Origin: Voacanga thouarsii
Lineage: Eukaryota; Streptophyta; Magnoliopsida; Gentianales; Apocynaceae
Direction of reading: 5' to 3'
Length of the DNA: 64,000 bases
Assembly (NCBI GenBank): GCA_026120185.1
Contig: JANUWF010001937.1
Location: 1,860,001-1,924,000, forward strand
Positions 1 to 64,000 of the stretch are shown here, piece by piece. The notes under the pieces were generated by a model that was not told the DNA's origin, searched no databases, and was given only the letters and a program-made list of their open reading frames with translations. How positions within the stretch are numbered: position 1 is the first letter of the stretch; each line of letters begins with the position of its first letter. A program made the translations under genes and the position numbers.

Positions 1-340
1 ATTTTTTTAATTAGGGCATCTGAATCATTTTGGTGGGAAAAAAAATGAAATTAGGATTTGCTTGAAATCTTAATTCTCGTTTGAATAGGATGAAAAGTGG
101 CAGGTGATGAAATTAGGAATACGTAAAGTTTGCAGTGAAGTCTTGTTCAGCAATATTTTGACCCACTTTTTATAAAGAATTATATACTCAAGAGAAAGAA
201 ACAAGTTGGAGTTAGTGCATTAAAATTTTGGAGTTTGTATACTTATCATTGAGTTTTAAGAGTAAAAATGGAAAAGAATATTTAATTAACTAAAAAACCC
301 ACTTTTTTTAATTCCCGCACAATCGGTTAAAGAGGACACT

Positions 341-361
341 TAATTTGGGACGGAGGGAGTA
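341..361. mobile_element. Stowaway-type MITE terminus
   Basis: The sequence TTTGGGACGGAGGGAG followed by TA is the inverted-repeat end of a Stowaway (Tc1/mariner) MITE with its TA target dinucleotide. The block just before it also resembles the subterminal part of this MITE class. No opposite terminus (CTCCCTCCGTCCC) is seen between position 1 and here, so the element is either truncated or starts outside the window. Confidence 0.55.
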
Positions 362-498
362 AGGTTTATACTAGGATGCAAGGCTGGAAGTTTAACCACC
401 TTTTTTAGGCTGGGCGTTTGCAGTTAATAATGGCAGTCTTGTCATCATTCCTTTACACAATATGCATGCCACCCTCTTTGTATGTGTTTAGTGTTATA

Positions 499-1510
499 CA
501 CTACGCAAAAATCAGAATTTAGAGACAAAATTATTTCGTCTCTGAATAGAGATCAATTTGAGACAAAATAAAGACAAACTAATTTTTAAAAAATTAAAAT
601 GAGATATTTGAGATACATTAGCGACGAAAATTATAAAACGATTCTATTTGGTCTCTAAATAGACGCAAAATAGAGACGAAAGTAATACCGTCTTAATTTT
701 ATCTCTAAATAGAGTCAAAACAGCGATGACTCTCAATGCGTCTCGAATATCAGAGACAAATTAGATACGAATATTTTTCATCTCTAACTAAAATATTTCT
801 ATTTAATCTCTAACAAAATGCAAAATAGAAACGATAGTAAAGCCGTCTTAATTTTGTCTCCCAATAGAGTCAGAACTATGACAACGGTCAACGCGTCTCT
901 AATATTAGCGACAAAATAGAGAGAAAAAAGTTATTAGTCTCAAATATTAGAGACAAAACGAAGACAAAAATTTTATTAGTCTCTAAAGTGTTTAAAATTA
1001 GAAACTAAATAGAGACGAATATGTTCGTCTCTATTCTTTTATTACTCCATTTATTTGGATAATTGGTCTCAAAATTAGAGACGGTCTTAGTCATCTCTAA
1101 ATAGAGACATTTTAGAGATTATCAAATCCATTTCAAATATTTGAGACTAATTAGAGTCTATATTTTTTGTCTCTAAATTTTAGAGACGAAAAGCATTATT
1201 TATGTTTTTGTTTCTTAATTGACTCTAATTTCAAATTGCTCTCTAAAATTGGAGATGGCCTTAGTCGTCTCTAATTGGTCTCTAAATAGAGACGATTTAG
1301 AGATTATCAAATCCATCTCAAATATTTGAGACTAATTAGAGTTTATAATTTTTGTCTCTAAATTTTAGAGAGAAAAAAAAAGGATGATTTACGTTTTTGT
1401 CTCTAAATTAACTCTAATTTTGAGTCAATGGTCATTGTCTCCATTTGGATTTTACATTTCTATTTAGAGACAAAATAGACACCAATTTGAGTTGTCTTTA
1501 TATCTTTAAG
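499..1510 (+). mobile_element. CACTA-type 5' terminus with subterminal repeats
   Basis: The segment opens with CACTACGCAAAAATC, which fits the CACTA(C)-A-rich terminal repeat of plant En/Spm-type DNA transposons. The next kilobase is filled with dozens of short copies, in both orientations, of a motif like TTAGAGACRAAA / TTTYGTCTCTAA. Dense direct and inverted subterminal repeats of about 10-12 bp are the hallmark of CACTA ends, where they bind the element's regulatory protein. No matching 3' end (TTTTTGCGTAGTG) was found downstream, and no transposase is seen. The ~150-bp tandem repeat array that follows may be internal to the same element. Confidence 0.6.
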
Positions 1511-1584
1511 TATATTTGACAAATTCAAAAAAATTATTATGTTAAAATAATAATAATTATAGGGGATTACAAATTGAACATGAG

Positions 1585-1712
1585 CTTATAGCAAATCTAA
1601 TGGTTGGATCGGTAATTTTGTATGCTAATTTTTGTAAATGTATTACGTTTCAAGCTTTTATGTAGAATTATGCTAGATTACATGACAAACCATATCGATT
1701 ATCGTCAATTTG

Positions 1713-1759
<47 letters not shown>

Positions 1760-2953
1760 AATTTTAAAAAATCTAACGGTTAGATAATTAATTTGATATG
1801 CTAATCTTTGCAAATACATTAGGGTTTGAACTTTTATGTAAATATTATGATAGATCATGTGGCAAAACAAATCTGATTATCTTTAAATTTGGCCATAATA
1901 CTTTTTTTATAGCAATTTTAACAAATCAACGGCTAAATTATTAATTTGATATGCTAATATTCATAAATGCTTTAGGTTTTAGGCTTTTATACAGAGATTA
2001 TGCTAGATAATGTAACGAACCTTATCCGATTATCTTCAAATTTGGTCATAATACTTTTTAAAACAATTTTAACAAATCTAATATTTTTAAATGCGTTAGA
2101 TTTTTAGCTTTTATGTAAAGATTATCAAAGATCATATGGAAAAACAAATCCGATTATCTTCAAATTTAGCCATAATACTTATTTTAGCAAATTTAACAAA
2201 TCTAACGGTTGGATCGTTAATTTGATATGCTAATATTCATAAATATGTTAGGTGCTGGGCTTTTATATAGAGATTATGCTAGATTATATAGCAAAAACAT
2301 ATTCGATTATCTTTACATTTGACCATAATACTATTTTAAGTAATTTTGACAACAATGGCTGGATCGTTAATTTGAAAACCTTATGTTCCTAAATGCATTA
2401 GGTTTTGGGTGTTTATGCAGAGATTATGCTAGATTATATGGCAAAATAAATCTGATTACTTTCAAATTTGGCAATAATACTATTCTTAACAATTTTAACA
2501 AATCTAATAGTTGGAACATTAATTTGATATGTTAATCTTCATAAATGCATTAGGTCTTGGGTTTTTATGTAAAGATTATGCTAGATTATGTGGCAAAACA
2601 TATATGATTACCTTCAAATTAGGCTATGATATATTTTTAGTAATTTTATAAAATCTAACGATTGGAATATTAATTTGATATCCTTATGTTTCTAAATACG
2701 TTCGGTTTTGGGCTTTTATGTAGAGATTATACTCAATTATGTGTCAAAACATATCCGAATATCTTCAAATTTGGTCATAACTCATTTTTTAAAAATTCTA
2801 ACAAATCTAACGGTTGGATCATTAATTTGATATGCTAATATTTGTAAATTGTTAGATTTTGGACTTTTATGCACAAATTATGTGGCAAACGTATCCGATT
2901 ATCTTCAAATTTGACAATAATACTTTTTTTTTAGCAATTTTAATAAATCTAAT
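1585..2953. repeat. ~150-bp tandem repeat array, left part
   Basis: About nine degenerate head-to-tail copies of a roughly 150-bp unit. Landmarks recur in fixed order: AAATCTAACGGTTGGATC, TTAATTTGATATGCTAAT, GTTAGGTTTTGGGCTTTTAT, GATTATGCTAGAT and CTTCAAATTTGGCCATAATA. Successive GATTATGCTAGAT landmarks lie near 1997, 2272 (two units), 2422, 2575 and 2722. An (AT)n run at 1716-1757 sits inside one unit. The array is broken by the hAT insertion and resumes at 6186. Confidence 0.8.
1716..1757. repeat. (TA)n microsatellite
   Basis: About 21 uninterrupted TA dinucleotides within one unit of the ~150-bp array. Confidence 0.95.
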
Positions 2954-5900
2954 TAGCATTGGCTAGTGGGCGGTTCAGCCTGCCGGGCGGGGCCTGGCCC
3001 GATGGCCGAACTGCCCACTATTCACCGGGACGGTCCGGGCCAAGGGTAAAAAACCCTAGCCCACCACGGGCCGGCCTGCGCTTGATAGCCATTGCACCAA
3101 CTGCTCTCAAGTTTGTTTGTTTTTTTTTTTTTCATTTTGGTCCCTAAAACGGCTGATTTTTTTTTTTTTTTTTTACAATTTAGTCTCTAATAGCTATACT
3201 CTCCCCCCTAACCCCCAAAACATTATAAATACCAACCAATTCACCCCAAAACTTATCAAACACTCTCCAATTCTCTCAAACTCTCTTATCTTCATTCATC
3301 TTTCTCTCATAATCATCAAATCTCTTCATTTCCTCTACAAAAAGTGTTAAATAAAATTATTTTTTAATATACTTTTTCAATTCTTAAAGAAAGTCTTCAT
3401 ATTTTGGAAGATTGTTGAGCAGCAAAATAGTGAATACAAGAAGTAAAGCTTCACAAAGTATTGTTGTTCTTAGCCATCAACTAGTTAGTATTTCTTAATA
3501 TTACATTCTTATTTTTAGCTTTATTAATTGTTTATTTGTTTTTGTTATTTGTTTAATTTTTAAGTTAATTTGTTATTTATATTTTTTAATTCTCTTATTT
3601 CATTATTTGTTATTACTTTTTTATTTGAACTTTTATTGATCGTTTTTTTTTCTAGAAATAATAGATCCAAATCAATATCATCATTTTTCTTCATCACAAT
3701 TATCTGCACATTTTGATTTCAATAAAGATCCAGCATTGAATTTAATAAATAATGAAATAGATAATGAAGATGAAGGCCCTAGTAGTCCTAGCATTGGTGT
3801 TTCACAATCACAACCAACTCCAACTATTAATCCTAATAAATCTAATATAAATCAAGATGATGTTGAAATTGCAGATGTTATAGATAAAGTAAAAATATCT
3901 ATAGTTTGGAATCTTTTTGAAAAGGATTATGATAATGATAGGGCAACATGTAAAATTTATAGGGTGGTATATGCACATAAGAAAGAAGGAGGGACAGGAA
4001 CGTTAGTTAGACATATGAAAAGGTCACATAATGATTCGTTAGAAAACCTGCTTAAAAAATAACAAATCCATATTACATGAGGTCAAATTATTGGTAATTT
4101 TCAATACGATCATAGAAAAAATAGAAGTGGATTTGCTAAAATGATTGTTCAAACTAAATTAGCTTTCAATTTTACAGAAAATCCACATTATGAACAATAC
4201 ATGCAAAATAATAGAAAAGGATTCCTAGAACAATATTAAAAATGATATAATAAAGATATATAAAGAAATAAAAGAGTATCAAATTGTTATGTTTGATTCT
4301 TGGAATTGAAAATTTGCTCTTACTTGTGATAGTTGGACTACAATTACTAATGAGTCTTATTTGTACTTTACATGTCAATGGATAGATCATGATTGGTTAG
4401 TAAAAAAAAAAACTATTTTTTAAAATTATTTAAATATCCTCATGTAGGTAGTAGTATAACTAGAATGATTACTCAAACATGTCGTGAATATAGGATTTTA
4501 AATAAAATTATTTCTATTTATTTAGACAACCCTTCAAATAATGATTCTGTCATAGCAATTTTAAAAAAAATACTATGAATCCTATATTAGATGGTATTTT
4601 ATTTCATACTAGATGTGCTTTTCATATACTTAATTTGTATGTTAGGGAATGATATAAATATGTTGATGATATTGTTAATATAATTAGAAATGTTGTTTTG
4701 TTTATTAAAACTTTTGCAACTAGGTAACTAGAGAACAAGGTGTATCTTTTAAAAAATTTAGATTAGATTGTAAAACTAGATGGGACTCAGCTTTAGATAT
4801 GTTTGAAAGTGTTATACCCTTTCAAAATCAACTTATTGAATGTTGTAATAGTAACAACTTTCAACCTCAACTAACTGAAACTTATTTTGAAAATTGTATT
4901 ACGTTTTCAACATTTTTATTTACTTTCAAAGAAGCAACTGAACTTTTATCTAGATCTTATTAGCCTACTACTCATCATATTCTTCCAACACTTGCTAAGG
5001 TAGCACATATTTTTGGCGAGTACATGGACCATCCCCAATATGGTTATTTTATGAGAAGTATGTTTGAAAAATATAAAAAATATTATGAAGATATTCTTAT
5101 TTTATATTGTATGACATTATGTATAGATCATCGAGTAAAAACAGCTGGATTTCATAGTATTATTGAAGATCTATATGAAACATTAGATTTTGATGAATCT
5201 CAAACACTTAGATAATGTATGATAAAAGCTATAAAAGATAAAACGGCTAAAGCTCTATCCGACATGTATAATTTGTATGAGTTTGAGTCTTCTTATTCTG
5301 GTTCTCCTAGTTTAAGTAGGCAAGCTTCATCATCATCTAGCAGTCACTTTCAACTACCACGAAAATCTACCTCTTCGATTTCATCAGTATTTAATCCATG
5401 TGGTATCATGAAGCATTAAAAAAGATTGTCTACCACCTATAACAAGATGGCAATTTACAAGATGCAACCCTTGGTAGAAAATGAGGATCAACATTTTGAT
5501 ATTTGTGGTTGATGGAAGGCTCATGCAAGTCAATACCTAATTTTATCTAAAATAGCACCTGATCTTTTGACGCTACCTGTCTCCACAGTGCTGTCAGAAA
5601 GTGTCTTTAGTGAGAGCGCTCAAACAATCGATGAAAGAAGATCTCGCTTGGCTCCTCTTACTTTGGAGATGTTAATGTGCTGTAGTAGTTGGTTCGCAAC
5701 CAAAGATAGGATAGTTAATCCGTGAATTGTTGATGATAACTCAGATAATGAATGAGGTGAGCCAAGTAGTTAGTTTAGTATTCAAATAATTAAGAATTTA
5801 GGATAAGAAATATTATGTATTTAATTTTATTTTTAAGATATTTATTCTATTTTAAAATGTTGCTCATTGTAATATTTTAAAGAGGTTTAGGCATCAAGTC

Positions 5901-6185
5901 CTCATTTTATGTAATCTTTATTTTATTAATTAATAAAATAGGTAGGGGTCCAAGCCTAAACCCCCACCACTTCAATGTGACTTTTTTATAATTTTAAAAA
6001 ATTGTGTTATTTAAGTAATAATAAAAAAAAATGCAAAATTTTTGAATATCAAAATTTTTAGTCGAACTAAGTGGAAAAAAAAATAAAGAATGAGACAGTA
6101 AGGCTCGGGATCAGCCTGCCAAGGTGTAGGATCGGCCCGCACGGCTTGCGGGCCAGTCCTTGGGCCAGCCCAGGTGTCATTGCTA
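2954..6185 (+). mobile_element. Complete non-functional hAT transposon with 8-bp TSD
   Basis: The element starts TAGCATTGGCTAGTGGGC and ends with a sequence whose reverse complement is TAGCAATGACACCTGGGC, giving an imperfect 18-bp terminal inverted repeat. It is flanked on both sides by AATCTAAT (2946-2953 and 6186-6193), the 8-bp duplication expected of hAT transposition. Both ends are GC-rich, unlike the AT-rich interior. It encodes a decayed transposase on the + strand. The host sequence is a unit of the ~150-bp tandem array, so the insertion postdates the array. Ends and TSD are read directly; superfamily assignment also rests on the BED and hATC domains inside. Confidence 0.9.
3661..5725 (+). 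pseudogene. hAT transposase pseudogene (BED finger, RNase H-like core, hATC)
   Basis: A hAT transposase would cut and paste the element, binding its ends through a BED zinc finger and dimerising through the C-terminal hATC domain. The remnant reads in one frame from 3661, where an ATA codon followed by Asp-Pro stands where the start Met is expected, just after a TCTAG acceptor at 3651-3655, implying a 5'UTR intron. A BED finger lies at about 3900-4040: its first Cys is present, the second is replaced by Tyr (CKIY), and HMKRSH keeps the His pair. Middle-domain fragments follow at 4270-5215 with several stops and frameshifts. The hATC domain (IAPDLLTLPVSTVLSES and ERRSRLAPLTLEMLM) spans 5520-5725 and ends in a natural TGA. 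Lost start, lost ligand and internal stops mean no functional transposase. Confidence 0.85.
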
Positions 6186-7785
6186 AATCTAATAGTTGAG
6201 TCATTAATTTCATATGCTTATGTTGTTAAATGTTTTGGGTTTTGGGCTTTTTATATGGAGATTATGGTAGATCACACACCAAATCATATTCGATTACCTT
6301 CAAATTTGGTTATAATATATTTTTTAACAATTTTAATAAATATAACAGTTGTATTGTTAATTTGATATGCTAATCAATGTAAATGTGTTAGGTTTTGGGC
6401 TTCTATATGGATATAATTATAGATCATGTTGCAAAACATATCTGATCATATTCAAATTTGGACATAACACTTTTTTTTAGTGATTTTAACAAATTAATTT
6501 GATATGCTAATCAATTTAAAGTGTTAGGTTTTGGGCTTTTATATGGAGATTATGCTAGATTATATGGCTAATCATATCTGATTACTTTCAAATTCAGCCA
6601 TAATACTTTTTTTTTTTTTAGCGATTTTAACAAATCTAATGGTTGGATCGTTAATTTGATTTGCTTATATTTCTAAATTCTTTAGGTTTTTGGCTTTTAT
6701 ATGAAGATTATACTAGATCATATGACAAATTACATCCAATTACCTTAAAATTTAGACATAATACTTGTTTTAGTGATTTTAACAAAATCTAATGGTTCGA
6801 TCACTAATTCAATATGCTAATCAATATAAATGTGTTAGGTTATAGACTTTTATATAGAGATTATGCTAGATCATGTGGTAAATCATCTCTGATTTCCTTC
6901 AAATTTAGATATAATACTTTTTTTAAAGCAATTTTAACAAATATAACGATTGGATAATTAATTTGGTATGCTAATCTTTGTAAATGTGTTAAGTTGTGAG
7001 ATTTTATATAGATATTATACTAGATAATGAGGCAAAACAAATCTGATTACCTTCAAATTTGGCATAATACCTTTTTTAGCAATTTTAACAAATATAACAC
7101 TTAAATCGTTAATTTGATATGCTAATATTTGTAAATGCGTTAGATTTTGGGTGTTTACGTAGAGATTATGCTAGAATATATGGCAAAATATATCCAATTG
7201 CCTTTAAATTTGGCCATAATATATTTTTTAGGAACAAATTTAATGGTTAGATCTTTAATTTGATATGCTAATCAATATAAATGTGTTAGGATTTGGGCTT
7301 TTATATAGACATTATGCTAGATCACATGTCAAATCATATATGACTACCTTCAAATTCAGTTATAATAATTTTTTAAAGCGATTTTAACAAATCTAACGGT
7401 TGTATCGTTTCTAAATGCTTTATGTTTTGGGCTTTTATATGGAGATTAAGCTAGATCATGTGGCACATCATATCCTATTACCTTCAAATTTGGCCATATT
7501 ACTTTTTTTTTTAGTGATTGTAACAAATCTAACGGTTGGATCATTAAATTGATATACTAATTAGTATAAGTGTGTTAGGTTTTGGGCTTTTATATAGAGA
7601 TTATGCTTGATCATGTGACAAATCATATCCGATTATCTTCAAATTTGGTTATAATACGTGTTTTAGAAATTTTAACAAATCTAATGATTAGATCGTTAAT
7701 TTGGTGTGCTTATATTTCTAAATGCGTTAGGTTTTGGGCTTTTATATCGAGATTATGCTAGATCATATGGTAAAACTTGTGACAT
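6186..7785. repeat. ~150-bp tandem repeat array, right part
   Basis: About eleven more copies of the unit at 1585-2953, in the same orientation, with GATTATGCTAGAT-type landmarks near 6258, 6547, 6705, 6861, 7163, 7310, 7444, 7602 and 7750. Units differ by point changes and small indels and some are short. The array ends abruptly near 7785. With the left part this makes about twenty units interrupted only by the hAT element. Confidence 0.8.
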
Positions 7786-8300
7786 CTATCTTATGTTGAA
7801 CTATATGCTTATCATTCCAAGTAATTGGAATAATATTATATCCTTTCAACATTTTTATATAATTTAGTAACATTGGTTTTAAATGTTATTGAAACATTAC
7901 TTTTCATAACTCTTATACCAACACTTATGAAAAATATTATAATATCATGTGACATTTATTAAAAAAATAGATATAAAAATTTCTATTTTAACATTTTGTA
8001 TCGACATATTCCCAAATGTCATACAAAATTGAATAAAACTAAGTTTATGTAACATTTGACATAAATATTGAAATATTTGAATTCTAAACTGCATTTTAAA
8101 ATGACACTTATAAATGAATGGTAGAGCGAGATGAGTTGAATCTCTCTACTTCGATTTGAAAGGAATGAAATCCTTCAACGATGGGAAAGCTTAATCTTAA
8201 TAGAGAATGGCAAAGCCAAGCTGAAGGGCTTCACTAAAAGCAAGTTAGGAGTGCCAGTTAATTGAATTAGGGGTGAAAGAACCAGCTTAACTCCCTGTGT
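7786..8300. other. AT-rich segment and unassigned unique sequence
   Basis: From 7786 to about 8100 the DNA is AT-rich and repeats short motifs such as TAACATT, ATGTTATTGAAA and GACAT in both orientations, which could be the subterminal region of another CACTA-like element, but no terminus is visible. From 8101 to 8300 the composition becomes more balanced; no frame is open and I recognise no gene. Confidence 0.3.
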
Positions 8301-8301
8301 G

Positions 8302-8412
8302 ACCCCCCCTCCCCCCCGAATACTCTTCTCCCTCCTTCTGCGACCTCCCCGCAGCCCCCTCTCGACTCACACCCCCACCCTGCGAGCCCCTACCCTAGGT
8401 CGCCCCCTTTCT
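8302..8412. repeat. C-rich low-complexity block 1
   Basis: A strikingly C-rich stretch in an AT-rich neighbourhood, made of runs of 5-8 C separated by short spacers. It has two modules: A (C-run, CGAATACTCTTCTCCCTCC, TCTGCG) followed by B (CCCACCCTGCGAGCCCCTA, CCTAGGTCGCCCCC). Related modules occur in the opposite order at 15395-15503. The minus strand is G-rich with several G-runs. Confidence 0.8.
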
Positions 8413-8422
8413 CCTTGCAAGT

Positions 8423-9632
8423 TGTAACACCCCTTCTAAGTGGCCTAAATAGCTAGGAAATGTCGCCCCATCCTTTCAGACAAGGGGTTTTTATAATAAA
8501 GGAAGAAAAGAAAGAAACAAGGTATAATTAAACATTAACTTCAAAATGGAAATTAAATTACGGTCTAAATAAATCTCAATACAAACATACAAGGATAAAA
8601 TCCAGCAAGCCAAAAGAAATCATTATACTCATCACTAGAGTATTAGTAGATGAGTATCAAAACCTAATCTATTAAAAAATGATATTCAGCACTTGGTCTT
8701 GATAAACTTATACTACCCTAAAAATCATGGTTAGAAAAGTTATGTGAGATTATAAATAATCTCAGTAAGTTCGTAGTGTGTAACAGTGATAGTTCTGAAA
8801 TCAATAGCATGATGTATGATTATGTAATAAATTGAATGGATGTAATCATCAGAACATTTACATTTGTTCATTTCAAATTCTTTGTCAATCTTTGGAGAGA
8901 AAAACACAAATATGCTTAATAATGAAATGTAGATAAAAATTTTGTTGGGCGATCAATTCACATTAAATATCTGGAACACAAAGATTCATTTTAGCAAAAG
9001 TTTTGAATCTGTCATTAACCAACCATATTGCATATCGAGACTGTAGATCAACTATACTGCACAAATATATCCACGACATCCACAATGCCAAAAAATCACA
9101 TGTAGGTGATCAACCTTCTGAGAGAATGCTCCTCCTTCTTCCCTCTCACACATTTACCTCGGGCCCGGATGTCCCCCATCCGTTCATCAGAGTTCTCATA
9201 ACTCCAATGCTAGCTAAGGACCCTGCTAAACAATTAGGATTGACGCCTCATTTGGAAAGGACAATTTCCTGGAGACGGCTTATCTACTAGAACTCTCTCC
9301 TAGTCAGACGAAAGCTAGCCCTATAGCTTTACCCCTTGAGTACTCAAGTCTTCACAAAGTAATTTAAGAAAGTCCCATTCCGATTTAGAATTTACAATTT
9401 CATTATCAAAACAATGTTCCAGTTTCAAAACCATATTTGGTTTACAATTCAGCCAAATCAAAAACCACAATCGTACATTCTCCCCAAAACATTTGAAAAA
9501 TTAAAATCCTTTCATCCGTTCTAACCAAATTTACTCAAGGTGTAAATAAATCAAAGTAGCTCCTATATTGCCTCAAAGGCGATATTTTTAGGAGCTAAAA
9601 TCTCATGCTATGATTTTTGCAATTATATGCAT
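8423..9632 (-). mobile_element. Partial Ty3/gypsy LTR (TGTAACACC family)
   Basis: The segment begins TGTAACACCCCTTCTAAGTG, the reverse complement of an LTR 3' end, so the LTR lies on the minus strand. It is closely related to the LTRs starting at 38934, 42631 and 58657 and aligns with them through ATGTCGCCCC, TCTTTATAA, the GATCAACC...GAGAATGCTCCTCC block and GCAATTATATGCAT. Full copies are about 2.15 kb; this one stops after about 1.2 kb at 9632, where Athila-type LTR sequence starts with no spacer. No gag or PBS adjoins it. Confidence 0.75.
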
Positions 9633-10716
9633 TGGTACAAGAGGCAGTGCCTCAATTTTCATACACGTTTTTGGCAATTTTTAGAGTTTAGGTACTTTCC
9701 TACTTCTATTCGGCCAGAAACCCTAGAGGGACAAATTTAGGTACTTCTAAAGCCTATAAATAAAGGAAAAACACAAGTTAGAGGTATGAATTCAAGGAGC
9801 AAAACATAAAATTATGCAAATCAAGGAGGAATTCATCATATTAAGGAGGATTGTACAAGAGAGTCTACGAAAGAAGAAGAAGAAGGCTTGTGTGCTTTCT
9901 TTTAACTTTGTTTTCTTTTTTTGAACAATGATGTATTAATTGTTTTATTGTAATTTGATATTGTTTTTGGTATTCATGATTTTTAGAGTTACTCTAATCT
10001 TTTGATTAATTGATTATTATTCTTGGTATTTAATTACTTATGCTGATTACGAAATTAATTTGTTGTTTTTTTCTATTAACTTGCTTGGAAAAAGGGTTGA
10101 TGGTGGTCTCAATTCATTAATTTCATATTTGTTGTCTATTAACTTACTTGAAAAAAGGGTTAATTAAAAGTTATTTGATGTCTGCCAGGATATGGATTCA
10201 TTAGTTAATTTTATGTTTTAAACTTGCCAGGATATGGGGATTTAATAAAGGATTATGCTTAATGCATCTTTTGGGTGAATTAGTTGAGACAAGATATGCG
10301 ATGCTAATTGTTCTAGAAGATAGTGATTTCATGGATTAGAAAAGAAGTAAATCTATCTTAATCCTTCATGATATCAAGAGAATGATTAGTTATGATAATG
10401 ATTGGGTACTTTAAAGTCATGCTTGTCAAAATAATGGTTTGAGTTACATAATTTTCCATCCTTGACATGTATATATTATTTTATTTTATTTTTATTTTTA
10501 TTATTTTTCACTTTATTGAGTTAGTTCAATAATGAAAGAAAAGTGATTAATACATACTTGTTCCTCGAGGATCGATACTTGTTTAAAACCCTATGCTGTG
10601 CTTAATGATTGGTACGCTTGCTCATATGTATAATTTAGGGTTAACGTTTTAATTTAAACTTGATTGGGAATGTGCTTATTTTTATATGATTTTTATACCC
10701 AAATTCGAACACATCA
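9633..10716 (+). repeat. 5' LTR (truncated) of the Athila/Tat-type element
   Basis: Homologous to 14109-15226 of the 3' LTR, ending in the same ACACATCA. It starts in mid-LTR at TGGTACAAGAGGCAGTGCC, directly after gypsy LTR sequence. It retains TATAAATAAAGG near 9757, a likely TATA box (TATAAATAGAGG in sister copies). Confidence 0.85.
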
Positions 10717-10722
10717 AGTTTT

Positions 10723-10740
10723 TGGTGCCGTTGCTGGGGA
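10723..10740 (+). promoter_or_regulatory. Primer binding site
   Basis: TGGTGCCGTTGCTGGGGA lies six bases after the 5' LTR end. It matches the TGGCGCCGTTGCCGGGGA primer binding site usual in plant Athila/Tat elements, with two transitions. Reverse transcription would be primed here by a tRNA 3' end. Confidence 0.8.
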
Positions 10741-10948
10741 ACAATATCATGAAAGCTTGGATTTTGTTGATTTAACCATGTAATTATGTAAATTTAGACA
10801 ATTGTTATTTTTGCAAAAAGGTGCCATCTTTTGTATCTTTGTAATCTAACTCACTAACTTTTACTGATGTTTAATTGACTAATTTATTCTTGTAATTTTG
10901 TTTAAACTGTGAATTCCATTATCTAACTATCTTCTGTGTTTAGGTGAA

Positions 10949-12244
10949 ATGGCAAATTGGAACCAAATGAGGCTTAATGAGGGACAGTACCCCCATTACT
11001 CTTCCGAGGTAACACTCCAAGCACCAGAATTAGCAGAGCTAGAGACAGTGATTGGAAAATTTGTTGTCCATGTCACAAAACGCTTCCAAGAAATAGATTC
11101 CACATTTGAAAAGTTTGAGGAGATGATCCACAATATGGAAAGACAAATATGGTTTTTGACTGACATGGTGTTGAAGTCTCAAGAACTAACACCAATAGAT
11201 AAAGAGGAAACAACTGTTGTAATATTACGGAGTGGAAAGGAGTTGCCAGACATTGTAGACTGCAATTGGCATTGGCTGGAGGAAGAGAACCAGCGCCGGT
11301 TGCTTTGTACACCGGAGAATAAAGAATCCAGCATGCAATCGGCGCCAGCCAAAACAAGAGAGGCGATGCTAGCTGCACCTTGCCCTTTTCTCGGAAATTC
11401 CACTAGAAATTCAACTTTACAACCTCAAATTCCTTATTCTACCTGTATACACAAAGCCCAAAAAGATGCCCAATTTGACAAATTCCTTGAGATATTCAAA
11501 CAGCTGTACATAAACATCCCATTTAGTGAAGAATTAATCCACATGCCCAAATATGCCAAATTTCTCAAAAGCATGTTCGCAAGCAAAAAGCGGTTGGAAG
11601 AATTGTCCACAGTGGTGCTAAATGAAGAATGTTCAGCCATATTGCAGGAGAAACAGACTTTGCCACACAAAGAGAATGATCCAGGGAGTTTTACTATTCC
11701 ATGTTTAATTGGCACTTTTAATTTTTGTAATGCATTAGCTGACTTAGGTGCTAGCATTAATTTATTACCATATAAAACATTTAAAAAGTTAGGCCTAGGA
11801 GAACCCCAACCCACTAGGATGAGTATTCAACTCGCAGATAGATCTATCAAATATCCTAGGGGTATTAGCGAAGATGTGCTTGTAAAAGTTGACACATTCA
11901 TATTTCCGGTGGATTTTGTTATTCTTGACATGGATGAAGATTCCAAAGTCCCTTTAATCTTAGGTAGACCCTTCCTAGCTACAACAAAGGCATTAATTGA
12001 TGTTCATAGGGAGAGATTGACACAGATCAAGTGGATATACTCTTTGACATTACCGAATAAAACTGCTTTGGTTGTTTTGACTTCTTTTTTTCGGACTGTA
12101 TGTTTTTCTTTTTCGTTCTATTTTCTTTACTTTTTGCTTATTTTTCTTTTCTCATTTTTATGCTTTGGTGTGTTTCTTTTGTGTATTTTTCTTTCTAGGT
12201 ACTTCAACAATACTCTTTTCTGCTGCAATTCAACTCTTTTGTAG
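10949..12244 (+). CDS. Athila/Tat-type gag C-terminus and aspartic protease, truncated
   Basis: This 431-codon frame encodes the end of the Gag capsid and the retroviral-type aspartic protease of a Ty3/gypsy polyprotein. The Gag part includes ILRSGKEL (about residues 90-97) and a QKDAQFDKFLEIFKQL segment (about 170-185). The protease follows: FTIPCLIG, the active-site ADLGASINLLP (about residue 266; DLG instead of DTG/DSG is common in this lineage), and the flap-like PLILGRPFLATTKALIDV (about 335-352). After that the product runs into an unrelated hydrophobic tail encoded by T-rich DNA, so the true homology ends near 12010 and all of pol downstream is missing. A GC-rich stretch around residues 100-145 holds GCGCCGG motifs like those in the LTRs. 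The start Met is simply the first in frame after a possible acceptor (TGTGTTTAG). Confidence 0.8.
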   Translation: MANWNQMRLNEGQYPHYSSEVTLQAPELAELETVIGKFVVHVTKRFQEIDSTFEKFEEMIHNMERQIWFLTDMVLKSQELTPIDKEETTVVILRSGKELPDIVDCNWHWLEEENQRRLLCTPENKESSMQSAPAKTREAMLAAPCPFLGNSTRNSTLQPQIPYSTCIHKAQKDAQFDKFLEIFKQLYINIPFSEELIHMPKYAKFLKSMFASKKRLEELSTVVLNEECSAILQEKQTLPHKENDPGSFTIPCLIGTFNFCNALADLGASINLLPYKTFKKLGLGEPQPTRMSIQLADRSIKYPRGISEDVLVKVDTFIFPVDFVILDMDEDSKVPLILGRPFLATTKALIDVHRERLTQIKWIYSLTLPNKTALVVLTSFFRTVCFSFSFYFLYFLLIFLFSFLCFGVFLLCIFLSRYFNNTLFCCNSTLL

Positions 12245-13771
12245 GGGAATGCACAATGCAATGGAAGTATTTTCTTCCTTCTCTTTTCCCCTTTATTTTT
12301 AGTTCTGTGGTAATATTTCCTTGCTCTATTTGTTTAGCTATTGAGGACAATGTCCAGTTTAAGTGTGGGGGAGTGGTTAGAATAGGAATTCTTCTATACT
12401 TCATTCTTCTTGAAATTCTTTGAACCTTTTGAGCAAAGTTTTCGAAATTATTATTATTTTATTTGAGATTTCAAGATGTATTTTTAATGCACGTCTTTGT
12501 GCTAGATCATAGATCATATGTTCTATATCATTTGTGGCTTATGCATGACTTTTTGCACATACTTGGACTAAGTAGTTCTTGATCAAATTCTTTACATTGT
12601 TCTTAAACCTATTTTTTTTGCTAAAATTCATTGAGCATTCTAGAACATACTTGAATACCTCTCGAAGCAAAATAAGAAAGACATTCATGATTTAATTTAG
12701 GGATGATAGTAATAGGCCTTCTTTGGATAGTTTGAACTTTTTAATCTTACCTATTTTATATTATCCCTAGTGCCTATTTTGAGCCTAAATTATTAATTTC
12801 TTTCTTAAACCCATTATCATACTTTGTCCATTACTTCTTTTTGAGAGTTTGATTTACCTTCCAAATCTTTGATTGCTCTTGATGGATAAAAGTACAAATA
12901 GAAGAATTATGAGGGAGAATGCTTGTATAAATGCCATGACTTGTTACTTTCAATCATGCATCATGTGTTGAGTTGGAATTGTGAAAGGAGAAATGAGGAA
13001 GAAAAAGAAAGATTGAGTAAAACAAAAAGCTGCTAGAAAATGTTGAAAGAAAAAAAAAACTGAGAAAAAAACAAAAGCAGCATTTGAAAAGAAGAGAAAA
13101 AGAAAAGAAAAATTGAAAGAAAAAGAAAAGAAGAGCACAGGAAGAATGTTGGTTGAGTTGGAATAAGAATTGCTAAAATTTTGATGATCTTGTGCAATAT
13201 GATTGATAAGTTGAGAACTATTGATGAAAAAAATGCAAGATTTACTTGAACTGGAATATGATTGCTATACAAAGTTATGGGTTTTTGATTAGTTTTGTAA
13301 TAGGAGAGCAAGAAAAGTTTGGAATCTATTGGTACATTTTGTTTATCCTTTTCTTGCAAACTCTCATCTTCTTTGATATTTGATTTTCCTATCTCCATCA
13401 TTTGACAGCAATATTACAAACCCTTTAGCCTTACATTACAAGATTAAAAGTCCTACTTGACCTAAATAGAATCATGATATGTCTCGGATTAGTGGAGAGA
13501 GTGTATGAAAAGTAAGCCTATAGATGTATATTTTTTTTAACTAAATTCGTTCCAATGGTTTGAGAATGAGGTTAAGTGTTGGGATGGTTCTACTGGTCAT
13601 TTTTCACTTACACAAGTCTTGCATTTGTGATGAAAGGTATAGTAGCATATGTTTTATTGTCTTGAATAAAGAAAGCATTAGAAATATTATTTTGAAATTG
13701 ATTGAGTGATTTTGCAAAAACTTGTGTTTTTTTACTTGTCTTTGATACTTTGCTTGAGGACAAGTAAAGAG
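12245..13771. other. Non-coding 3' spacer of the Athila/Tat-type element
   Basis: Between the truncated ORF and the 3' LTR there is no conserved coding domain. A PPT-like AAGTGTGGGGGAGTGG occurs at about 12360, and purine-rich AG/GAAA tracts fill 12980-13140. A minus-strand Phe/Ser-rich frame here is the complement of that tract, not a gene. Confidence 0.6.
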
Positions 13772-13787
13772 TAAAGTGTGGGGAATG
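13772..13787 (+). promoter_or_regulatory. Polypurine tract
   Basis: TAAAGTGTGGGGAATG immediately precedes the TGATAGG start of the 3' LTR, where a retroelement PPT primes plus-strand synthesis. Confidence 0.7.
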
Positions 13788-15226
13788 TGATAGGACCTAA
13801 ATTAGTCATATATTTCCTAATTATTTGAGGCCATTTTGTGATACATTTTGTGTAATAACTGGTTATATTCCTTCATATTTCAGATTTTACCATTGAAAAG
13901 GTATTTTGTATATTATTTTAGATTTTAGGGGTAAAATAAGGCAAAATCGTCACTAAATAGACTAGAGGTGGCGCCGGTCAGGACAGGATAGGCAGCACCG
14001 GCCACGTGCTGCTGGCACGCACTTCGAGGTAATAAAAATCGGTGAAACAAGGACTAGACAGAATGCAACCAGCGCCGGTTGGGAGCCCAGAGGCGGCACC
14101 GGCTGTGCACTGGTACAAGAGGTAGTGCCTTGATTTTCGTGCGTATTTTTGGTAATTTTCAGAGTTTGGGTATTTTCCTACTTCTATTCGGCCAAAAACC
14201 CTAGAGGGATGAATTTAGGCACTTCTAAAGCCTATAAATAGAGGAAAAACACAAGTCAAATGTATGAATTCAAGAAGCAAAGCACAAAATTACTCAAAAT
14301 CAATAAGGAATTCATCAAATCAATGAGGGTTGTACAAGAGAGTCTATGAAGGAAGAAGAATGCGGATTGTCTATGAGTGCTTTCTTTTAACTTTGTTTTC
14401 TTTTCTTGAACAATGATGTATTAATTATTTTATTGTAATTTGACATTGTTTTTGGTATTCGTGATTTTTAGAGTTACTCTGATCTTTTGATTAATTGATT
14501 ATTATTCTTGGTATTTAATTACTTATGCTGATTATGAGATTAATTTGTTGTTTTTTTCTATTAACTTGCTTGAAAAAGGGGTTGATGGTGGTCTCAATTC
14601 ATTAATTTTATATTTGTTGTCTATTAACTTGCTTGAAAAAGGGATTAATTACTAAAAACTGGGTAATTAAAGGTTAATTGATGTCTGCCAGGATATGGAT
14701 TCATTGGTTAATTTCATGTTTTAAATTTATCAGGATATGGGGATTTAATCAAGGATTGTGTTTAATGCATCTTTTGGGTGAAGTAGTTGAGACAAGATAT
14801 GCGATGCTAATTGTTCTTGAAGATAGTGATTTCATGGATTAGAAAAGAAGTGAATCTATCTTAATCCTTCATGATGCCAAGAGAATGATTAGTTATGATA
14901 ATGATTGGGTACTTTAAAGTCATGTTTGTCAAAATAATGGTTTGAGTTATATAATTCTCCATCCTTGACATGTATATATTCTTTTATTTTATTTTATTTT
15001 ATTTTATTCTTTTTTCACTTTATTGAGTCAGTTTAACAATGAAAAAAAAAAGTGATTAATGTATACTTGTTCCTTGAGGATCGATACTCGTTTGAAACCC
15101 TATGCTATGCTTAATGATGAGTACGCTTACTCATATGTGTAATTTGGGGTTAATGTTTTAATTTAAATTTGATTGAGAATGTGCTTATTTTTATATGATT
15201 TTTATACCCAAATTTCGAACACATCA
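13788..15226 (+). repeat. 3' LTR of the Athila/Tat-type element (1439 bp)
   Basis: Runs from TGATAGGACCTAAATTAGTC to CGAACACATCA. It holds two GC-rich modules with paired GGCGCCGG/GGCACCGG motifs (about 13965-14010 and 14068-14105) and a likely TATA box (TATAAATAGAGG near 14231). The following bases are CTACT; no matching TSD can be sought because the 5' end is truncated. Confidence 0.88.
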
Positions 15227-15903
15227 CTACTACTGCCAAATAAAATAATTGACTTATCAGACACTTTTGCCTCCAGTGAATACACATAAATGGCACATAA
15301 GATGGCCATATAGACTGCATTTAATTTGTGATGCAAACTCAAATAGCCACGTAATTAGGCTTCCAAACCCTCAATTAAATGGGGTGTAACATACGCCCCC
15401 CACCCTGCGCGCTCCTATCGCAGGTTGGCCCCCTCCCCCCTCTCCCGAATCCCCTTCTCCCTCCATCTGCGCCACTTCCCCCTCCCCCCCCGCGTTCGTG
15501 ACCCCATTGTTCTCAAGTCTGGCCAAGGTGAATTAAAGTCCTGATCCATTTTTTGTCACAGATTCAGCTTCTTAGGACCAAAGAAGTTGAGCATAGTATA
15601 GAGTTTTTCTTCTAAGATCCGTGGTGTTGAAATTACTTTACATTGGTTGAAAAGATTTAGGGGGAAAAAAAGGGAGGAAAATGTTGTGGTTAAGGGCTTT
15701 TTGTCCTACAAATGATAAGATCATGAAGATCAAAATGCACCCGATGCATCCATAGCTTCTTACCGCTGATGCATCGAACTATGCTTCTATTTGGAATTGG
15801 GAACATCGATAGGTTTTGAAGATTTATTTTAATTTATACAAAAATATTATTTGGGCCTTGTTAATTGTGATGTGTTTGGTTGGTTTTCCATGAATTTTTT
15901 CTT
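15227..15903. other. Intergenic sequence, no gene seen
   Basis: No open frame or gene homology is recognised. It holds the second C-rich block (15395-15503) and ordinary AT-rich DNA up to the CACTA terminus. Confidence 0.5.
15395..15503. repeat. C-rich low-complexity block 2
   Basis: Same two modules as at 8302-8412 but in the order B (CCCCACCCTGCGCGCTCCTA) then A (CCCGAATCCCCTTCTCCCTCC, ATCTGCG). The minus strand is correspondingly G-rich. Confidence 0.8.
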
Positions 15904-16411
15904 CACTACAGGAAAAATCTTCATTTGCGATGAATTTTGCATCTATACTACATGAAAAATTGAAGTTTGTGATATGACGGTCCGAAGAAAGGGTAATTCT
16001 CATGAAGCAGAGAACAAAAAATTGTATGGTTATAGAAATTTAGCATATATACTTTAAAAGATTATTCATAATCTATTGTTACATATTCTGCTTTCTAGAA
16101 ACCGTATGACTGTAGCAGTTTAGCATCTATACTCAGTATTGTGATAATTTATTTGCAGATTCTGCTTTCTTGGTCTATCAAATAAAAGTGTTTGAATGAT
16201 TTTTTGTTGGTTGTATGCATTGTGTTTTTCATTCTAGGTTAACTTAGCTAAGTAAACAATATTGAGATTGTTGATGATAAATATTTTTGCTTTTAGGTGG
16301 ACTTATGCTGATCCTTCTTGGGCTCAAATTGCTGCTCTTTTTCCATTTTTTTGCAACTATTTCCATTTTTTCTTTTGGTTAGACCTCAACTATTTAGTAT
16401 ATGGTTTTTGA

Positions 16412-16505
16412 ATGTCAAATTTTGAGAGTGCCTCATGCCTGGAAATGTCCAATTATAGAGGAGAATTTGTCAAAATTTGTTCAAAATCTAGTACTATTTA
16501 CTGTG
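16412..16505. repeat. Direct repeat flanking the RKD remnant (left copy)
   Basis: TGAATGTCAAATTTTGAGAG, CCTGGAAATGTCCAATTATA and following bases recur with about 80% identity at 22870-22965 in the same orientation, so the RKD segment and the large LTR lie between two copies. Confidence 0.65.
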
Positions 16506-16734
16506 GCTTCTGAACATAATGGTTGAGTCTAAGATTTCTTTATGATTTTAGTAGGTATTGAACACATTTTTGGAGGATTTGAATGCAAACCAAACCATAG
16601 GAACAAAAGGAATGAAAAATGGTTGTATAATATTCTTCAAAAATGTTGTTTTGTCAAGCTTGTCTTTGTGCTTTGTTTGAATGGTTCTGGAATAGCTGGG
16701 TTGAAGGGATGCCTAAAACATCTTCATTTGAGTC

Positions 16735-17620
16735 TTAAACATGATTTAGTTTTCTCTTCTTATAGTTGGTCTTAAAGCATGCTTGTCTTAGTCTCTTTGT
16801 TTGGTCCTCTAACTGCGTATCAGAGATTTCTTCCATCAACTTCTTCTCACGTTCCAGTATCTGAATGGCTTCTCTCAATTTCTTCTCAGTCATATGTCCT
16901 TTTTCTTCTTCATTTCACATCTCCTGTAAATCCAAAGGTATGCTCTCAAATTATTAGTTCTTTGTTATTTTTGGGGGCATATAATTAACTTATTTACTTA
17001 TGAATCTCTCATTTTTCATTCATGCACAAGTGTGTGTGAGATAGAACCTGAACATTCTTGATTAGGGTCTCCAAGCTCATGAACTTCTTGTGAGGCCATC
17101 GATGAATTCCCAACTCCCTACATCTTTTCTTGAGAAGGGTTAGGTTAACATTCAGTTCTTTGGCCGTTCGAGTGAGTGACATGTAAAAGTATTTCGAAAT
17201 GGTCGCTCTTGATAATGTCTTGGAGCTACTACCCTTCTCCTTTCTCTGCCTCCTGATTATCTTCTTCTCCACAGGAACTTCATCTGAAGTGATATCTTCA
17301 AGATGCATCTCATGATTCCTCACTCCGAATTCGTTGCCAAGACCACTCCATATTTCTCCTGGAAAAAGAAAAATAATCTCAATGGAGATAATGCCATTAA
17401 ACAGAAGTCTTTGTAATTTTCTAGAATCACGAACTCTAATGTATGATAACTATGAACCATGTTTTGGCTTTATTCAAAATCCACTAGGGAGTAGAAAGGA
17501 TCATGCACAAGCATATCCTCCATCAGAGGAACAACATTAAAAGAAGTCTTTTGAATAAATAGATCAAATTGGAAATCCAAAACAGCATGTCCAGAACTTC
17601 CACCAATTCACAACACAACA
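16735..17620 (-). pseudogene. RKD-type RWP-RK transcription factor, decayed
   Basis: RKD proteins are plant DNA-binding factors active in egg and embryo development. The RWP-RK exon is 17048-17358: acceptor TTTTTCTTTTTCCAG, then SRATISKYFYMSLTRTAKEL, LLKKRCRELGIHRWPHKK and donor CAG|GTTCTA. The signature reads RWPHKK rather than the usual RWPxRK. The C-terminal exon, 16735-16923, begins after TTTACAG and encodes a coiled coil (EKKLREAIQILEREKKLMEE, QTKRLRQACFKTNYKKRK) ending in TAA at 16735-16737. With the splice above, codon three of that exon is TGA (16915-16917) where RKDs usually have Gly, so the product would stop right after the RWP-RK domain. Upstream (17359-17620) one frame resembles an RKD N-terminus (PLMEDMLVHDPFYSLVDFE) but meets a TAA. 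A 4.3-kb LTR lies upstream. Family call is firm; pseudogene status is inferred. Confidence 0.8.
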
Positions 17621-17917
17621 AATCAAAAGAAGTTCAGTTTCATTATCAAGCACACATTTTTAGATGAAGAAGATGGGTGAAAAGCAAAAAAAAAAAAAAA
17701 AAAAACCCTCAAAAGTATCTCATTTGAAATCAAGAGGAAGTGGTTGGCTTGGAAAAGAAAACACATCAAAATCTTCTTCTTTAGAAACTAATTCAAAATT
17801 TGACTACCTCTCAAATGAATTACTGACTCCCCATCTCTGAGAAAGAGAACCAAAGAAGAAACCCGGTCCCTTTGTGATTTTTTGAAGTCCACTAATGATA
17901 AATGACTAAGGAATATA

Positions 17918-17939
17918 TGTGTGTGTGTGTGTGTGTGTG
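17918..17939. repeat. (GT)n microsatellite
   Basis: About eleven GT dinucleotides abutting the TGTAAC end of the following LTR, which hides any target duplication on this side. Confidence 0.9.
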
Positions 17940-20900
17940 TAACACCCCGAAGTCTAGGCCCGCCAGGGCCGGGGATGTCGCCCCGTCCAAAGGACAAGGG
18001 GTCTTTATAACTAGGTCACACAAATAAATTTGCTGAAATAAAATAATGCTTAACTTAAAAATTTATTACAACCCAATATACTCCAAGAGTAAATCCATGA
18101 AATTCCAAAACAAAAACCATAAATAAAATTATCCACTCTCGCCTCCCCAAAGCAATACATAAAATCAAAAGACACATTCTCTTCCAAAGCAGATATTACT
18201 AGTCACTCAACTCCACAGCAGGATCATCCTAAAATCATGATAAAAAGGTAATGAGACAGAAATCTCAGTAAGTCCGTGTGTGCGTTGGGTGTTTAGTGAA
18301 ACCAGTTCATGGATTCAAAGTGTGAAACCTTTACAAGAGAAACATTGTCAAGCAATAAACATTAGTCAAAAGCAAGAGTGGCGTTTTGGCTTTTCCAGCC
18401 CTGCTTAATTAATAAAATCAACCACTCGAAAGAAAGGGATATGGGTTACCATACATTGGGCCCCATAACTGGTCAGAATGCCGACACTTTGTGCAGACTG
18501 ACAAAAGTAGGTGATCGGCCTACTGGGCAAGATACTCCTCCTTCTCTATACCTAAACAACAACCGGGTGTCCATTCCGGCAAAACACAGTCACTTGACTG
18601 AAAACAAACTGCTAGCTCGAACCGGCACGACTCACTGGACTGACATCTTATCCGGGAAGGACTCACCCCTCAGATGTGGCCACCTGCTGAGAGACTTACC
18701 CTAACCCTTCAAAGACTAGTCCTAGTAGTCCACCCTTATTGAGTACTCAACGACGTTTAAAATGAATGAAGTATTGCTCTTCATGAAAATAGCAATTTGA
18801 GGGTTTCCAAAGTTTTTGGAGAAATCAGTTTTGGAAAGAGTTTTAAGTTTGGAAAATCTGCTCATTAGCTTTTAAATAATTTAAGTGTTGGAAATAAGAA
18901 CGAATTCAACCCTCAATTGCCTTCAGATAAACGAGTGTCCATACACTCCACATTTAGCTTGCCATAAGGAAAACATTTTCACATCGATAGGTTTTATGCA
19001 GGAGCTTACCTGGTTCTTACTCACAACAACAAGGTCTCGAACAGCTGGCCTAACCCCACATGGGCAAATACAAATCTTAATCAGATTCAAGCTACAATCC
19101 ACTTCCTCAATTTTAAATCAACTCAATTCACTACTACCATGATCCTAGTGTCCCAAGCTTTAGGGCAAGATACTAATTAAATAGGTTTATAAGCTAAGTT
19201 TAATTTGTTATTTAAAATAATTAATGGTTTGGAAAATAAATTCTAATAAGTTGAAAGTTTACATCTTGTTAAGAAAAAGCTAGAGTTTATTTGATCAAGA
19301 GTCATAGGTGGTACTAGGTAAAATAGTGATTTAATGACAGTTTAGTTGTTAGAAAATAATTGGTAGCTAAAACTAGTTGAGATTAAATTTAATAAGCCTT
19401 TCTTGGAAAATATTAAGTAAATCCTTAAGGGTTTTGATTTAGTAAATATTTTACTAATTATGAATCATTCTCATAAAGCTTTAATTGATCTCTTTATTTT
19501 AAATAACATTTATTTATTTTATTATTTATAATCATTCTCAAAAATTATTATTTATTTGACTAAAATATCCTTTATATATATAATAATTCCAAATCTACCC
19601 TTCCTAGGGTTTTTCGAAAATACTAGCAATATTATTTTATTGAGTATTTTATGCATAAAGTGAAAATTAGTTTTAGGGACAACTAGATCATGATCAAATT
19701 TCTATGGCCATCCTCAATCAAGAACTTACACAATCCTTCAATTCATTAAATCATCCAAATCTTGCATATAAGCATAGATCTAAATTTATTAAGACATGAT
19801 TTAACCTTTACTAGCATAAACATGATCATGGCTTCAATATTCTAGTCATGCATATAACTCCTATTCACCAAAGGTGACATAATTTCTAGCATACTTCATC
19901 ACACATACTACTTATGACATGCATCAAACTCAATTCCACATACAACCAACCAATATAATCCTTCCATGCATAAATCTCCTTCACAATCATACATGTACTC
20001 ATGCTTCAATCATCAACAACACATACTCAATCCCATCGCCATTCATATTTTAGCAACATCATCCTAGAGACATGATTCTAGAGTTTAAAAGAAGGATTGA
20101 AGGTACTTACTTGGTTGATGAATGCTTTGAAGAAGTTTAGAGTAGATCTCAACTCCTAAATGGCTAACCTTGTCCAAGGGAGATGGCGAGAGCAAGATTA
20201 TGGGAGGAGAAGTCATCCGGCCAAAGAAGAGTGATTTCGGCCTTGAGAGAGAGAGAGGGAGAGAGAGAGAGAGAGAAAGAGAGAAGAAGAGACCATTAGC
20301 ATGGTTATTCATATAGGTTCCCACTAGAGATCAAGTTTGAAGAGGATGATGTTGATAGAGTGAATTTACCTTGAAGATGTTCTTGTTCTTCACAGAAATT
20401 TCTGCTTTTGATCCAAAGTAGCAAGATGTTTCGAGGAGTTTGATGTTAATAATGGTGTTGATGGATTCACAGCAATGAGTAGACTAGATCTGGAGATTTT
20501 CGTGAGGGTTTGAGATGGTTTGGAGGGGTATTAGGTGTAGAGAAGAAGTAGGTGTTCTTGGTGTAGTGTGTGTGTTCTTGATGGTTGCAGAAAATTGAGA
20601 GAGAGAGGTAAGGAATTTGCAGCTGCCGAATTTTCTGTGGGAGATAGGGCTGGTCGATTTTCAGTAGGGTTTAGGGAGTTGTTTCTCTGATTTGGAAGGG
20701 AAAATGAAGGTTAGTTGTTACAATCCTTGAAGAATATTTTTAGGGAGTGAATTTGGAAACTAAATATTCTAAGAATATCTTGATTGTTTGGACAGCTTTG
20801 AAGTCTCCTATGGCCGACTGGTTGTGTAGCTTTTCTGAGGAATTAAAGCTGGTTCAATAAGGCTTATGATGGCTGAAACTAAGGGGCACAATGATGAAGA

Positions 20901-22231
20901 AGAAGTCTGGTCAATTGAGCAAGATATCATGGAAGGTTGCAAAATAAGATGGCTGGAATTTTGGAAAGTAATCAAGCTAAATTGCAGGGATTTGTTGGAG
21001 AGATTTTTGGACACCATTGCTGCCTTTTGTCCAGAAGCTTGTGGGAAACAATGGAGCTCTGTTAATGGTGGTTTAAGGGAGGTTTTGACAGATTAGGGCT
21101 GGTGTTTCTGCTGGAAGAAAAATAGGAAACAAAGCTGGAAATCTGGACTGCCCAGTTTTTTTTTTCGCTGCACAGTAATTTTTTGGGCAGAATTTCGTCT
21201 GCCACTTCCAGCCAATTTGCAGAGAGTTTGAAGGGGAATTTCAGGGGTATTCAAGGCTGGTTTCCAGCCTTTTTCATGGAGGAAAAACGTGGCTAAGGTG
21301 CTGCACAAAATCTGGAAGAAAACTGCTCGATTTTGACCCTCCAAGGTAGCGATTTGCCCAGAATTTTTCACTGGTTTTGGTCAGTCTTTGTGCAGCCCGA
21401 AAATGGCAGAAATAATTCATGATTCAAACTGATCTTAAGGCCATTTTTCTGGCAGCATTTGGGAAGGAATGTTAGCTAAGAAGCTCGACAATTTGAAGGT
21501 ACAACAAGCTGGAAAATTTCAGCTCATGCCATGAAGAAAGATGAGCTAGTTTAGAGTGAAATTTCAGCAAGCTTACTAGAGGGATTTTTCCTCTCGGAAT
21601 TCCCCTCAACTCTTCCATATTTTCCAGACCATAAGAAGTCCTTTACCAAGAGATTTTGATCCTAAAAGACCTCAGTACTTTACTGAATTTTCTGGAAAGA
21701 AAAAGGCTAGAACATCTTGATCAAACTAAGGAGTTGAAAGCTAAGGAAAACCAAAGATCAAGGGAATAAGAATTCCCTTTGGGAATTTCGAGTAGGCAAA
21801 GGAGTGGAATGAGAATACTCCTAACATGTCTCTCCTAGGACATCATCACCACATTGATCTAGGCCCTTAAGGCCGAAACCATTCCTTCCCAAGCAAAAAT
21901 AAAATTTAATCAAGTTAAAGCTTCTATGATGGACTTTGAACTCAAGACCTCAAGAATAAATTCCAAAGTTCTAACCACTAAACCACAACAACTCTTGTTG
22001 CTATTTCCACTAGAAAAATTATTTTCTATTCAATCCACAATCTATCTCCCTATTTTCGCTTCGGGCAAAAATTACCATTTTGCCCCTCTCACACAATACT
22101 CACCAACAAGACTTCAAGACAATAAAAATCAAATTCAAAGCACATAGAAATCATATGAAAATATATTTAATAAAGTATGATATGCATCCCAATCCCCTTA
22201 CTCTAAGGTTGGTTTTGACCGGGGTTTCACA
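17938..22231 (-). mobile_element. Large Ty3/gypsy LTR (about 4.3 kb), probably solo
   Basis: On the plus strand it runs from TGTAACACCCCGAAGTCTAG to GGGGTTTCACA. Its minus strand therefore starts TGTGAAACCCC and ends GGGTGTTACA, typical of plant Ty3/gypsy LTRs. Near its 3' end it shares ATGTCGCCCCGTCC and TCTTTATAA with the 8423, 38934, 42631 and 58657 LTRs, but the rest is a different family. No gag, pol or PBS lies on either side. It holds a (GA)n run at 20245-20284. It sits between the RKD remnant and 22232-22600, which may be the former RKD promoter. Flanks (GTGTG repeat and ATTTA) show no clear TSD. Small frames inside are LTR sequence, not genes. Confidence 0.7.
20245..20284. repeat. 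(GA)n microsatellite
   Basis: An imperfect GA/AG run inside the large LTR; its complement yields a spurious Ser-Leu repeat frame. Confidence 0.9.
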
Positions 22232-22864
22232 ATTTATATCTATGTGAGGAAGATGAGACGCCATGAGTAGAGATAGTTTAATATGAATTCAATCATAGAA
22301 ATTTAGTGCATTGGAGTTCGTGTGCCATCGCATGAGTTAAACAGGGGAGGGAGGACTGAGGAAAGAAAGAGACAAGAAGGAAGAGAAAGAGGTAGATGAC
22401 ATGTGAAGAGAGAAAAGAGGGGACGGAGGACTGAGAAGAGAAAGAGACAAGGACGAAGGGAAAAAGACGATACCGGGAAGAGTGAGAAAAGATGAGAGAT
22501 TGGTTTGTTCGTGTGCCATCGCATGAGTTAAAGTATACGTGGGACCTGTAGAAAGAAAGAGATAGTAATGAATGTGTGCATATATGTGTGCACATACGCC
22601 GATAATATGTATAAAAGTTTAAAATTTTAAGATTAAGTCTTATGAATTTATTGACATCTCTAGCTATTTAAGTAGATAATTTATTATTTTATTGGCTATT
22701 TGAACGACACTGTATCTAACATAATAATTGGAACCCCGTAGTGATGAGTGATCATTCCCCGTGAGTGATGGGTGATCACTTCTCCTGGGTAATAGGTGAT
22801 TACCCCTAGTTACTTTTTGGATTTTTCTAGTTACTTTAAGATCTATCTTTGTTGTTTGCAACAG
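22232..22864. other. Purine-rich segment with a 26-bp direct repeat
   Basis: No coding signal. A 26-bp sequence (GTTCGTGTGCCATCGCATGA then GTTAAA) occurs exactly at 22316-22341 and 22507-22532. The DNA between is strongly purine-rich (GAAAGAGACAAGRA repeats). Since it resumes where the 4.3-kb LTR ends, it may be the displaced upstream region of the RKD gene. Confidence 0.45.
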
Positions 22865-22869
22865 TATTT

Positions 22870-22965
22870 TGATTGTCAAATTTTGAGGTGGCCTTGTGCC
22901 TGGAAAATGTCCAATTGTAGGCGAGACTTCGTCAAATTTTTTTTAAAATTTGATACTATTAACAA
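22870..22965. repeat. Direct repeat flanking the RKD remnant (right copy)
   Basis: Partner of 16412-16505: TTGATTGTCAAATTTTGAGG, GCCTGGAAAATGTCCAATTG and CGTCAAATTTT in the same order. Confidence 0.65.
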
Positions 22966-23064
22966 TGTTTATTTTGACATATCCATTGTTATTATACTAT
23001 TATTCTTTTGAAGTGTTGAAACAATTAATTAGTCACTCATTTTTCTTTTTCTGCCACTCTAGTA

Positions 23065-23779
23065 ATGTCTTCTAATGAAGTGTCAGTCATACTATCATCT
23101 CCAGCTTTTCAATCATCCGCTACTTCACCTTTGTATCCTGTTGGGTGGCAAATTTCGGAGTCCTGGACTTGGATTGTTCCACGGGGAAACGAGTAAGTAA
23201 CATATTCATACTTTAAAATACATGAAGTATTAATTTAATTATTTTTTGGAGATTAATATAATTCTTATGTACTGTGTTATTACTTTGAAACGAATTTATA
23301 TAAGATTGTAATAATTTTGTTTTGTTAACATAAATGTAGTGGGCCAAGGTGGAGATTTCTTTAAGCTACACAGACATGTTTGAGACATTATATATCTTTC
23401 AGAGTGGGCCACAAAGGGCCAGTTTGTCAGTGACTTCAATCGCGCTAGACTTAGTAGTATATAGATTAAATATATTGAAATTTCTTTATATAGTGTAGAA
23501 TTTGTATTTCAATTTAACATCTACCACTGAGGATTCTTTTTTTATTTTAGGATGATATGCGAAATCTCATACAAAGCACTACTTAATCCGAGTCTAATAA
23601 CTTAGTAAACTCGGTTGTTCCTTTTGATGAAGCGCATAGCAGTTGCTAATACTGAAGATGAAGACCCCAATGCTGACGATGGATTTGATCCATTTGATGA
23701 CTACCCAGGCCCACGTAGGGGCTCTGATTCCCCTCCTCCACCCTCTTCTGCAACTGCTCCTTCTTTATTAGCTACATAG
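23065..23779 (+). pseudogene. CACTA-associated spliced ORF remnant, function unknown
   Basis: A 43-codon exon begins with ATG at 23065, after a pyrimidine tract and CTCTAG, and ends at a consensus donor GTAAGT (about 23193). It encodes a Ser-rich start and then GWQISESWTWIVPRGNE. After AT-rich intron-like DNA, a second piece around 23340-23460 and a third after TTTTATTTTAG (about 23550) read on to an acidic, proline-rich tail (VANTEDEDPNADDGFDPFDD, PPPPSSATAPSLLAT) and TAG at 23777-23779. The third piece contains in-frame stops before that tail. Its place inside a CACTA element suggests the second, non-transposase gene of En/Spm-type elements, but I recognise no domain; a captured host gene is possible. 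Confidence 0.35.
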
Positions 23780-24034
23780 ACTTTGTTGGATTTATTTCTA
23801 TACTCTTTATACATTGCGACTTATTTCTGTGAGCTACTTTATTTTTTAGATACTTACTATGTATTTATATTATATATATATGTTTCAGTATTTTAATTAT
23901 ATTTATTTGTGCTTAATTTTAGGTTTTTGCATTATTTTTTGGGATTATGAGCACAGTTTTGACATTTGTATGTGTAGTGTTTTAGAATTGATTTACAATG
24001 ACCTAAAATTATAAAATAAATGCAATAATGGAAA

Positions 24035-24561
24035 AATAAAAAAATTCATCGCAAAATTCTCGTAATTTGCGACGATTTAGCGAGGATCAAGTTTTGGGGG
24101 AAAAAAATTCTGTCGCAAAATCCTCGCAAATTGCAAGGGTTTTATGAGGGCCAAGTTTTAGGAACAAAAAATCCCTCGCAAATTGCAAGGGTTTTGCGAG
24201 GGCTACGGCTTTGGTGAAAAACTCCCTCGCAAGACCCTCGCTAATTGTGAGGGCCAAAATTTGGGAACAAAAAATCCCTCGCAAATTGTGAGGATTTTGC
24301 GAGGGCCACGGCTTTGGGTGAAAAATTCCTATCAAGGGCCAAGTTTTGGAAACAAAAGATCCAACGCATAACCTCGCAAATTGCGAGGGTTTTGCAAGGG
24401 CTAAGTTTTAGGAACAAAAACTCCCTCGCAAAAACCTCACAAATTGCGAGAGCCAAGTTTTGGAAACAAAAGATCCCTCACAAAACCGTCGCAATTTGCA
24501 AGGTCTAAGTTTTGGAAACAAAAAATCCCTCGCAAAACTCTCGCAATTTGTGAGGGACAAG
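24035..24561. repeat. CACTA subterminal palindromic repeats, left block
   Basis: More than ten degenerate units of about 60-70 bp, each with TCCCTCGCAAA and AATTGCGAGGGTTTTGCGAG plus a spacer like CCAAGTTTTGGAAACAAAA. CTCGCAAA/TTTGCGAG alternates in both orientations, giving dense hairpin potential. The block is interrupted by a solo LTR and continues at 25987. Short frames here are periodic translations of the repeats. Confidence 0.8.
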
Positions 24562-25986
24562 TGATGCATATTTATTTGGTATGAAAAATCATATAAAAAT
24601 TAAGTACATTCCCAATCAAGTTTACATTAAAACATTAACCCCAAATTACACATATGAGCAAGCATACTCATCATTAACATAGCATAGGGTTCAAACTAGT
24701 GTCGATCCTCAAGGAACAAGTATGCATTAATCACTTTTCTTTCATTGTTTAACCGACTCAATAAAGTGAAAAAGAAATAAAATAAAAATAAAAATATATA
24801 CATGTCAAGGATGGAGAATTATATAACTCAAACCATTGTTTAGACAAACATGATCTGAAAGTACCCAATTATTATCATAGCTAATTATTTTCTTGGCATT
24901 ATGAAGGATTCAAGTAGATTCACTTCGATGGTCAATCCATAAAATCACTATCCTCTAGATAAATTAGAATCACTTGGTCTTGTCTCAACTAAGTCATCCA
25001 AAGACGCATTAAACACAATCCTTAATTAAATTCCCTTGGTCTTGGCAAATTTAAAACATGAAATCAATCAATGAACTCTTGGCCTCGGAAGACATGAATT
25101 AACCTTTAATTATTAGTTCTAAGCAATTAACCCCCTTGGTCCAGTAAGTTAATAGCCAACAGATATGAAATCAATGACTTGAAACCACCATCAACTCCCT
25201 TGGTCCAATAAGCTAATGGAGAGAAACAACCAACTAATCTCGTAATAAGCGCAAGTAATTAAATACCAAGAAAAATAATCAATTAATCAAAAGATTAAAT
25301 AACTCTAAATATCATGAATATCTAAAACAATGTCAAATCACAATAAAATAATTAACATATCATTGTTCAAGAAAAAGAAAACAAAGTAAAAGAAAGCACT
25401 CATAAACAAGCCTCCTTCTTCTTCCTTTGAAGACCTTCTTGCACAATCCTTGAATTGAAGAATTTCTCCTTTGATTGAGTGATTTTTTGTGATAATCAAT
25501 GAATTCTCCTCTTTTTTCCTTGTGTTTTTCGTCTATTTATAGGCTTAGGAAGTGCCTAAACTCATTGGTGCAATGTTCTTGGCCAAATAGAAGTAGGAAG
25601 ATACTAAAACTTCACAGATTACCAAAAACCGTGTAGAAAAATCATAATCCCGCCTTTTCCTCAGAGCACAGTCGGTGCCGCCTTGGCTACTGGAGCCAGC
25701 GTCGGTTCCACTCTGTTCCGATCTATTTCACCAATTTTTCATCGCCTCAAAGTTCGTGTCAACAGTGCATGGTAGGCGCCGGTTCCTATACCTTGTCCGG
25801 CACCGCCTCGCCTCTGTTTTGTGACGTTTTTGCTTCGTTTTACCCCAAAAATCTATAATAATGAATAAAATACCTTTCCAATGGTAAAATATCAAATATG
25901 AAGGAATATGACTAGTTTTTAAACAAAATGTATTACAAAAGAGCCTCAAATAACTAGGAAAAATATGACTAATTTAGCCCCTATCA
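24562..25986 (-). mobile_element. Solo LTR (Athila/Tat-type family), inverted, with TSD
   Basis: Plus strand starts TGATGCATATTTATTTGG and ends TTAGCCCCTATCA. Its reverse complement aligns with the 13788-15226 LTR along its length, including the GC-rich modules (25655-25800), TATAAATAGACG near 25535 and TAATCACTTTTCT. It is flanked by ACAAG on both sides (24557-24561 and 25987-25991), a perfect 5-bp target duplication, with no internal sequence. This is the product of LTR-LTR recombination after insertion into the CACTA subterminal repeats. Confidence 0.92.
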
Positions 25987-26475
25987 ACAAGTTTCTGGAG
26001 CAAAAGATCCCTCGCAATTTGCAACAGTTTTGCGACGGTTAAGTTTTGGAAATAAAAAATCCCTCGCAAAACCTTCTCAAATTGGGAGGAATTTGCGAGG
26101 ACTATGGCTTTAGGTAAAAAATTTCCTAGCAAAATCCTCGCAAATTGCGAGAGTTTTGCGAGGGCCAATTTCTTTAATGTATAACGACCCTCGTAATCCG
26201 TCACAATTTGCGAGGATTTTGCGACGGACTTATGCACTTTGTCAAAAAAACAGTAGCAAATTTTCTACTTTGTCGAACTTTGACCAAAATTATTCGTCGC
26301 AAAACCGTTGCAAATAGCAACGCTTTTTTCTTGCTCTGGCAAATAGCGATGGTTTTTCTTGGCCGTTGCAAATAGATGTGCCATTTTTTGTGATAGCCAA
26401 AACCATCGCAAACCCGATTTGCGATGGTTTTGTGACAGTTATTGGCCGTCTCAAAATGACAAATTTCCTGTAGTG
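25987..26475. repeat. CACTA subterminal repeats, right block and 3' terminus
   Basis: Continues the CTCGCAAA/TTTGCGAG units broken by the solo LTR, passes into AACCRTCGCAAA variants and ends at TTTCCTGTAGTG (26464-26475). Confidence 0.75.
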
Positions 26476-26834
26476 TGAGTTGTAAAAAAAAAAAATTAGG
26501 GATCTAAAAAGATGAAAACAAAGATTTGGGACCATAATTGACTGAAAATAATTGTTAAGAGACCAAATTGAAGATTTTACCTTAGGTGGTAAACAATCTG
26601 GAAGTCCTTTAAGCAACCGTATCTTTCAATTTCTTTATTGGAACAGGTGAAACATTTTTAGGAGAAATTTGTGTAAACTTGTAGCAACAAATGGTGAAAA
26701 GAAAAGCGAACGAGAATCCCTACAAAGTTCCTATCCAACCCATAGAAGGTTATCCTGGGTTTTGGGTAACCAACGGACCGCCTTTATATAATATTCATTT
26801 TAGCCTTGAAACATAACATTAGCTATTCTACTAA
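26476..26834. other. Spacer between CACTA end and Helitron, no gene seen
   Basis: AT-rich sequence without an open frame or recognised repeat. It ends at the A/T dinucleotide into which the Helitron is inserted. Confidence 0.5.
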
Positions 26835-26866
26835 CTAGGTCGTAGGGCCAAGCGTTGCTCGAGATA
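26835..26866 (-). mobile_element. Helitron 3' terminus (hairpin + CTAG)
   Basis: On the minus strand: CTCGAGCAACGCTTGGCCC, then TACGACCTAG, ending before T. It is near-identical in layout to the plus-strand end at 30254-30280. The stem has two G-T pairs, so it is somewhat decayed. Confidence 0.7.
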
Positions 26867-27118
26867 AGTAAATTTTTTAAAAAAATTCTAATAGATTTTA
26901 AGGATTTGTAATAATATGAGAAGTTTGAATTTGTATATAAAAAGCATTATGTTAATTTAATTGTTTTATGTTTTTATAGATTCTATTTTTTTTTTAGTTG
27001 CAACTAAATTATTATGAGCCTTATGAGTATTTAAAATTTGTTGGAAAATGTTATTGTTGAATTTTGCAATGTAATATATTTTTATATAGATATTTTTGGA
27101 TTTTATGCTTTTAAATAT

Positions 27119-27149
27119 GATGTGTGTGTGTGTGTGGGGGGGGGGGGTT
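27119..27149. repeat. (GT)n(G)n simple repeat
   Basis: GT dinucleotides followed by a run of about eleven G in the 3' part of the Helitron. Confidence 0.9.
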
Positions 27150-27365
27150 AATTTTTTGGTTGTTAAGTGAAGGTTTTATGTTATCATGATATCCGATGTT
27201 TCAGTTTTTTTTTTTTTTTCAATTTTCATTTGATTAACATTTTTTCAAACTTTTTTTTTTATTTATAAGAATTGGAATATGCTTAGAATTGGTGGAATTT
27301 GGAATTTGGAATTTGGAATCTCCTTGAAAAATAATTTTTTGTATTCAAATTTCATCTATTAATAT

Positions 27366-27368
27366 TAA

Positions 27369-27405
<37 letters not shown>
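27366..27405. repeat. (AT)n microsatellite
   Basis: About twenty AT dinucleotides in AT-rich Helitron DNA. Confidence 0.95.
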
Positions 27406-27408
<3 letters not shown>

Positions 27409-28291
27409 GTCTAATATATAATTTCTATTTGTATTGAAATTCAAATTTTTTTAGGGCTTTTTTTTAAAAAAAGCAGGATGTTATTTTATTTGTGAATTAG
27501 TTGTTGGGCTTTTTAAGAAATCAAGTTCTCACCCCCCATAAAAACAGAAAAAAGCCTTCAGAAAGAACGAAAATTTTTTATGTATAGTTTAGTTACAAAA
27601 GCACCACTGAGCTTATCCAGCATTCAATGTTTTGGGGGCATTAGGCCTCTTCAAGTGTTTCTTCAAACCTCTAGCCTAACATCCAATAAAAGAAACGAAC
27701 ATTTCAGAAGGAATGTATAACAACCAAAGGCCAAGACCAAGGACATACATCATGAGAAGTGCAGAACTAAAGGAAAATGAAGAATTTCTCAAAGCCAATA
27801 AAGATTCAAATAGACCCTAAAAGTTTTAGGATTTTATACAATAAACGGCTGCCATTTGTTCCTCAAAATCACTTACTTCAAAAGTCCCAGGATGTATCCA
27901 GATTCCACAACCAAGATTCAAAAAAATGAAAATCTTGTGATGTAAATATGGGAGAGAACACAAAAGTACAAAGACATCAACATATATCAACTTCCAAAAC
28001 GCAAAAGAACCATTAATAGATCAAAATTTAGTAAAGTCATAAAGTGCTGCTGCCCAATTAGTTTGTTATATAGATTCTCTAAAAAAATTGCACCTTTCGC
28101 ATCAAATCCAAATAAATGATCCAAATATCCTCAATATTCTCAAACCCCAAATCATTTTTACTGAATCCATTAATGTGGAGAGGATAATACAGAATTGGAT
28201 GCTAGAATCAATAAATAAATGAGGAAGCAAGTACAGAATTTGGAAACTGCACAAACGAAATGGGAGGAGCTAACCATTGTTGTAGGATCAG

Positions 28292-28464
28292 AGTGATTGT
28301 GCTCAGCTACGTCCATTGTAATGGATCAAATTAAAGTGATCATGCTTCATCCATCACTGATAATCAAAATCGCTCACAAACATATCTAAATATCATATGT
28401 TAATATCAATCATATATTAGGTAAGTAGTTATCTCAGAACGATTGTGCTCAGCTACATCCATTA
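28292..28464. repeat. Short direct repeat pair
   Basis: GATTGTGCTCAGCTACRTCC plus ATT occurs at about 28294-28317 and 28441-28463, in the same orientation, next to the LeuRS fragment. Confidence 0.7.
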
Positions 28465-28740
28465 TACATTAAGCGACAGGGACATGGTCTGGTGTCATTA
28501 TTAAGATGATGCAAGAGAATATGGTTGATAAAAAACAATGAGAATTACCTGGAAAATTGATAATTTGTACACCTTGGCCAACCATCACTGTAATTAGGCC
28601 AAATGGATAGCAATACTCAAACTCCTGCTTCATCTGATTAAGAAGATTTTGAGATATATCAGAAGACACCAATAAAGGGAACAACAAATATGCAACAAAC
28701 CATATCATTGTTACCATATCTTGGCTGTATTCTCTGAAGG
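28460..28740 (-). pseudogene. Captured leucyl-tRNA synthetase fragment (cytosolic type)
   Basis: Leucyl-tRNA synthetase charges tRNA-Leu. The clearest stretch on the minus strand reads SSDISQNLLNQMKQEFEYCYPFGL (28590-28660 region), matching the SSDIP..LL.KMKQEFEYWYPFDL segment of plant cytosolic LeuRS, just before its RVSGKDLIQNHL motif. W to C and D to G changes are visible. Upstream (28665-28740) a frame beginning IQPRYGNNDMV resembles the IKPEQMTDEVW part but needs a frameshift to join. Downstream of 28560 the similarity fades. It follows kinesin sequence with only about 50 bp between. A non-functional scrap; the family call is good, the edges approximate. Confidence 0.6.
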
Positions 28741-28788
28741 TAGAGAATGGATTCAATGGCAAAGAGGAAGAACAACAAATTCATGGCC

Positions 28789-29485
28789 TTTGAATTGCTT
28801 TCTTGAAGAATAAGAGCAAATGATCTTAAGCTCATTTTCTTGAGAAGAATCAAAATCAATTGCAGAAGTTGAGCCATTCGAAATTTCAACCTGATTCAAA
28901 GGCCTACATCTGCAGAAGACCCTTATGTTGCCTTTCAGCTCAATCACTTCATTATAGAGCCTCTTTCTCTTAATGCATTCTTCAAGGTATTTCTTCTTCA
29001 GTAGCTCACATTCTTCATGGTACTTCTTTTTCAGCTATTCATGTTCCACACCTCATATGTATCAAAGGAAGAATTTAACCAATTAAAAGGAAATAAAACT
29101 TGTAGAATAACTACAACACTATATTAGAGAGGCAAAACCAGGTGCCAATACAAGAAGCTGCATACTGAGGCTCTAAAGAGCATTAGAAATTTCAGTCCCA
29201 GGAAAAGAATCTGCTTTAATGCCAGTTACTTCATCGCACAGAACTGCATGTTCTTTCTTCAAATTCTGGCTCAAATCGCAAAAATAAAATGAGGAAACAA
29301 ATCTTCATCAAAATTACTATGCAGGTCGATTAAGAATCTAGAAATTGCAAAGAAAATACCTGTAATTTTTTGCTCAGGTCTCCATTTTTTCACAACATTG
29401 GAAGAGTCTGCCTTTGATCTGAACATGTTTCTTGTGTGTCATTTGATCTGTCACTGGCAGATTCTTTTATCTGCCTCAACTTTTT
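28789..29485 (-). pseudogene. Captured KIN14-type kinesin fragment (coiled coil to motor start)
   Basis: Kinesin-14 proteins are minus-end-directed microtubule motors. Three exon-like pieces lie in order on the minus strand. 29360-29485: acceptor TTCAG, coiled-coil-like KKLRQIKESASDRSND with an in-frame stop, donor CAG|GTATTT. About 29163-29270: SQNLKKEHAVLCDEVTGIKA then DSFPG. 28789-29034: after TAG acceptor, KKKYHEECELLKKKYLEE, RKRLYNEVIELKGNIRVF then CRCRPLN and SSQENELKIICS, up to KQFK. The ELKGNIRVFCRCRPLN motif is the start of the kinesin motor. The P-loop and the rest of the motor are absent: after KQFK the sequence switches to DNA that leads into leucyl-tRNA synthetase. A further possible exon lies at 29880-29945 (GFLKIENTSSGKAE). 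Internal stop and missing motor core show it is only a fragment. Confidence 0.8.
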
Positions 29486-29489
29486 CTGA

Positions 29490-30253
29490 AATGATTCACA
29501 AAATTGTTAAAATTATTCACACATCAAAGGAAAAAGAAAGCTATAAGCTGTAAAACTCACTATTATAATATCATTCAAACTCGAGAATTCCTTTGGCATT
29601 ATATATGAATGTGTAGCTGTAAAGTCATAAATACATAAAACCTAATTCACAATCCATTTTCCTTTCTTTGGCTTTCAACTTTCTAAGTGCCAACACATAA
29701 AGTCATTTGCATTTAAACATTTTGGTTCTAAATCTTATATGCAAAGATGTGAACTTATCTATACTACCCACATTCATCCTTCAAAAACTATAGCTTCATT
29801 ACTTAGTAGGACGCAAAACCATTCTAGAACATGCCTAATTCTGAAACATTTTAACTGACAATAGTATTAGGGAAGATTACCCTGGCATCATTTCTGCCTT
29901 TCCACTACTGGTGTTTTCTATCTTCAGAAAACCCGCTATCGCAGCCTCAATGAAGCATCATTGCAAGCACAGATAAATTTTTAAAAAATAATCACAAAAT
30001 TGACCTAAACCATTCACATTTCTTGTGCTAAACCAGAGTAAATACATTGAAGATCTTCTCGTAAGCATTTCAACAAACACCTTTTGTCTCTATCAAAGTT
30101 AAAAAAAAAAAAAAAAACACCGACAAATATTTGGTAAATATTTCAAGGTAATATCTAGATTAGAATATGTTATAAATATATTGATGCAAAAAAAAAAAAA
30201 AACATTAACAAAAATATTACATGAATCAATAAAAATAAAAAAAAAAAATCATA
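29490..30253. other. Helitron interior, intron-like AT-rich DNA
   Basis: Apart from the possible small exon at 29880-29945, no coding homology is recognised. Poly(A) tracts near 30100-30250 lead into the plus-strand Helitron end. Confidence 0.4.
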
Positions 30254-30280
30254 CCGAGTAACGCTCGGCCTCTTACCTGG
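30254..30280 (+). mobile_element. Second Helitron-type 3' terminus, plus orientation
   Basis: A perfect 5-bp stem (CCGAG-TAACG-CTCGG) is followed by CCTCTTACCTGG, which fits a Helitron 3' hairpin plus CTRR. Its reverse complement aligns almost base for base with the start at 26835, so the two termini form an inverted pair facing outward. The next base is C rather than the usual T. No plus-strand 5' TC end is evident to the left. Confidence 0.6.
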
Positions 30281-32030
30281 CTATTTCATGAAAATAGAAA
30301 AAAAATTCAATCAAACTGAATATAAAATCCGAATAAAAAAATAATTAAACTGGACACATGAATAAAAAATAAATAAATCGAAATAAATTTTAGATTCAAT
30401 ACTCTAAAAATAAAAGACGAATAAAAATTTTTTTGATTGGAATTCAAAAGTGCTTGTTCTCTTATAATGTCAGAACCAAAATATTCTTGCAGAAATAGCA
30501 CTGCCACAAATAAGGGTTTCGTGCATCATTTGATGAATCTGATCAAAGATTTAGCACAATAAAAGGTTAAGGGACAAATGGAACACACAATCATAGTAAA
30601 GAAACTATGATGAAAGAGAAGAAAAATAGATGGAGAACATTACCAGTTTATGATAATAATGCTTGCCGCATATTATCTTCGTCCTCCTTATATTAGGGTC
30701 ATGATTGGCCCATGTGATGCCAAAGAGCAATAGTTTTAGTAGTTGCCTTAGGCCCAACCCACTTGCAATTCGACTTCGTCATCACAGGTTAGTTGATCAG
30801 GAAAATCCATGACCCACAATATTTGGCTTTGGGCAGTGGGCACTGCAGCAGTAGAACAACTCCTCAAACTATCCTCCTTCAATGTGGGGGATTTCGTGGT
30901 AAAGGAATTTATGGGAACGGACGATGGTAGTGGAAGCTATAAAGGAAAAGAAAAAGAAAAAGATAGCTACGCCACGTGCAAGAGGTGCAAGCAGACCTGC
31001 AGTCCATCATCCAACACCCCTAATTCATGCTACTACCGTCCTTCTTTCTTTGTTTGTCATCACCACAACGATCAGAAAAGGTACGATTCCAACAAAAGTG
31101 CGAGGATATATGTAGTGCTGTTGCACTATAACTGCAACAGATTGCCCAAATGTGTTGTACCCTTACAAAAGAACATAAGATCAGGATTGAGGAGCAGTCT
31201 ATAAGCCATAGAACAAAGAAAACTAACTTCATTCTACTACACTGAAAACCATTATCATGAATGTAAAATGTTTTGAAAACAAGTCATTTTATCTCAGCCA
31301 AATCCTGAGCCACTGACATAAGAAAACTGCAAGTTAGCTCATTTAAGTATAAAACCAAGAAAAAGTAAAGGAAAAACTGACAGCATGAGTTGTTCTTTTC
31401 AGTTCTTACAAAGGAACCCTTTTTTTCACTCCATAAATTAACCATTAAGCACATAATTATAACTGGAAATTATCTTGCATAACCTATCATTTTGAATGTA
31501 TACCAGATTTCATTTTACATATTTATTAAAAGCAAAAATGGGCTAAATTAGTCAGAAAAAAACTTGAAAATTATTTCTTTAACCGGAAATATACGTGTCT
31601 CTTTCTCGGGGGATTTAAATAAGTAGTTAGTGTCCACTGCAAGGACATTAGATCAATTAAAACAACCGAGATTAGATATTGGATGAGAAAAAGGTCAACT
31701 CCAAAACTCATTGCATGCAGGTAAATGTTTTCTGTGTGTAATTCAACCCCATGCTAATACATTTTGAAAAATCGAGAGACAATGACCCACCTTGCACTAT
31801 GAATAAATTCATTCCCTGTATTGGACCCAAGAAAAAAGAAACACATGGCACGTTCATATCAATTAATAGGTGCAGAATCAATATTCCATATCCTATACCC
31901 CAAATACACAACTATTCCACATCCTGTATGGTGAAATGCAACACTTACAGTAAGATGACACAGTATAGAAATGTAGCTGACATTTTTTACTTGAAATTTT
32001 CCATCACAGAAGTGTTTAGAGGGAACTCAC
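30281..32030. other. Helitron interior, no recognised gene
   Basis: A 131-codon plus-strand frame at 30809-31204 (lysine/cysteine-rich middle such as YATCKRCKQTCSPSS) has no family I recognise and overlaps other open frames. It may be a further captured fragment or chance. The remainder is AT-rich and intron-like. Confidence 0.35.
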
Positions 32031-32250
32031 ATTGTTTCAAGGATGACCAAGCAGCCAGGGCAGCATTCTTCTCAGCTTGCTTTTTGTTCTTGGCCGATTC
32101 CCCCGTGAATGTAATTCCTGCCAATTCCACTGTTCCTGTAAAGACTGGTAGGTGCCCCAAGCCAGACCTGAAAGTTGTGTAATAGGGTAAAGGTGCTCCA
32201 ACTCTTTGTGCAATCTCTTGTAGGAGGTTCTTATAAACTCCAGTTTCATC
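32031..32250 (-). pseudogene. Captured DRB exon with one double-stranded-RNA-binding motif
   Basis: DRB proteins (HYL1/DRB2 family) bind double-stranded RNA and assist Dicer-like enzymes. The exon starts after TTTAG and ends at AAACAAT|GTGAGT. It reads ETGVYKNLLQEIAQRVGA, then TTFRSGLGHLPVFTGTVELA and GESAKNKKQAEKNAALAAWS, an uninterrupted dsRBM (alpha-beta-beta-beta-alpha) like the second dsRBM of DRB2/3/5. The basic KNKKQAEK of the RNA-binding helix is intact. Neither the first dsRBM nor a start codon is nearby. The frame reported on this strand by longest-ORF logic is a different one; the dsRBM frame is the meaningful one. It lies between the RRP44A and kinesin pieces in the same orientation. 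Confidence 0.85.
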
Positions 32251-33942
32251 CTAAACATGGGTTCATCCAATTAAGAATGCACACAAAAAGAAAGAACAGT
32301 TTTGAATAATCAATCAAAAGCCATCATCCCAAAACAACAAATGTCTATAATTATTTCATATTCTTAGGTGAACCTTCCAACAACATGATGATCAGAATAA
32401 GACTTGAGAGGAGAATAAACAAATTACCTATAGCAGGCAGGAATAGTTTAGACATAAAAGACAAAAGAGGACCACTAATTTAGATAGGCATGGCAAGAAG
32501 ATGCAAAAGTTGCACTAATAAAATCTCAAAAGGAAAGTAACCAAAAAATCACACAAACATTTTCTATATCAAAGAGCTCAAAGAAAGTAAATTCTGGAAC
32601 TGTATTATAGTTAAAAAAAATGCAACTTAGTTTCTCATTATCCAACACAAGATTGGTGGTTGTTCAATAGCTCAAAGCAAACAGCACTGCTGATTGATTT
32701 CAAGGAGATGTATTTGGCCATGGTTCAACCAATTACAAAGTCACCAACTAAAAATCATTCAAAATTCAAAAAAAAAAAAAAAATCAAAAGAAACCCATTT
32801 CAGCCATAAACCATCCCTGAATGTAGCGCATCTGGCTTTGGTTCACATATTCAACCCAATCTTGCCACCATTTGTTGGCATTCATTAAAAAATGGAAATA
32901 AAAAGTAGCATTTTAAAATCATGCTCATCCAAAATATATGCAATAAGGAATAGAGGTATTCAAATCAACTGACCAAGCAACATGCATATTTTCTAGGGTG
33001 AATAGAAACAACAAACAAAAAGACAATCTTTCAAAGCAAAATGTTCAATCCACCAAAAAATAATAATAATTAAAAAATTATAAAAACTTCCATGGGGAAA
33101 AAGGCATAGGAGAAGAGAGGAAGAGCCTTAAATTCTTCGAAGGTGAGCTTGGGAATCACTTGCGAATCACCACCACTATCAATACCATATGTATTTTTTG
33201 GAAAAAAAAGGCCTACAACCACCAGAAAATATAAGACTTATGAGAAAATTATTAACACTAAAGTCCTATATGATGTGAAAGACATCATGCTAATTAGGCA
33301 AAATATAAAGGAAAATGAGTTGAAAATAATTCATTTACACTTATGGTTCTAGTTTCAATACAAATGATCTAAGAAAGTCTTATATCGAAGTAGAAAATCC
33401 ATTTGTTCAAGAAAAGAAAGAAGAAAAGAAAGCTGATGCAGGAGGGGAAAAAAAGGAAAAAGTTTCAAGAGTGCAAACTCAGCTGTTGGGAAGTTAGTAA
33501 ACCTACTCTGCACCCATTTAAACCATATTGCTCTGTGATTTTATCAAAACTAATCTCAAACAATGAAATCAAAATCACATTGAGGAAAAGCTCGTGAGCA
33601 ATTGCCACAAAACAATTCTTCCATAGAGAAATTCTTCCCTAGAGTAGTAGATGACAGTGCCTCCATACAGATTTTTTTTACATTACACTACTTTTATTAG
33701 ATGAGTGATTTTTTACTGAAACTTAACATTGACTCATACAGATGATAATAACTAAATTTAAACTTCAAGCACAATGGAATCTAAAATGTCAGCATGTGTC
33801 TATGAGCCTTGATTGCCTAAATGTTTAAATTTATAGTGTTTAGGATATCCAAATGGCTGCCTGAATTCTAAGATTGCAGCCTACATTAAAACTTCAATAA
33901 TTTTGGTGCAAAACAATCAGAATATCTTCCACTTCCAATATT
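32251..33942. other. Helitron interior between DRB and RRP44A pieces
   Basis: AT-rich, with poly(A) runs. No coding homology recognised; small frames are not supported by any domain. Confidence 0.45.
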
Positions 33943-34454
33943 CTTATTCTTAACCTCCTCCAACACCACTGCTAGCACCACCACATCATCAATTGCAGGA
34001 TTCTCCAGCAAGTCAATCTAATGAACATTCAAAAAACAAACGCAATCATGAACAATTTTAAAAAAAAAAAAAAACTCAGTCTTTACATGGTCCAATAAAT
34101 ACGAACATTCAAAATGATTGGGAAAAAAAAAATAATTCAATAAACTTGATTGAGGACAACATTGGTATCCACAATAATAATTTTGGACGTCGTACAACTT
34201 AAGCGAGCACCAGAAACATCACAGGCATTGCAAAACGGAGCTCCGCAGTATATATCATCTCTCAAATAGTGTTCCCTAACAACCTGCAAACAAACCAATT
34301 TATCAAAGTTTTATCTTCAACTTAAACCCTAGTTTTCGAGCATCAGAAGAACAAATATATATATATTTAAAAAATCTGAAGATTAAGGTCGCGGCTAGAC
34401 TTTTCGGATTCCGCCTTGCTTTGTTTTCCGCATGAACGTCTTGTTCTGCAGCAT
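33943..34454 (-). pseudogene. Captured RRP44A/DIS3 5' portion (first three exons)
   Basis: RRP44/DIS3 is the catalytic nuclease of the RNA exosome; its N-terminus carries a CR3 motif and a PIN endonuclease domain. Exon 1 (34401-34454) encodes MLQNKTFMRKTKQGGIRK and ends at AAAA|GTCTAG. Exon 2 (34146-34283) follows TTTGCAG and reads VVREHYLRDDIYCGAPFCNA, then IIIVDTNVVLNQ to CAA|GTTTAT. Exon 3 (about 33943-34017) follows CATTAG and reads IDLLENPAIDDVVVLAVVLE then EVKNK, after which homology stops without a donor. The three exons join in phase with no stop codon, and Asp of IVDTN, a PIN acidic residue, is kept. About 500 bp upstream (to the Helitron 5' end) probably came along as promoter. Everything after the first third of the PIN domain is missing. 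Confidence 0.88.
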
Positions 34455-34944
34455 GATTCGAAACTCAATAAGCGCTGAGGGTTTTGGGGAAGTGAGGTTT
34501 ATCAATGGCTACCGCAACTTTGGGTCTTGTTTATTTCTGCAGTAGCTTTCACCACGCAAAGCAATGGTTTTTACCGTTAAACTCTTGACATCTGTTTATG
34601 GAACCGGGTCGGGCATGATGAGTCCGTAAATATAGGTCGCCGGAACGGATTCCGTTCCGGTATTGACGGACCGAAGATGCTTTGTGCGGCCTACTGACGG
34701 CGGAGGCGGTGCTGGAGGGACCACCGGTGCTGTCGAAGGTGGTGGTGCTGTGAGATCTGAGACAGCGAACAAAACCCTTGAACCTCAGATGGAATGAAGA
34801 GGAGGAAAGAGAAGAGGAAGAAAGACTGGGTTTTTGGAATAGCAAAAGGTAGAGGAACGGAAGTGATATATCAATAGATCTATTTATGAGTTGCCATATG
34901 TCGTTATCATATAAAGCCAAGTGTCGTAATAGGAGGATTCTTCT

Positions 34945-34966
34945 TCAGCTTTTATATATATATAGA
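34945..34966 (-). mobile_element. Helitron 5' terminus
   Basis: Minus strand reads A|TCTATATATATATAAAAGCTG, a very common 5' end for plant Helitrons. Confidence 0.75.
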
Positions 34967-35399
34967 TTTTTTGTGTGTAAATGAATGTGTGCTTAACTGT
35001 GAAGATTTGACTATGCAATCGTTAGATTATTGGTATTAATCTCCACCCACCAGCAACTCTATTCACACTTCCTCAAGAAAAATCTGACCAAGTAATTTCA
35101 GCTAGAATTGTGTAATGCTAAACAATTCGTAGCTGTTTCAACTCATTAAAAATTTAAAAAAAAAAGAAAAACAAGGTAAATTCTCCATTCAACTTTCCAT
35201 ATCAGGAATCCATGTCATGAAATATTTATGGCATATTACCAACCAAATCTTGATCAACAAAATACCCGGATTATTAATCCAAAAATTCTAAAATCTTTTT
35301 TAGTAATTCCAGAAGTTCAGTTAATGTACCAACAAAAGTTATAACTCGTGGTCCAATAGCTGGAAGTCGTCGTCAGTGTTTGATATCAAAGTAACTGCA
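34967..35399. other. Flank of the Helitron, no gene seen
   Basis: AT-rich sequence with no open frame or recognised repeat up to the LINE fragment. Confidence 0.5.
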
Positions 35400-36240
35400 T
35401 TTTGGCTCCCATCTAGTGATGGAAATTTTTCTTCGTATTCTGCGTGGAGTGCTTTTTTGGCAAAGCAGACAGTAGTGTAATGTTGTCTGAGACACAAAGG
35501 GTTAATGTCCAGCCACAGGTAAAATTGTTTATGTGGAAGTTGTTGAATTCCTTTTTACCTCTGGACTGTAACTTGAGAAATATAGGTTTTCTCCAGCATC
35601 TAGATGTCAGTTTTGCCATATGCATGAAGAAACCTTTCATCAAGTTTTTGTCCTGTTCTTTTTCGATTGCTGTTTGAAAAAGTTGGCACAAAGAGGGATG
35701 GTTTGTAGAACTTTGCTCTACCCTATTTCAGACGGTTTTGGTGGAACTTGCATCATAAGGTTAATTTGTGAGGAGGGAACGCTGATTTTTATGGGTTTTT
35801 GCTGGGTTGTTTGGAAGGGTATGAATGCATGTAAATATGATGAGCATGTGCATACAACAGATTCTCTTTTGGTTTTGCATTCAGAATTTGTTAGAACTTC
35901 CTGCTCATATTTTGCATAAGTCTATCAAGACTTTTAGTGCAAAGCCTGTTGCTGTTTCCTGGAGGCGTCACCCTACTGGTTAGATTGTATTGAATGTGGA
36001 TGGGAATATGTTGAAGAACGGAACTGTCTCAGGCCTTGGTGGTGTTATAAGGAAAGGTGATGGTAGTTTTCTTTTTGGTTTTCTCATGTAATTGAAGCAC
36101 TTCCTGATTCTTTCTTAGTAGAGTTACGAGGTGTTCTTTTTTCCCTTCAGCGTTGTTAATCATTTGGTTTGAAAGATGTTATAGTTCAGTCAGATACTCA
36201 GCAAGTAGTCTATTAATGTTATAGTTCAGTCAGACGCTCA
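35400..36240 (+). pseudogene. L1-type LINE ORF2 C-terminus (zf-RVT, RNase H), first part
   Basis: Plant L1-type LINEs encode, after reverse transcriptase, a zinc-binding zf-RVT domain and often an RNase H. At 35510-35690 the plus strand reads VKLFMWKLLNSFLPLDCNLR, then QFCHMHEETFHQVFVLFFFD after a frame change, typical of zf-RVT. At about 35940-36090 the RNase H start appears as SWRRHPTG, LNVDGNMLKNGTVSGLGGVI and RKGDGSFLFGF, with stops. At 36160-36215 DVIVQSDTQQVVY matches the middle of RNase H. The domain is then broken by a second LINE and resumes at 38552. Reverse transcriptase and endonuclease are missing (5' truncation). Confidence 0.75.
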
Positions 36241-36299
36241 GTTAGACCCTTATCCCTTCGTATCTCAAACGTAATTTAATAGTACTAAAATTTAAATTT

Positions 36300-38551
36300 T
36301 GTGAATGACATCTTCTCTGACTGAAGCTGTTTTCATGGTGGCTCTCCAGCCAGATTCCGGTTGAGGGAGGCGCTCTTTTGCATCTCTTTTTACTGATAAC
36401 ACGTCTTCGGTCTCTATTAAGGCCGTCTCCCTTTACAAGGTGATCTGGCTCTCATATTCTCTAAGGAGGAGATAGATCGGCTTTCCCTTCCATTCAAATA
36501 TGCCTTGATTGGCAAATTCCCCCGAGAGCGTCCCCCGTTGGACAAACTTCACAAGGAGATTCCCACCTTTGGGCTCAAAGGGGATGTGCAGATCGGTGTT
36601 TTGGACTACAATCATGTTCTTTGGAAGCCTTCGCTGGAAGAGGACTATATCGGGCTTTGTTTTAAACAGCAATGGTACTTGTCAGGAGGACTACTTTTCG
36701 TATAACTGAAGATCCTTCTGTTGTCCCAGTCTGGATCTCGCTGGAAAATCTTCGGGTTCATTTTTTCTGCATGACCATATTGTTCTCGATTGCATCTATT
36801 ATTGGTAATCCTTTAAAGCTTGATGATGCAACTACTACATTCTCTAGACCAAGTGTGGCTTGTAGATGCATGTGTTGAGGTAGATTTGCTCAAGCCCAGG
36901 CCAAATAGGATCTGGCTGGGTTCTGAGGGTGATGGGTTCTTTCAACAGATTCTTTAAGAGAATCTGCCTGTATTCTGTCAGCACTGTCGCAGGTTAGGCC
37001 ATGCTTGTGCAAATCCAAGCAAGGTCTCCTCTGATTTGAGGCCAGAACATCGGGATAGCAAGCCTAAAAAGATCCTTCAATGCGGGACGCCAAAAAAAGA
37101 CTTAACAGTGGACGTTCTACTTTAGTGACGGATCTTCCGAATGAAGGGTTGGAAAACCCTAGTTCATGTCCTATTCCCCCCTTGGAACCTATTTCTAAAA
37201 TGGAGAAGGAGGGAGCTGTGAATGTTGCTGATGCTGCAGGTTCTGGCGTTGATGATGTTGCTGTTATTTAGCATTGTGATTTGAATGGCAATGATGTTCA
37301 CACTAAAGTTCCAGTAGTTTCATCCCCTTCTGATCATGTTGCTTCGCCTGAGTCTCCATCTAGGAATTTGATTCAGGTTCTGGATTCAACCAGGGTTGTT
37401 TTTCGATCTTCTGGTAGGATGTCCTAGCTTTGCAGACTGAGACTGTTGCTACAGGTGCAACATCTCCAAATGCATCGATGCCTTTAAGGGGTCATAATCT
37501 AGAATTTGACATTAAAACTCCGTTACTGACGGCTTTGGTGACTATGTCCGTGAACGTTGAGGCACTTACTGCAGTGTCCAGCTAAGCGCCTATGGTTCCC
37601 TCACAGATGCCAATGGGATTTTCTGGGTCTACCTGCACGGATGCACACTCTGGCCAGATTGCTTTGATATCATGCTCTGCAAAGACTCTTAGGTGATGTT
37701 AGTGCTGCTGATCAATTGCAATCGGTTTCTGCAGAAAGGCTGTTGATTTCTAATTCTTCATCTATGGCACGCCATGATTCTGCCGCTGATGCAGCTTATA
37801 TTCATACTCCGCTGCACTGTGATTTGAGTAAATGTCAACAAGGGCATCTGCCGGCTGCTGCTGTTGTAGATGAGCAGCTGGACTCTACTATTGCTACTGG
37901 ACAGAATGAAACTTAGTATAAGTGTATGTGATAATGTTGTGCAAAGGGAAGAGCAGACGTCCATCCAATTGGCAAACCTGTCTTTAGAGGATGCACAGCT
38001 CTCAACTTATATCCAAATTATAAGAAATGTTCAACAAGATTCTGATTGCCAGGTTATTTCACACAGTGAACTTGATGGCTCTTTGGTCAACTTATCAAAG
38101 GATGACATATGCATTAGGCCCCAAATGCTGCAGGCTAAGATTCTTGCATCCAGGGTAAAGTACAAAATCCTCTGCTTCGTGTTTGCAGTGGCTATTGTTC
38201 AAAATCCTCTACTTCTAAAATATGGCTACGTTTGACCTGAATGAGGTACAGGAACAAGCAAAGCAATCACGTAAGGATAAAGCTCAAATGACTCAAATGC
38301 CTATTTCGGATTTGTTTATATATTTAGTTGAGTATGTAGCTGATTATTATGATGGAGATGATTTCATCCCAGTTTGATCCAAGAAAGGAAAATGGAGTCA
38401 AGTAAAATCTGTTTCAACTCATCATACTGTTACAAGACAAAATGTAAGGGATTTTTGTGTTAGAAGATTTTAATTTATTTTACATCCCTGAATTTATGTC
38501 TTTTATTTTAATAAAATTTCTTCACCCTTTTGGTGTGGTTAAAAAAAAAAA
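36300..38551 (+). pseudogene. Second LINE inserted in the first: ORF1 (DUF4283, zinc knuckle) and poly(A) tail
   Basis: The ORF1 protein of plant LINEs binds RNA. From about 36450 the plus strand reads KEEIDRLSLPFKYALIGKFP, GLKGDVQIGVLDYNHVLWKP and EEDYIGLCFKQQWY (DUF4283), then VVPVWISLENLRVHFF, LFSIASIIGNPLKLD and DLLKPRPNRIW. A CCHC-type knuckle (CQHCRRLGHACANP) follows at about 36980-37015. Several frameshifts and stops separate these. A Ser/Ala-rich tail runs to about 38230. No ORF2 follows: the sequence passes into a 3' UTR with AATAAAATTTC and a poly(A) of eleven bases ending at 38551. The element is therefore internally deleted. An exact TSD was not found. Confidence 0.75.
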
Positions 38552-38930
38552 GTTTGAATGCTAAACTCAAAGGGGTTTTCTTGGAAGGGATGTTAAGTGA
38601 TTCGCCAGTTATATCGTCTTGTTTCTCTCTTTGACAAAGTAGTTTTTGAACATATCCTTCACCAAGGGAATTTGGCAACAGATGCTTTGGCAAGGACGGC
38701 TTCTTCACAATATATTGCTTCTTCATTTTCAGTTTTTAGTTCTTTACCTATTTACACTCAAACTTTGTGTGTTCTAGATGCTCAAATGGTCCCTGTTTTA
38801 AGGGATAAGGTTTTTATTTTGATAAGGGCCAGTCTAGGGCAGCCTCTGATCACGTATATTTTTATCTCAAATCAATAGACGTCTCCCTAAGTCCTACCAT
38901 CTCAGGCGGCTTTGACTAAAAGAAAAAGAA
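38552..38930 (+). pseudogene. L1-type LINE RNase H C-terminus and 3' end, second part
   Basis: Continues the RNase H interrupted at about 36240: SLNAKLKGVFLEGMLSDSPV, a frame change, then QLYRLVSLFDKVVFEHILHQ and GNLATDALARTA, the classic final helix (H-x-x-N-x-x-A-D-x-L-A) of plant LINE RNase H. A short 3' UTR ends in an A-rich tail (AAAAGAAAAAGAAAAT) just before the next LTR. Confidence 0.75.
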
Positions 38931-38933
38931 AAT

Positions 38934-41096
38934 TGTAACACCCCCTACTAAGTGGCCTAAATGACTAGGGAATGTCGCCCCGTCCTCTCAAACAAGGGGT
39001 CTTTAAAACAAAGGTAGAAAAGAAAGCAATAAAGTACAACTAACATTAACTTCAAAGAAGAAATTGAATTACTATCTAAGTAAATCCCAATACAGACTCA
39101 CAAGGATAAAACTCTGCAGGCCTAAAGAAATCCTTATACATCATCACTAGAGTATTGGTAGAAGAGCATCGAAACCTAATATATTACAAAATTATCTTTA
39201 GCACTTGGTCCTAATAAACATACACTACCCTAAATAATCTCAGAAAGTCCGTAGTGTGTGAAAGTGACAGTTATGAAATTAATGACATGATGCATGCATA
39301 TGAAATAAATCGAACGGATGTAATCATTAGAAAATTTGCATTTGTCCATCTCAAATCCTTTATCAAATTTTTGGAGAGAAAACCACAAGTACAATTAATT
39401 ATGAAATGTATATAAGAATTTTGTTAGGCAATCAATTCAAGTCAAAATTCCTGGAACAAAAATTCATTTCAGCAAAAGTCTTGAATCTGTCATCAACCAA
39501 CCATATCACGTATCGAGACTGTAGATCATTGATACCATACAAACATGACCACGGCATACATAATGCTGAAAAATCACATGTAGGCGATCAACCTATAGAG
39601 AGAATGCTCCTCCTTTTTCTCTCTCACACATTTGCTTCAATCTCGGATGTTCCACGTCCGTCTGTCAGAGTTCTCAAAACTCCGCTACTAGCTAAGGACT
39701 CAGCTAAACTACTAGAACTGACACCCCATTCAGGAATGACAGTTTTCCAATGATGGCCTATCAATCGAAAATCTCTCCTAGTCTAATGAAAGCTAGCTCA
39801 ATAGCTTCGCCCCTTGAGTACTCAAGTCTTCAACTAAGCGATTCAAGAAATTCTCATTCCAATTTGGAATATACAATTTCATTATCATAACATTGTTCCA
39901 GTCCCCAAAACCATATTTGGTTTAAAATTCAACCCAACCTAAAGCCACAATCGTACATTCTCTCCAAAATATTTCCAAAATAGAAATCATGTCATCCGTT
40001 CTATCCAAATTTGCTTAAGGCACAAATAAATCAAATCAATTCATATCTTGCCTCAAAAGTGATATTGTTAGGAGCCAAAATATCATGCTATGATTTTCGC
40101 AATTATATGCATGAAGGAAAATTTGCCATTATAGATATAAACATTGATGCATGGCTCCTAATCATATCATAACATTCATAAGAAGATTCCCAAAATTTAT
40201 TATGCATACTTTTTCCCAGTGGATGTCGTAAAGTTCTAGGAGTGATACCAAGTGCCATAAAATAAAACTCATAAGTGAAATCATATCATGTGCTTCTTGT
40301 GATATAAACATGTATACAAGATCATATGAACTTTCCATAAAATTATTTTGCATAAACTAGCAATGAGATTCAAGGACTTACCGTATCCAAAAGCTTAGCA
40401 GAAGAAATCTTTTTAAAATTTTCAAGCCTTCCTTCCTCCCAAATCTGGCTCCAAATCTAATATAAATTATACAGGAATTAATCTCTTGATCACAAGTCCT
40501 TAGAGATAAAACCACATAAATCCCCAAGGAAAAATAGGTTATGCTCCAAGTAATTTCTTCTATCTTCTAATGCTAATCAGAATTGCCTATTCTAATCTTA
40601 TTAATCCAAAACCCTTAATCAAACAATCAATCTGCATAGGTTAGGATAGAAGGAATCCCATCAAATTAAAAACAACAAATAATTTAAACGATGAATAAAT
40701 AGCTAGATTGATAAATAAATAAATCAATCTATCAATGAAAAAATAAATAAATAATAAATAAGTAAGTAGACAAATGAATATATAATAAATAAGTAGATAA
40801 ATAAATAGATAATAAGTAAATAAATAAATAGTTAATTAAATAAATAACTTAATAAATAGGTAAATAAATAGGATCACATATAAATATATAATTAACTTGC
40901 TAAATAGAAAAGCAATTATCTTTAGGACTTTGTACTTAACGATTTTCAAAATAGAATAATTATTTAAGCATAAAAATCATAAGAGCTATTTTTCCAGAAA
41001 GTCAAATATTCCATAAATTTTATGTAAATTCATTTCAATCTAGCTCTTACCTCAAGCCCTTGATGAATTGGCGAGTCCAATTTTTTTCTGTGTCCA
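38934..41096 (-). repeat. Ty3/gypsy LTR A (about 2.16 kb)
   Basis: Plus strand starts TGTAACACCCCCTACTAAGT and, by comparison with copy B, most plausibly ends CTGTGTCCA, so the minus-strand LTR is TGGACACAG...GGTGTTACA. It is the 3' LTR of a minus-strand element whose internal part lies at 41097-42630. It carries a TATA-like TTATAAAG-type motif about 90 bp from its 3' end and a (TAAA)n-rich region at 40,690-40,880. The outer boundary is inferred. Confidence 0.75.
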
Positions 41097-41702
41097 GTAC
41101 TGCGATAATTAACTAAACTGCGCTGCGTATTGCGCCACTAACATGTTGCCTTGCTTTAGGTTCTAAAATTCGTCTTCTCTTTTCTCAATGACCCATTGTG
41201 GGATGAACTCTGTTCGAAAGACTTCCAAGAAGTGGTCCTACCTCCATTCCTGATCGGTTTGCTCCCAAACTTCTTGGATCTGCATCCACCAATCTCGAGC
41301 CGGTCCTTTTAAACGAAAGGCTACAAATCTCGCCATCCTTTCCTCTGTGTATTGCAAAGTGCGGGAGATGTCTTCCATTTATTCAATCCACATTTCATCT
41401 TTCAGTTCTTGTTTGGCCTCTCCAAAATATAGCAGTGGTTGAAACTTAAGAAACCTCTCAAGTGCCTCATCGTCGCCTCATGGGGCCCTTCGCTCAGTCA
41501 AATTCTGCAGTACTTCAGTCATCCTACCAAAGGCTTAAGCAACAGTGACCTCTTCGGGTACCTCGTCCTTGGGAGCGTCATTTTCATATTCCACGTCTTC
41601 AGCTCTTGGTCCCTCATTTTGTTAGTCTAATGGGGGATTTGGAGTAGGGCTATCATCATGGGGTGGTGGTCCTCTAGCCGCGTCATCCATGAGATGAACC
41701 AT
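41097..41702 (-). pseudogene. Ty3/gypsy gag, truncated (copy A)
   Basis: Gag forms the retrotransposon capsid. Starting at ATG 41702-41700 (MVHLMDDAARGPPPHDD), the minus strand has the canonical plant gypsy capsid: ERFLKFQPLLYFG, then MARFVAFRLKGPARDWWMQI, QEVWEQTDQEWR and FLEVFRTEFIPQWVIEKRED. Several in-frame stops (for example after NPPLD, EEVTVA and EMWIE) and a frameshift near the end make it non-functional. The frame stops being Gag at KQGNM..AQYA and meets the LTR within about 40 bp, so zinc knuckle and all of pol are deleted. Copy B has the same junction, so the deletion predates the duplication. Confidence 0.8.
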
Positions 41703-42041
41703 AAGTCTTCATCGTGGCGGCAAACGGTGATATTAGCTGGTTGTGCAAGAATTTTATATTGCTAAAGGCAGTGCATGCATGATATGATGTGTGCGGAAAG
41801 CATTAAAGTGCAATAAATAAATAAGCATAGAACCCATTTCCAATTCATAAATGACCAACATCAAGTATGTGGTCATGCATCCCAAATGTAATCTAAAAGA
41901 GTATTGCTGATTAAATCATCTATACAAATATGAGCCCATAACAAGCAATTTTCCTTACTACCCAATTTAGCAATTAAGCACATAGATTAGGAATAAAAAA
42001 TAAGTTAGTTTCCTATTTCTAACTTCCTCTCAGTCAGTAGT

Positions 42042-42407
42042 CTAGTATTCTTTTGAATCACTAGCAGCAGTGTCCTCCTTAGCCTCAGAGTCCTCATCAA
42101 CCCAAGCTCTCTTTGCGGGCCTACTCCCCTCGGAGTCTTCTTCAATCTCTTCTTTGGGCTTCTCATACTCCATCTCTCCAGGTCCCTTACTCCCAGATGC
42201 TGGGAGTTCCTCAGCTACCTCTATCTCAAGTGGAACAGCTATCTCTTCCTCACTCTTGGAAGATACTTCAATAATCTCAATCACGTCATTTTCTTTAGAT
42301 TCTGAAGCAAAGAAATCTGAAATGTCTGGGTCTACAACCTCTGGTGGTGGTGGTTGCCAACGGTATGGGTTCATCGTCTTATGGGCGGTATGCATCATCT
42401 TTGCCAT
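42042..42407 (-). CDS. Acidic pre-gag leader ORF (copy A), unknown function
   Basis: An uninterrupted frame of about 121 codons lies between PBS and gag on the minus strand. I start it at the MAKMMHTAHKTMNPYR Met (42407) because copy B (58076-58431) has the same Met-Ala-Lys start and the same KTMNPYR and DSxEY-stop ends; an upstream Met at 42470 is not conserved. The product is strongly acidic: VIEIIEVSSKSEEEI, EVAEELPASGSKGPGEMEYE, KEEIEEDSEGSRPAKRA. No domain is recognised; low-complexity acidic Ser/Glu chains are its main property. It might be a real accessory protein of this retrotransposon family or a regulatory upstream ORF. Confidence 0.55.
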   Translation of the reverse strand: MAKMMHTAHKTMNPYRWQPPPPEVVDPDISDFFASESKENDVIEIIEVSSKSEEEIAVPLEIEVAEELPASGSKGPGEMEYEKPKEEIEEDSEGSRPAKRAWVDEDSEAKEDTAASDSKEY

Positions 42408-42616
42408 CCTAATAATGATCATTCGCTTAGTCCCAAAAGATTTTACAAAATAAATCACTGAATAAATCATGTCTAATCTAAACTTTAAAAATATCCGTTT
42501 AGGATCCTTAATAAAAATGGTCCAAACTTATACTAATCTGGACTAATCCTAACTCTTTTGAGGCCTTAATCCAATCCTAAGTTTCTAAGTCATTCCTAGG
42601 CATAATCTAATCCTAG

Positions 42617-42628
42617 TCTCTGATAGCA
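42617..42628 (-). promoter_or_regulatory. Primer binding site (copy A)
   Basis: Minus strand TGCTATCAGAGA, two bases after the LTR end, matches the initiator tRNA-Met type site TGGTATCAGAGC with changes. Confidence 0.65.
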
Positions 42629-42630
42629 AT

Positions 42631-43458
42631 TGTAACACCCCCTACTAAGTGGCCTAAATGACCAGGGAATGTCGCCCTGTCCTCTTAGACAAAGAGTCTT
42701 TATAACAAAGGAAGAAAAGAAAGCAACAAGGTATAACTAATATTAACTTCAAAGCGGAAATCGAATTACTGTCTAAGTAAATCCCAATATAGACTCACAA
42801 GAATAAAACAATGTAAGCCAAAAGAAATCTTTATACATCATCACTAGAGTATTGGTAGAAGAGTATCAAAACCTAATCTATTATAAAATGATCTTTAGCA
42901 CTTGGTCTTGATAAACATACACTACCCTGAAATTTGTGGTTAGAAATGTCGTGTGAGATTATAAATAATCTCAGTAAATTCGCAGTGTGTGAAATTGACA
43001 TGTACGAAATCAATGACATGATGCATGCATATGAAATAAATCGAACTGATGTAATCATCAGAAAATTTGCATTTGTCCATCTCAAATCCTTTATCAAATT
43101 TTTGGAGAGAAAACCACAAGTACGATTAATTATGAAATGTATATAAGAATTTTGTCAAGTAATCAATTCAAGTCAAAATTCCTGGAACAAAAATTCATTT
43201 CTACAAAAGTCTTGAATCCATACCACACAAACATGACCACGACATACATATTGCCAAAAAATCACATATAAGTGATCAACCTATAGAGAGAATACTCCTC
43301 CTCCTTCTTCTCTCTCACACATTTGCCTTAGGTTCGGATGTCCCACGTTTATCCGTCAGAGTTCTCAAAACTCTACTGCTAGCTAAGGACCCGACTAAAC
43401 TACTGGAACTGACGCCCCGTTTGGAAAGGACAGTTTCTCAAAAATGGCCAATCAACCA
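42631..43458 (-). repeat. Ty3/gypsy LTR B, part 1 (interrupted by copia)
   Basis: Plus strand begins TGTAACACCCCCTACTAAGT, closely similar to LTR A, and is interrupted after ATCAACCA by the copia element. AACCA (43454-43458) is the left target duplication. The LTR resumes at 54394. Confidence 0.85.
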
Positions 43459-44803
43459 TGAAAAACCTTAGGGGGGGGGGGGTGAATAAGGTTTTTGACA
43501 AGCAAAAATAACTTTTTTCGATTGTCTAAAATGCTGAACAAGAATGATCACCAAGATACTTGGATTGACTTTATAGATGCATAGAAAGCTATCCAAGTAC
43601 TCATAGATGTATATTCAGATTTAGATAGTGAAAGATCATAAAAACAAAATGCATGAACCACTAAAATAAAATGAGACAAGAGATGTATAGTGGTTCGATC
43701 AATAATGATCTACATCCACTACCTTAAGCCCCATACTTAAGGATTTTCAACCATATTTCATTAACATCACTTAATGAAACAGCCATATACAAGAGAGGAT
43801 CACCACACTAGGTTTTAAACAACCTCTCAAACACATCAAGGCTCACCCCTATGGGTTTTACACCACAACCTTGAACATACACACAACAAGGCTTACCCCC
43901 ATGGGTTTTACACCACAACCTTGAACATACACGCAACAAGGCTCACCCTTATGGGTTTTACACCACAACCTTGAACTTACAAACAAAAAGGATCACCCCT
44001 ATGGGGTTTTACCACACAACCTTGCACTCACAAACAGAGAATATAAAAATCAATAGAACAGAGATAAGCTCACTTACTTGAGCAGATATTCTCTCGGATA
44101 CAAGCCACAAAATACTTTTATCTTTTATACACAATCAACTCACTTTGAAGCTTAAGATAAAAGGAGATTTTTGAAAATATTGAGCAATAGTGTTTCTAAG
44201 ATGAATGTTTCAAAAATCTTACTTGTAATCTTGTTTTAAGGGCTATTTATAGAGCCAAAAAGTGGAGTGCCAACGGTCATAAAAAAAAATGGCGATAAAT
44301 TTTTCTGTTTAAACTCATCCGAGTTTTGGACTCAGGTTTTGGACAAAGATGCATCCAAAAGTTAAATCCAAAATGGTACATCCGTGACAAAAAATTTTCA
44401 ACCCGTTTTACAGGATTTTGGATGAACTTTTTGGATTCAAACTGTACCATCCAAAATTCTGCGAATTTTAAAAACTTTGAAAATCATCTCCTTTCAAGCT
44501 TCAAGGTAAAGTCAAATGAATCAAAAGATAAGAGGATATATGAAATAATAAATATACCTTAATGAACACTTCCTAGTCTAATATTCTTCATAAAAAGTCT
44601 TCTTGATGTATAACTCCTTATACTTGATTTTCCATTTGATCTTCCATTCTTGAAATCAGTGATGAAGGAGTCGCCAACAATTCTTATCTGAAGACTTTAG
44701 AAGAACAAAGGTCAATCATATCCTATCACAATAAATTGACATGTTAGTCCATATCCATGTTTATCATAAATCAAAACATAAAAGAAAGCCATCAGGGCTA
44801 ACA
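43459..44803 (-). repeat. 3' LTR of the SIRE-like copia element (1345 bp)
   Basis: Plus strand TGAAAAACCTTAGGGG to AGGGCTAACA. A G-run of about 13 near its left edge and a minisatellite at 43838-44035 (four units of about 50 bp: AAGGCTCACCCCTATGGG, TTTTACACCACAACCTTGAA) are shared with the other LTR. Confidence 0.93.
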
Positions 44804-44817
44804 ATCTCCCCCTTTTT
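44804..44817 (-). promoter_or_regulatory. Polypurine tract of the copia element
   Basis: Minus strand AAAAAGGGGGAGAT directly precedes the 3' LTR. Similar GGGGGAGA motifs recur at about 45001, 45211, 45832 and 45926 in the 3' region. Confidence 0.8.
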
Positions 44818-46166
44818 GAGTGATGACAAACATGACACATTTGATATACAGATAGAAATAACATGATGAGAAAAAAGTGCAAATAATTGTAACAAGTCTC
44901 ATAGAGATCTTATAAGTAAACATATTTCAATAATCTTAAGGCATGTAATATCTCTATATAAATATTCAGAATAGTTTGATAGAGATAAAATGCTAAAATG
45001 CTCCCCCTAAATATATGCTTATGTGAAAATTTCGAACATAAGAGGAAATAGAAGAAGTAGCGATTTATTCATCCAGAAAGTGTATCCAAAATAGTTTTGG
45101 ATGAATGTGTGTTTTCAGAATTTTTTTTTGATGGGCTTTTGGATGTCCAAAACATTTTTCAAAAACTGCTTATAAGAGTATTTGTTTTGGAAATGAAGTT
45201 TCTGAGTCTAAAACTCCCCCTGAGTCAATGCACCATAAAAATTTATCACAGAATTTTGTTTGAAAGATCCAATCATCATTCAGAATTCTATGTGCATAAC
45301 TGTTCATGCCAGAACTAATTTATGCTGCTCATAACAGTTTATGCAATTTTCATGAAATTTTGTAACTGTTCAACAACAGTTTCAGTTTCAGAACAGTTTC
45401 AGCAGTTACTTCGCATGTAAAAAATAAAAAAAAAAAACTCTACATTAACAGTTCAAATTCAATTCATCAGTTTCATATCAGATTATTATGCAGAACCCAT
45501 AACATTTTCAGACTAGCATATTTCCTTCTTCCTGGTGAATGCCAACAGCATTATGTCGACAGTCATGCAGACAATAATATTTTCTCAGATCAACATTCAA
45601 CATTTTCACAACAGTATTTTCACAGACTATCATTCAACATTTTCACAGCAAAATTTTCACAGATTAGCATTTAATATTTTCACAGCAGATTATAAAATTT
45701 TCGGACCAACATATGTAGACAACATTGTCTTCAGATCAACATGTTTCATTCTCCCCTTGTCATAGATCATCAGACAATCCCATAATATTCTTACTACCTC
45801 AATAATATAACATTTCATAATATTTCCATTTCTCCCCATAGATCATCAGACAATCTTCAAATTTTCCCCATAATTCTTACTGCATAAGCCAATATCATAA
45901 CAGTCTACGACATTCCTATTTCTCCCCCTTTGTCATCAATCAAAAAGAGGCATAGCAAACAGAGAAATAAGCAACAATTAGTAGATAGATAATTAAGCTT
46001 AAAAACAAACATCAGTAATTATCCAAAGACAGGAATATAAATGGCGGAAAATAAATTGTTCATCATCCCAGTTGCGATCCCAGAAAACAGTTTATCCAAT
46101 ATTGATTGTCTCAGATTTTGCTCCAGCACCTTTCTTGGAAAACTAACCAGCAATCCTGCTGGATTT
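44818..46166. other. 3' non-coding region of the copia element
   Basis: No protein domain is seen. At about 45590-45690 there are two to three degenerate units of about 38 bp with CATTCAACATTTTCACAGCA. PPT-like motifs are scattered through the region. Confidence 0.6.
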
Positions 46167-47555
46167 TCACTTCACAACTACATGTTTCTGCCTTTTTCCT
46201 TTGGGTTTGGGAGAAGGAGGAAGAGTTTCTATTTTCTGAACGGGAGAAGGTGGAAGAGATGGTTCAGGAGAAGGTTCAGGAGAGGAATCCTTTTTGTCCA
46301 CAGGCAGTTTAGATTTATCTTCAACTTTATCATGTTCAGAAGTTTTAGCAGATTGCTCAATGACAGATAGTCTGTTTCCTAACAGTTTGATTTCTGAGTT
46401 AAAAGATTCCAACTTCTCTACAAAAGAACTGATTGCACTCAAAATATTCTCAGATAGATCAAAGTCCGGAACAATTCCTTCCTCATCAATCTTTCTTTTG
46501 GTTCCTGACTTTCCTTCTTCCTTGATCTTTATCAAGTTTTCCTTCTCTTTTCCAGTAGATTCTCTCAACAATTTCCATGAATTTCCTTCCCTAACATATC
46601 CCATTTTTTCAAAAGAGTCATAGCTGTAGACATTTATTTTTGAGGGATCACATGGAATAGAATTTAAATCAACTTTAAAAAACTGAAAGACTTTTGTCAA
46701 CAGATTGCATAAAGGAAGAGCTTTGCTTGAGGTGTTACGAGATTGCAACATAAGCTTGGTGGCTAAAAAACCAAAATTTATCTGCCTCTGTTCAACCAAC
46801 CCAAGCATTACCACCATTTGCAGAATACTGATAAAAGTTTTATGACCAGAACTGGGAACAATCATGGTTGATACCATGTGGTGCAAGATTCTACCCGTCC
46901 CATTCAGCCATTTTGAATTTCTATTTCTAGAACTTTCAAAGCTTTTCCCTCCAGTGAACAGTTTTTCAAAATTTTTCAGATAAAAAATTTCTTTCCCCTC
47001 AGGAAATTTATTCATCTCAAAGTACTGAAGGCCGACATCTTTAACATCACAAATTCTGTTAAACAGCCTATGATCAAATTCTATTTCTCTGCCCTTAACT
47101 CTGGATACATACCATCTAATCATAAAGCCTCCCTCACTTTCTTTCAACTTTCCTTTTCTCAAATTAGCGTAGAATTCCCAAACCAGAGGAGTATATATTT
47201 TCTCATCGACTGACAACAAACTTCCCCACCCAATGTGATCAAATATGTCCAGAATATTAGACAGATTTAAGAAGGCAGAATGATTAACCCGATAGCCAGA
47301 GATCACAGTTCTGTTTCTTGAAACCCAATCATTGTACTCGGATTCGCATTTAGAGTCAAGAAATCGGGGTACCTGGTTTGAAGAACTTGGTTGTTCGGAA
47401 GATGATTCAGACGAATCATAGTGAATAGCCGAGAAGTGAGGCTATGGAGAGGCTTTTTTGGCTTTGCCTTTTGAACCCAAAACCTTTTTCTGTTTCATCT
47501 GAGTGGGTTTTTGTTCCTTTTTCGATTTTGGAATAGAAGATTTAGTTTTTGCCAT
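46167..47555 (-). pseudogene. Extra 3' ORF of the copia element (putative plant transposon protein domain)
   Basis: The minus-strand frame runs from ATG at 47553-47555 (MAKTKSSIPKSKKEQKPTQ) to a stop at 46167, 462 codons with one in-frame TAG (47442-47444, codon 38). From the next Met (47306) 379 codons are open. After a Lys-rich, then Ser-rich N-terminus comes a folded-looking region (about residues 75-290) with YTPLVWEFYANLRKGKLKES and VKGREIEFDHRLFNRICDV, which matches my memory of the plant-specific 'putative plant transposon protein' domain found with retroelements. The C-terminus has a likely coiled coil (ILSAISSFVEKLESFNSEIK), a Pro-rich stretch (SPEPSPEPSLPPSPVQ) and a basic end (KPKGKRQKHVVVK). 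It lies where SIRE elements carry an env-like ORF, but I see no signal peptide or clear membrane segment. Confidence 0.65.
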
Positions 47556-47964
47556 TGAAAGATTCAAGCTTTTTCAAGGCTTTTTGGGTTTTCAAAGAGA
47601 AAGAACACGGAGAAGTTATTTTGGAGGAATGACGGTTTCAAGAGTTTCGAGAAAGAGAAAATCAGATAGCCTTGAATGTCTAGAAGAATGAGAGAACAAA
47701 ATGCCTTGGAAACATAAGTGTTTCTGAGATGTTTTGAAAAACGCACAAACCAATTTTTTAAAACTCGGAATTTGGAATAAAGGAATATTAACCATTGATT
47801 TTGGAACAAGACAAGATCCGAAATCAATGTCCAAAAGAGTGTTTCCCTGAAATGCATTTTGGATGTAGAAATTGGATTCCAGCAAAGATATTTTGGATGT
47901 AGAGTTGTGTTTCCAAAATCCTTTTCTTCACAATTCCTGCACAAGAAGACCTTACACAAAAAGA

Positions 47965-49448
47965 TTAGTTATCAAATTCTTGTAATGCCCAAACCTCTTC
48001 TCAAATTGTTGAACCTGTCTTCAGCTAGAGGTTTAGTAAAGATATCTGCAAGTTATTTATCCGTTGAGATATATTCAACACACACATCTCATTTGAGTAC
48101 GTGATCTCAGATGAAGTGATGTTTAACTTCAATGTACTTTGTTCTCGAATGCTGCACTGGGTTTTTTTGTTAGATTGAGAGCACTTGTATTATCACACAT
48201 TATAGGTACACAATTAAAATTTAAATTGAAATCTTGCAGAGTATTCTTCATCCATAAGATTTGAGCACAACAACTTCCTGCTGCAATATATTCAGCCTTA
48301 GTGGTGGATAATGAAATGCAGGCTTATTTTTTACTGTGCCATGATACCAGTAAGTGTCCAAGAAATTGACAATGGCCACTAGTACTTTTTATTTCAGCTT
48401 TACACCCTGCATAATCTGCATCAGTATATCCTATAAGATCAAAGGTGTTAGTACGTGGATACCATAATCCATAATCATACGTCCCAATAAGATATCGAAG
48501 TATGCGTTTGACTGCACTCAAATGAGATTCCTTCGGACGAGATTGAAATCGAGCACAAAGACATACTGAGAACATGATATCTGGTCGACTAGCAGTAAAA
48601 TATAGTAGACTTCCAATCATACCTCTATATTTTTGTTCATCTACCTTCTTACCCTTTTCATCTTGGTCAAGCTTTATGTATGTACTCATGGGTGTGCTGA
48701 TTTCTTTTGCTTCATTCATTCCAAACCTTTTGAGCAACTCTTTGGCATACTTTGCTTGGTTAATGAAGATTCCATCTTTAGTTTGTTTAATTTGCAGTCC
48801 GAGAAAGAAGTTCAATTCTCCCATCATACTCATTTCAAATTCTTGCTGCATAGTCTTAGCAAACATCTTGCATAAAGAGTCATTAGTAGCGCAAAAAATA
48901 ATAGCATCAACATAGATTTGGAAAATTAGTAAATCACCAGGGTAATTAGATTTGATGAACAATGTATTAGCAATTAAGCCTCTAGAAAATCCTTTTGAGA
49001 TTAGAAAACTACTAAGCCTTTCATACCAAGCTCTAGGAGCTTGCTTCAATCCATAAAGAGCTTTAGATAATTTGAAAACATGATTTGGAAAGAGCTCATG
49101 AGAAAAATCAGGTGGCTGCTCAACGTACACTTCTTCTTCAATAAAGCCATTTAGGAAAGCACTTTTGACATCCATTTGATAGAGCATAAAATTTTTAAAT
49201 AACGCAAAGGCAAGTAACATTCGAATAGATTCTAGTCTAGCAACAGGTGCAAATGTTTCATCATAGTCAATGCCTTCCTCTTGATTAAATCCTTGAGCTA
49301 CTAATCTAGCTTTGTTTCTAATTACATCCCCATTTTCATCAAGTTTATTTCTAAAAACCCATTTTGTTCTAATAACATGATGATCATGCGGTCTAGGAAC
49401 AAGTTTCCAAACCTGATTTCTTTCAAATTGATTCAACTCTTCTTGCAT
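47965..49448 (-). pseudogene. Copia reverse transcriptase-RNase H, inactivated
   Basis: RT copies the element RNA and RNase H removes it. A 374-codon open stretch (48324-49448) starts at [20 protein letters not shown] and includes [58 protein letters not shown] and [19 protein letters not shown]. The active site reads YVDA where copia elements have YVDD, removing a metal-binding Asp. RNase H begins at [20 protein letters not shown]; after a TAA at 48324 it continues to 47965 with AEYIAAGSCCAQILWMKNTL and LADIFTKPLAEDRF across stops and a frameshift. It would follow integrase in the Gag-Pol polyprotein. Confidence 0.9.
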
Positions 49449-51480
49449 GGCGATAATCCAAAATTCATCATGTAATGCAATATCAATGCAGTTAGGTTCA
49501 ATATTTGAAAGAAGAGCAAAGTTGTCGATAAAATACCGTCGAGTTTTAACTCATTGGTTTGGATCTCCAATGATTTGCTTCTTTGGATGGCTTGATTTGT
49601 ATTTCTAATCTTTCGGCAATTGATGATTTGCAGAATCTTCAATTTGATGTTTTTCTTGTTCATTCTGTAATTCTTCAATTTCCTTCTCTTTTGCATGAGT
49701 ATCTAATGATGAAGCATTTACCTGATCTAACTTAACTTCATTTGAATTACCTACATCGTCGTCATCTCTTTTTGAAGTATAAATGTTAGATTCATCAAAT
49801 ACAACATGCACAGATTCTTCCACACAAAGAGTTCTTTTATTGTATACTTTATAAGCTTTTTTGTTGGAAGAATATCCAAGAAATATAGCCTCATCGGACT
49901 TGCTATCAAATTTTCCAAGATTATCTCTTATATTTAGAACAAAACATTTGCATCCAAAAACTTTAAAATAAGATATAGAAGGAGTTTTGTCAAACATAAG
50001 TTCAAAAGGAGTTTTTCTTAAAAATGGTCTTAACATAACTCAGTTTATTGTATAGCATGCTGTGTTAACAGCTTCCGCCCAAAAGTATTTTGGAATAACA
50101 TTTTCACAAAGCATTGATCTAGCCATTTCTTGCAAGGTCCGATTTTTCCTTTCAACAACACCATTCTGTTGAGGAGTTTTAACTGCTGAAAAATTATGAA
50201 AGACTCCATTTTCATCACAGAAGTGAGTAAAGTCGTTATTACAAAATTCTTTTCCATTATCACTTCTAATATAAATCAGTTTGCATCCAATCGAGTTTTG
50301 GACGCGCTTAATCAGTTTTGAAAATTCAGTAAAGGTTTCATCTTTTTGTCCAAGAAATAATGTTCAAGTGAATCTAGAAAAATCATCAAACAATTACATA
50401 TGCATATTTTTTACCTCCAAGAATAGCAGTTCTCATAGGTCCAAATAAATCCATATGAACTACTTCAAGAGGTTTTGAGGTAGAAATCATTTTCTTTGGT
50501 TTAAAAGAGGTTTTGATTTGCTTTCCAAATTGACATGCATCACAGATTTTGTGTTTATTAAATTTCATTTTTGGAAGCCCCCTAATAAGTTCTTTTGAGG
50601 ACAGTTTGTTTAACAAATCAAAGGATACATGACCTAATCTTCTATGCCAAAGATAACCATCATTGTCATGAATGGATAGGCACCTAACTCCATTAGCTAC
50701 AAGGTCATTGAGATAAAACACATATACATTTCCCATGCGTTTGGCAGTAAAGACGGTTTCAAGATTTTCACTGTCAAGTATAGAGCAAGAATATTTTTCA
50801 AAAATAACTTTGCAACAATTGTCACAAAGTTGGTTAATGCTAAGCAGATTATATTTTAGATCATCAATAAGTAAGACTTGCTTTATATGTTAAGGAACCT
50901 TTACCAATGTTACCAATGTCGAGAATCTTTCATTTCTTCTTGTCTCCAAATGTAACAAATCCTTCATTTGTTGTCTGAATATCTTCTAACAATGCTACAT
51001 TTCCAGTCATATGTCTTGAACAACCGCTGTCTAAGAACCACTTGGTAAAGCTTAAAGGCCGTGCCTATATATGAGAAGAAGAGATGATTTTTGGTACCCA
51101 CACTTTCTTGGGTCCATGAAGGTTAGTACCATTTTCTTTGATTTTCTAGAAAGTAGCTCCACCGGATTCCACTTTTCTTTTAACAAGACATCTTGAAACT
51201 ATATGTCCAGGTTTCTCACAATACGTGCATGCCTTGTATGTGCTGTAAGAAGAAGTAGGTTTAGCATGCTGAAACTTGTTCTTTTTGTAATTATTCTTAT
51301 GTTCATATCCTAAGTTATTCTAATTTTCCGCTAAGCCAAATCTGGGCATGCAAGTTTTGTCTTTATCCTCATGTTTGTATTCTAAGCCACTTCGATTTCC
51401 AGCATAAACAAATCTGGGCATGCAAGTTTTGTCAGTATCCTCATGGTTATATCCTAATCCACTTCGATTACCAAAATGAT
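49449..51480 (-). pseudogene. Copia protease and integrase region, broken
   Basis: On the minus strand the protease active site appears near 51000-51040 as WFLDSGCSRHMTG. GAG-pre-integrase and the integrase HHCC zinc finger follow at 50386-50736 (HRRLGH, then CDACQFGK) with VHMDLFGPM, containing the first catalytic Asp. The core continues in two further frames (50045-50263 and 49605-50036: SISYFKVFGCKCFVLN, FDSKSDEAIFLGYSSNKKAY). At least three frameshifts or stops separate these pieces, so no functional integrase can be made. Order PR-IN-RT is diagnostic of Ty1/copia. Confidence 0.85.
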
Positions 51481-52982
51481 GTTAAGTTCCGAGAAGTTTT
51501 TCCAGATTGCTTTTGCCATTTGTAAATTTTTCAATGCAATTGGTAAGATCATTTACTCTAATTTTTATATCATTGAAGGTGTTAACTGTGCATTCAAGAA
51601 TTCGAATTTTATCACACAGATTTTTATTTTCTAGAGATGCATGATGCAATGCTGTCATGATCACATCTTTTTCAATTGTAGCACATGTATGAGCTTCAAG
51701 AGACATCTTGAAGTTATTTAACACAGCTTCATTTTCTTTCATCAGATAATTTACTTTCAACTTTAAATCTTTATTTTTTTGGACAGTTTTTTTAATTCAT
51801 GAAATATATCACATAACAATTCATTAGGATCAACATGCTTTTCAATCATAGATGTATGCGAAATAGACATGTATTCTGATGTTAAAAAGTTTACCTCATT
51901 TTCCAAAGCCATGAAGCAAATATTGGCAGTTTCTTCCTCAGATTCTTCATCTCCAGATTCTTCATTTAAGTCCCAAGCTCCTATCAATCTTTTACCTTTC
52001 TTGACCTTCAGGTCTTTCCTCTTCTTAGACACTTTTCCTTCATTTTCTTTTGCAACTGGACAGTCTGCAATGAAGTGATTCGTGCTTTTACATTCAAAAC
52101 ATTGAGGTTTGAAGCCGGAGGTTTGTCCTTTCCTTCTTACAAGCTTCCTTCCTCGTTTGTAGTTTCCCATGAACATCCTTCTGAATTTCTTTGCTATCAT
52201 TGCTAAGTCATCACCGTCCATTTCCATGCCTTCACTGCTTTCCGAAGAGCTTGTTTCTCCATCTTCACTTTCAGCTTTTAGAGCATTCCCTTTTCTGCCT
52301 TTATCATGATCATCAGATTCATGAAACCTTTTAAGCTTCATTTCATGAGTTAAAAGAGATCCGATCAACTCTTCAGTAGGTAAGGATTTTAAATCATTGG
52401 ATTCTTCTACAGCAAGAGTTTTAGGCTACCAGCTTTTTGGTAAAGCATCAAGAATTTTTCAGTTTTGTTCTCCAAGGGAATAAATCTTTCCGTAAGCTTT
52501 AGACCATTTGAGATATTGGTAAATCTTGTGAACATGTCAGTGATGCTTTCATTTGGCTTCATAGTAAATAATTCATAATCATGAATAAGAAGCCCTAGTT
52601 TTGATTCTTTAACTTGATTAGTCCCCTCATGGGTGACTTCTAGCAATCTCCACATATCATGAGCTGAATCACAACCACTAACACGGTTGTATTCAGTCAC
52701 ATCTAGAGCACAACACCAAATGTTCATAGCTTGAAAGTTTAGAGTCATTTTTGCATTGTCTTCCACACTATACTCATCATTCTGTTTAGGTATTTTTATG
52801 CCATTAATCATCTTTGATGGAATAAAAGGATCATTCTCTATTAAACTCCATAACTTGAAGTTAATAGAACACACATAAATCTTTATTCTATTTTTTCAGA
52901 AAGTATAGTTGCTTCCATTAAACAAAGGTGGACGATTTGTTGAAGACCCTTCAACATATGGAAGAGAAGATGAACTTGCCAT
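51481..52982 (-). pseudogene. Copia gag, broken
   Basis: Gag starts at ATG 52982-52980 (MASSSSLPYVEGSSTNRPPL, FNGSNYTF) followed by TGA where Trp is expected. It resumes with FKLWSLIENDPFIPSK, DMWRLLEVTHEGTNQVKESK and the capsid segment, frameshifts near 52407, and continues at 51763-52368 with the zinc knuckle CFECKSTNHFIADCP (C-x2-C-x4-H-x4-C), then a Lys-rich and Glu-rich linker. A coiled-coil-like frame 51482-51760 (NLCDKIRILECTVNTFNDIK) ends the region. A stop and at least two frameshifts make it a pseudogene. Confidence 0.85.
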
Positions 52983-53027
52983 TAAGATCTTTTCTACAAG
53001 ACTGTTAAACCAAGAATATGAAGACTT

Positions 53028-53042
53028 AGCTCTGATACTGAA
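53028..53042 (-). promoter_or_regulatory. Primer binding site of the copia element
   Basis: Minus strand TTCAGTATCAGAGCT lies against the 5' LTR and matches the TGGTATCAGAGC initiator tRNA-Met site with one or two changes. Confidence 0.75.
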
Positions 53043-54393
53043 TGAAAAACCTTAGAGGGGGGGTGGGGGGGGGGTGAATAAGGTTTTTGGCAAGCAAAAA
53101 TAACTTTTTCCAATTGTCTAAAATGCTAAACAAGGATGATCACTAAGATATTTGGACTGACTTTATAGATGCATAGAAAGCTATCCAAGTACTCGTAGAT
53201 GTATATTTAGATTTAGACAGTGAAAGATCATAAAAACAAAATGCATGAACCACTAAAATAAAATGAGACAAGAGATGTATAGTGATTCGATCAACAATGA
53301 TCTACGTCTACTACCTTAAGCCTCACACTTAAGGATTTTCAACCATATTTCATTAACATCACTTAATGAAACAACCACATACAAGAGAGGATCACCACGC
53401 TAGGTTTTACACAACTTCTCAAACACATCAAGGCTCACCCCTATGGGTTTTACACCACAACCTTGACAATACACACAACAAGGCTCACCCACATGGGTTT
53501 TACACCACAACCTTCAACATACACACAACAAGGCTCACCCCTATAAATTTTACACCACAACCTTGAACTTACAAACAACAAGGATCGCCCCTATGAGTTT
53601 TGCCACACAACCTTGCGCTCACAAACAGAGAATATGAAAATTAATAGAACAGAGATAAGCTCTCTTACTTAAGCAGATATTCTCTCGGATACAAGCCACA
53701 AAATACTTTTATCTTTGATACACAATCAACTCACTTTGAAGATTAAGATAAAAGGATATTTTTGAAAATATTGAGCAATAGTGTTTCTAAGATGAATGTT
53801 TCAAAAATCTTACTTGTAATATTGCTTTAAGGGCTATTTATAGAGCTAAAAAGTGGAGTGCTAATGGTCATAAAAAAAACAGCGATAAATTTTTCTGTTT
53901 AAACTCATCTGAGTTTTAGACTTGGGTTTTGGACAAAGATGCATCCAAAAGTTAAGTCCAAAATGGCACATCCGTGACAAACAATTTTCAACCCTTTTTA
54001 CTGGATTTTAGATGAACTTTTTGGATTCAAACTGTACCATCCAAAATTCTGCGAATTTTAAAAACTTTGAAAATCATCTCATTTCAAGCTTCAAGGTAAA
54101 GTCAAATGAATCAAAAGATAAGAGGACATAGGAAATAATAAATATACTTTAATGAACACTTCCTAGTCTAATATTCTTCATAAAAAGTCTTCTTAATGTA
54201 CAACTCCCTATACTTGATTTTCCATTTGATCTTCCATTCTTGAAATCAGTGATGAAGGAGTCGCCAACAATTCTTATCTGAAGAATTTAGAAGAACAAAG
54301 GTCAATCATGTCCTATCACAATAAATTGACATGTTAGTCCATATTCAAGTTTGTCATAAATCCAAACATAAAAGAAAGCCCTCAGGGCTAACA
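53043..54393 (-). repeat. 5' LTR of the SIRE-like copia element (1351 bp)
   Basis: Plus strand TGAAAAACCTTAGAGGGG to AGGGCTAACA, well over 90% identical to 43459-44803 by eye. The minisatellite at 53430-53625 again has four to five units of about 50 bp. Plus-strand frames such as the one at 53366 are translations of this minisatellite. Confidence 0.93.
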
Positions 54394-55717
54394 AACCGAA
54401 AATCTCTCCTAGTCTAACGAAAACTAACTCTATAGCTTCGCCGCTTGAGTACTCAAGTCTTCGATGAAGCAATTCATGAAATTTCCATTCTGATATGGAA
54501 TATATAATTTCATTATCAAAATATTGTTCCAATCCCCAAAACTATATTTAGTTTAAATTTCAGCCCAACCCAAAACCACAATCGCACATTCTCTCCAAAA
54601 TATTTTCAAAATAGAAATCATGTCATCCGTTTCTATCCAAATTTGCTCAAGCCACAAAAAATCAAATCAGTTCATATCTTGCCTCAAAAGTGGTATTGTT
54701 AGGAGCCAAAATCTCATTCTATGATTTTCGCAATTATTTGCATGAAGGAAAAATTGCCATTAGATATAAACATTAATGCATGGCTCCTAATCATATCATA
54801 ACATTCATAAGAAGATTCCCAAAATTGATCATGCATACTTTTCCCAAGTGGAAGTCGTAAAGTGCTAAGAGTGATACCAAGTGCTATAAATTAAAACTTA
54901 TAAGTGAAGTCATATCATGTGCTTTTTGTGACATAAGCATATATACATGATCATATGAACTTTCCATATACTTATTTTGAATAAACAATTCATGAGATGC
55001 AAGGACTTACCTTGTCCAAAAGCTTAGCAAAAGAAATATTTTCAAAATTTTCAAGCCTTTCTTCCTCCTAAATCTGGCTCCAAATCTAATATAAATTATA
55101 TAAGAATTAATCTCTTGATCACAAGTCCTTAGAGATCAAACCACATAAATCTCCAAGGAAAAAGAGGTTACTTATGCTCCAAGTAATCTCTTCTATCTTC
55201 TAATGCTAATCACAATTGCCTATTCTAATCTTATTAATCCTAAACCCTTAATCAAGAAATCAATTTGCATAGGTCAGGACAGAAAGCATCCCATCAAGTT
55301 AAAAAGAAAAAATAATTTGAACGATGAATAAATAGATAGATTGATGAATAAATAAATAAATAAATCAATGAATAATGGAATAAATAATAAATAAGTAGGG
55401 AGACAAATGAATATATAATAAATAAGTAGATAAATAAATAAATACATAAATAATAGTTAATTAAATAAATAACTAAATAAATAGGTAAATAAATATACTC
55501 ACGAATAAATAGATAATTAACTAGCTAAATAGATAAGCAATTATCTTTAAGATTTTGTACTTAAAGATTTCCAAAATAGAATAATTATTTAAGCATAAAA
55601 ACTATAAGAAATATTTTTAAAGTCAAAATATTCCATAAATTTATGGAAATTCATTTCAATCTAGCTCTTGCCTCAAGCCCTTGATGAATTAGCTAGTCCG
55701 ATTTTGTTTTGTGTCCA
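54394..55717 (-). repeat. Ty3/gypsy LTR B, part 2
   Basis: Continues LTR B after the copia insertion, starting with the AACCG target duplication, and aligns with LTR A to CTGTGTCCA / GTGTCCA. Parts 1 and 2 together make about 2.15 kb, matching LTR A. The (TAAA)n-rich stretch recurs at 55,330-55,500. Confidence 0.8.
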
Positions 55718-57812
55718 CCAAGCGACGACAGTACTTTGATAATTTCTCGTTGCGTATTGTGCCACTGACATGTTGCCCTACTTCAGGTTCTGAAATTCGT
55801 CTTCTTTTTTCTCAATGACCTATTGTGGAATGAACTCTGCTTGAAAGACTTCTAAGAAGTGGTCGTACCTCTATTCCTGATCGGTTTGTGCCCAAACTTC
55901 TTGGATCCTCATCCACTAATCTCGAGGCGATCCTGTTAAACGAAAGGCTACAAATCTCACCATCTTTTCCTCTATGTATTGCAAAGTGCAAAAGCTGTCT
56001 TCTATCTATTCAATCCACATTTCAGCCTTCTGTTCTTGTTCGGCCTTTCCAAAATATAGCGGTGGTTGAAACTTAAGGAACCTCTCAAGTGCCTCATCGT
56101 CGCCTCGTGGGGCCCTTCGCTCTGTAAAATTTCATAGTATTTCAGTCATCCTACCAAAGGCTTGAGCAACAGTGACCTCTTCAGGTACCTCATCCTCGGG
56201 AGCGTCATTTTCAGATTCCATGTCTTCAGCTCTTGGTCCCTGATAGGGCCTAAATTAGTTATATATTTCCTAGTTATTTGAGACCATTTTGTCATACTTT
56301 TTGTGCAATAACTGGTCATATTCCTTCATATTTGAGATTTTATCCTTGGAAATGTATTTTGTGCATTATTTCAGATTTTAGGGGTAAAATAAGGTAAAAT
56401 CGTGGCTAAACGGACTAGAAGTGGCACCAGTCCAGATAGGAGAAGCGGCGCCGGCCACTAGCACGCATTTCAAGGTAAGAAAATTAATGAATCAGTAGTG
56501 AACAGAACACAACCGGTGCCGGTTGAGAATCCAGAGGCGACGCCAGCTGCAATCTGGAAGACTTGGCACGAAAATCAAGAAAATCGACGAACGGACAGAA
56601 ACATAAAACACAACCGGCGCCGGCCTTAGGCAAGACAGGTGGCACCGGCTATGCACTAGTACTGAGTCGGTGCCTCAATTTTCGTACACATTTTTGACAA
56701 TTTTCAGAGTTTTAGTATTTTTCAACTTCTATTCGGCCAAAAACCCTAGAGGGATGAATTTAGGCACTTCTAAAGCCTATAAATAGAGGGAAAACACAAG
56801 TCAAAAGGGGAATTCGCGGAGCAAAACTAAAAAACACTCAAATTTAAGGAAGAATTCATCAAATCAAGGAGAAATAGGCTTGTCTATGAGTGTTTTCTTT
56901 TCTTAAGCAATGATATATTAATTTTTTTATTGTAATTTGACATTATTTTCAATATTCATGATTTTTAGAGTTACTTTGATATTTTGATTAATTGATTGTT
57001 ATTCTTGGTATTTAATTACTTATGCTGATTACGAGACCAATCTGTTATTTCTTTCTATTAACTTACTTGGAAAGGGGGTTGATGGTGGTCTCAATTCATT
57101 AATTTCATATTCGTTGTCTATTAACTTGCTTGGAAAAGGGGTTAATTGCTAAGAATTGGGTAATTAAAGGTTAATTGATGCCTGCCAGGATATGGATTCA
57201 TTGGTTAATTTCATATTTTAAATTTGCTAGGATATGGGAATTTAATAAAGGATTGTGTTTAATGCATCTTTTGGGTGAATTAGTTGAGATAGGATATGTG
57301 ATACTAATTTGTCTAGATGATAGTGATTTTATGGATTGTAAAAGAAGTGAATCTATCTTAATCCTACATGATTCCAAGAGAATGATTAGTTATGATAATG
57401 ATTGGGTACTTTAAGGTCATGTTTGTTAAAATAATGGTTTGAGTTACATAGTTCTCTATCCTTGACATGTATATATTCTTTTATTTTATTTTATTTTATT
57501 TTTATTCTTTTTCACTTTATTGGGTCGGTTCAATAATGAAAGAAAAGTGATTTATGTATACTTGTTTCTTGAGATTGATACTCGTTTTAAACCCTATGCT
57601 ATGCTTAATGATAAGTATGCTTGCTCAAATATGTAATTTGGGGTTAACGTTTTAATTTAAATTTGATTAGGAATGTGCTTATTTTTATATGATTTTTATA
57701 CCCAAATTCAAACACATCAGTTCTCATTTCGTTCGCCTGATGAAGGATTTGGAACAAGGTGGTTATCATGGGGTGGTGGTCCTCCGACCACGTCATCCAT
57801 GAGATGAACCAT
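55718..57812 (-). pseudogene. Ty3/gypsy gag, truncated (copy B), split by a solo LTR
   Basis: Homologous to copy A along its length: start Met at 57812-57810, interruption by the solo LTR (56241-57719), then FLEVFQAEFIPQ-type capsid sequence at 55800-56000 with many stops. It ends at the same internal junction with the LTR as copy A, with a 13-bp indel (ACCAAGCGACGAC) near the join. No knuckle or pol. Confidence 0.7.
56241..57719 (+). mobile_element. Solo LTR (Athila/Tat-type family), 1479 bp
   Basis: Runs from TGATAGGGCCTAAATTAG to CAAACACATCA, colinear with the 13788-15226 LTR. It holds three GC-rich modules instead of two (about 56420-56455, 56512-56550, 56610-56655). Flanks are GTCCC left and GTTCT right; sequence of the empty site in copy A (GGTCCCTCATTTTG) shows these are the 5-bp duplication with two C-to-T changes. 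Confidence 0.88.
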
Positions 57813-58075
57813 AAGCCTTCGTCGTTGTGGCATAATAGCTCTTTATCATAATTCACCATCATCAAGTATGTGGTCATGCATCCCAAATATGATCCAAAAA
57901 AGTAATGGTGATTAAACCGTCCATACAAAAATGAGCCTGTAACAAGCAATTTTCCTAACTACCCAATTTAGCAATTAAGCACATAGACGTGGAATCCAAA
58001 ATAAGTATGTTATGCATAACTAAAATATGTTAGTTTCCAATTTCTAACTTCCTCTCAGTCATCTCAGTCAGTAGT

Positions 58076-58431
58076 CTAGTATTCCTCTGAATCACTAGCA
58101 GTGTCCTCCTCAGCCTGGGAGTCCTCATTAGCCCTAGCTTTCTTTGTAGGCCTACTCCCCTCGGAGTCTTCTTCCGTCTCTTCTTTGGGCTCCTTATACT
58201 CAATCTCTCCAGGTCCCTCACTCCCAAATGTTGGGAGTTCTTCAACTACCTCTATCTCAGGTGGAACAGCTCCTCGCTCTTGGAAGATACTTCTATAATC
58301 TCGATCACGTCCTCTTCTTCAAATTTTGAAGCAGAGGAATCTAAAGAGTCTAGGTATACAACCTCTAGTAGTGGTGGTCGGCAACGGTATGGGTTCATCG
58401 TCTTACGGGCGATACACAACATTTTTGCCAT
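58076..58431 (-). pseudogene. Acidic pre-gag leader ORF (copy B), frameshifted
   Basis: Matches copy A from MAKMLCIARKTMNPYR to the acidic end (EETEEDSEGSRPTKKARA, then EEDTASDSEEY-stop). A frameshift after EVSSKSEEL breaks the frame, though both halves remain open. Position between PBS and gag is as in copy A. Confidence 0.55.
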
Positions 58432-58643
58432 CCTACAATAATGATCATTTGCTTAGTGCCAAAAGATTTTCCAAAATAAATCACTGAATAAGTCATGTCT
58501 AGTCTAAATTTTAAAAATATCCATTTAGGATCCTTAATAAAAATGTTCCAAACTTATACCAATCTGGACTAATCCTAACTCTTTTGAGGTCTTAATCTAA
58601 TCCAAAGTTTCTAAGTCGTTCCTAGGCATAATCTAATCCTCAG

Positions 58644-58654
58644 CTCTAATAGCA
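58644..58654 (-). promoter_or_regulatory. Primer binding site (copy B)
   Basis: Minus strand TGCTATTAGAGC next to the LTR end matches TGGTATCAGAGC with two changes. Confidence 0.65.
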
Positions 58655-58656
58655 AT

Positions 58657-59455
58657 TGTAACACCCCTTACTAAGTAGCCCAAATGACCAGTGAATGTCG
58701 CCGCATCCTCTCAGATAAGGGGTCTTTATAATAAAGGAAGAAAAGAAAGCAACAAGGTATAACTAACAAAAACTTCAAAGTGGAAATTGAATTACTGTTT
58801 AAGTAAATCCCAATACAGACTCATAAGGATAAAACTCTGTAAGCCAAAAAGAAATCTTTATGCATCATCACTAGAGTATTAGTAGAAGAGTATCAAAACT
58901 TAATCTATTACAAAATGATCTTCAGCACTTAGTCTAGATAAACGTACACCACCCTAAAAATTGTGGTTAGAAAAGTCGTGTAAGATTATAAATAATCTTA
59001 GTAAGTCAGCAGTGTGTGAAAGTGACAGTTACGAAATCAATGACAAGATGCTTGCATATGAAATAAATCAAATGGATGTAATCATCAGAAAATTTGCATT
59101 TGTCCATCTCAAATCCTTTATCAAATTTTTGGAGAGAAAACCACAAGTACGATTAATTATGAAATGTATATAATAATTTTGTTAGGCAATCAATTCAAGT
59201 CAAAATTCCTAGAACAAAAATTTATTTCAGCATAAGTCTTGAATCTGTCATCAACCAACCATATCGTGTATCATATAAACATGACCACGACATAAATAAT
59301 GTCAAAAAATCACATGTAGGCGATCAACCTACAGAGACAATGCTCCTCCTTCTTCTCTCTCACACATTTTCTCAAGCCCGGATGTTCCACGTCCATCCGT
59401 CAGAGTTTTTAAAACTCTGTTGCTTGCTAAAAACCCGACTAAACTACAAGAACTG
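58657..59455 (-). repeat. Ty3/gypsy LTR C (cut by a copia insertion)
   Basis: Plus strand begins TGTAACACCCCTTACTAAG and follows LTRs A and B through ATGTCGCC, TCTTTATAA and the GATCAACC block to CAAGAACTG, where the copia LTR begins. The rest of this LTR is not seen again before the window ends. Confidence 0.8.
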
Positions 59456-61116
59456 TGTTAGTATTGTGCCTTAGTGGAAATCACTTGTACCATGTATATT
59501 GCATAATAATTAGTAAAAGAGATATTCTTTATCTTTCAGTTTGATTGTTATATCTTGATATGCATATAAACTGTTTGATAAAGTCCTTAGTACAACACAG
59601 AGTTAAGAAAATCATTATAGAGATCATGATGTGAGACTCCGACTACAATATATAGTTTTGTACTTGAATAATCCCTAGTCATAGTATTAATGAGATGAGA
59701 CATTATTAATACACCAAGACTAGTGCATGTTATATCTCTTAAATGAATCAAGTGGTGGTTCTCATAACCGTGAGTATTGTGATACTCAGGATTAATATTT
59801 GGATACTTGTTATATGAACAAGTTCATTGGATGACCTAGTTATGAGATAATAACTTGGATAAGCTATTGAGTGTTAGTGATAGAATCTCATTATAGCACG
59901 CGTGCAAGTATCCTTAGATTTGAGAACTCTAAGGTACTTTATTTGTAGAGTATTATACTTTGATTTCAATATCTGGAACTAGATTGAGGGCGCCTATGGG
60001 ATGGATATTGGGTACAATGTGAGGTAAATGAAAATGATTGAGAATGTCAATAAATGGTTCACCACTCCTAATAGGAAGAGAGTACTCAGGGCCACTTGTA
60101 GAAATCATTACTTATGAAGTTCTTGGCCAAGGCGATTATGTATTGGAAATAGTTCCAAATTTGATACACATATCGAATAATGAATTTCTTGAACAAGTAC
60201 TAAAATATTCGGGCTATAATTAATAATATTCTTGATGGAGTGGGCATTAATTTTATGCTCTAAACCGAATAAGATATAGTATGGTGAAAGGAGTTTATTG
60301 CAGTGGTTATTTGCTATCGAAAAGTTCACGTCAAGCCACTTGACTTTTTGGACTTTGGGGTGATCAAGAGTCATTGCTAGATGTCGTTCTTGATATGCTA
60401 AACATGAATTTATTAATTAGAGAATTATAAATTAATCCTATATTTTATTTAGGATTATTAATTCTAAAGCTATTAGAATTAATTCATATTATACTACCAA
60501 TAATTCCAGGAAATCTAAAGGGTCACTCACAATAAAGTTTTGAATGCTCAATATATATTGTTTGATTATATTATGGGGTTAATTGAGAGAAGAAGATATG
60601 TTTGTAGGTGAATTATAAGTTTGTTATAATTCCTGAGATTTGGTTGTAATTATATAAACTTCAAGGGCCCAATTATAGACATTGGATCTTGGAGGACTTA
60701 ATTACAATTGACACAAATTCTAAAACTTATAAACATGGGAAATTCATTCCTTATGAGAGAGGGACTTGAACGATCATAACAAGAGAGGGATTTCGGACGT
60801 CCCTTCTTCATCCTTTTCTTCTCCAATTAAAACCTAGTCGTTTCTCTTCCACTGGCATAGATTTGAGTGAGCTTGTGAGTGATTCAACCTTATGTGGATT
60901 ACTGCTAGAGACAATCCTACTCTTGGATTGTAGTGGCACAAGGTGGACGATCAAAGCAAAGGAGTTGGCGCAAGAAAAGTTTTTGTTTTCTGCCATAGAA
61001 GGTAATCTCTATTTCTTTCCTCTATTCCCATTTTTATTACAAACACGTGATCCGTGGACATGGATTTCATAGTTATTTCCCCTGTGTTCTTATTTGATAA
61101 GCATGTTGAAATCCCA
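59456..61116 (+). repeat. 5' LTR of the second copia element (about 1.66 kb)
   Basis: Starts TGTTAGTATTGTGCCTTAGT inside gypsy LTR C and most plausibly ends at GTTGAAATCCCA, four bases before the PBS. A single copy, so the exact ends are inferred from TG...CA and PBS spacing. Small frames inside are not supported as genes. Confidence 0.7.
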
Positions 61117-61120
61117 AAAG

Positions 61121-61132
61121 TGGTATCAGAGC
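61121..61132 (+). promoter_or_regulatory. Primer binding site of the second copia element
   Basis: TGGTATCAGAGC, a perfect initiator tRNA-Met site. Confidence 0.9.
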
Positions 61133-62910
61133 CTTCGGGTTTGTGTTGTAATGGGTTTTTAATTGCTTTGAAATCGTTTCTAAGCATGTAACTATATGAT
61201 CATGGTAATTGTATGTCTACTACTTTGTATAGCATGTTTGGGTTTTCTGGTTTGAAGAGTCTTTGAGTCATTAAAAATTGGTGGGGAAGTTGTTTCCATA
61301 TAGGTCTTTGTTTTGGCTTAAGATTTTTTGCAATCCAGCTTTTGAGTCAACAATTTGGATTATTGTTTAAAATGTTATGTAGATTGCAGTTTGTTGTTAA
61401 TATTGATTAACAATGCTTGATATCGAAATTTTTTTAAACGGTATGAAAATCACGTTGTTGTTCATGGAAAATTTACTGTAAAATTTGGGGAAGAAGATGA
61501 ATAGTGATTTTTCCACCTCTAGAGCCTACCTGGTGCCGGGTAGGTTTGACCCACTTAGTGCCAGGTATACTCTGTTCTTCCCCTGTGCGTGCCACCAAAG
61601 CAAACCTGGCATTGAGTACGTTCAACCAACCTGGCGCTAGGTGCACTCTGTTCCAGCACTATTTTATAAAAAAAAAAAAAAGTTTTTTTGATCTTTTTTA
61701 ATTCTGAGAGTAGTTTCTAATAATGATTAGAATTTATTTGAAACCTATGATTTTGGATAAAAATATTTTCAAAATTACATGAAGGATCCACAATTTTCTA
61801 AAAATGTGATTTCAGCTCAAAACTTTTCCAAATTTGATTTTAGACCCAAATTTCTCCAAAATACTGATTTTGGATATTTGTGCATTGAATGTTTTATATG
61901 CTACATTTTAAGCACGTTTTGTTACCATGGTGGATGGTTATTGACTAAGTTCAAACTTATCTGTTCATGCATCTTTATCGTTTTGTTTTATTTAAATAAG
62001 GCTTACGTGTCCTGCCTTACCTAAAAAATCTTGTGTAATTCTCTTCTTATCTAACTCCCCTCAAATGTAACTCGAATTTCTTCTTTTTTGAAATTATATA
62101 ATTAGTTTATATAGGTTAAATTGAGGTAAAATTTAGTTTTACAAGATTTTGAAGATGACAATCAAGACGAAGCGAGACGGTAAGACGTTCTACTTAAATT
62201 ATATATGAACACATAGGGTTGACCATATTAATTTCCTTGATGGCTCGAGAAAATTAATCTAGAGAGTCCATAACTATGCCATGTAATTGTTTATTACTAT
62301 GTTTATCAATTTATGCTGCTTATTGATAAATTGAATCCATGACAAATGATGAGACAACTAAAAGGAATAAATTCCACAAATAATATTAAATCTAATGCAG
62401 TCCATTAATATAGTAAGAACGAGAACTCTTTTTTCGAGACCAGGTTGTTGGGCATACCCAAGTTTGCTTGACATTAAGTATGTTCAAGCTATAGAATTTA
62501 ATTTCGGATTAATGGGTTGGGTTTAACTGATTTCTTTATCCCGGTTGGGTAAACCTAAGCATAAAGAATATTAGAGGCAAGGTTGGGATAGTATTAAATA
62601 ATTTAATGATTAAAAGATGTTAATCATCTAATGATACAGTAGTTACATTTGATGTAATTGGTATTGGATACCTACCTAACACTGAACTTAAGAATGGCTT
62701 GTTGGGCAAATCCAAGGCCATTCTTAAGGAATTTAGATGCTGGTCCACTAGGAAAGCTTCCAATGGGCTTTCTTGAGTTAATAGTGGAGGCTATTGATTT
62801 AAGTAAAATAGTGAAATAAAAATGCGTTTAATTAAAGACCCAATTACTTAGATATCATGAGCATATACTTGTTCTAATTACTCTATCATTACATCTAGGT
62901 CATTTGCATC
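61133..62910. other. Long copia leader with GC-rich repeat
   Basis: Non-coding. At 61525-61655 there are about four degenerate copies of a module like AACCTGGCGCTAGGTGCACT, some followed by CTGTTC. A related phrase (TTGCTTGACATTAAGTATGT) occurs at about 62463. Confidence 0.6.
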
Positions 62911-63314
62911 ATGTCGACAAACCTAAACCTGTGTAGCATCTTGGAAATAAAAAAGCTCACCAAATTAAACTATTTGGATTGGTATAGAAACTTGAGAATC
63001 ATTTTCAAGTCGGAAAAGTTATTCTATGTGCTAGATGCTCCTATTCCGCCACCTCCAGCCTAAGATACTCATACTAATTAGCATGCTGTCCACAAGAAGC
63101 ATAAGGAGGATAGTGACATTGCATCATGTATTATGCTTGCATCATGTATTATGCTGGCATCAATGACTCCTGAGTTACAAAAACAGCATGAGCATATGGA
63201 TGCTCAAACTACTATCTTCCATTTTAAAGAGCTATTTGATAAAAAAGCTAGAACTAAGAGATATGAGATCTTTAAGCAACTGTTCCGTTCTAACATGGTT
63301 GAGGTTACTTTTGT
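62911..63314 (+). pseudogene. Copia gag N-terminus, broken and truncated
   Basis: From ATG 62911 the frame reads MSTNLNLCSILEIKKLTKLN, YLDWYRNLRIIFKSEKLFYV and LDAPIPPPPA, then two stops (TAA after PPPPA and TAG after DTHTN), and resumes with MTPELQKQHEHMDAQTTIFH and the KARTKRYEIFKQLF segment. This is the usual N-terminal half of copia Gag (LNGxNYxxWxRNL...). An 18-bp unit is tandemly duplicated at 63119-63154, giving CIMLAS twice. Homology ends where the next LTR starts. Confidence 0.8.
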
Positions 63315-64000
63315 AAAATCCCACACCCTACGTACCTAGATAGGGTAGGATGTCGCCCTGTTCAAAGAACTAAGCATCTTTATAATGAGGTACAAGTAAT
63401 AAAACGGCTAAAATAAAATTAAAGGAATAATTTTATTACATCCGGAAGCCAAACTAATTCAAGTCTAGAAAATCAAACTAACAAACGTTTCTTGAAATAA
63501 ATTCAAAACACAACTAAATAAATAAGTTGGAGTTCATCTTCTAGTGCTTCACCCTGCTCAAAATAAGCAATCCCCTGAAATTATAATATAAAAGGTGTGC
63601 GATTGACATCTCAGTAAATCTCGTGTATGCAAGTGTCAATTGAAACCATTTCATGTATGTAGGTTTATCCAAATCACAAAATCGTGTTTGCAAGTTAATT
63701 TCATCAACAATAGTTATACAAAGGATCCTTGCTCAACAAATCCAAAACAGTTCATAATAAATCATTGTTTCATCACATTCATAATTCATTAAGTAGGGAT
63801 TAGCAAATGATTCAACAATATAGTAACACAATCTATATCATGGTTACCACCATGATAGCTTCCCAATGTATTCTTTCAATAATGGGCAATGGGAGATCCA
63901 TCCACTAGGTGAGATACTCCTCCATCTCTATACCCAACATTCTGGATGTCCAATCCGAATCAATAATGTCCACATGGACCAATATGCTAGTGCGGACGGC
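63312..64000 (-). mobile_element. Ty3/gypsy LTR, third family, running off the window
   Basis: Plus strand begins TGTAAAATCCCACACCC and shares ATGTCGCCCTGT, CATCTTTATAATGAGG and the GAGATACTCCTCC block with the other gypsy LTRs here, but is otherwise distinct. It is on the minus strand and incomplete at the window edge. Confidence 0.7.

What the first reader, a model, noticed from the sequence alone, without database searches (positions are those of the whole stretch)
26835..34966. Helitron carrying pieces of at least four unrelated genes in one orientation
Seen: typical 5' and 3' Helitron ends at A/T, with RRP44A exons 1-3, a DRB dsRBM exon, KIN14 coiled-coil/motor-start exons and a leucyl-tRNA synthetase piece between, all on the element's sense strand and with usable splice sites. 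Known: Helitrons capture host exons and can express chimeric transcripts. Inferred: an RRP44A-promoter-driven transcript could splice RRP44A exons to the DRB, kinesin and LeuRS pieces.
Basis: partly seen in the sequence, partly recalled or inferred. Interest (0 to 1): 0.75.

Follow-up and report, generated by a model that had tools for sequence, protein, structure and literature searches.

The report
Helitron transposon carrying six gene fragments
An 8.1-kb plant jumping element (a Helitron) has picked up broken pieces of at least six unrelated genes and copied them around its host genome; it is a well-documented example of a known process, with no sign so far of a working new gene.

Summary
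The finding is real. Window 34966 to 26835 (minus strand) is one non-autonomous Helitron. The host genome (1.35 Gb, unnamed) holds two other full-length copies (95.3% and 95.7% identical over 8.1 kb) and two internally deleted ones sharing both ends; eight of eight further loci examined share only the last 683 bp. Six gene fragments were identified, all in sense: RRP44A, a ubiquitin protease with a DUSP domain (UBP), DRB2, KIN-14S, leucyl-tRNA synthetase (weak evidence) and ribosomal protein eS4. Every block has a close relative elsewhere. The stretch with KIN-14S, LeuRS and eS4 (31557-27512) also exists, essentially continuous, at two other loci read, there without DRB2; so the element was assembled in steps, partly from a block already composite. 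The proposed chimeric transcript is not supported: the nominated join 32031 to 29485 creates TAA, KIN-14S exons of the window copy hold three stops, and other copies break RRP44A or DRB2. Against this, DRB2 is open in the window copy and KIN-14S in L010. This is ordinary Helitron gene capture, well described in maize and Brassica; the traceable assembly is the useful part.

The parts
26835..34966 (-). whole non-autonomous Helitron, 8132 bp, inserted between A (34967) and T (26834)
   Evidence: ends read; full-length relatives L009 95.3% and L010 95.7%
34866..34966 (-). 5' terminal region, TC(TA)nAAAG
   Evidence: matches limited to about query 3-101 at C870, C479, C188, C510, C652; ends
34682..34866 (-). 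block X, GC-richer, unidentified, repeated in the genome
   Evidence: query 101-285 matches at C719, C1037, C479 and others; tandem copies in L042; its start also stands before an RRP44A 5' piece in L033 and L034
33933..34683 (-). RRP44A fragment: about 230 bp upstream of the ATG, exon 1 (34454-34401), exon 2 (34283-34146), start of exon 3 (34017 on)
   Evidence: gene L032 (C808) 94.5% over e284-1034 and coding beyond it; RRP44 structures 2.3e-23
32822..33938 (-). block U: UBP fragment with the start of the DUSP domain (WWQDWVEYVNQ)
   Evidence: matches over all or part at many loci, 81-95%; relative L040 (88% over e1929-2138) reads on into DUSP, Pfam 1e-13
31556..32733 (-). DRB2 fragment with dsRBM exon 32250-32031 and flanking intron
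   Evidence: donor-like locus L039 (C465) 97.7%; DRB2 structure 8e-38; 70 of 73 residues as Vitis DRB2
32730..32823 (-). left part of block V, cut off from the rest by the DRB2 piece
   Evidence: e2144-2237 lies about 200 bp before e3410 in L044 and L045
27512..31557 (-). block V: pre-assembled composite of reversed ORF, reversed Helitron-like end, KIN-14S, LeuRS and eS4 pieces
   Evidence: continuous in L044, 94.7% over 4050 bp; in L045 in two pieces, 93.5% and 94.7%; same contigs
30797..31201 (+). reversed ORF (135 aa), unidentified, possibly a gene piece with a GT donor near 31082
   Evidence: open in the window, in L012 and over the part that aligns in L011; stops in L009 and L010; no Pfam, PDB or protein-database match
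30254..30281 (+). reversed Helitron-like 3' end CCGAGTAACGCTCGG...ACCTGG
   Evidence: 3 mismatches to the outer hairpin, 0.01 chance matches expected; present in L009-L012, with single changes
28789..29485 (-). KIN-14S fragment, three exons of coiled coil and motor start, with three in-frame stops in the window copy
   Evidence: tblastn with Camellia KIN-14S 1.4e-52; Pfam Microtub_bd 3.3e-11; stops
28549..28633 (-). LeuRS-like exon piece (MKQEFEYCYPFGLI)
   Evidence: only NCBIfam matches are two LeuRS models at one site, 0.044 and 0.14; relative in L045 0.0055 and 0.027; none in Pfam or PDB
27590..27675 (-). ribosomal protein eS4 (RPS4) exon 2, broken by a stop and a 1-base shift
   Evidence: Pfam RS4NT 3.7e-9 and plant eS4 structures 1.6e-7, both with the break bridged; unbroken in L041 and L044
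26835..27517 (-). AT-rich 3' terminal region with hairpin and CTAG
   Evidence: e7450-8132 shared by L013-L020 without the rest

Best explanation
This is a non-autonomous, gene-capturing Helitron that was assembled in steps and then amplified as a unit. Shown: its two ends recur together in four other loci (in L009 the first two bases are not seen); its cargo breaks into blocks that each match another place in the genome; one 4-kb block holding three of the six gene pieces exists on its own elsewhere without the DRB2 piece; and relatives carry different cargo behind the same 5' 1.3 kb. Inferred: a Helitron transposase supplied in trans moves it by peel-and-paste replication from TC to CTAG. 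DNA segments with introns are picked up when replication or repair switches template at a few shared bases. A later capture placed DRB2 inside block V, replacing about 200 bp. The cargo is decaying neutrally and makes no conserved protein.
For: Shared ends and full-length relatives. Sister elements L029 and L030 share e3-1319 (5' end, X, RRP44A, start of U), then carry other cargo including a glycosyl hydrolase 35 piece, and end in the same type of 3' tail. Donor-like loci: RRP44A gene L032, DRB2 piece L039, UBP piece L040; for eS4 only V-type loci such as L041 and L044. Arrangement without DRB2 in L044 and L045. Short shared bases at the joins, read by eye from sequences printed: TTGGAA for RRP44A to U, CTTAAA for eS4 to tail, ATTGG and TTCT around DRB2. 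Introns kept. No Rep, helicase or RPA domain. Decay of frames.
Against: L012 lacks RRP44A but also half of X and part of U, so it looks like a deletion, not an early stage. The window copy has an open DRB2 frame and few changes in RRP44A (N 2, S 3 against the parent), too few to exclude some constraint; KIN-14S exons have no stop in L010, and none in the parts aligned in L011. No empty site was tested. The KIN-14S and LeuRS genes were not sought successfully (that search did not complete); of the UBP loci listed only L040 was read for its frame, and I did not establish that it is the gene; the eS4 gene proper was not identified. L039 has F to C and shares the M to L change seen in 0 of 100 aligned DRB proteins, so it may be a partial copy and not the working DRB2 gene. 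RRP44A's 5' part also stands with the start of X in two other repeats (L033, L034), which show no later RRP44 exons, so the history of that join is not simple. No Helitron ends were found by a simple pattern around L045, so the vehicle of block V is unknown.
Confidence: 0.9

Rival explanations
1. The element makes a functional chimeric transcript or protein: RRP44A exons 1-2 spliced to the DRB2 exon give a 137-residue protein ending at the DRB2 border.
For: The frame is open across exon 1, exon 2 and the DRB2 exon in the window copy, and GT/AG sites are present.
Against: The next nominated join gives TAA; exon 3's intact acceptor competes and its donor is lost; 3 of 3 other copies with the DRB2 exon have a stop in it, L010 has a stop in exon 1, L029 one in exon 2. 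No RNA evidence. A frame open in one copy only is what decay by chance would also give.
Confidence: 0.04
2. The blocks were joined mainly by recombination or nesting among existing Helitrons and composite repeats, and not by direct capture from host genes.
For: Blocks U, V and the 3' tail are themselves repeated; V is carried whole at other loci; a reversed Helitron-like end lies inside V; L029 and L030 have other cargo from e1319 on; X start plus RRP44A 5' part occur together in the repeats L033 and L034.
Against: The whole RRP44A block matches a gene that continues beyond the captured part, and DRB2 matches one locus outside the family among the candidates scored (40 of 91, 40 of 85), which looks like direct capture for those two.
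Confidence: 0.4
3. A cluster of pseudogenes or a segmental duplication that merely looks like a Helitron.
For: Block V is continuous at another locus.
Against: Common ends with different flanks in several loci and a 3' hairpin with 0.01 chance expectation.
Confidence: 0.02

Closest known systems
Maize gene-fragment Helitrons (helA), PMC3288121
   Same: Non-autonomous elements with CTAG 3' ends, several gene fragments each (0 to 12, mean 3), internal pseudo 3' ends, multiple ends in 28.7% of helAs, stepwise capture (abstract, second part of section 4, and section 7 read)
   Different: Another plant; the hairpin here is of the GAGCAACGCTC type, unlike the printed maize pattern; its internal end is reversed; a pre-assembled multi-gene block could be traced
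Gene-capturing Helitrons of Brassica napus, PMC11986588
   Same: A eudicot genome with 3156 capture events; 35.25% of capturing elements carry two or more fragments (passages read)
   Different: Captured sequences average 230 bp there; here blocks of 0.7 to 4 kb keep introns
Expressed maize Helitrons with alternative splicing, PMC4528327
   Same: Captured exons with splice sites that can give chimeric transcripts (passages)
   Different: No expression evidence here, and frames are broken in several copies
Tgm-Express CACTA element of soybean, PMC1947982
   Same: DNA transposon with several host gene fragments (search listing only)
   Different: Different transposon class

Membership tests
Helitron | 5' TC, inserted after A | tested here: met
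   window and 3 of 4 other copies whose 5' end could be read; L009 not, L029 and L030 unread
Helitron | 3' CTRR followed by T | tested here: met
   CTAG then T in the window; CTAG or CTAA in 13 of 15 loci, T next in 12 of 15
Helitron | hairpin about 10 nt before the 3' end | tested here: met
   5-bp stem with one G-T pair in the window, fold z only -0.99; CCCGAGC/GCTCGGG stem in L012 and L014
Helitron | no terminal inverted repeats, no target duplication | tested here: met
   read by eye from the ends and flanks
Helitron | Rep/helicase (autonomous members only) | tested here: not met
   no such Pfam domain in six frames (this scan also missed the PIN and RS4NT pieces, so it is not very sensitive). 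I take it as non-autonomous
Helitron | empty site between A and T in a relative | not tested
   no related genome was searched
Gene-capturing Helitron | fragments of unlinked genes with introns between the ends | tested here: met
   RRP44A gene on C808, DRB2-like locus on C465, other blocks on other contigs; contigs are not chromosomes
Gene-capturing Helitron | expressed chimeric transcript (optional) | not testable with these tools
   no RNA data

The most novel reading that the evidence does not exclude
The window copy, alone among the four copies examined that hold the DRB2 exon, keeps an open frame there, and this joins the RRP44A N-terminus (64 residues) to the DRB2 dsRBM (73 residues). 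If spliced from 34146 to 32250 it would make a small double-stranded-RNA-binding protein that could interfere with DRB2 complexes.
Probability: 0.03. Interest if true: 0.6.

Novelty: new member of a known kind. Interest (0 to 1): 0.3.

Why it matters
It documents, in one genome, how a composite Helitron is put together: that a ready-made block with three gene pieces was reused, that the DRB2 piece was placed inside that block, and that relatives swap cargo behind a shared 5' part. That makes the stepwise-capture model testable join by join in a plant outside maize and Brassica.

Tried and rejected
Chimeric protein through KIN-14S: rejected for the window copy, stop at the join and three in-frame stops. 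RRP44A-promoter-driven expression: not tested; only about 230 bp upstream of the ATG belong to the RRP44A block. L012 as a stage before RRP44A capture: rejected, it also lacks parts of X and U. A nested small Helitron from 29758 to 30281: considered, not supported, because homology to other loci continues on both sides of 30281. Identity of the reversed ORF: it reminds me of a plant protein with the motif PSFFVCRRHDDQKRY, recalled only; no database match. A second copy of the ends inside the window: for the 5' end only a TA run at 27392 with 3 mismatches, for the 3' end one reversed hairpin. The KIN-14S and LeuRS donor genes and the working DRB2 gene: genome searches not answered.

Full report
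What was checked. The minus strand reads A|TCTATATATATATAAAAGC at 34966 and, at 26835, a short hairpin, 10 nt, then CTAG|T. The hairpin sequence has 0.01 expected chance matches in the window at up to 3 mismatches. Besides itself it has one match, reversed, at 30254-30270. A looser scan for any hairpin plus CTRRT is not informative by itself: 13 sites found, 3 to 8 in each of 10 random sequences.

Host genome. After many unanswered calls the host genome could be searched: 1,345,666,469 bases in 1848 contigs, unnamed; the window is C969:1860001-1924000. KIN-14S of Camellia sinensis is the closest of the kinesins among the 120 listed proteins (87.8% over 82 residues), a hint at Ericales and no more.

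Copies. With element coordinates e = 34967 minus window position, L009 (C899) matches e3-8132 at 95.3% and L010 (C620) e3-8131 at 95.7%. L011 (C1043) has three internal gaps, and L012 (C1178) lacks e148-1473. Mismatch between window, L009 and L010 is about 3.3% per aligned base. Eight of 8 further loci fetched for the 3' part alone (L013-L020) match only e7450-8132 within the 10 kb taken (L017 has a second partial copy, L020 a short extra match), so this 683-bp tail belongs to other elements too. These counts are lower bounds: 40 of 173 candidates were scored.

Ends. Relatives read close to CCCGAGCAACGCTCGGGCCTACGACCTAG followed by T; the window copy has a decayed stem and a weak fold (z -0.99). 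Of 15 loci printed, 10 end CTAG, 3 CTAA, 2 neither (L014, L019); T follows in 12. The 5' end is A|TC plus a TA run in window, L010, L011 and L012; in L009 the TC is not seen; in L029 and L030 the anchor was not found.

Blocks. RRP44A: e284-1034 matches the RRP44A gene L032 (C808) at 94.5%, and that gene goes on coding beyond the captured part. Two further repeats, L033 and L034 (2.8 kb alike at 94.8%), hold e306-551 next to the start of X (e111-182), and a tblastn with RRP44 found no later exon there; this is unexplained. Block U, e1029-2145, is found in whole or part at many loci (81-95%, 40 of 91 candidates scored). Its relative L040 reads on into a DUSP domain (Pfam 1e-13), so U is a ubiquitin-specific protease piece. 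DRB2: e2234-3411 matches, outside the family and among the candidates scored, only L039 (C465), 97.7%. At residue 65 of the exon the window and L039 have L where 100 of 100 aligned DRB proteins have M, so L039 may be a partial copy. Block V, e2144-2237 plus e3410-7455, is continuous in L044 (94.7% over 4050 bp) and nearly so in L045, with about 200 bp in place of DRB2. The two halves of V hit the same contigs C657, C631, C919 and C1087; only C657 and C1087 were read through. V holds the reversed ORF, the reversed end, and KIN-14S, LeuRS and eS4 pieces. LeuRS is weak in the window (0.044 and 0.14) and better in L045 (0.0055 and 0.027); both NCBIfam hits are LeuRS models each time, while Pfam and PDB gave nothing.

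Joins. Comparing element and donors shows a few shared bases at joins (TTGGAA, CTTAAA, ATTGG, TTCT; sequences printed, shared bases read by eye, no statistics). This fits template switching but does not prove it. L029 and L030 share e3-1319 with the window and then carry other cargo, including a glycosyl hydrolase 35 piece (1.9e-11). Their cargo is alike (93-94%).

Coding capacity. In the window KIN-14S has three in-frame stops and a frame break. In other copies: DRB2 stop in 3 of 3 that hold the exon; stop in RRP44A exon 1 of L010 and exon 2 of L029; shift in exon 3 of L009. Results the other way: the window's DRB2 exon is open; L010's KIN-14S exons have no stop, nor do the parts aligned in L011; L012 has two stops there and L009 a shift. 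Changes against the RRP44A parent are few and mixed (window N 2 S 3, L009 N 4 S 5, L010 N 7 S 3, L011 N 3 S 4, L029 and L030 N 7 S 6 each); with about 3.5 times more N than S sites these ratios lie below 1, but the parent's own constraint adds to that and the numbers do not decide selection. I infer neutral decay from the stops.

Literature. Maize helAs carry 0 to 12 gene fragments, mean 3; 28.7% have multiple ends, and 99 of 100 sampled inner 3' ends lack an intact CTAG (PMC3288121, parts read). The inner end here, CTGG in the window, fits that, but it is reversed. Brassica napus has 3156 capture events (PMC11986588, passages). No paper describing this element came up in the searches.

Verdict.

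Noticed in passing
L029 7753 downwards, L030 1376 on: Sister Helitrons with the same first 1.3 kb (RRP44A) but other cargo, including a glycosyl hydrolase 35 (beta-galactosidase-like) fragment.
   Followed up: partly
L033 4958-5310, L034 4580-4940: Two copies of another repeat that hold the start of block X next to the RRP44A 5' region and start of exon 1, then unrelated sequence.
   Followed up: partly
window 24030-26475: Repeat-rich stretch next to the Helitron that begins, on the minus strand, with CACTACAGGAAA, CACTA-transposon-like (name recalled).
   Followed up: no
window 43458-54394: Copia retrotransposon (RVT_2, gag, minus strand) with flanking repeats 93.7% alike and an extra ORF matching Pfam Transposase_32 at 46170-47441.
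   Followed up: no
window 17012-17449: ORF with an RWP-RK domain (1.8e-18).
   Followed up: no
window 1586-2953 and 6184-7776: Two arrays of related tandem repeats of about 152 bp.
   Followed up: no
window 30240-30425: Short stretch around the reversed Helitron-like end, with 21 further partial matches in the genome, homology running on both sides of the end; its nature is unexplained.
   Followed up: partly
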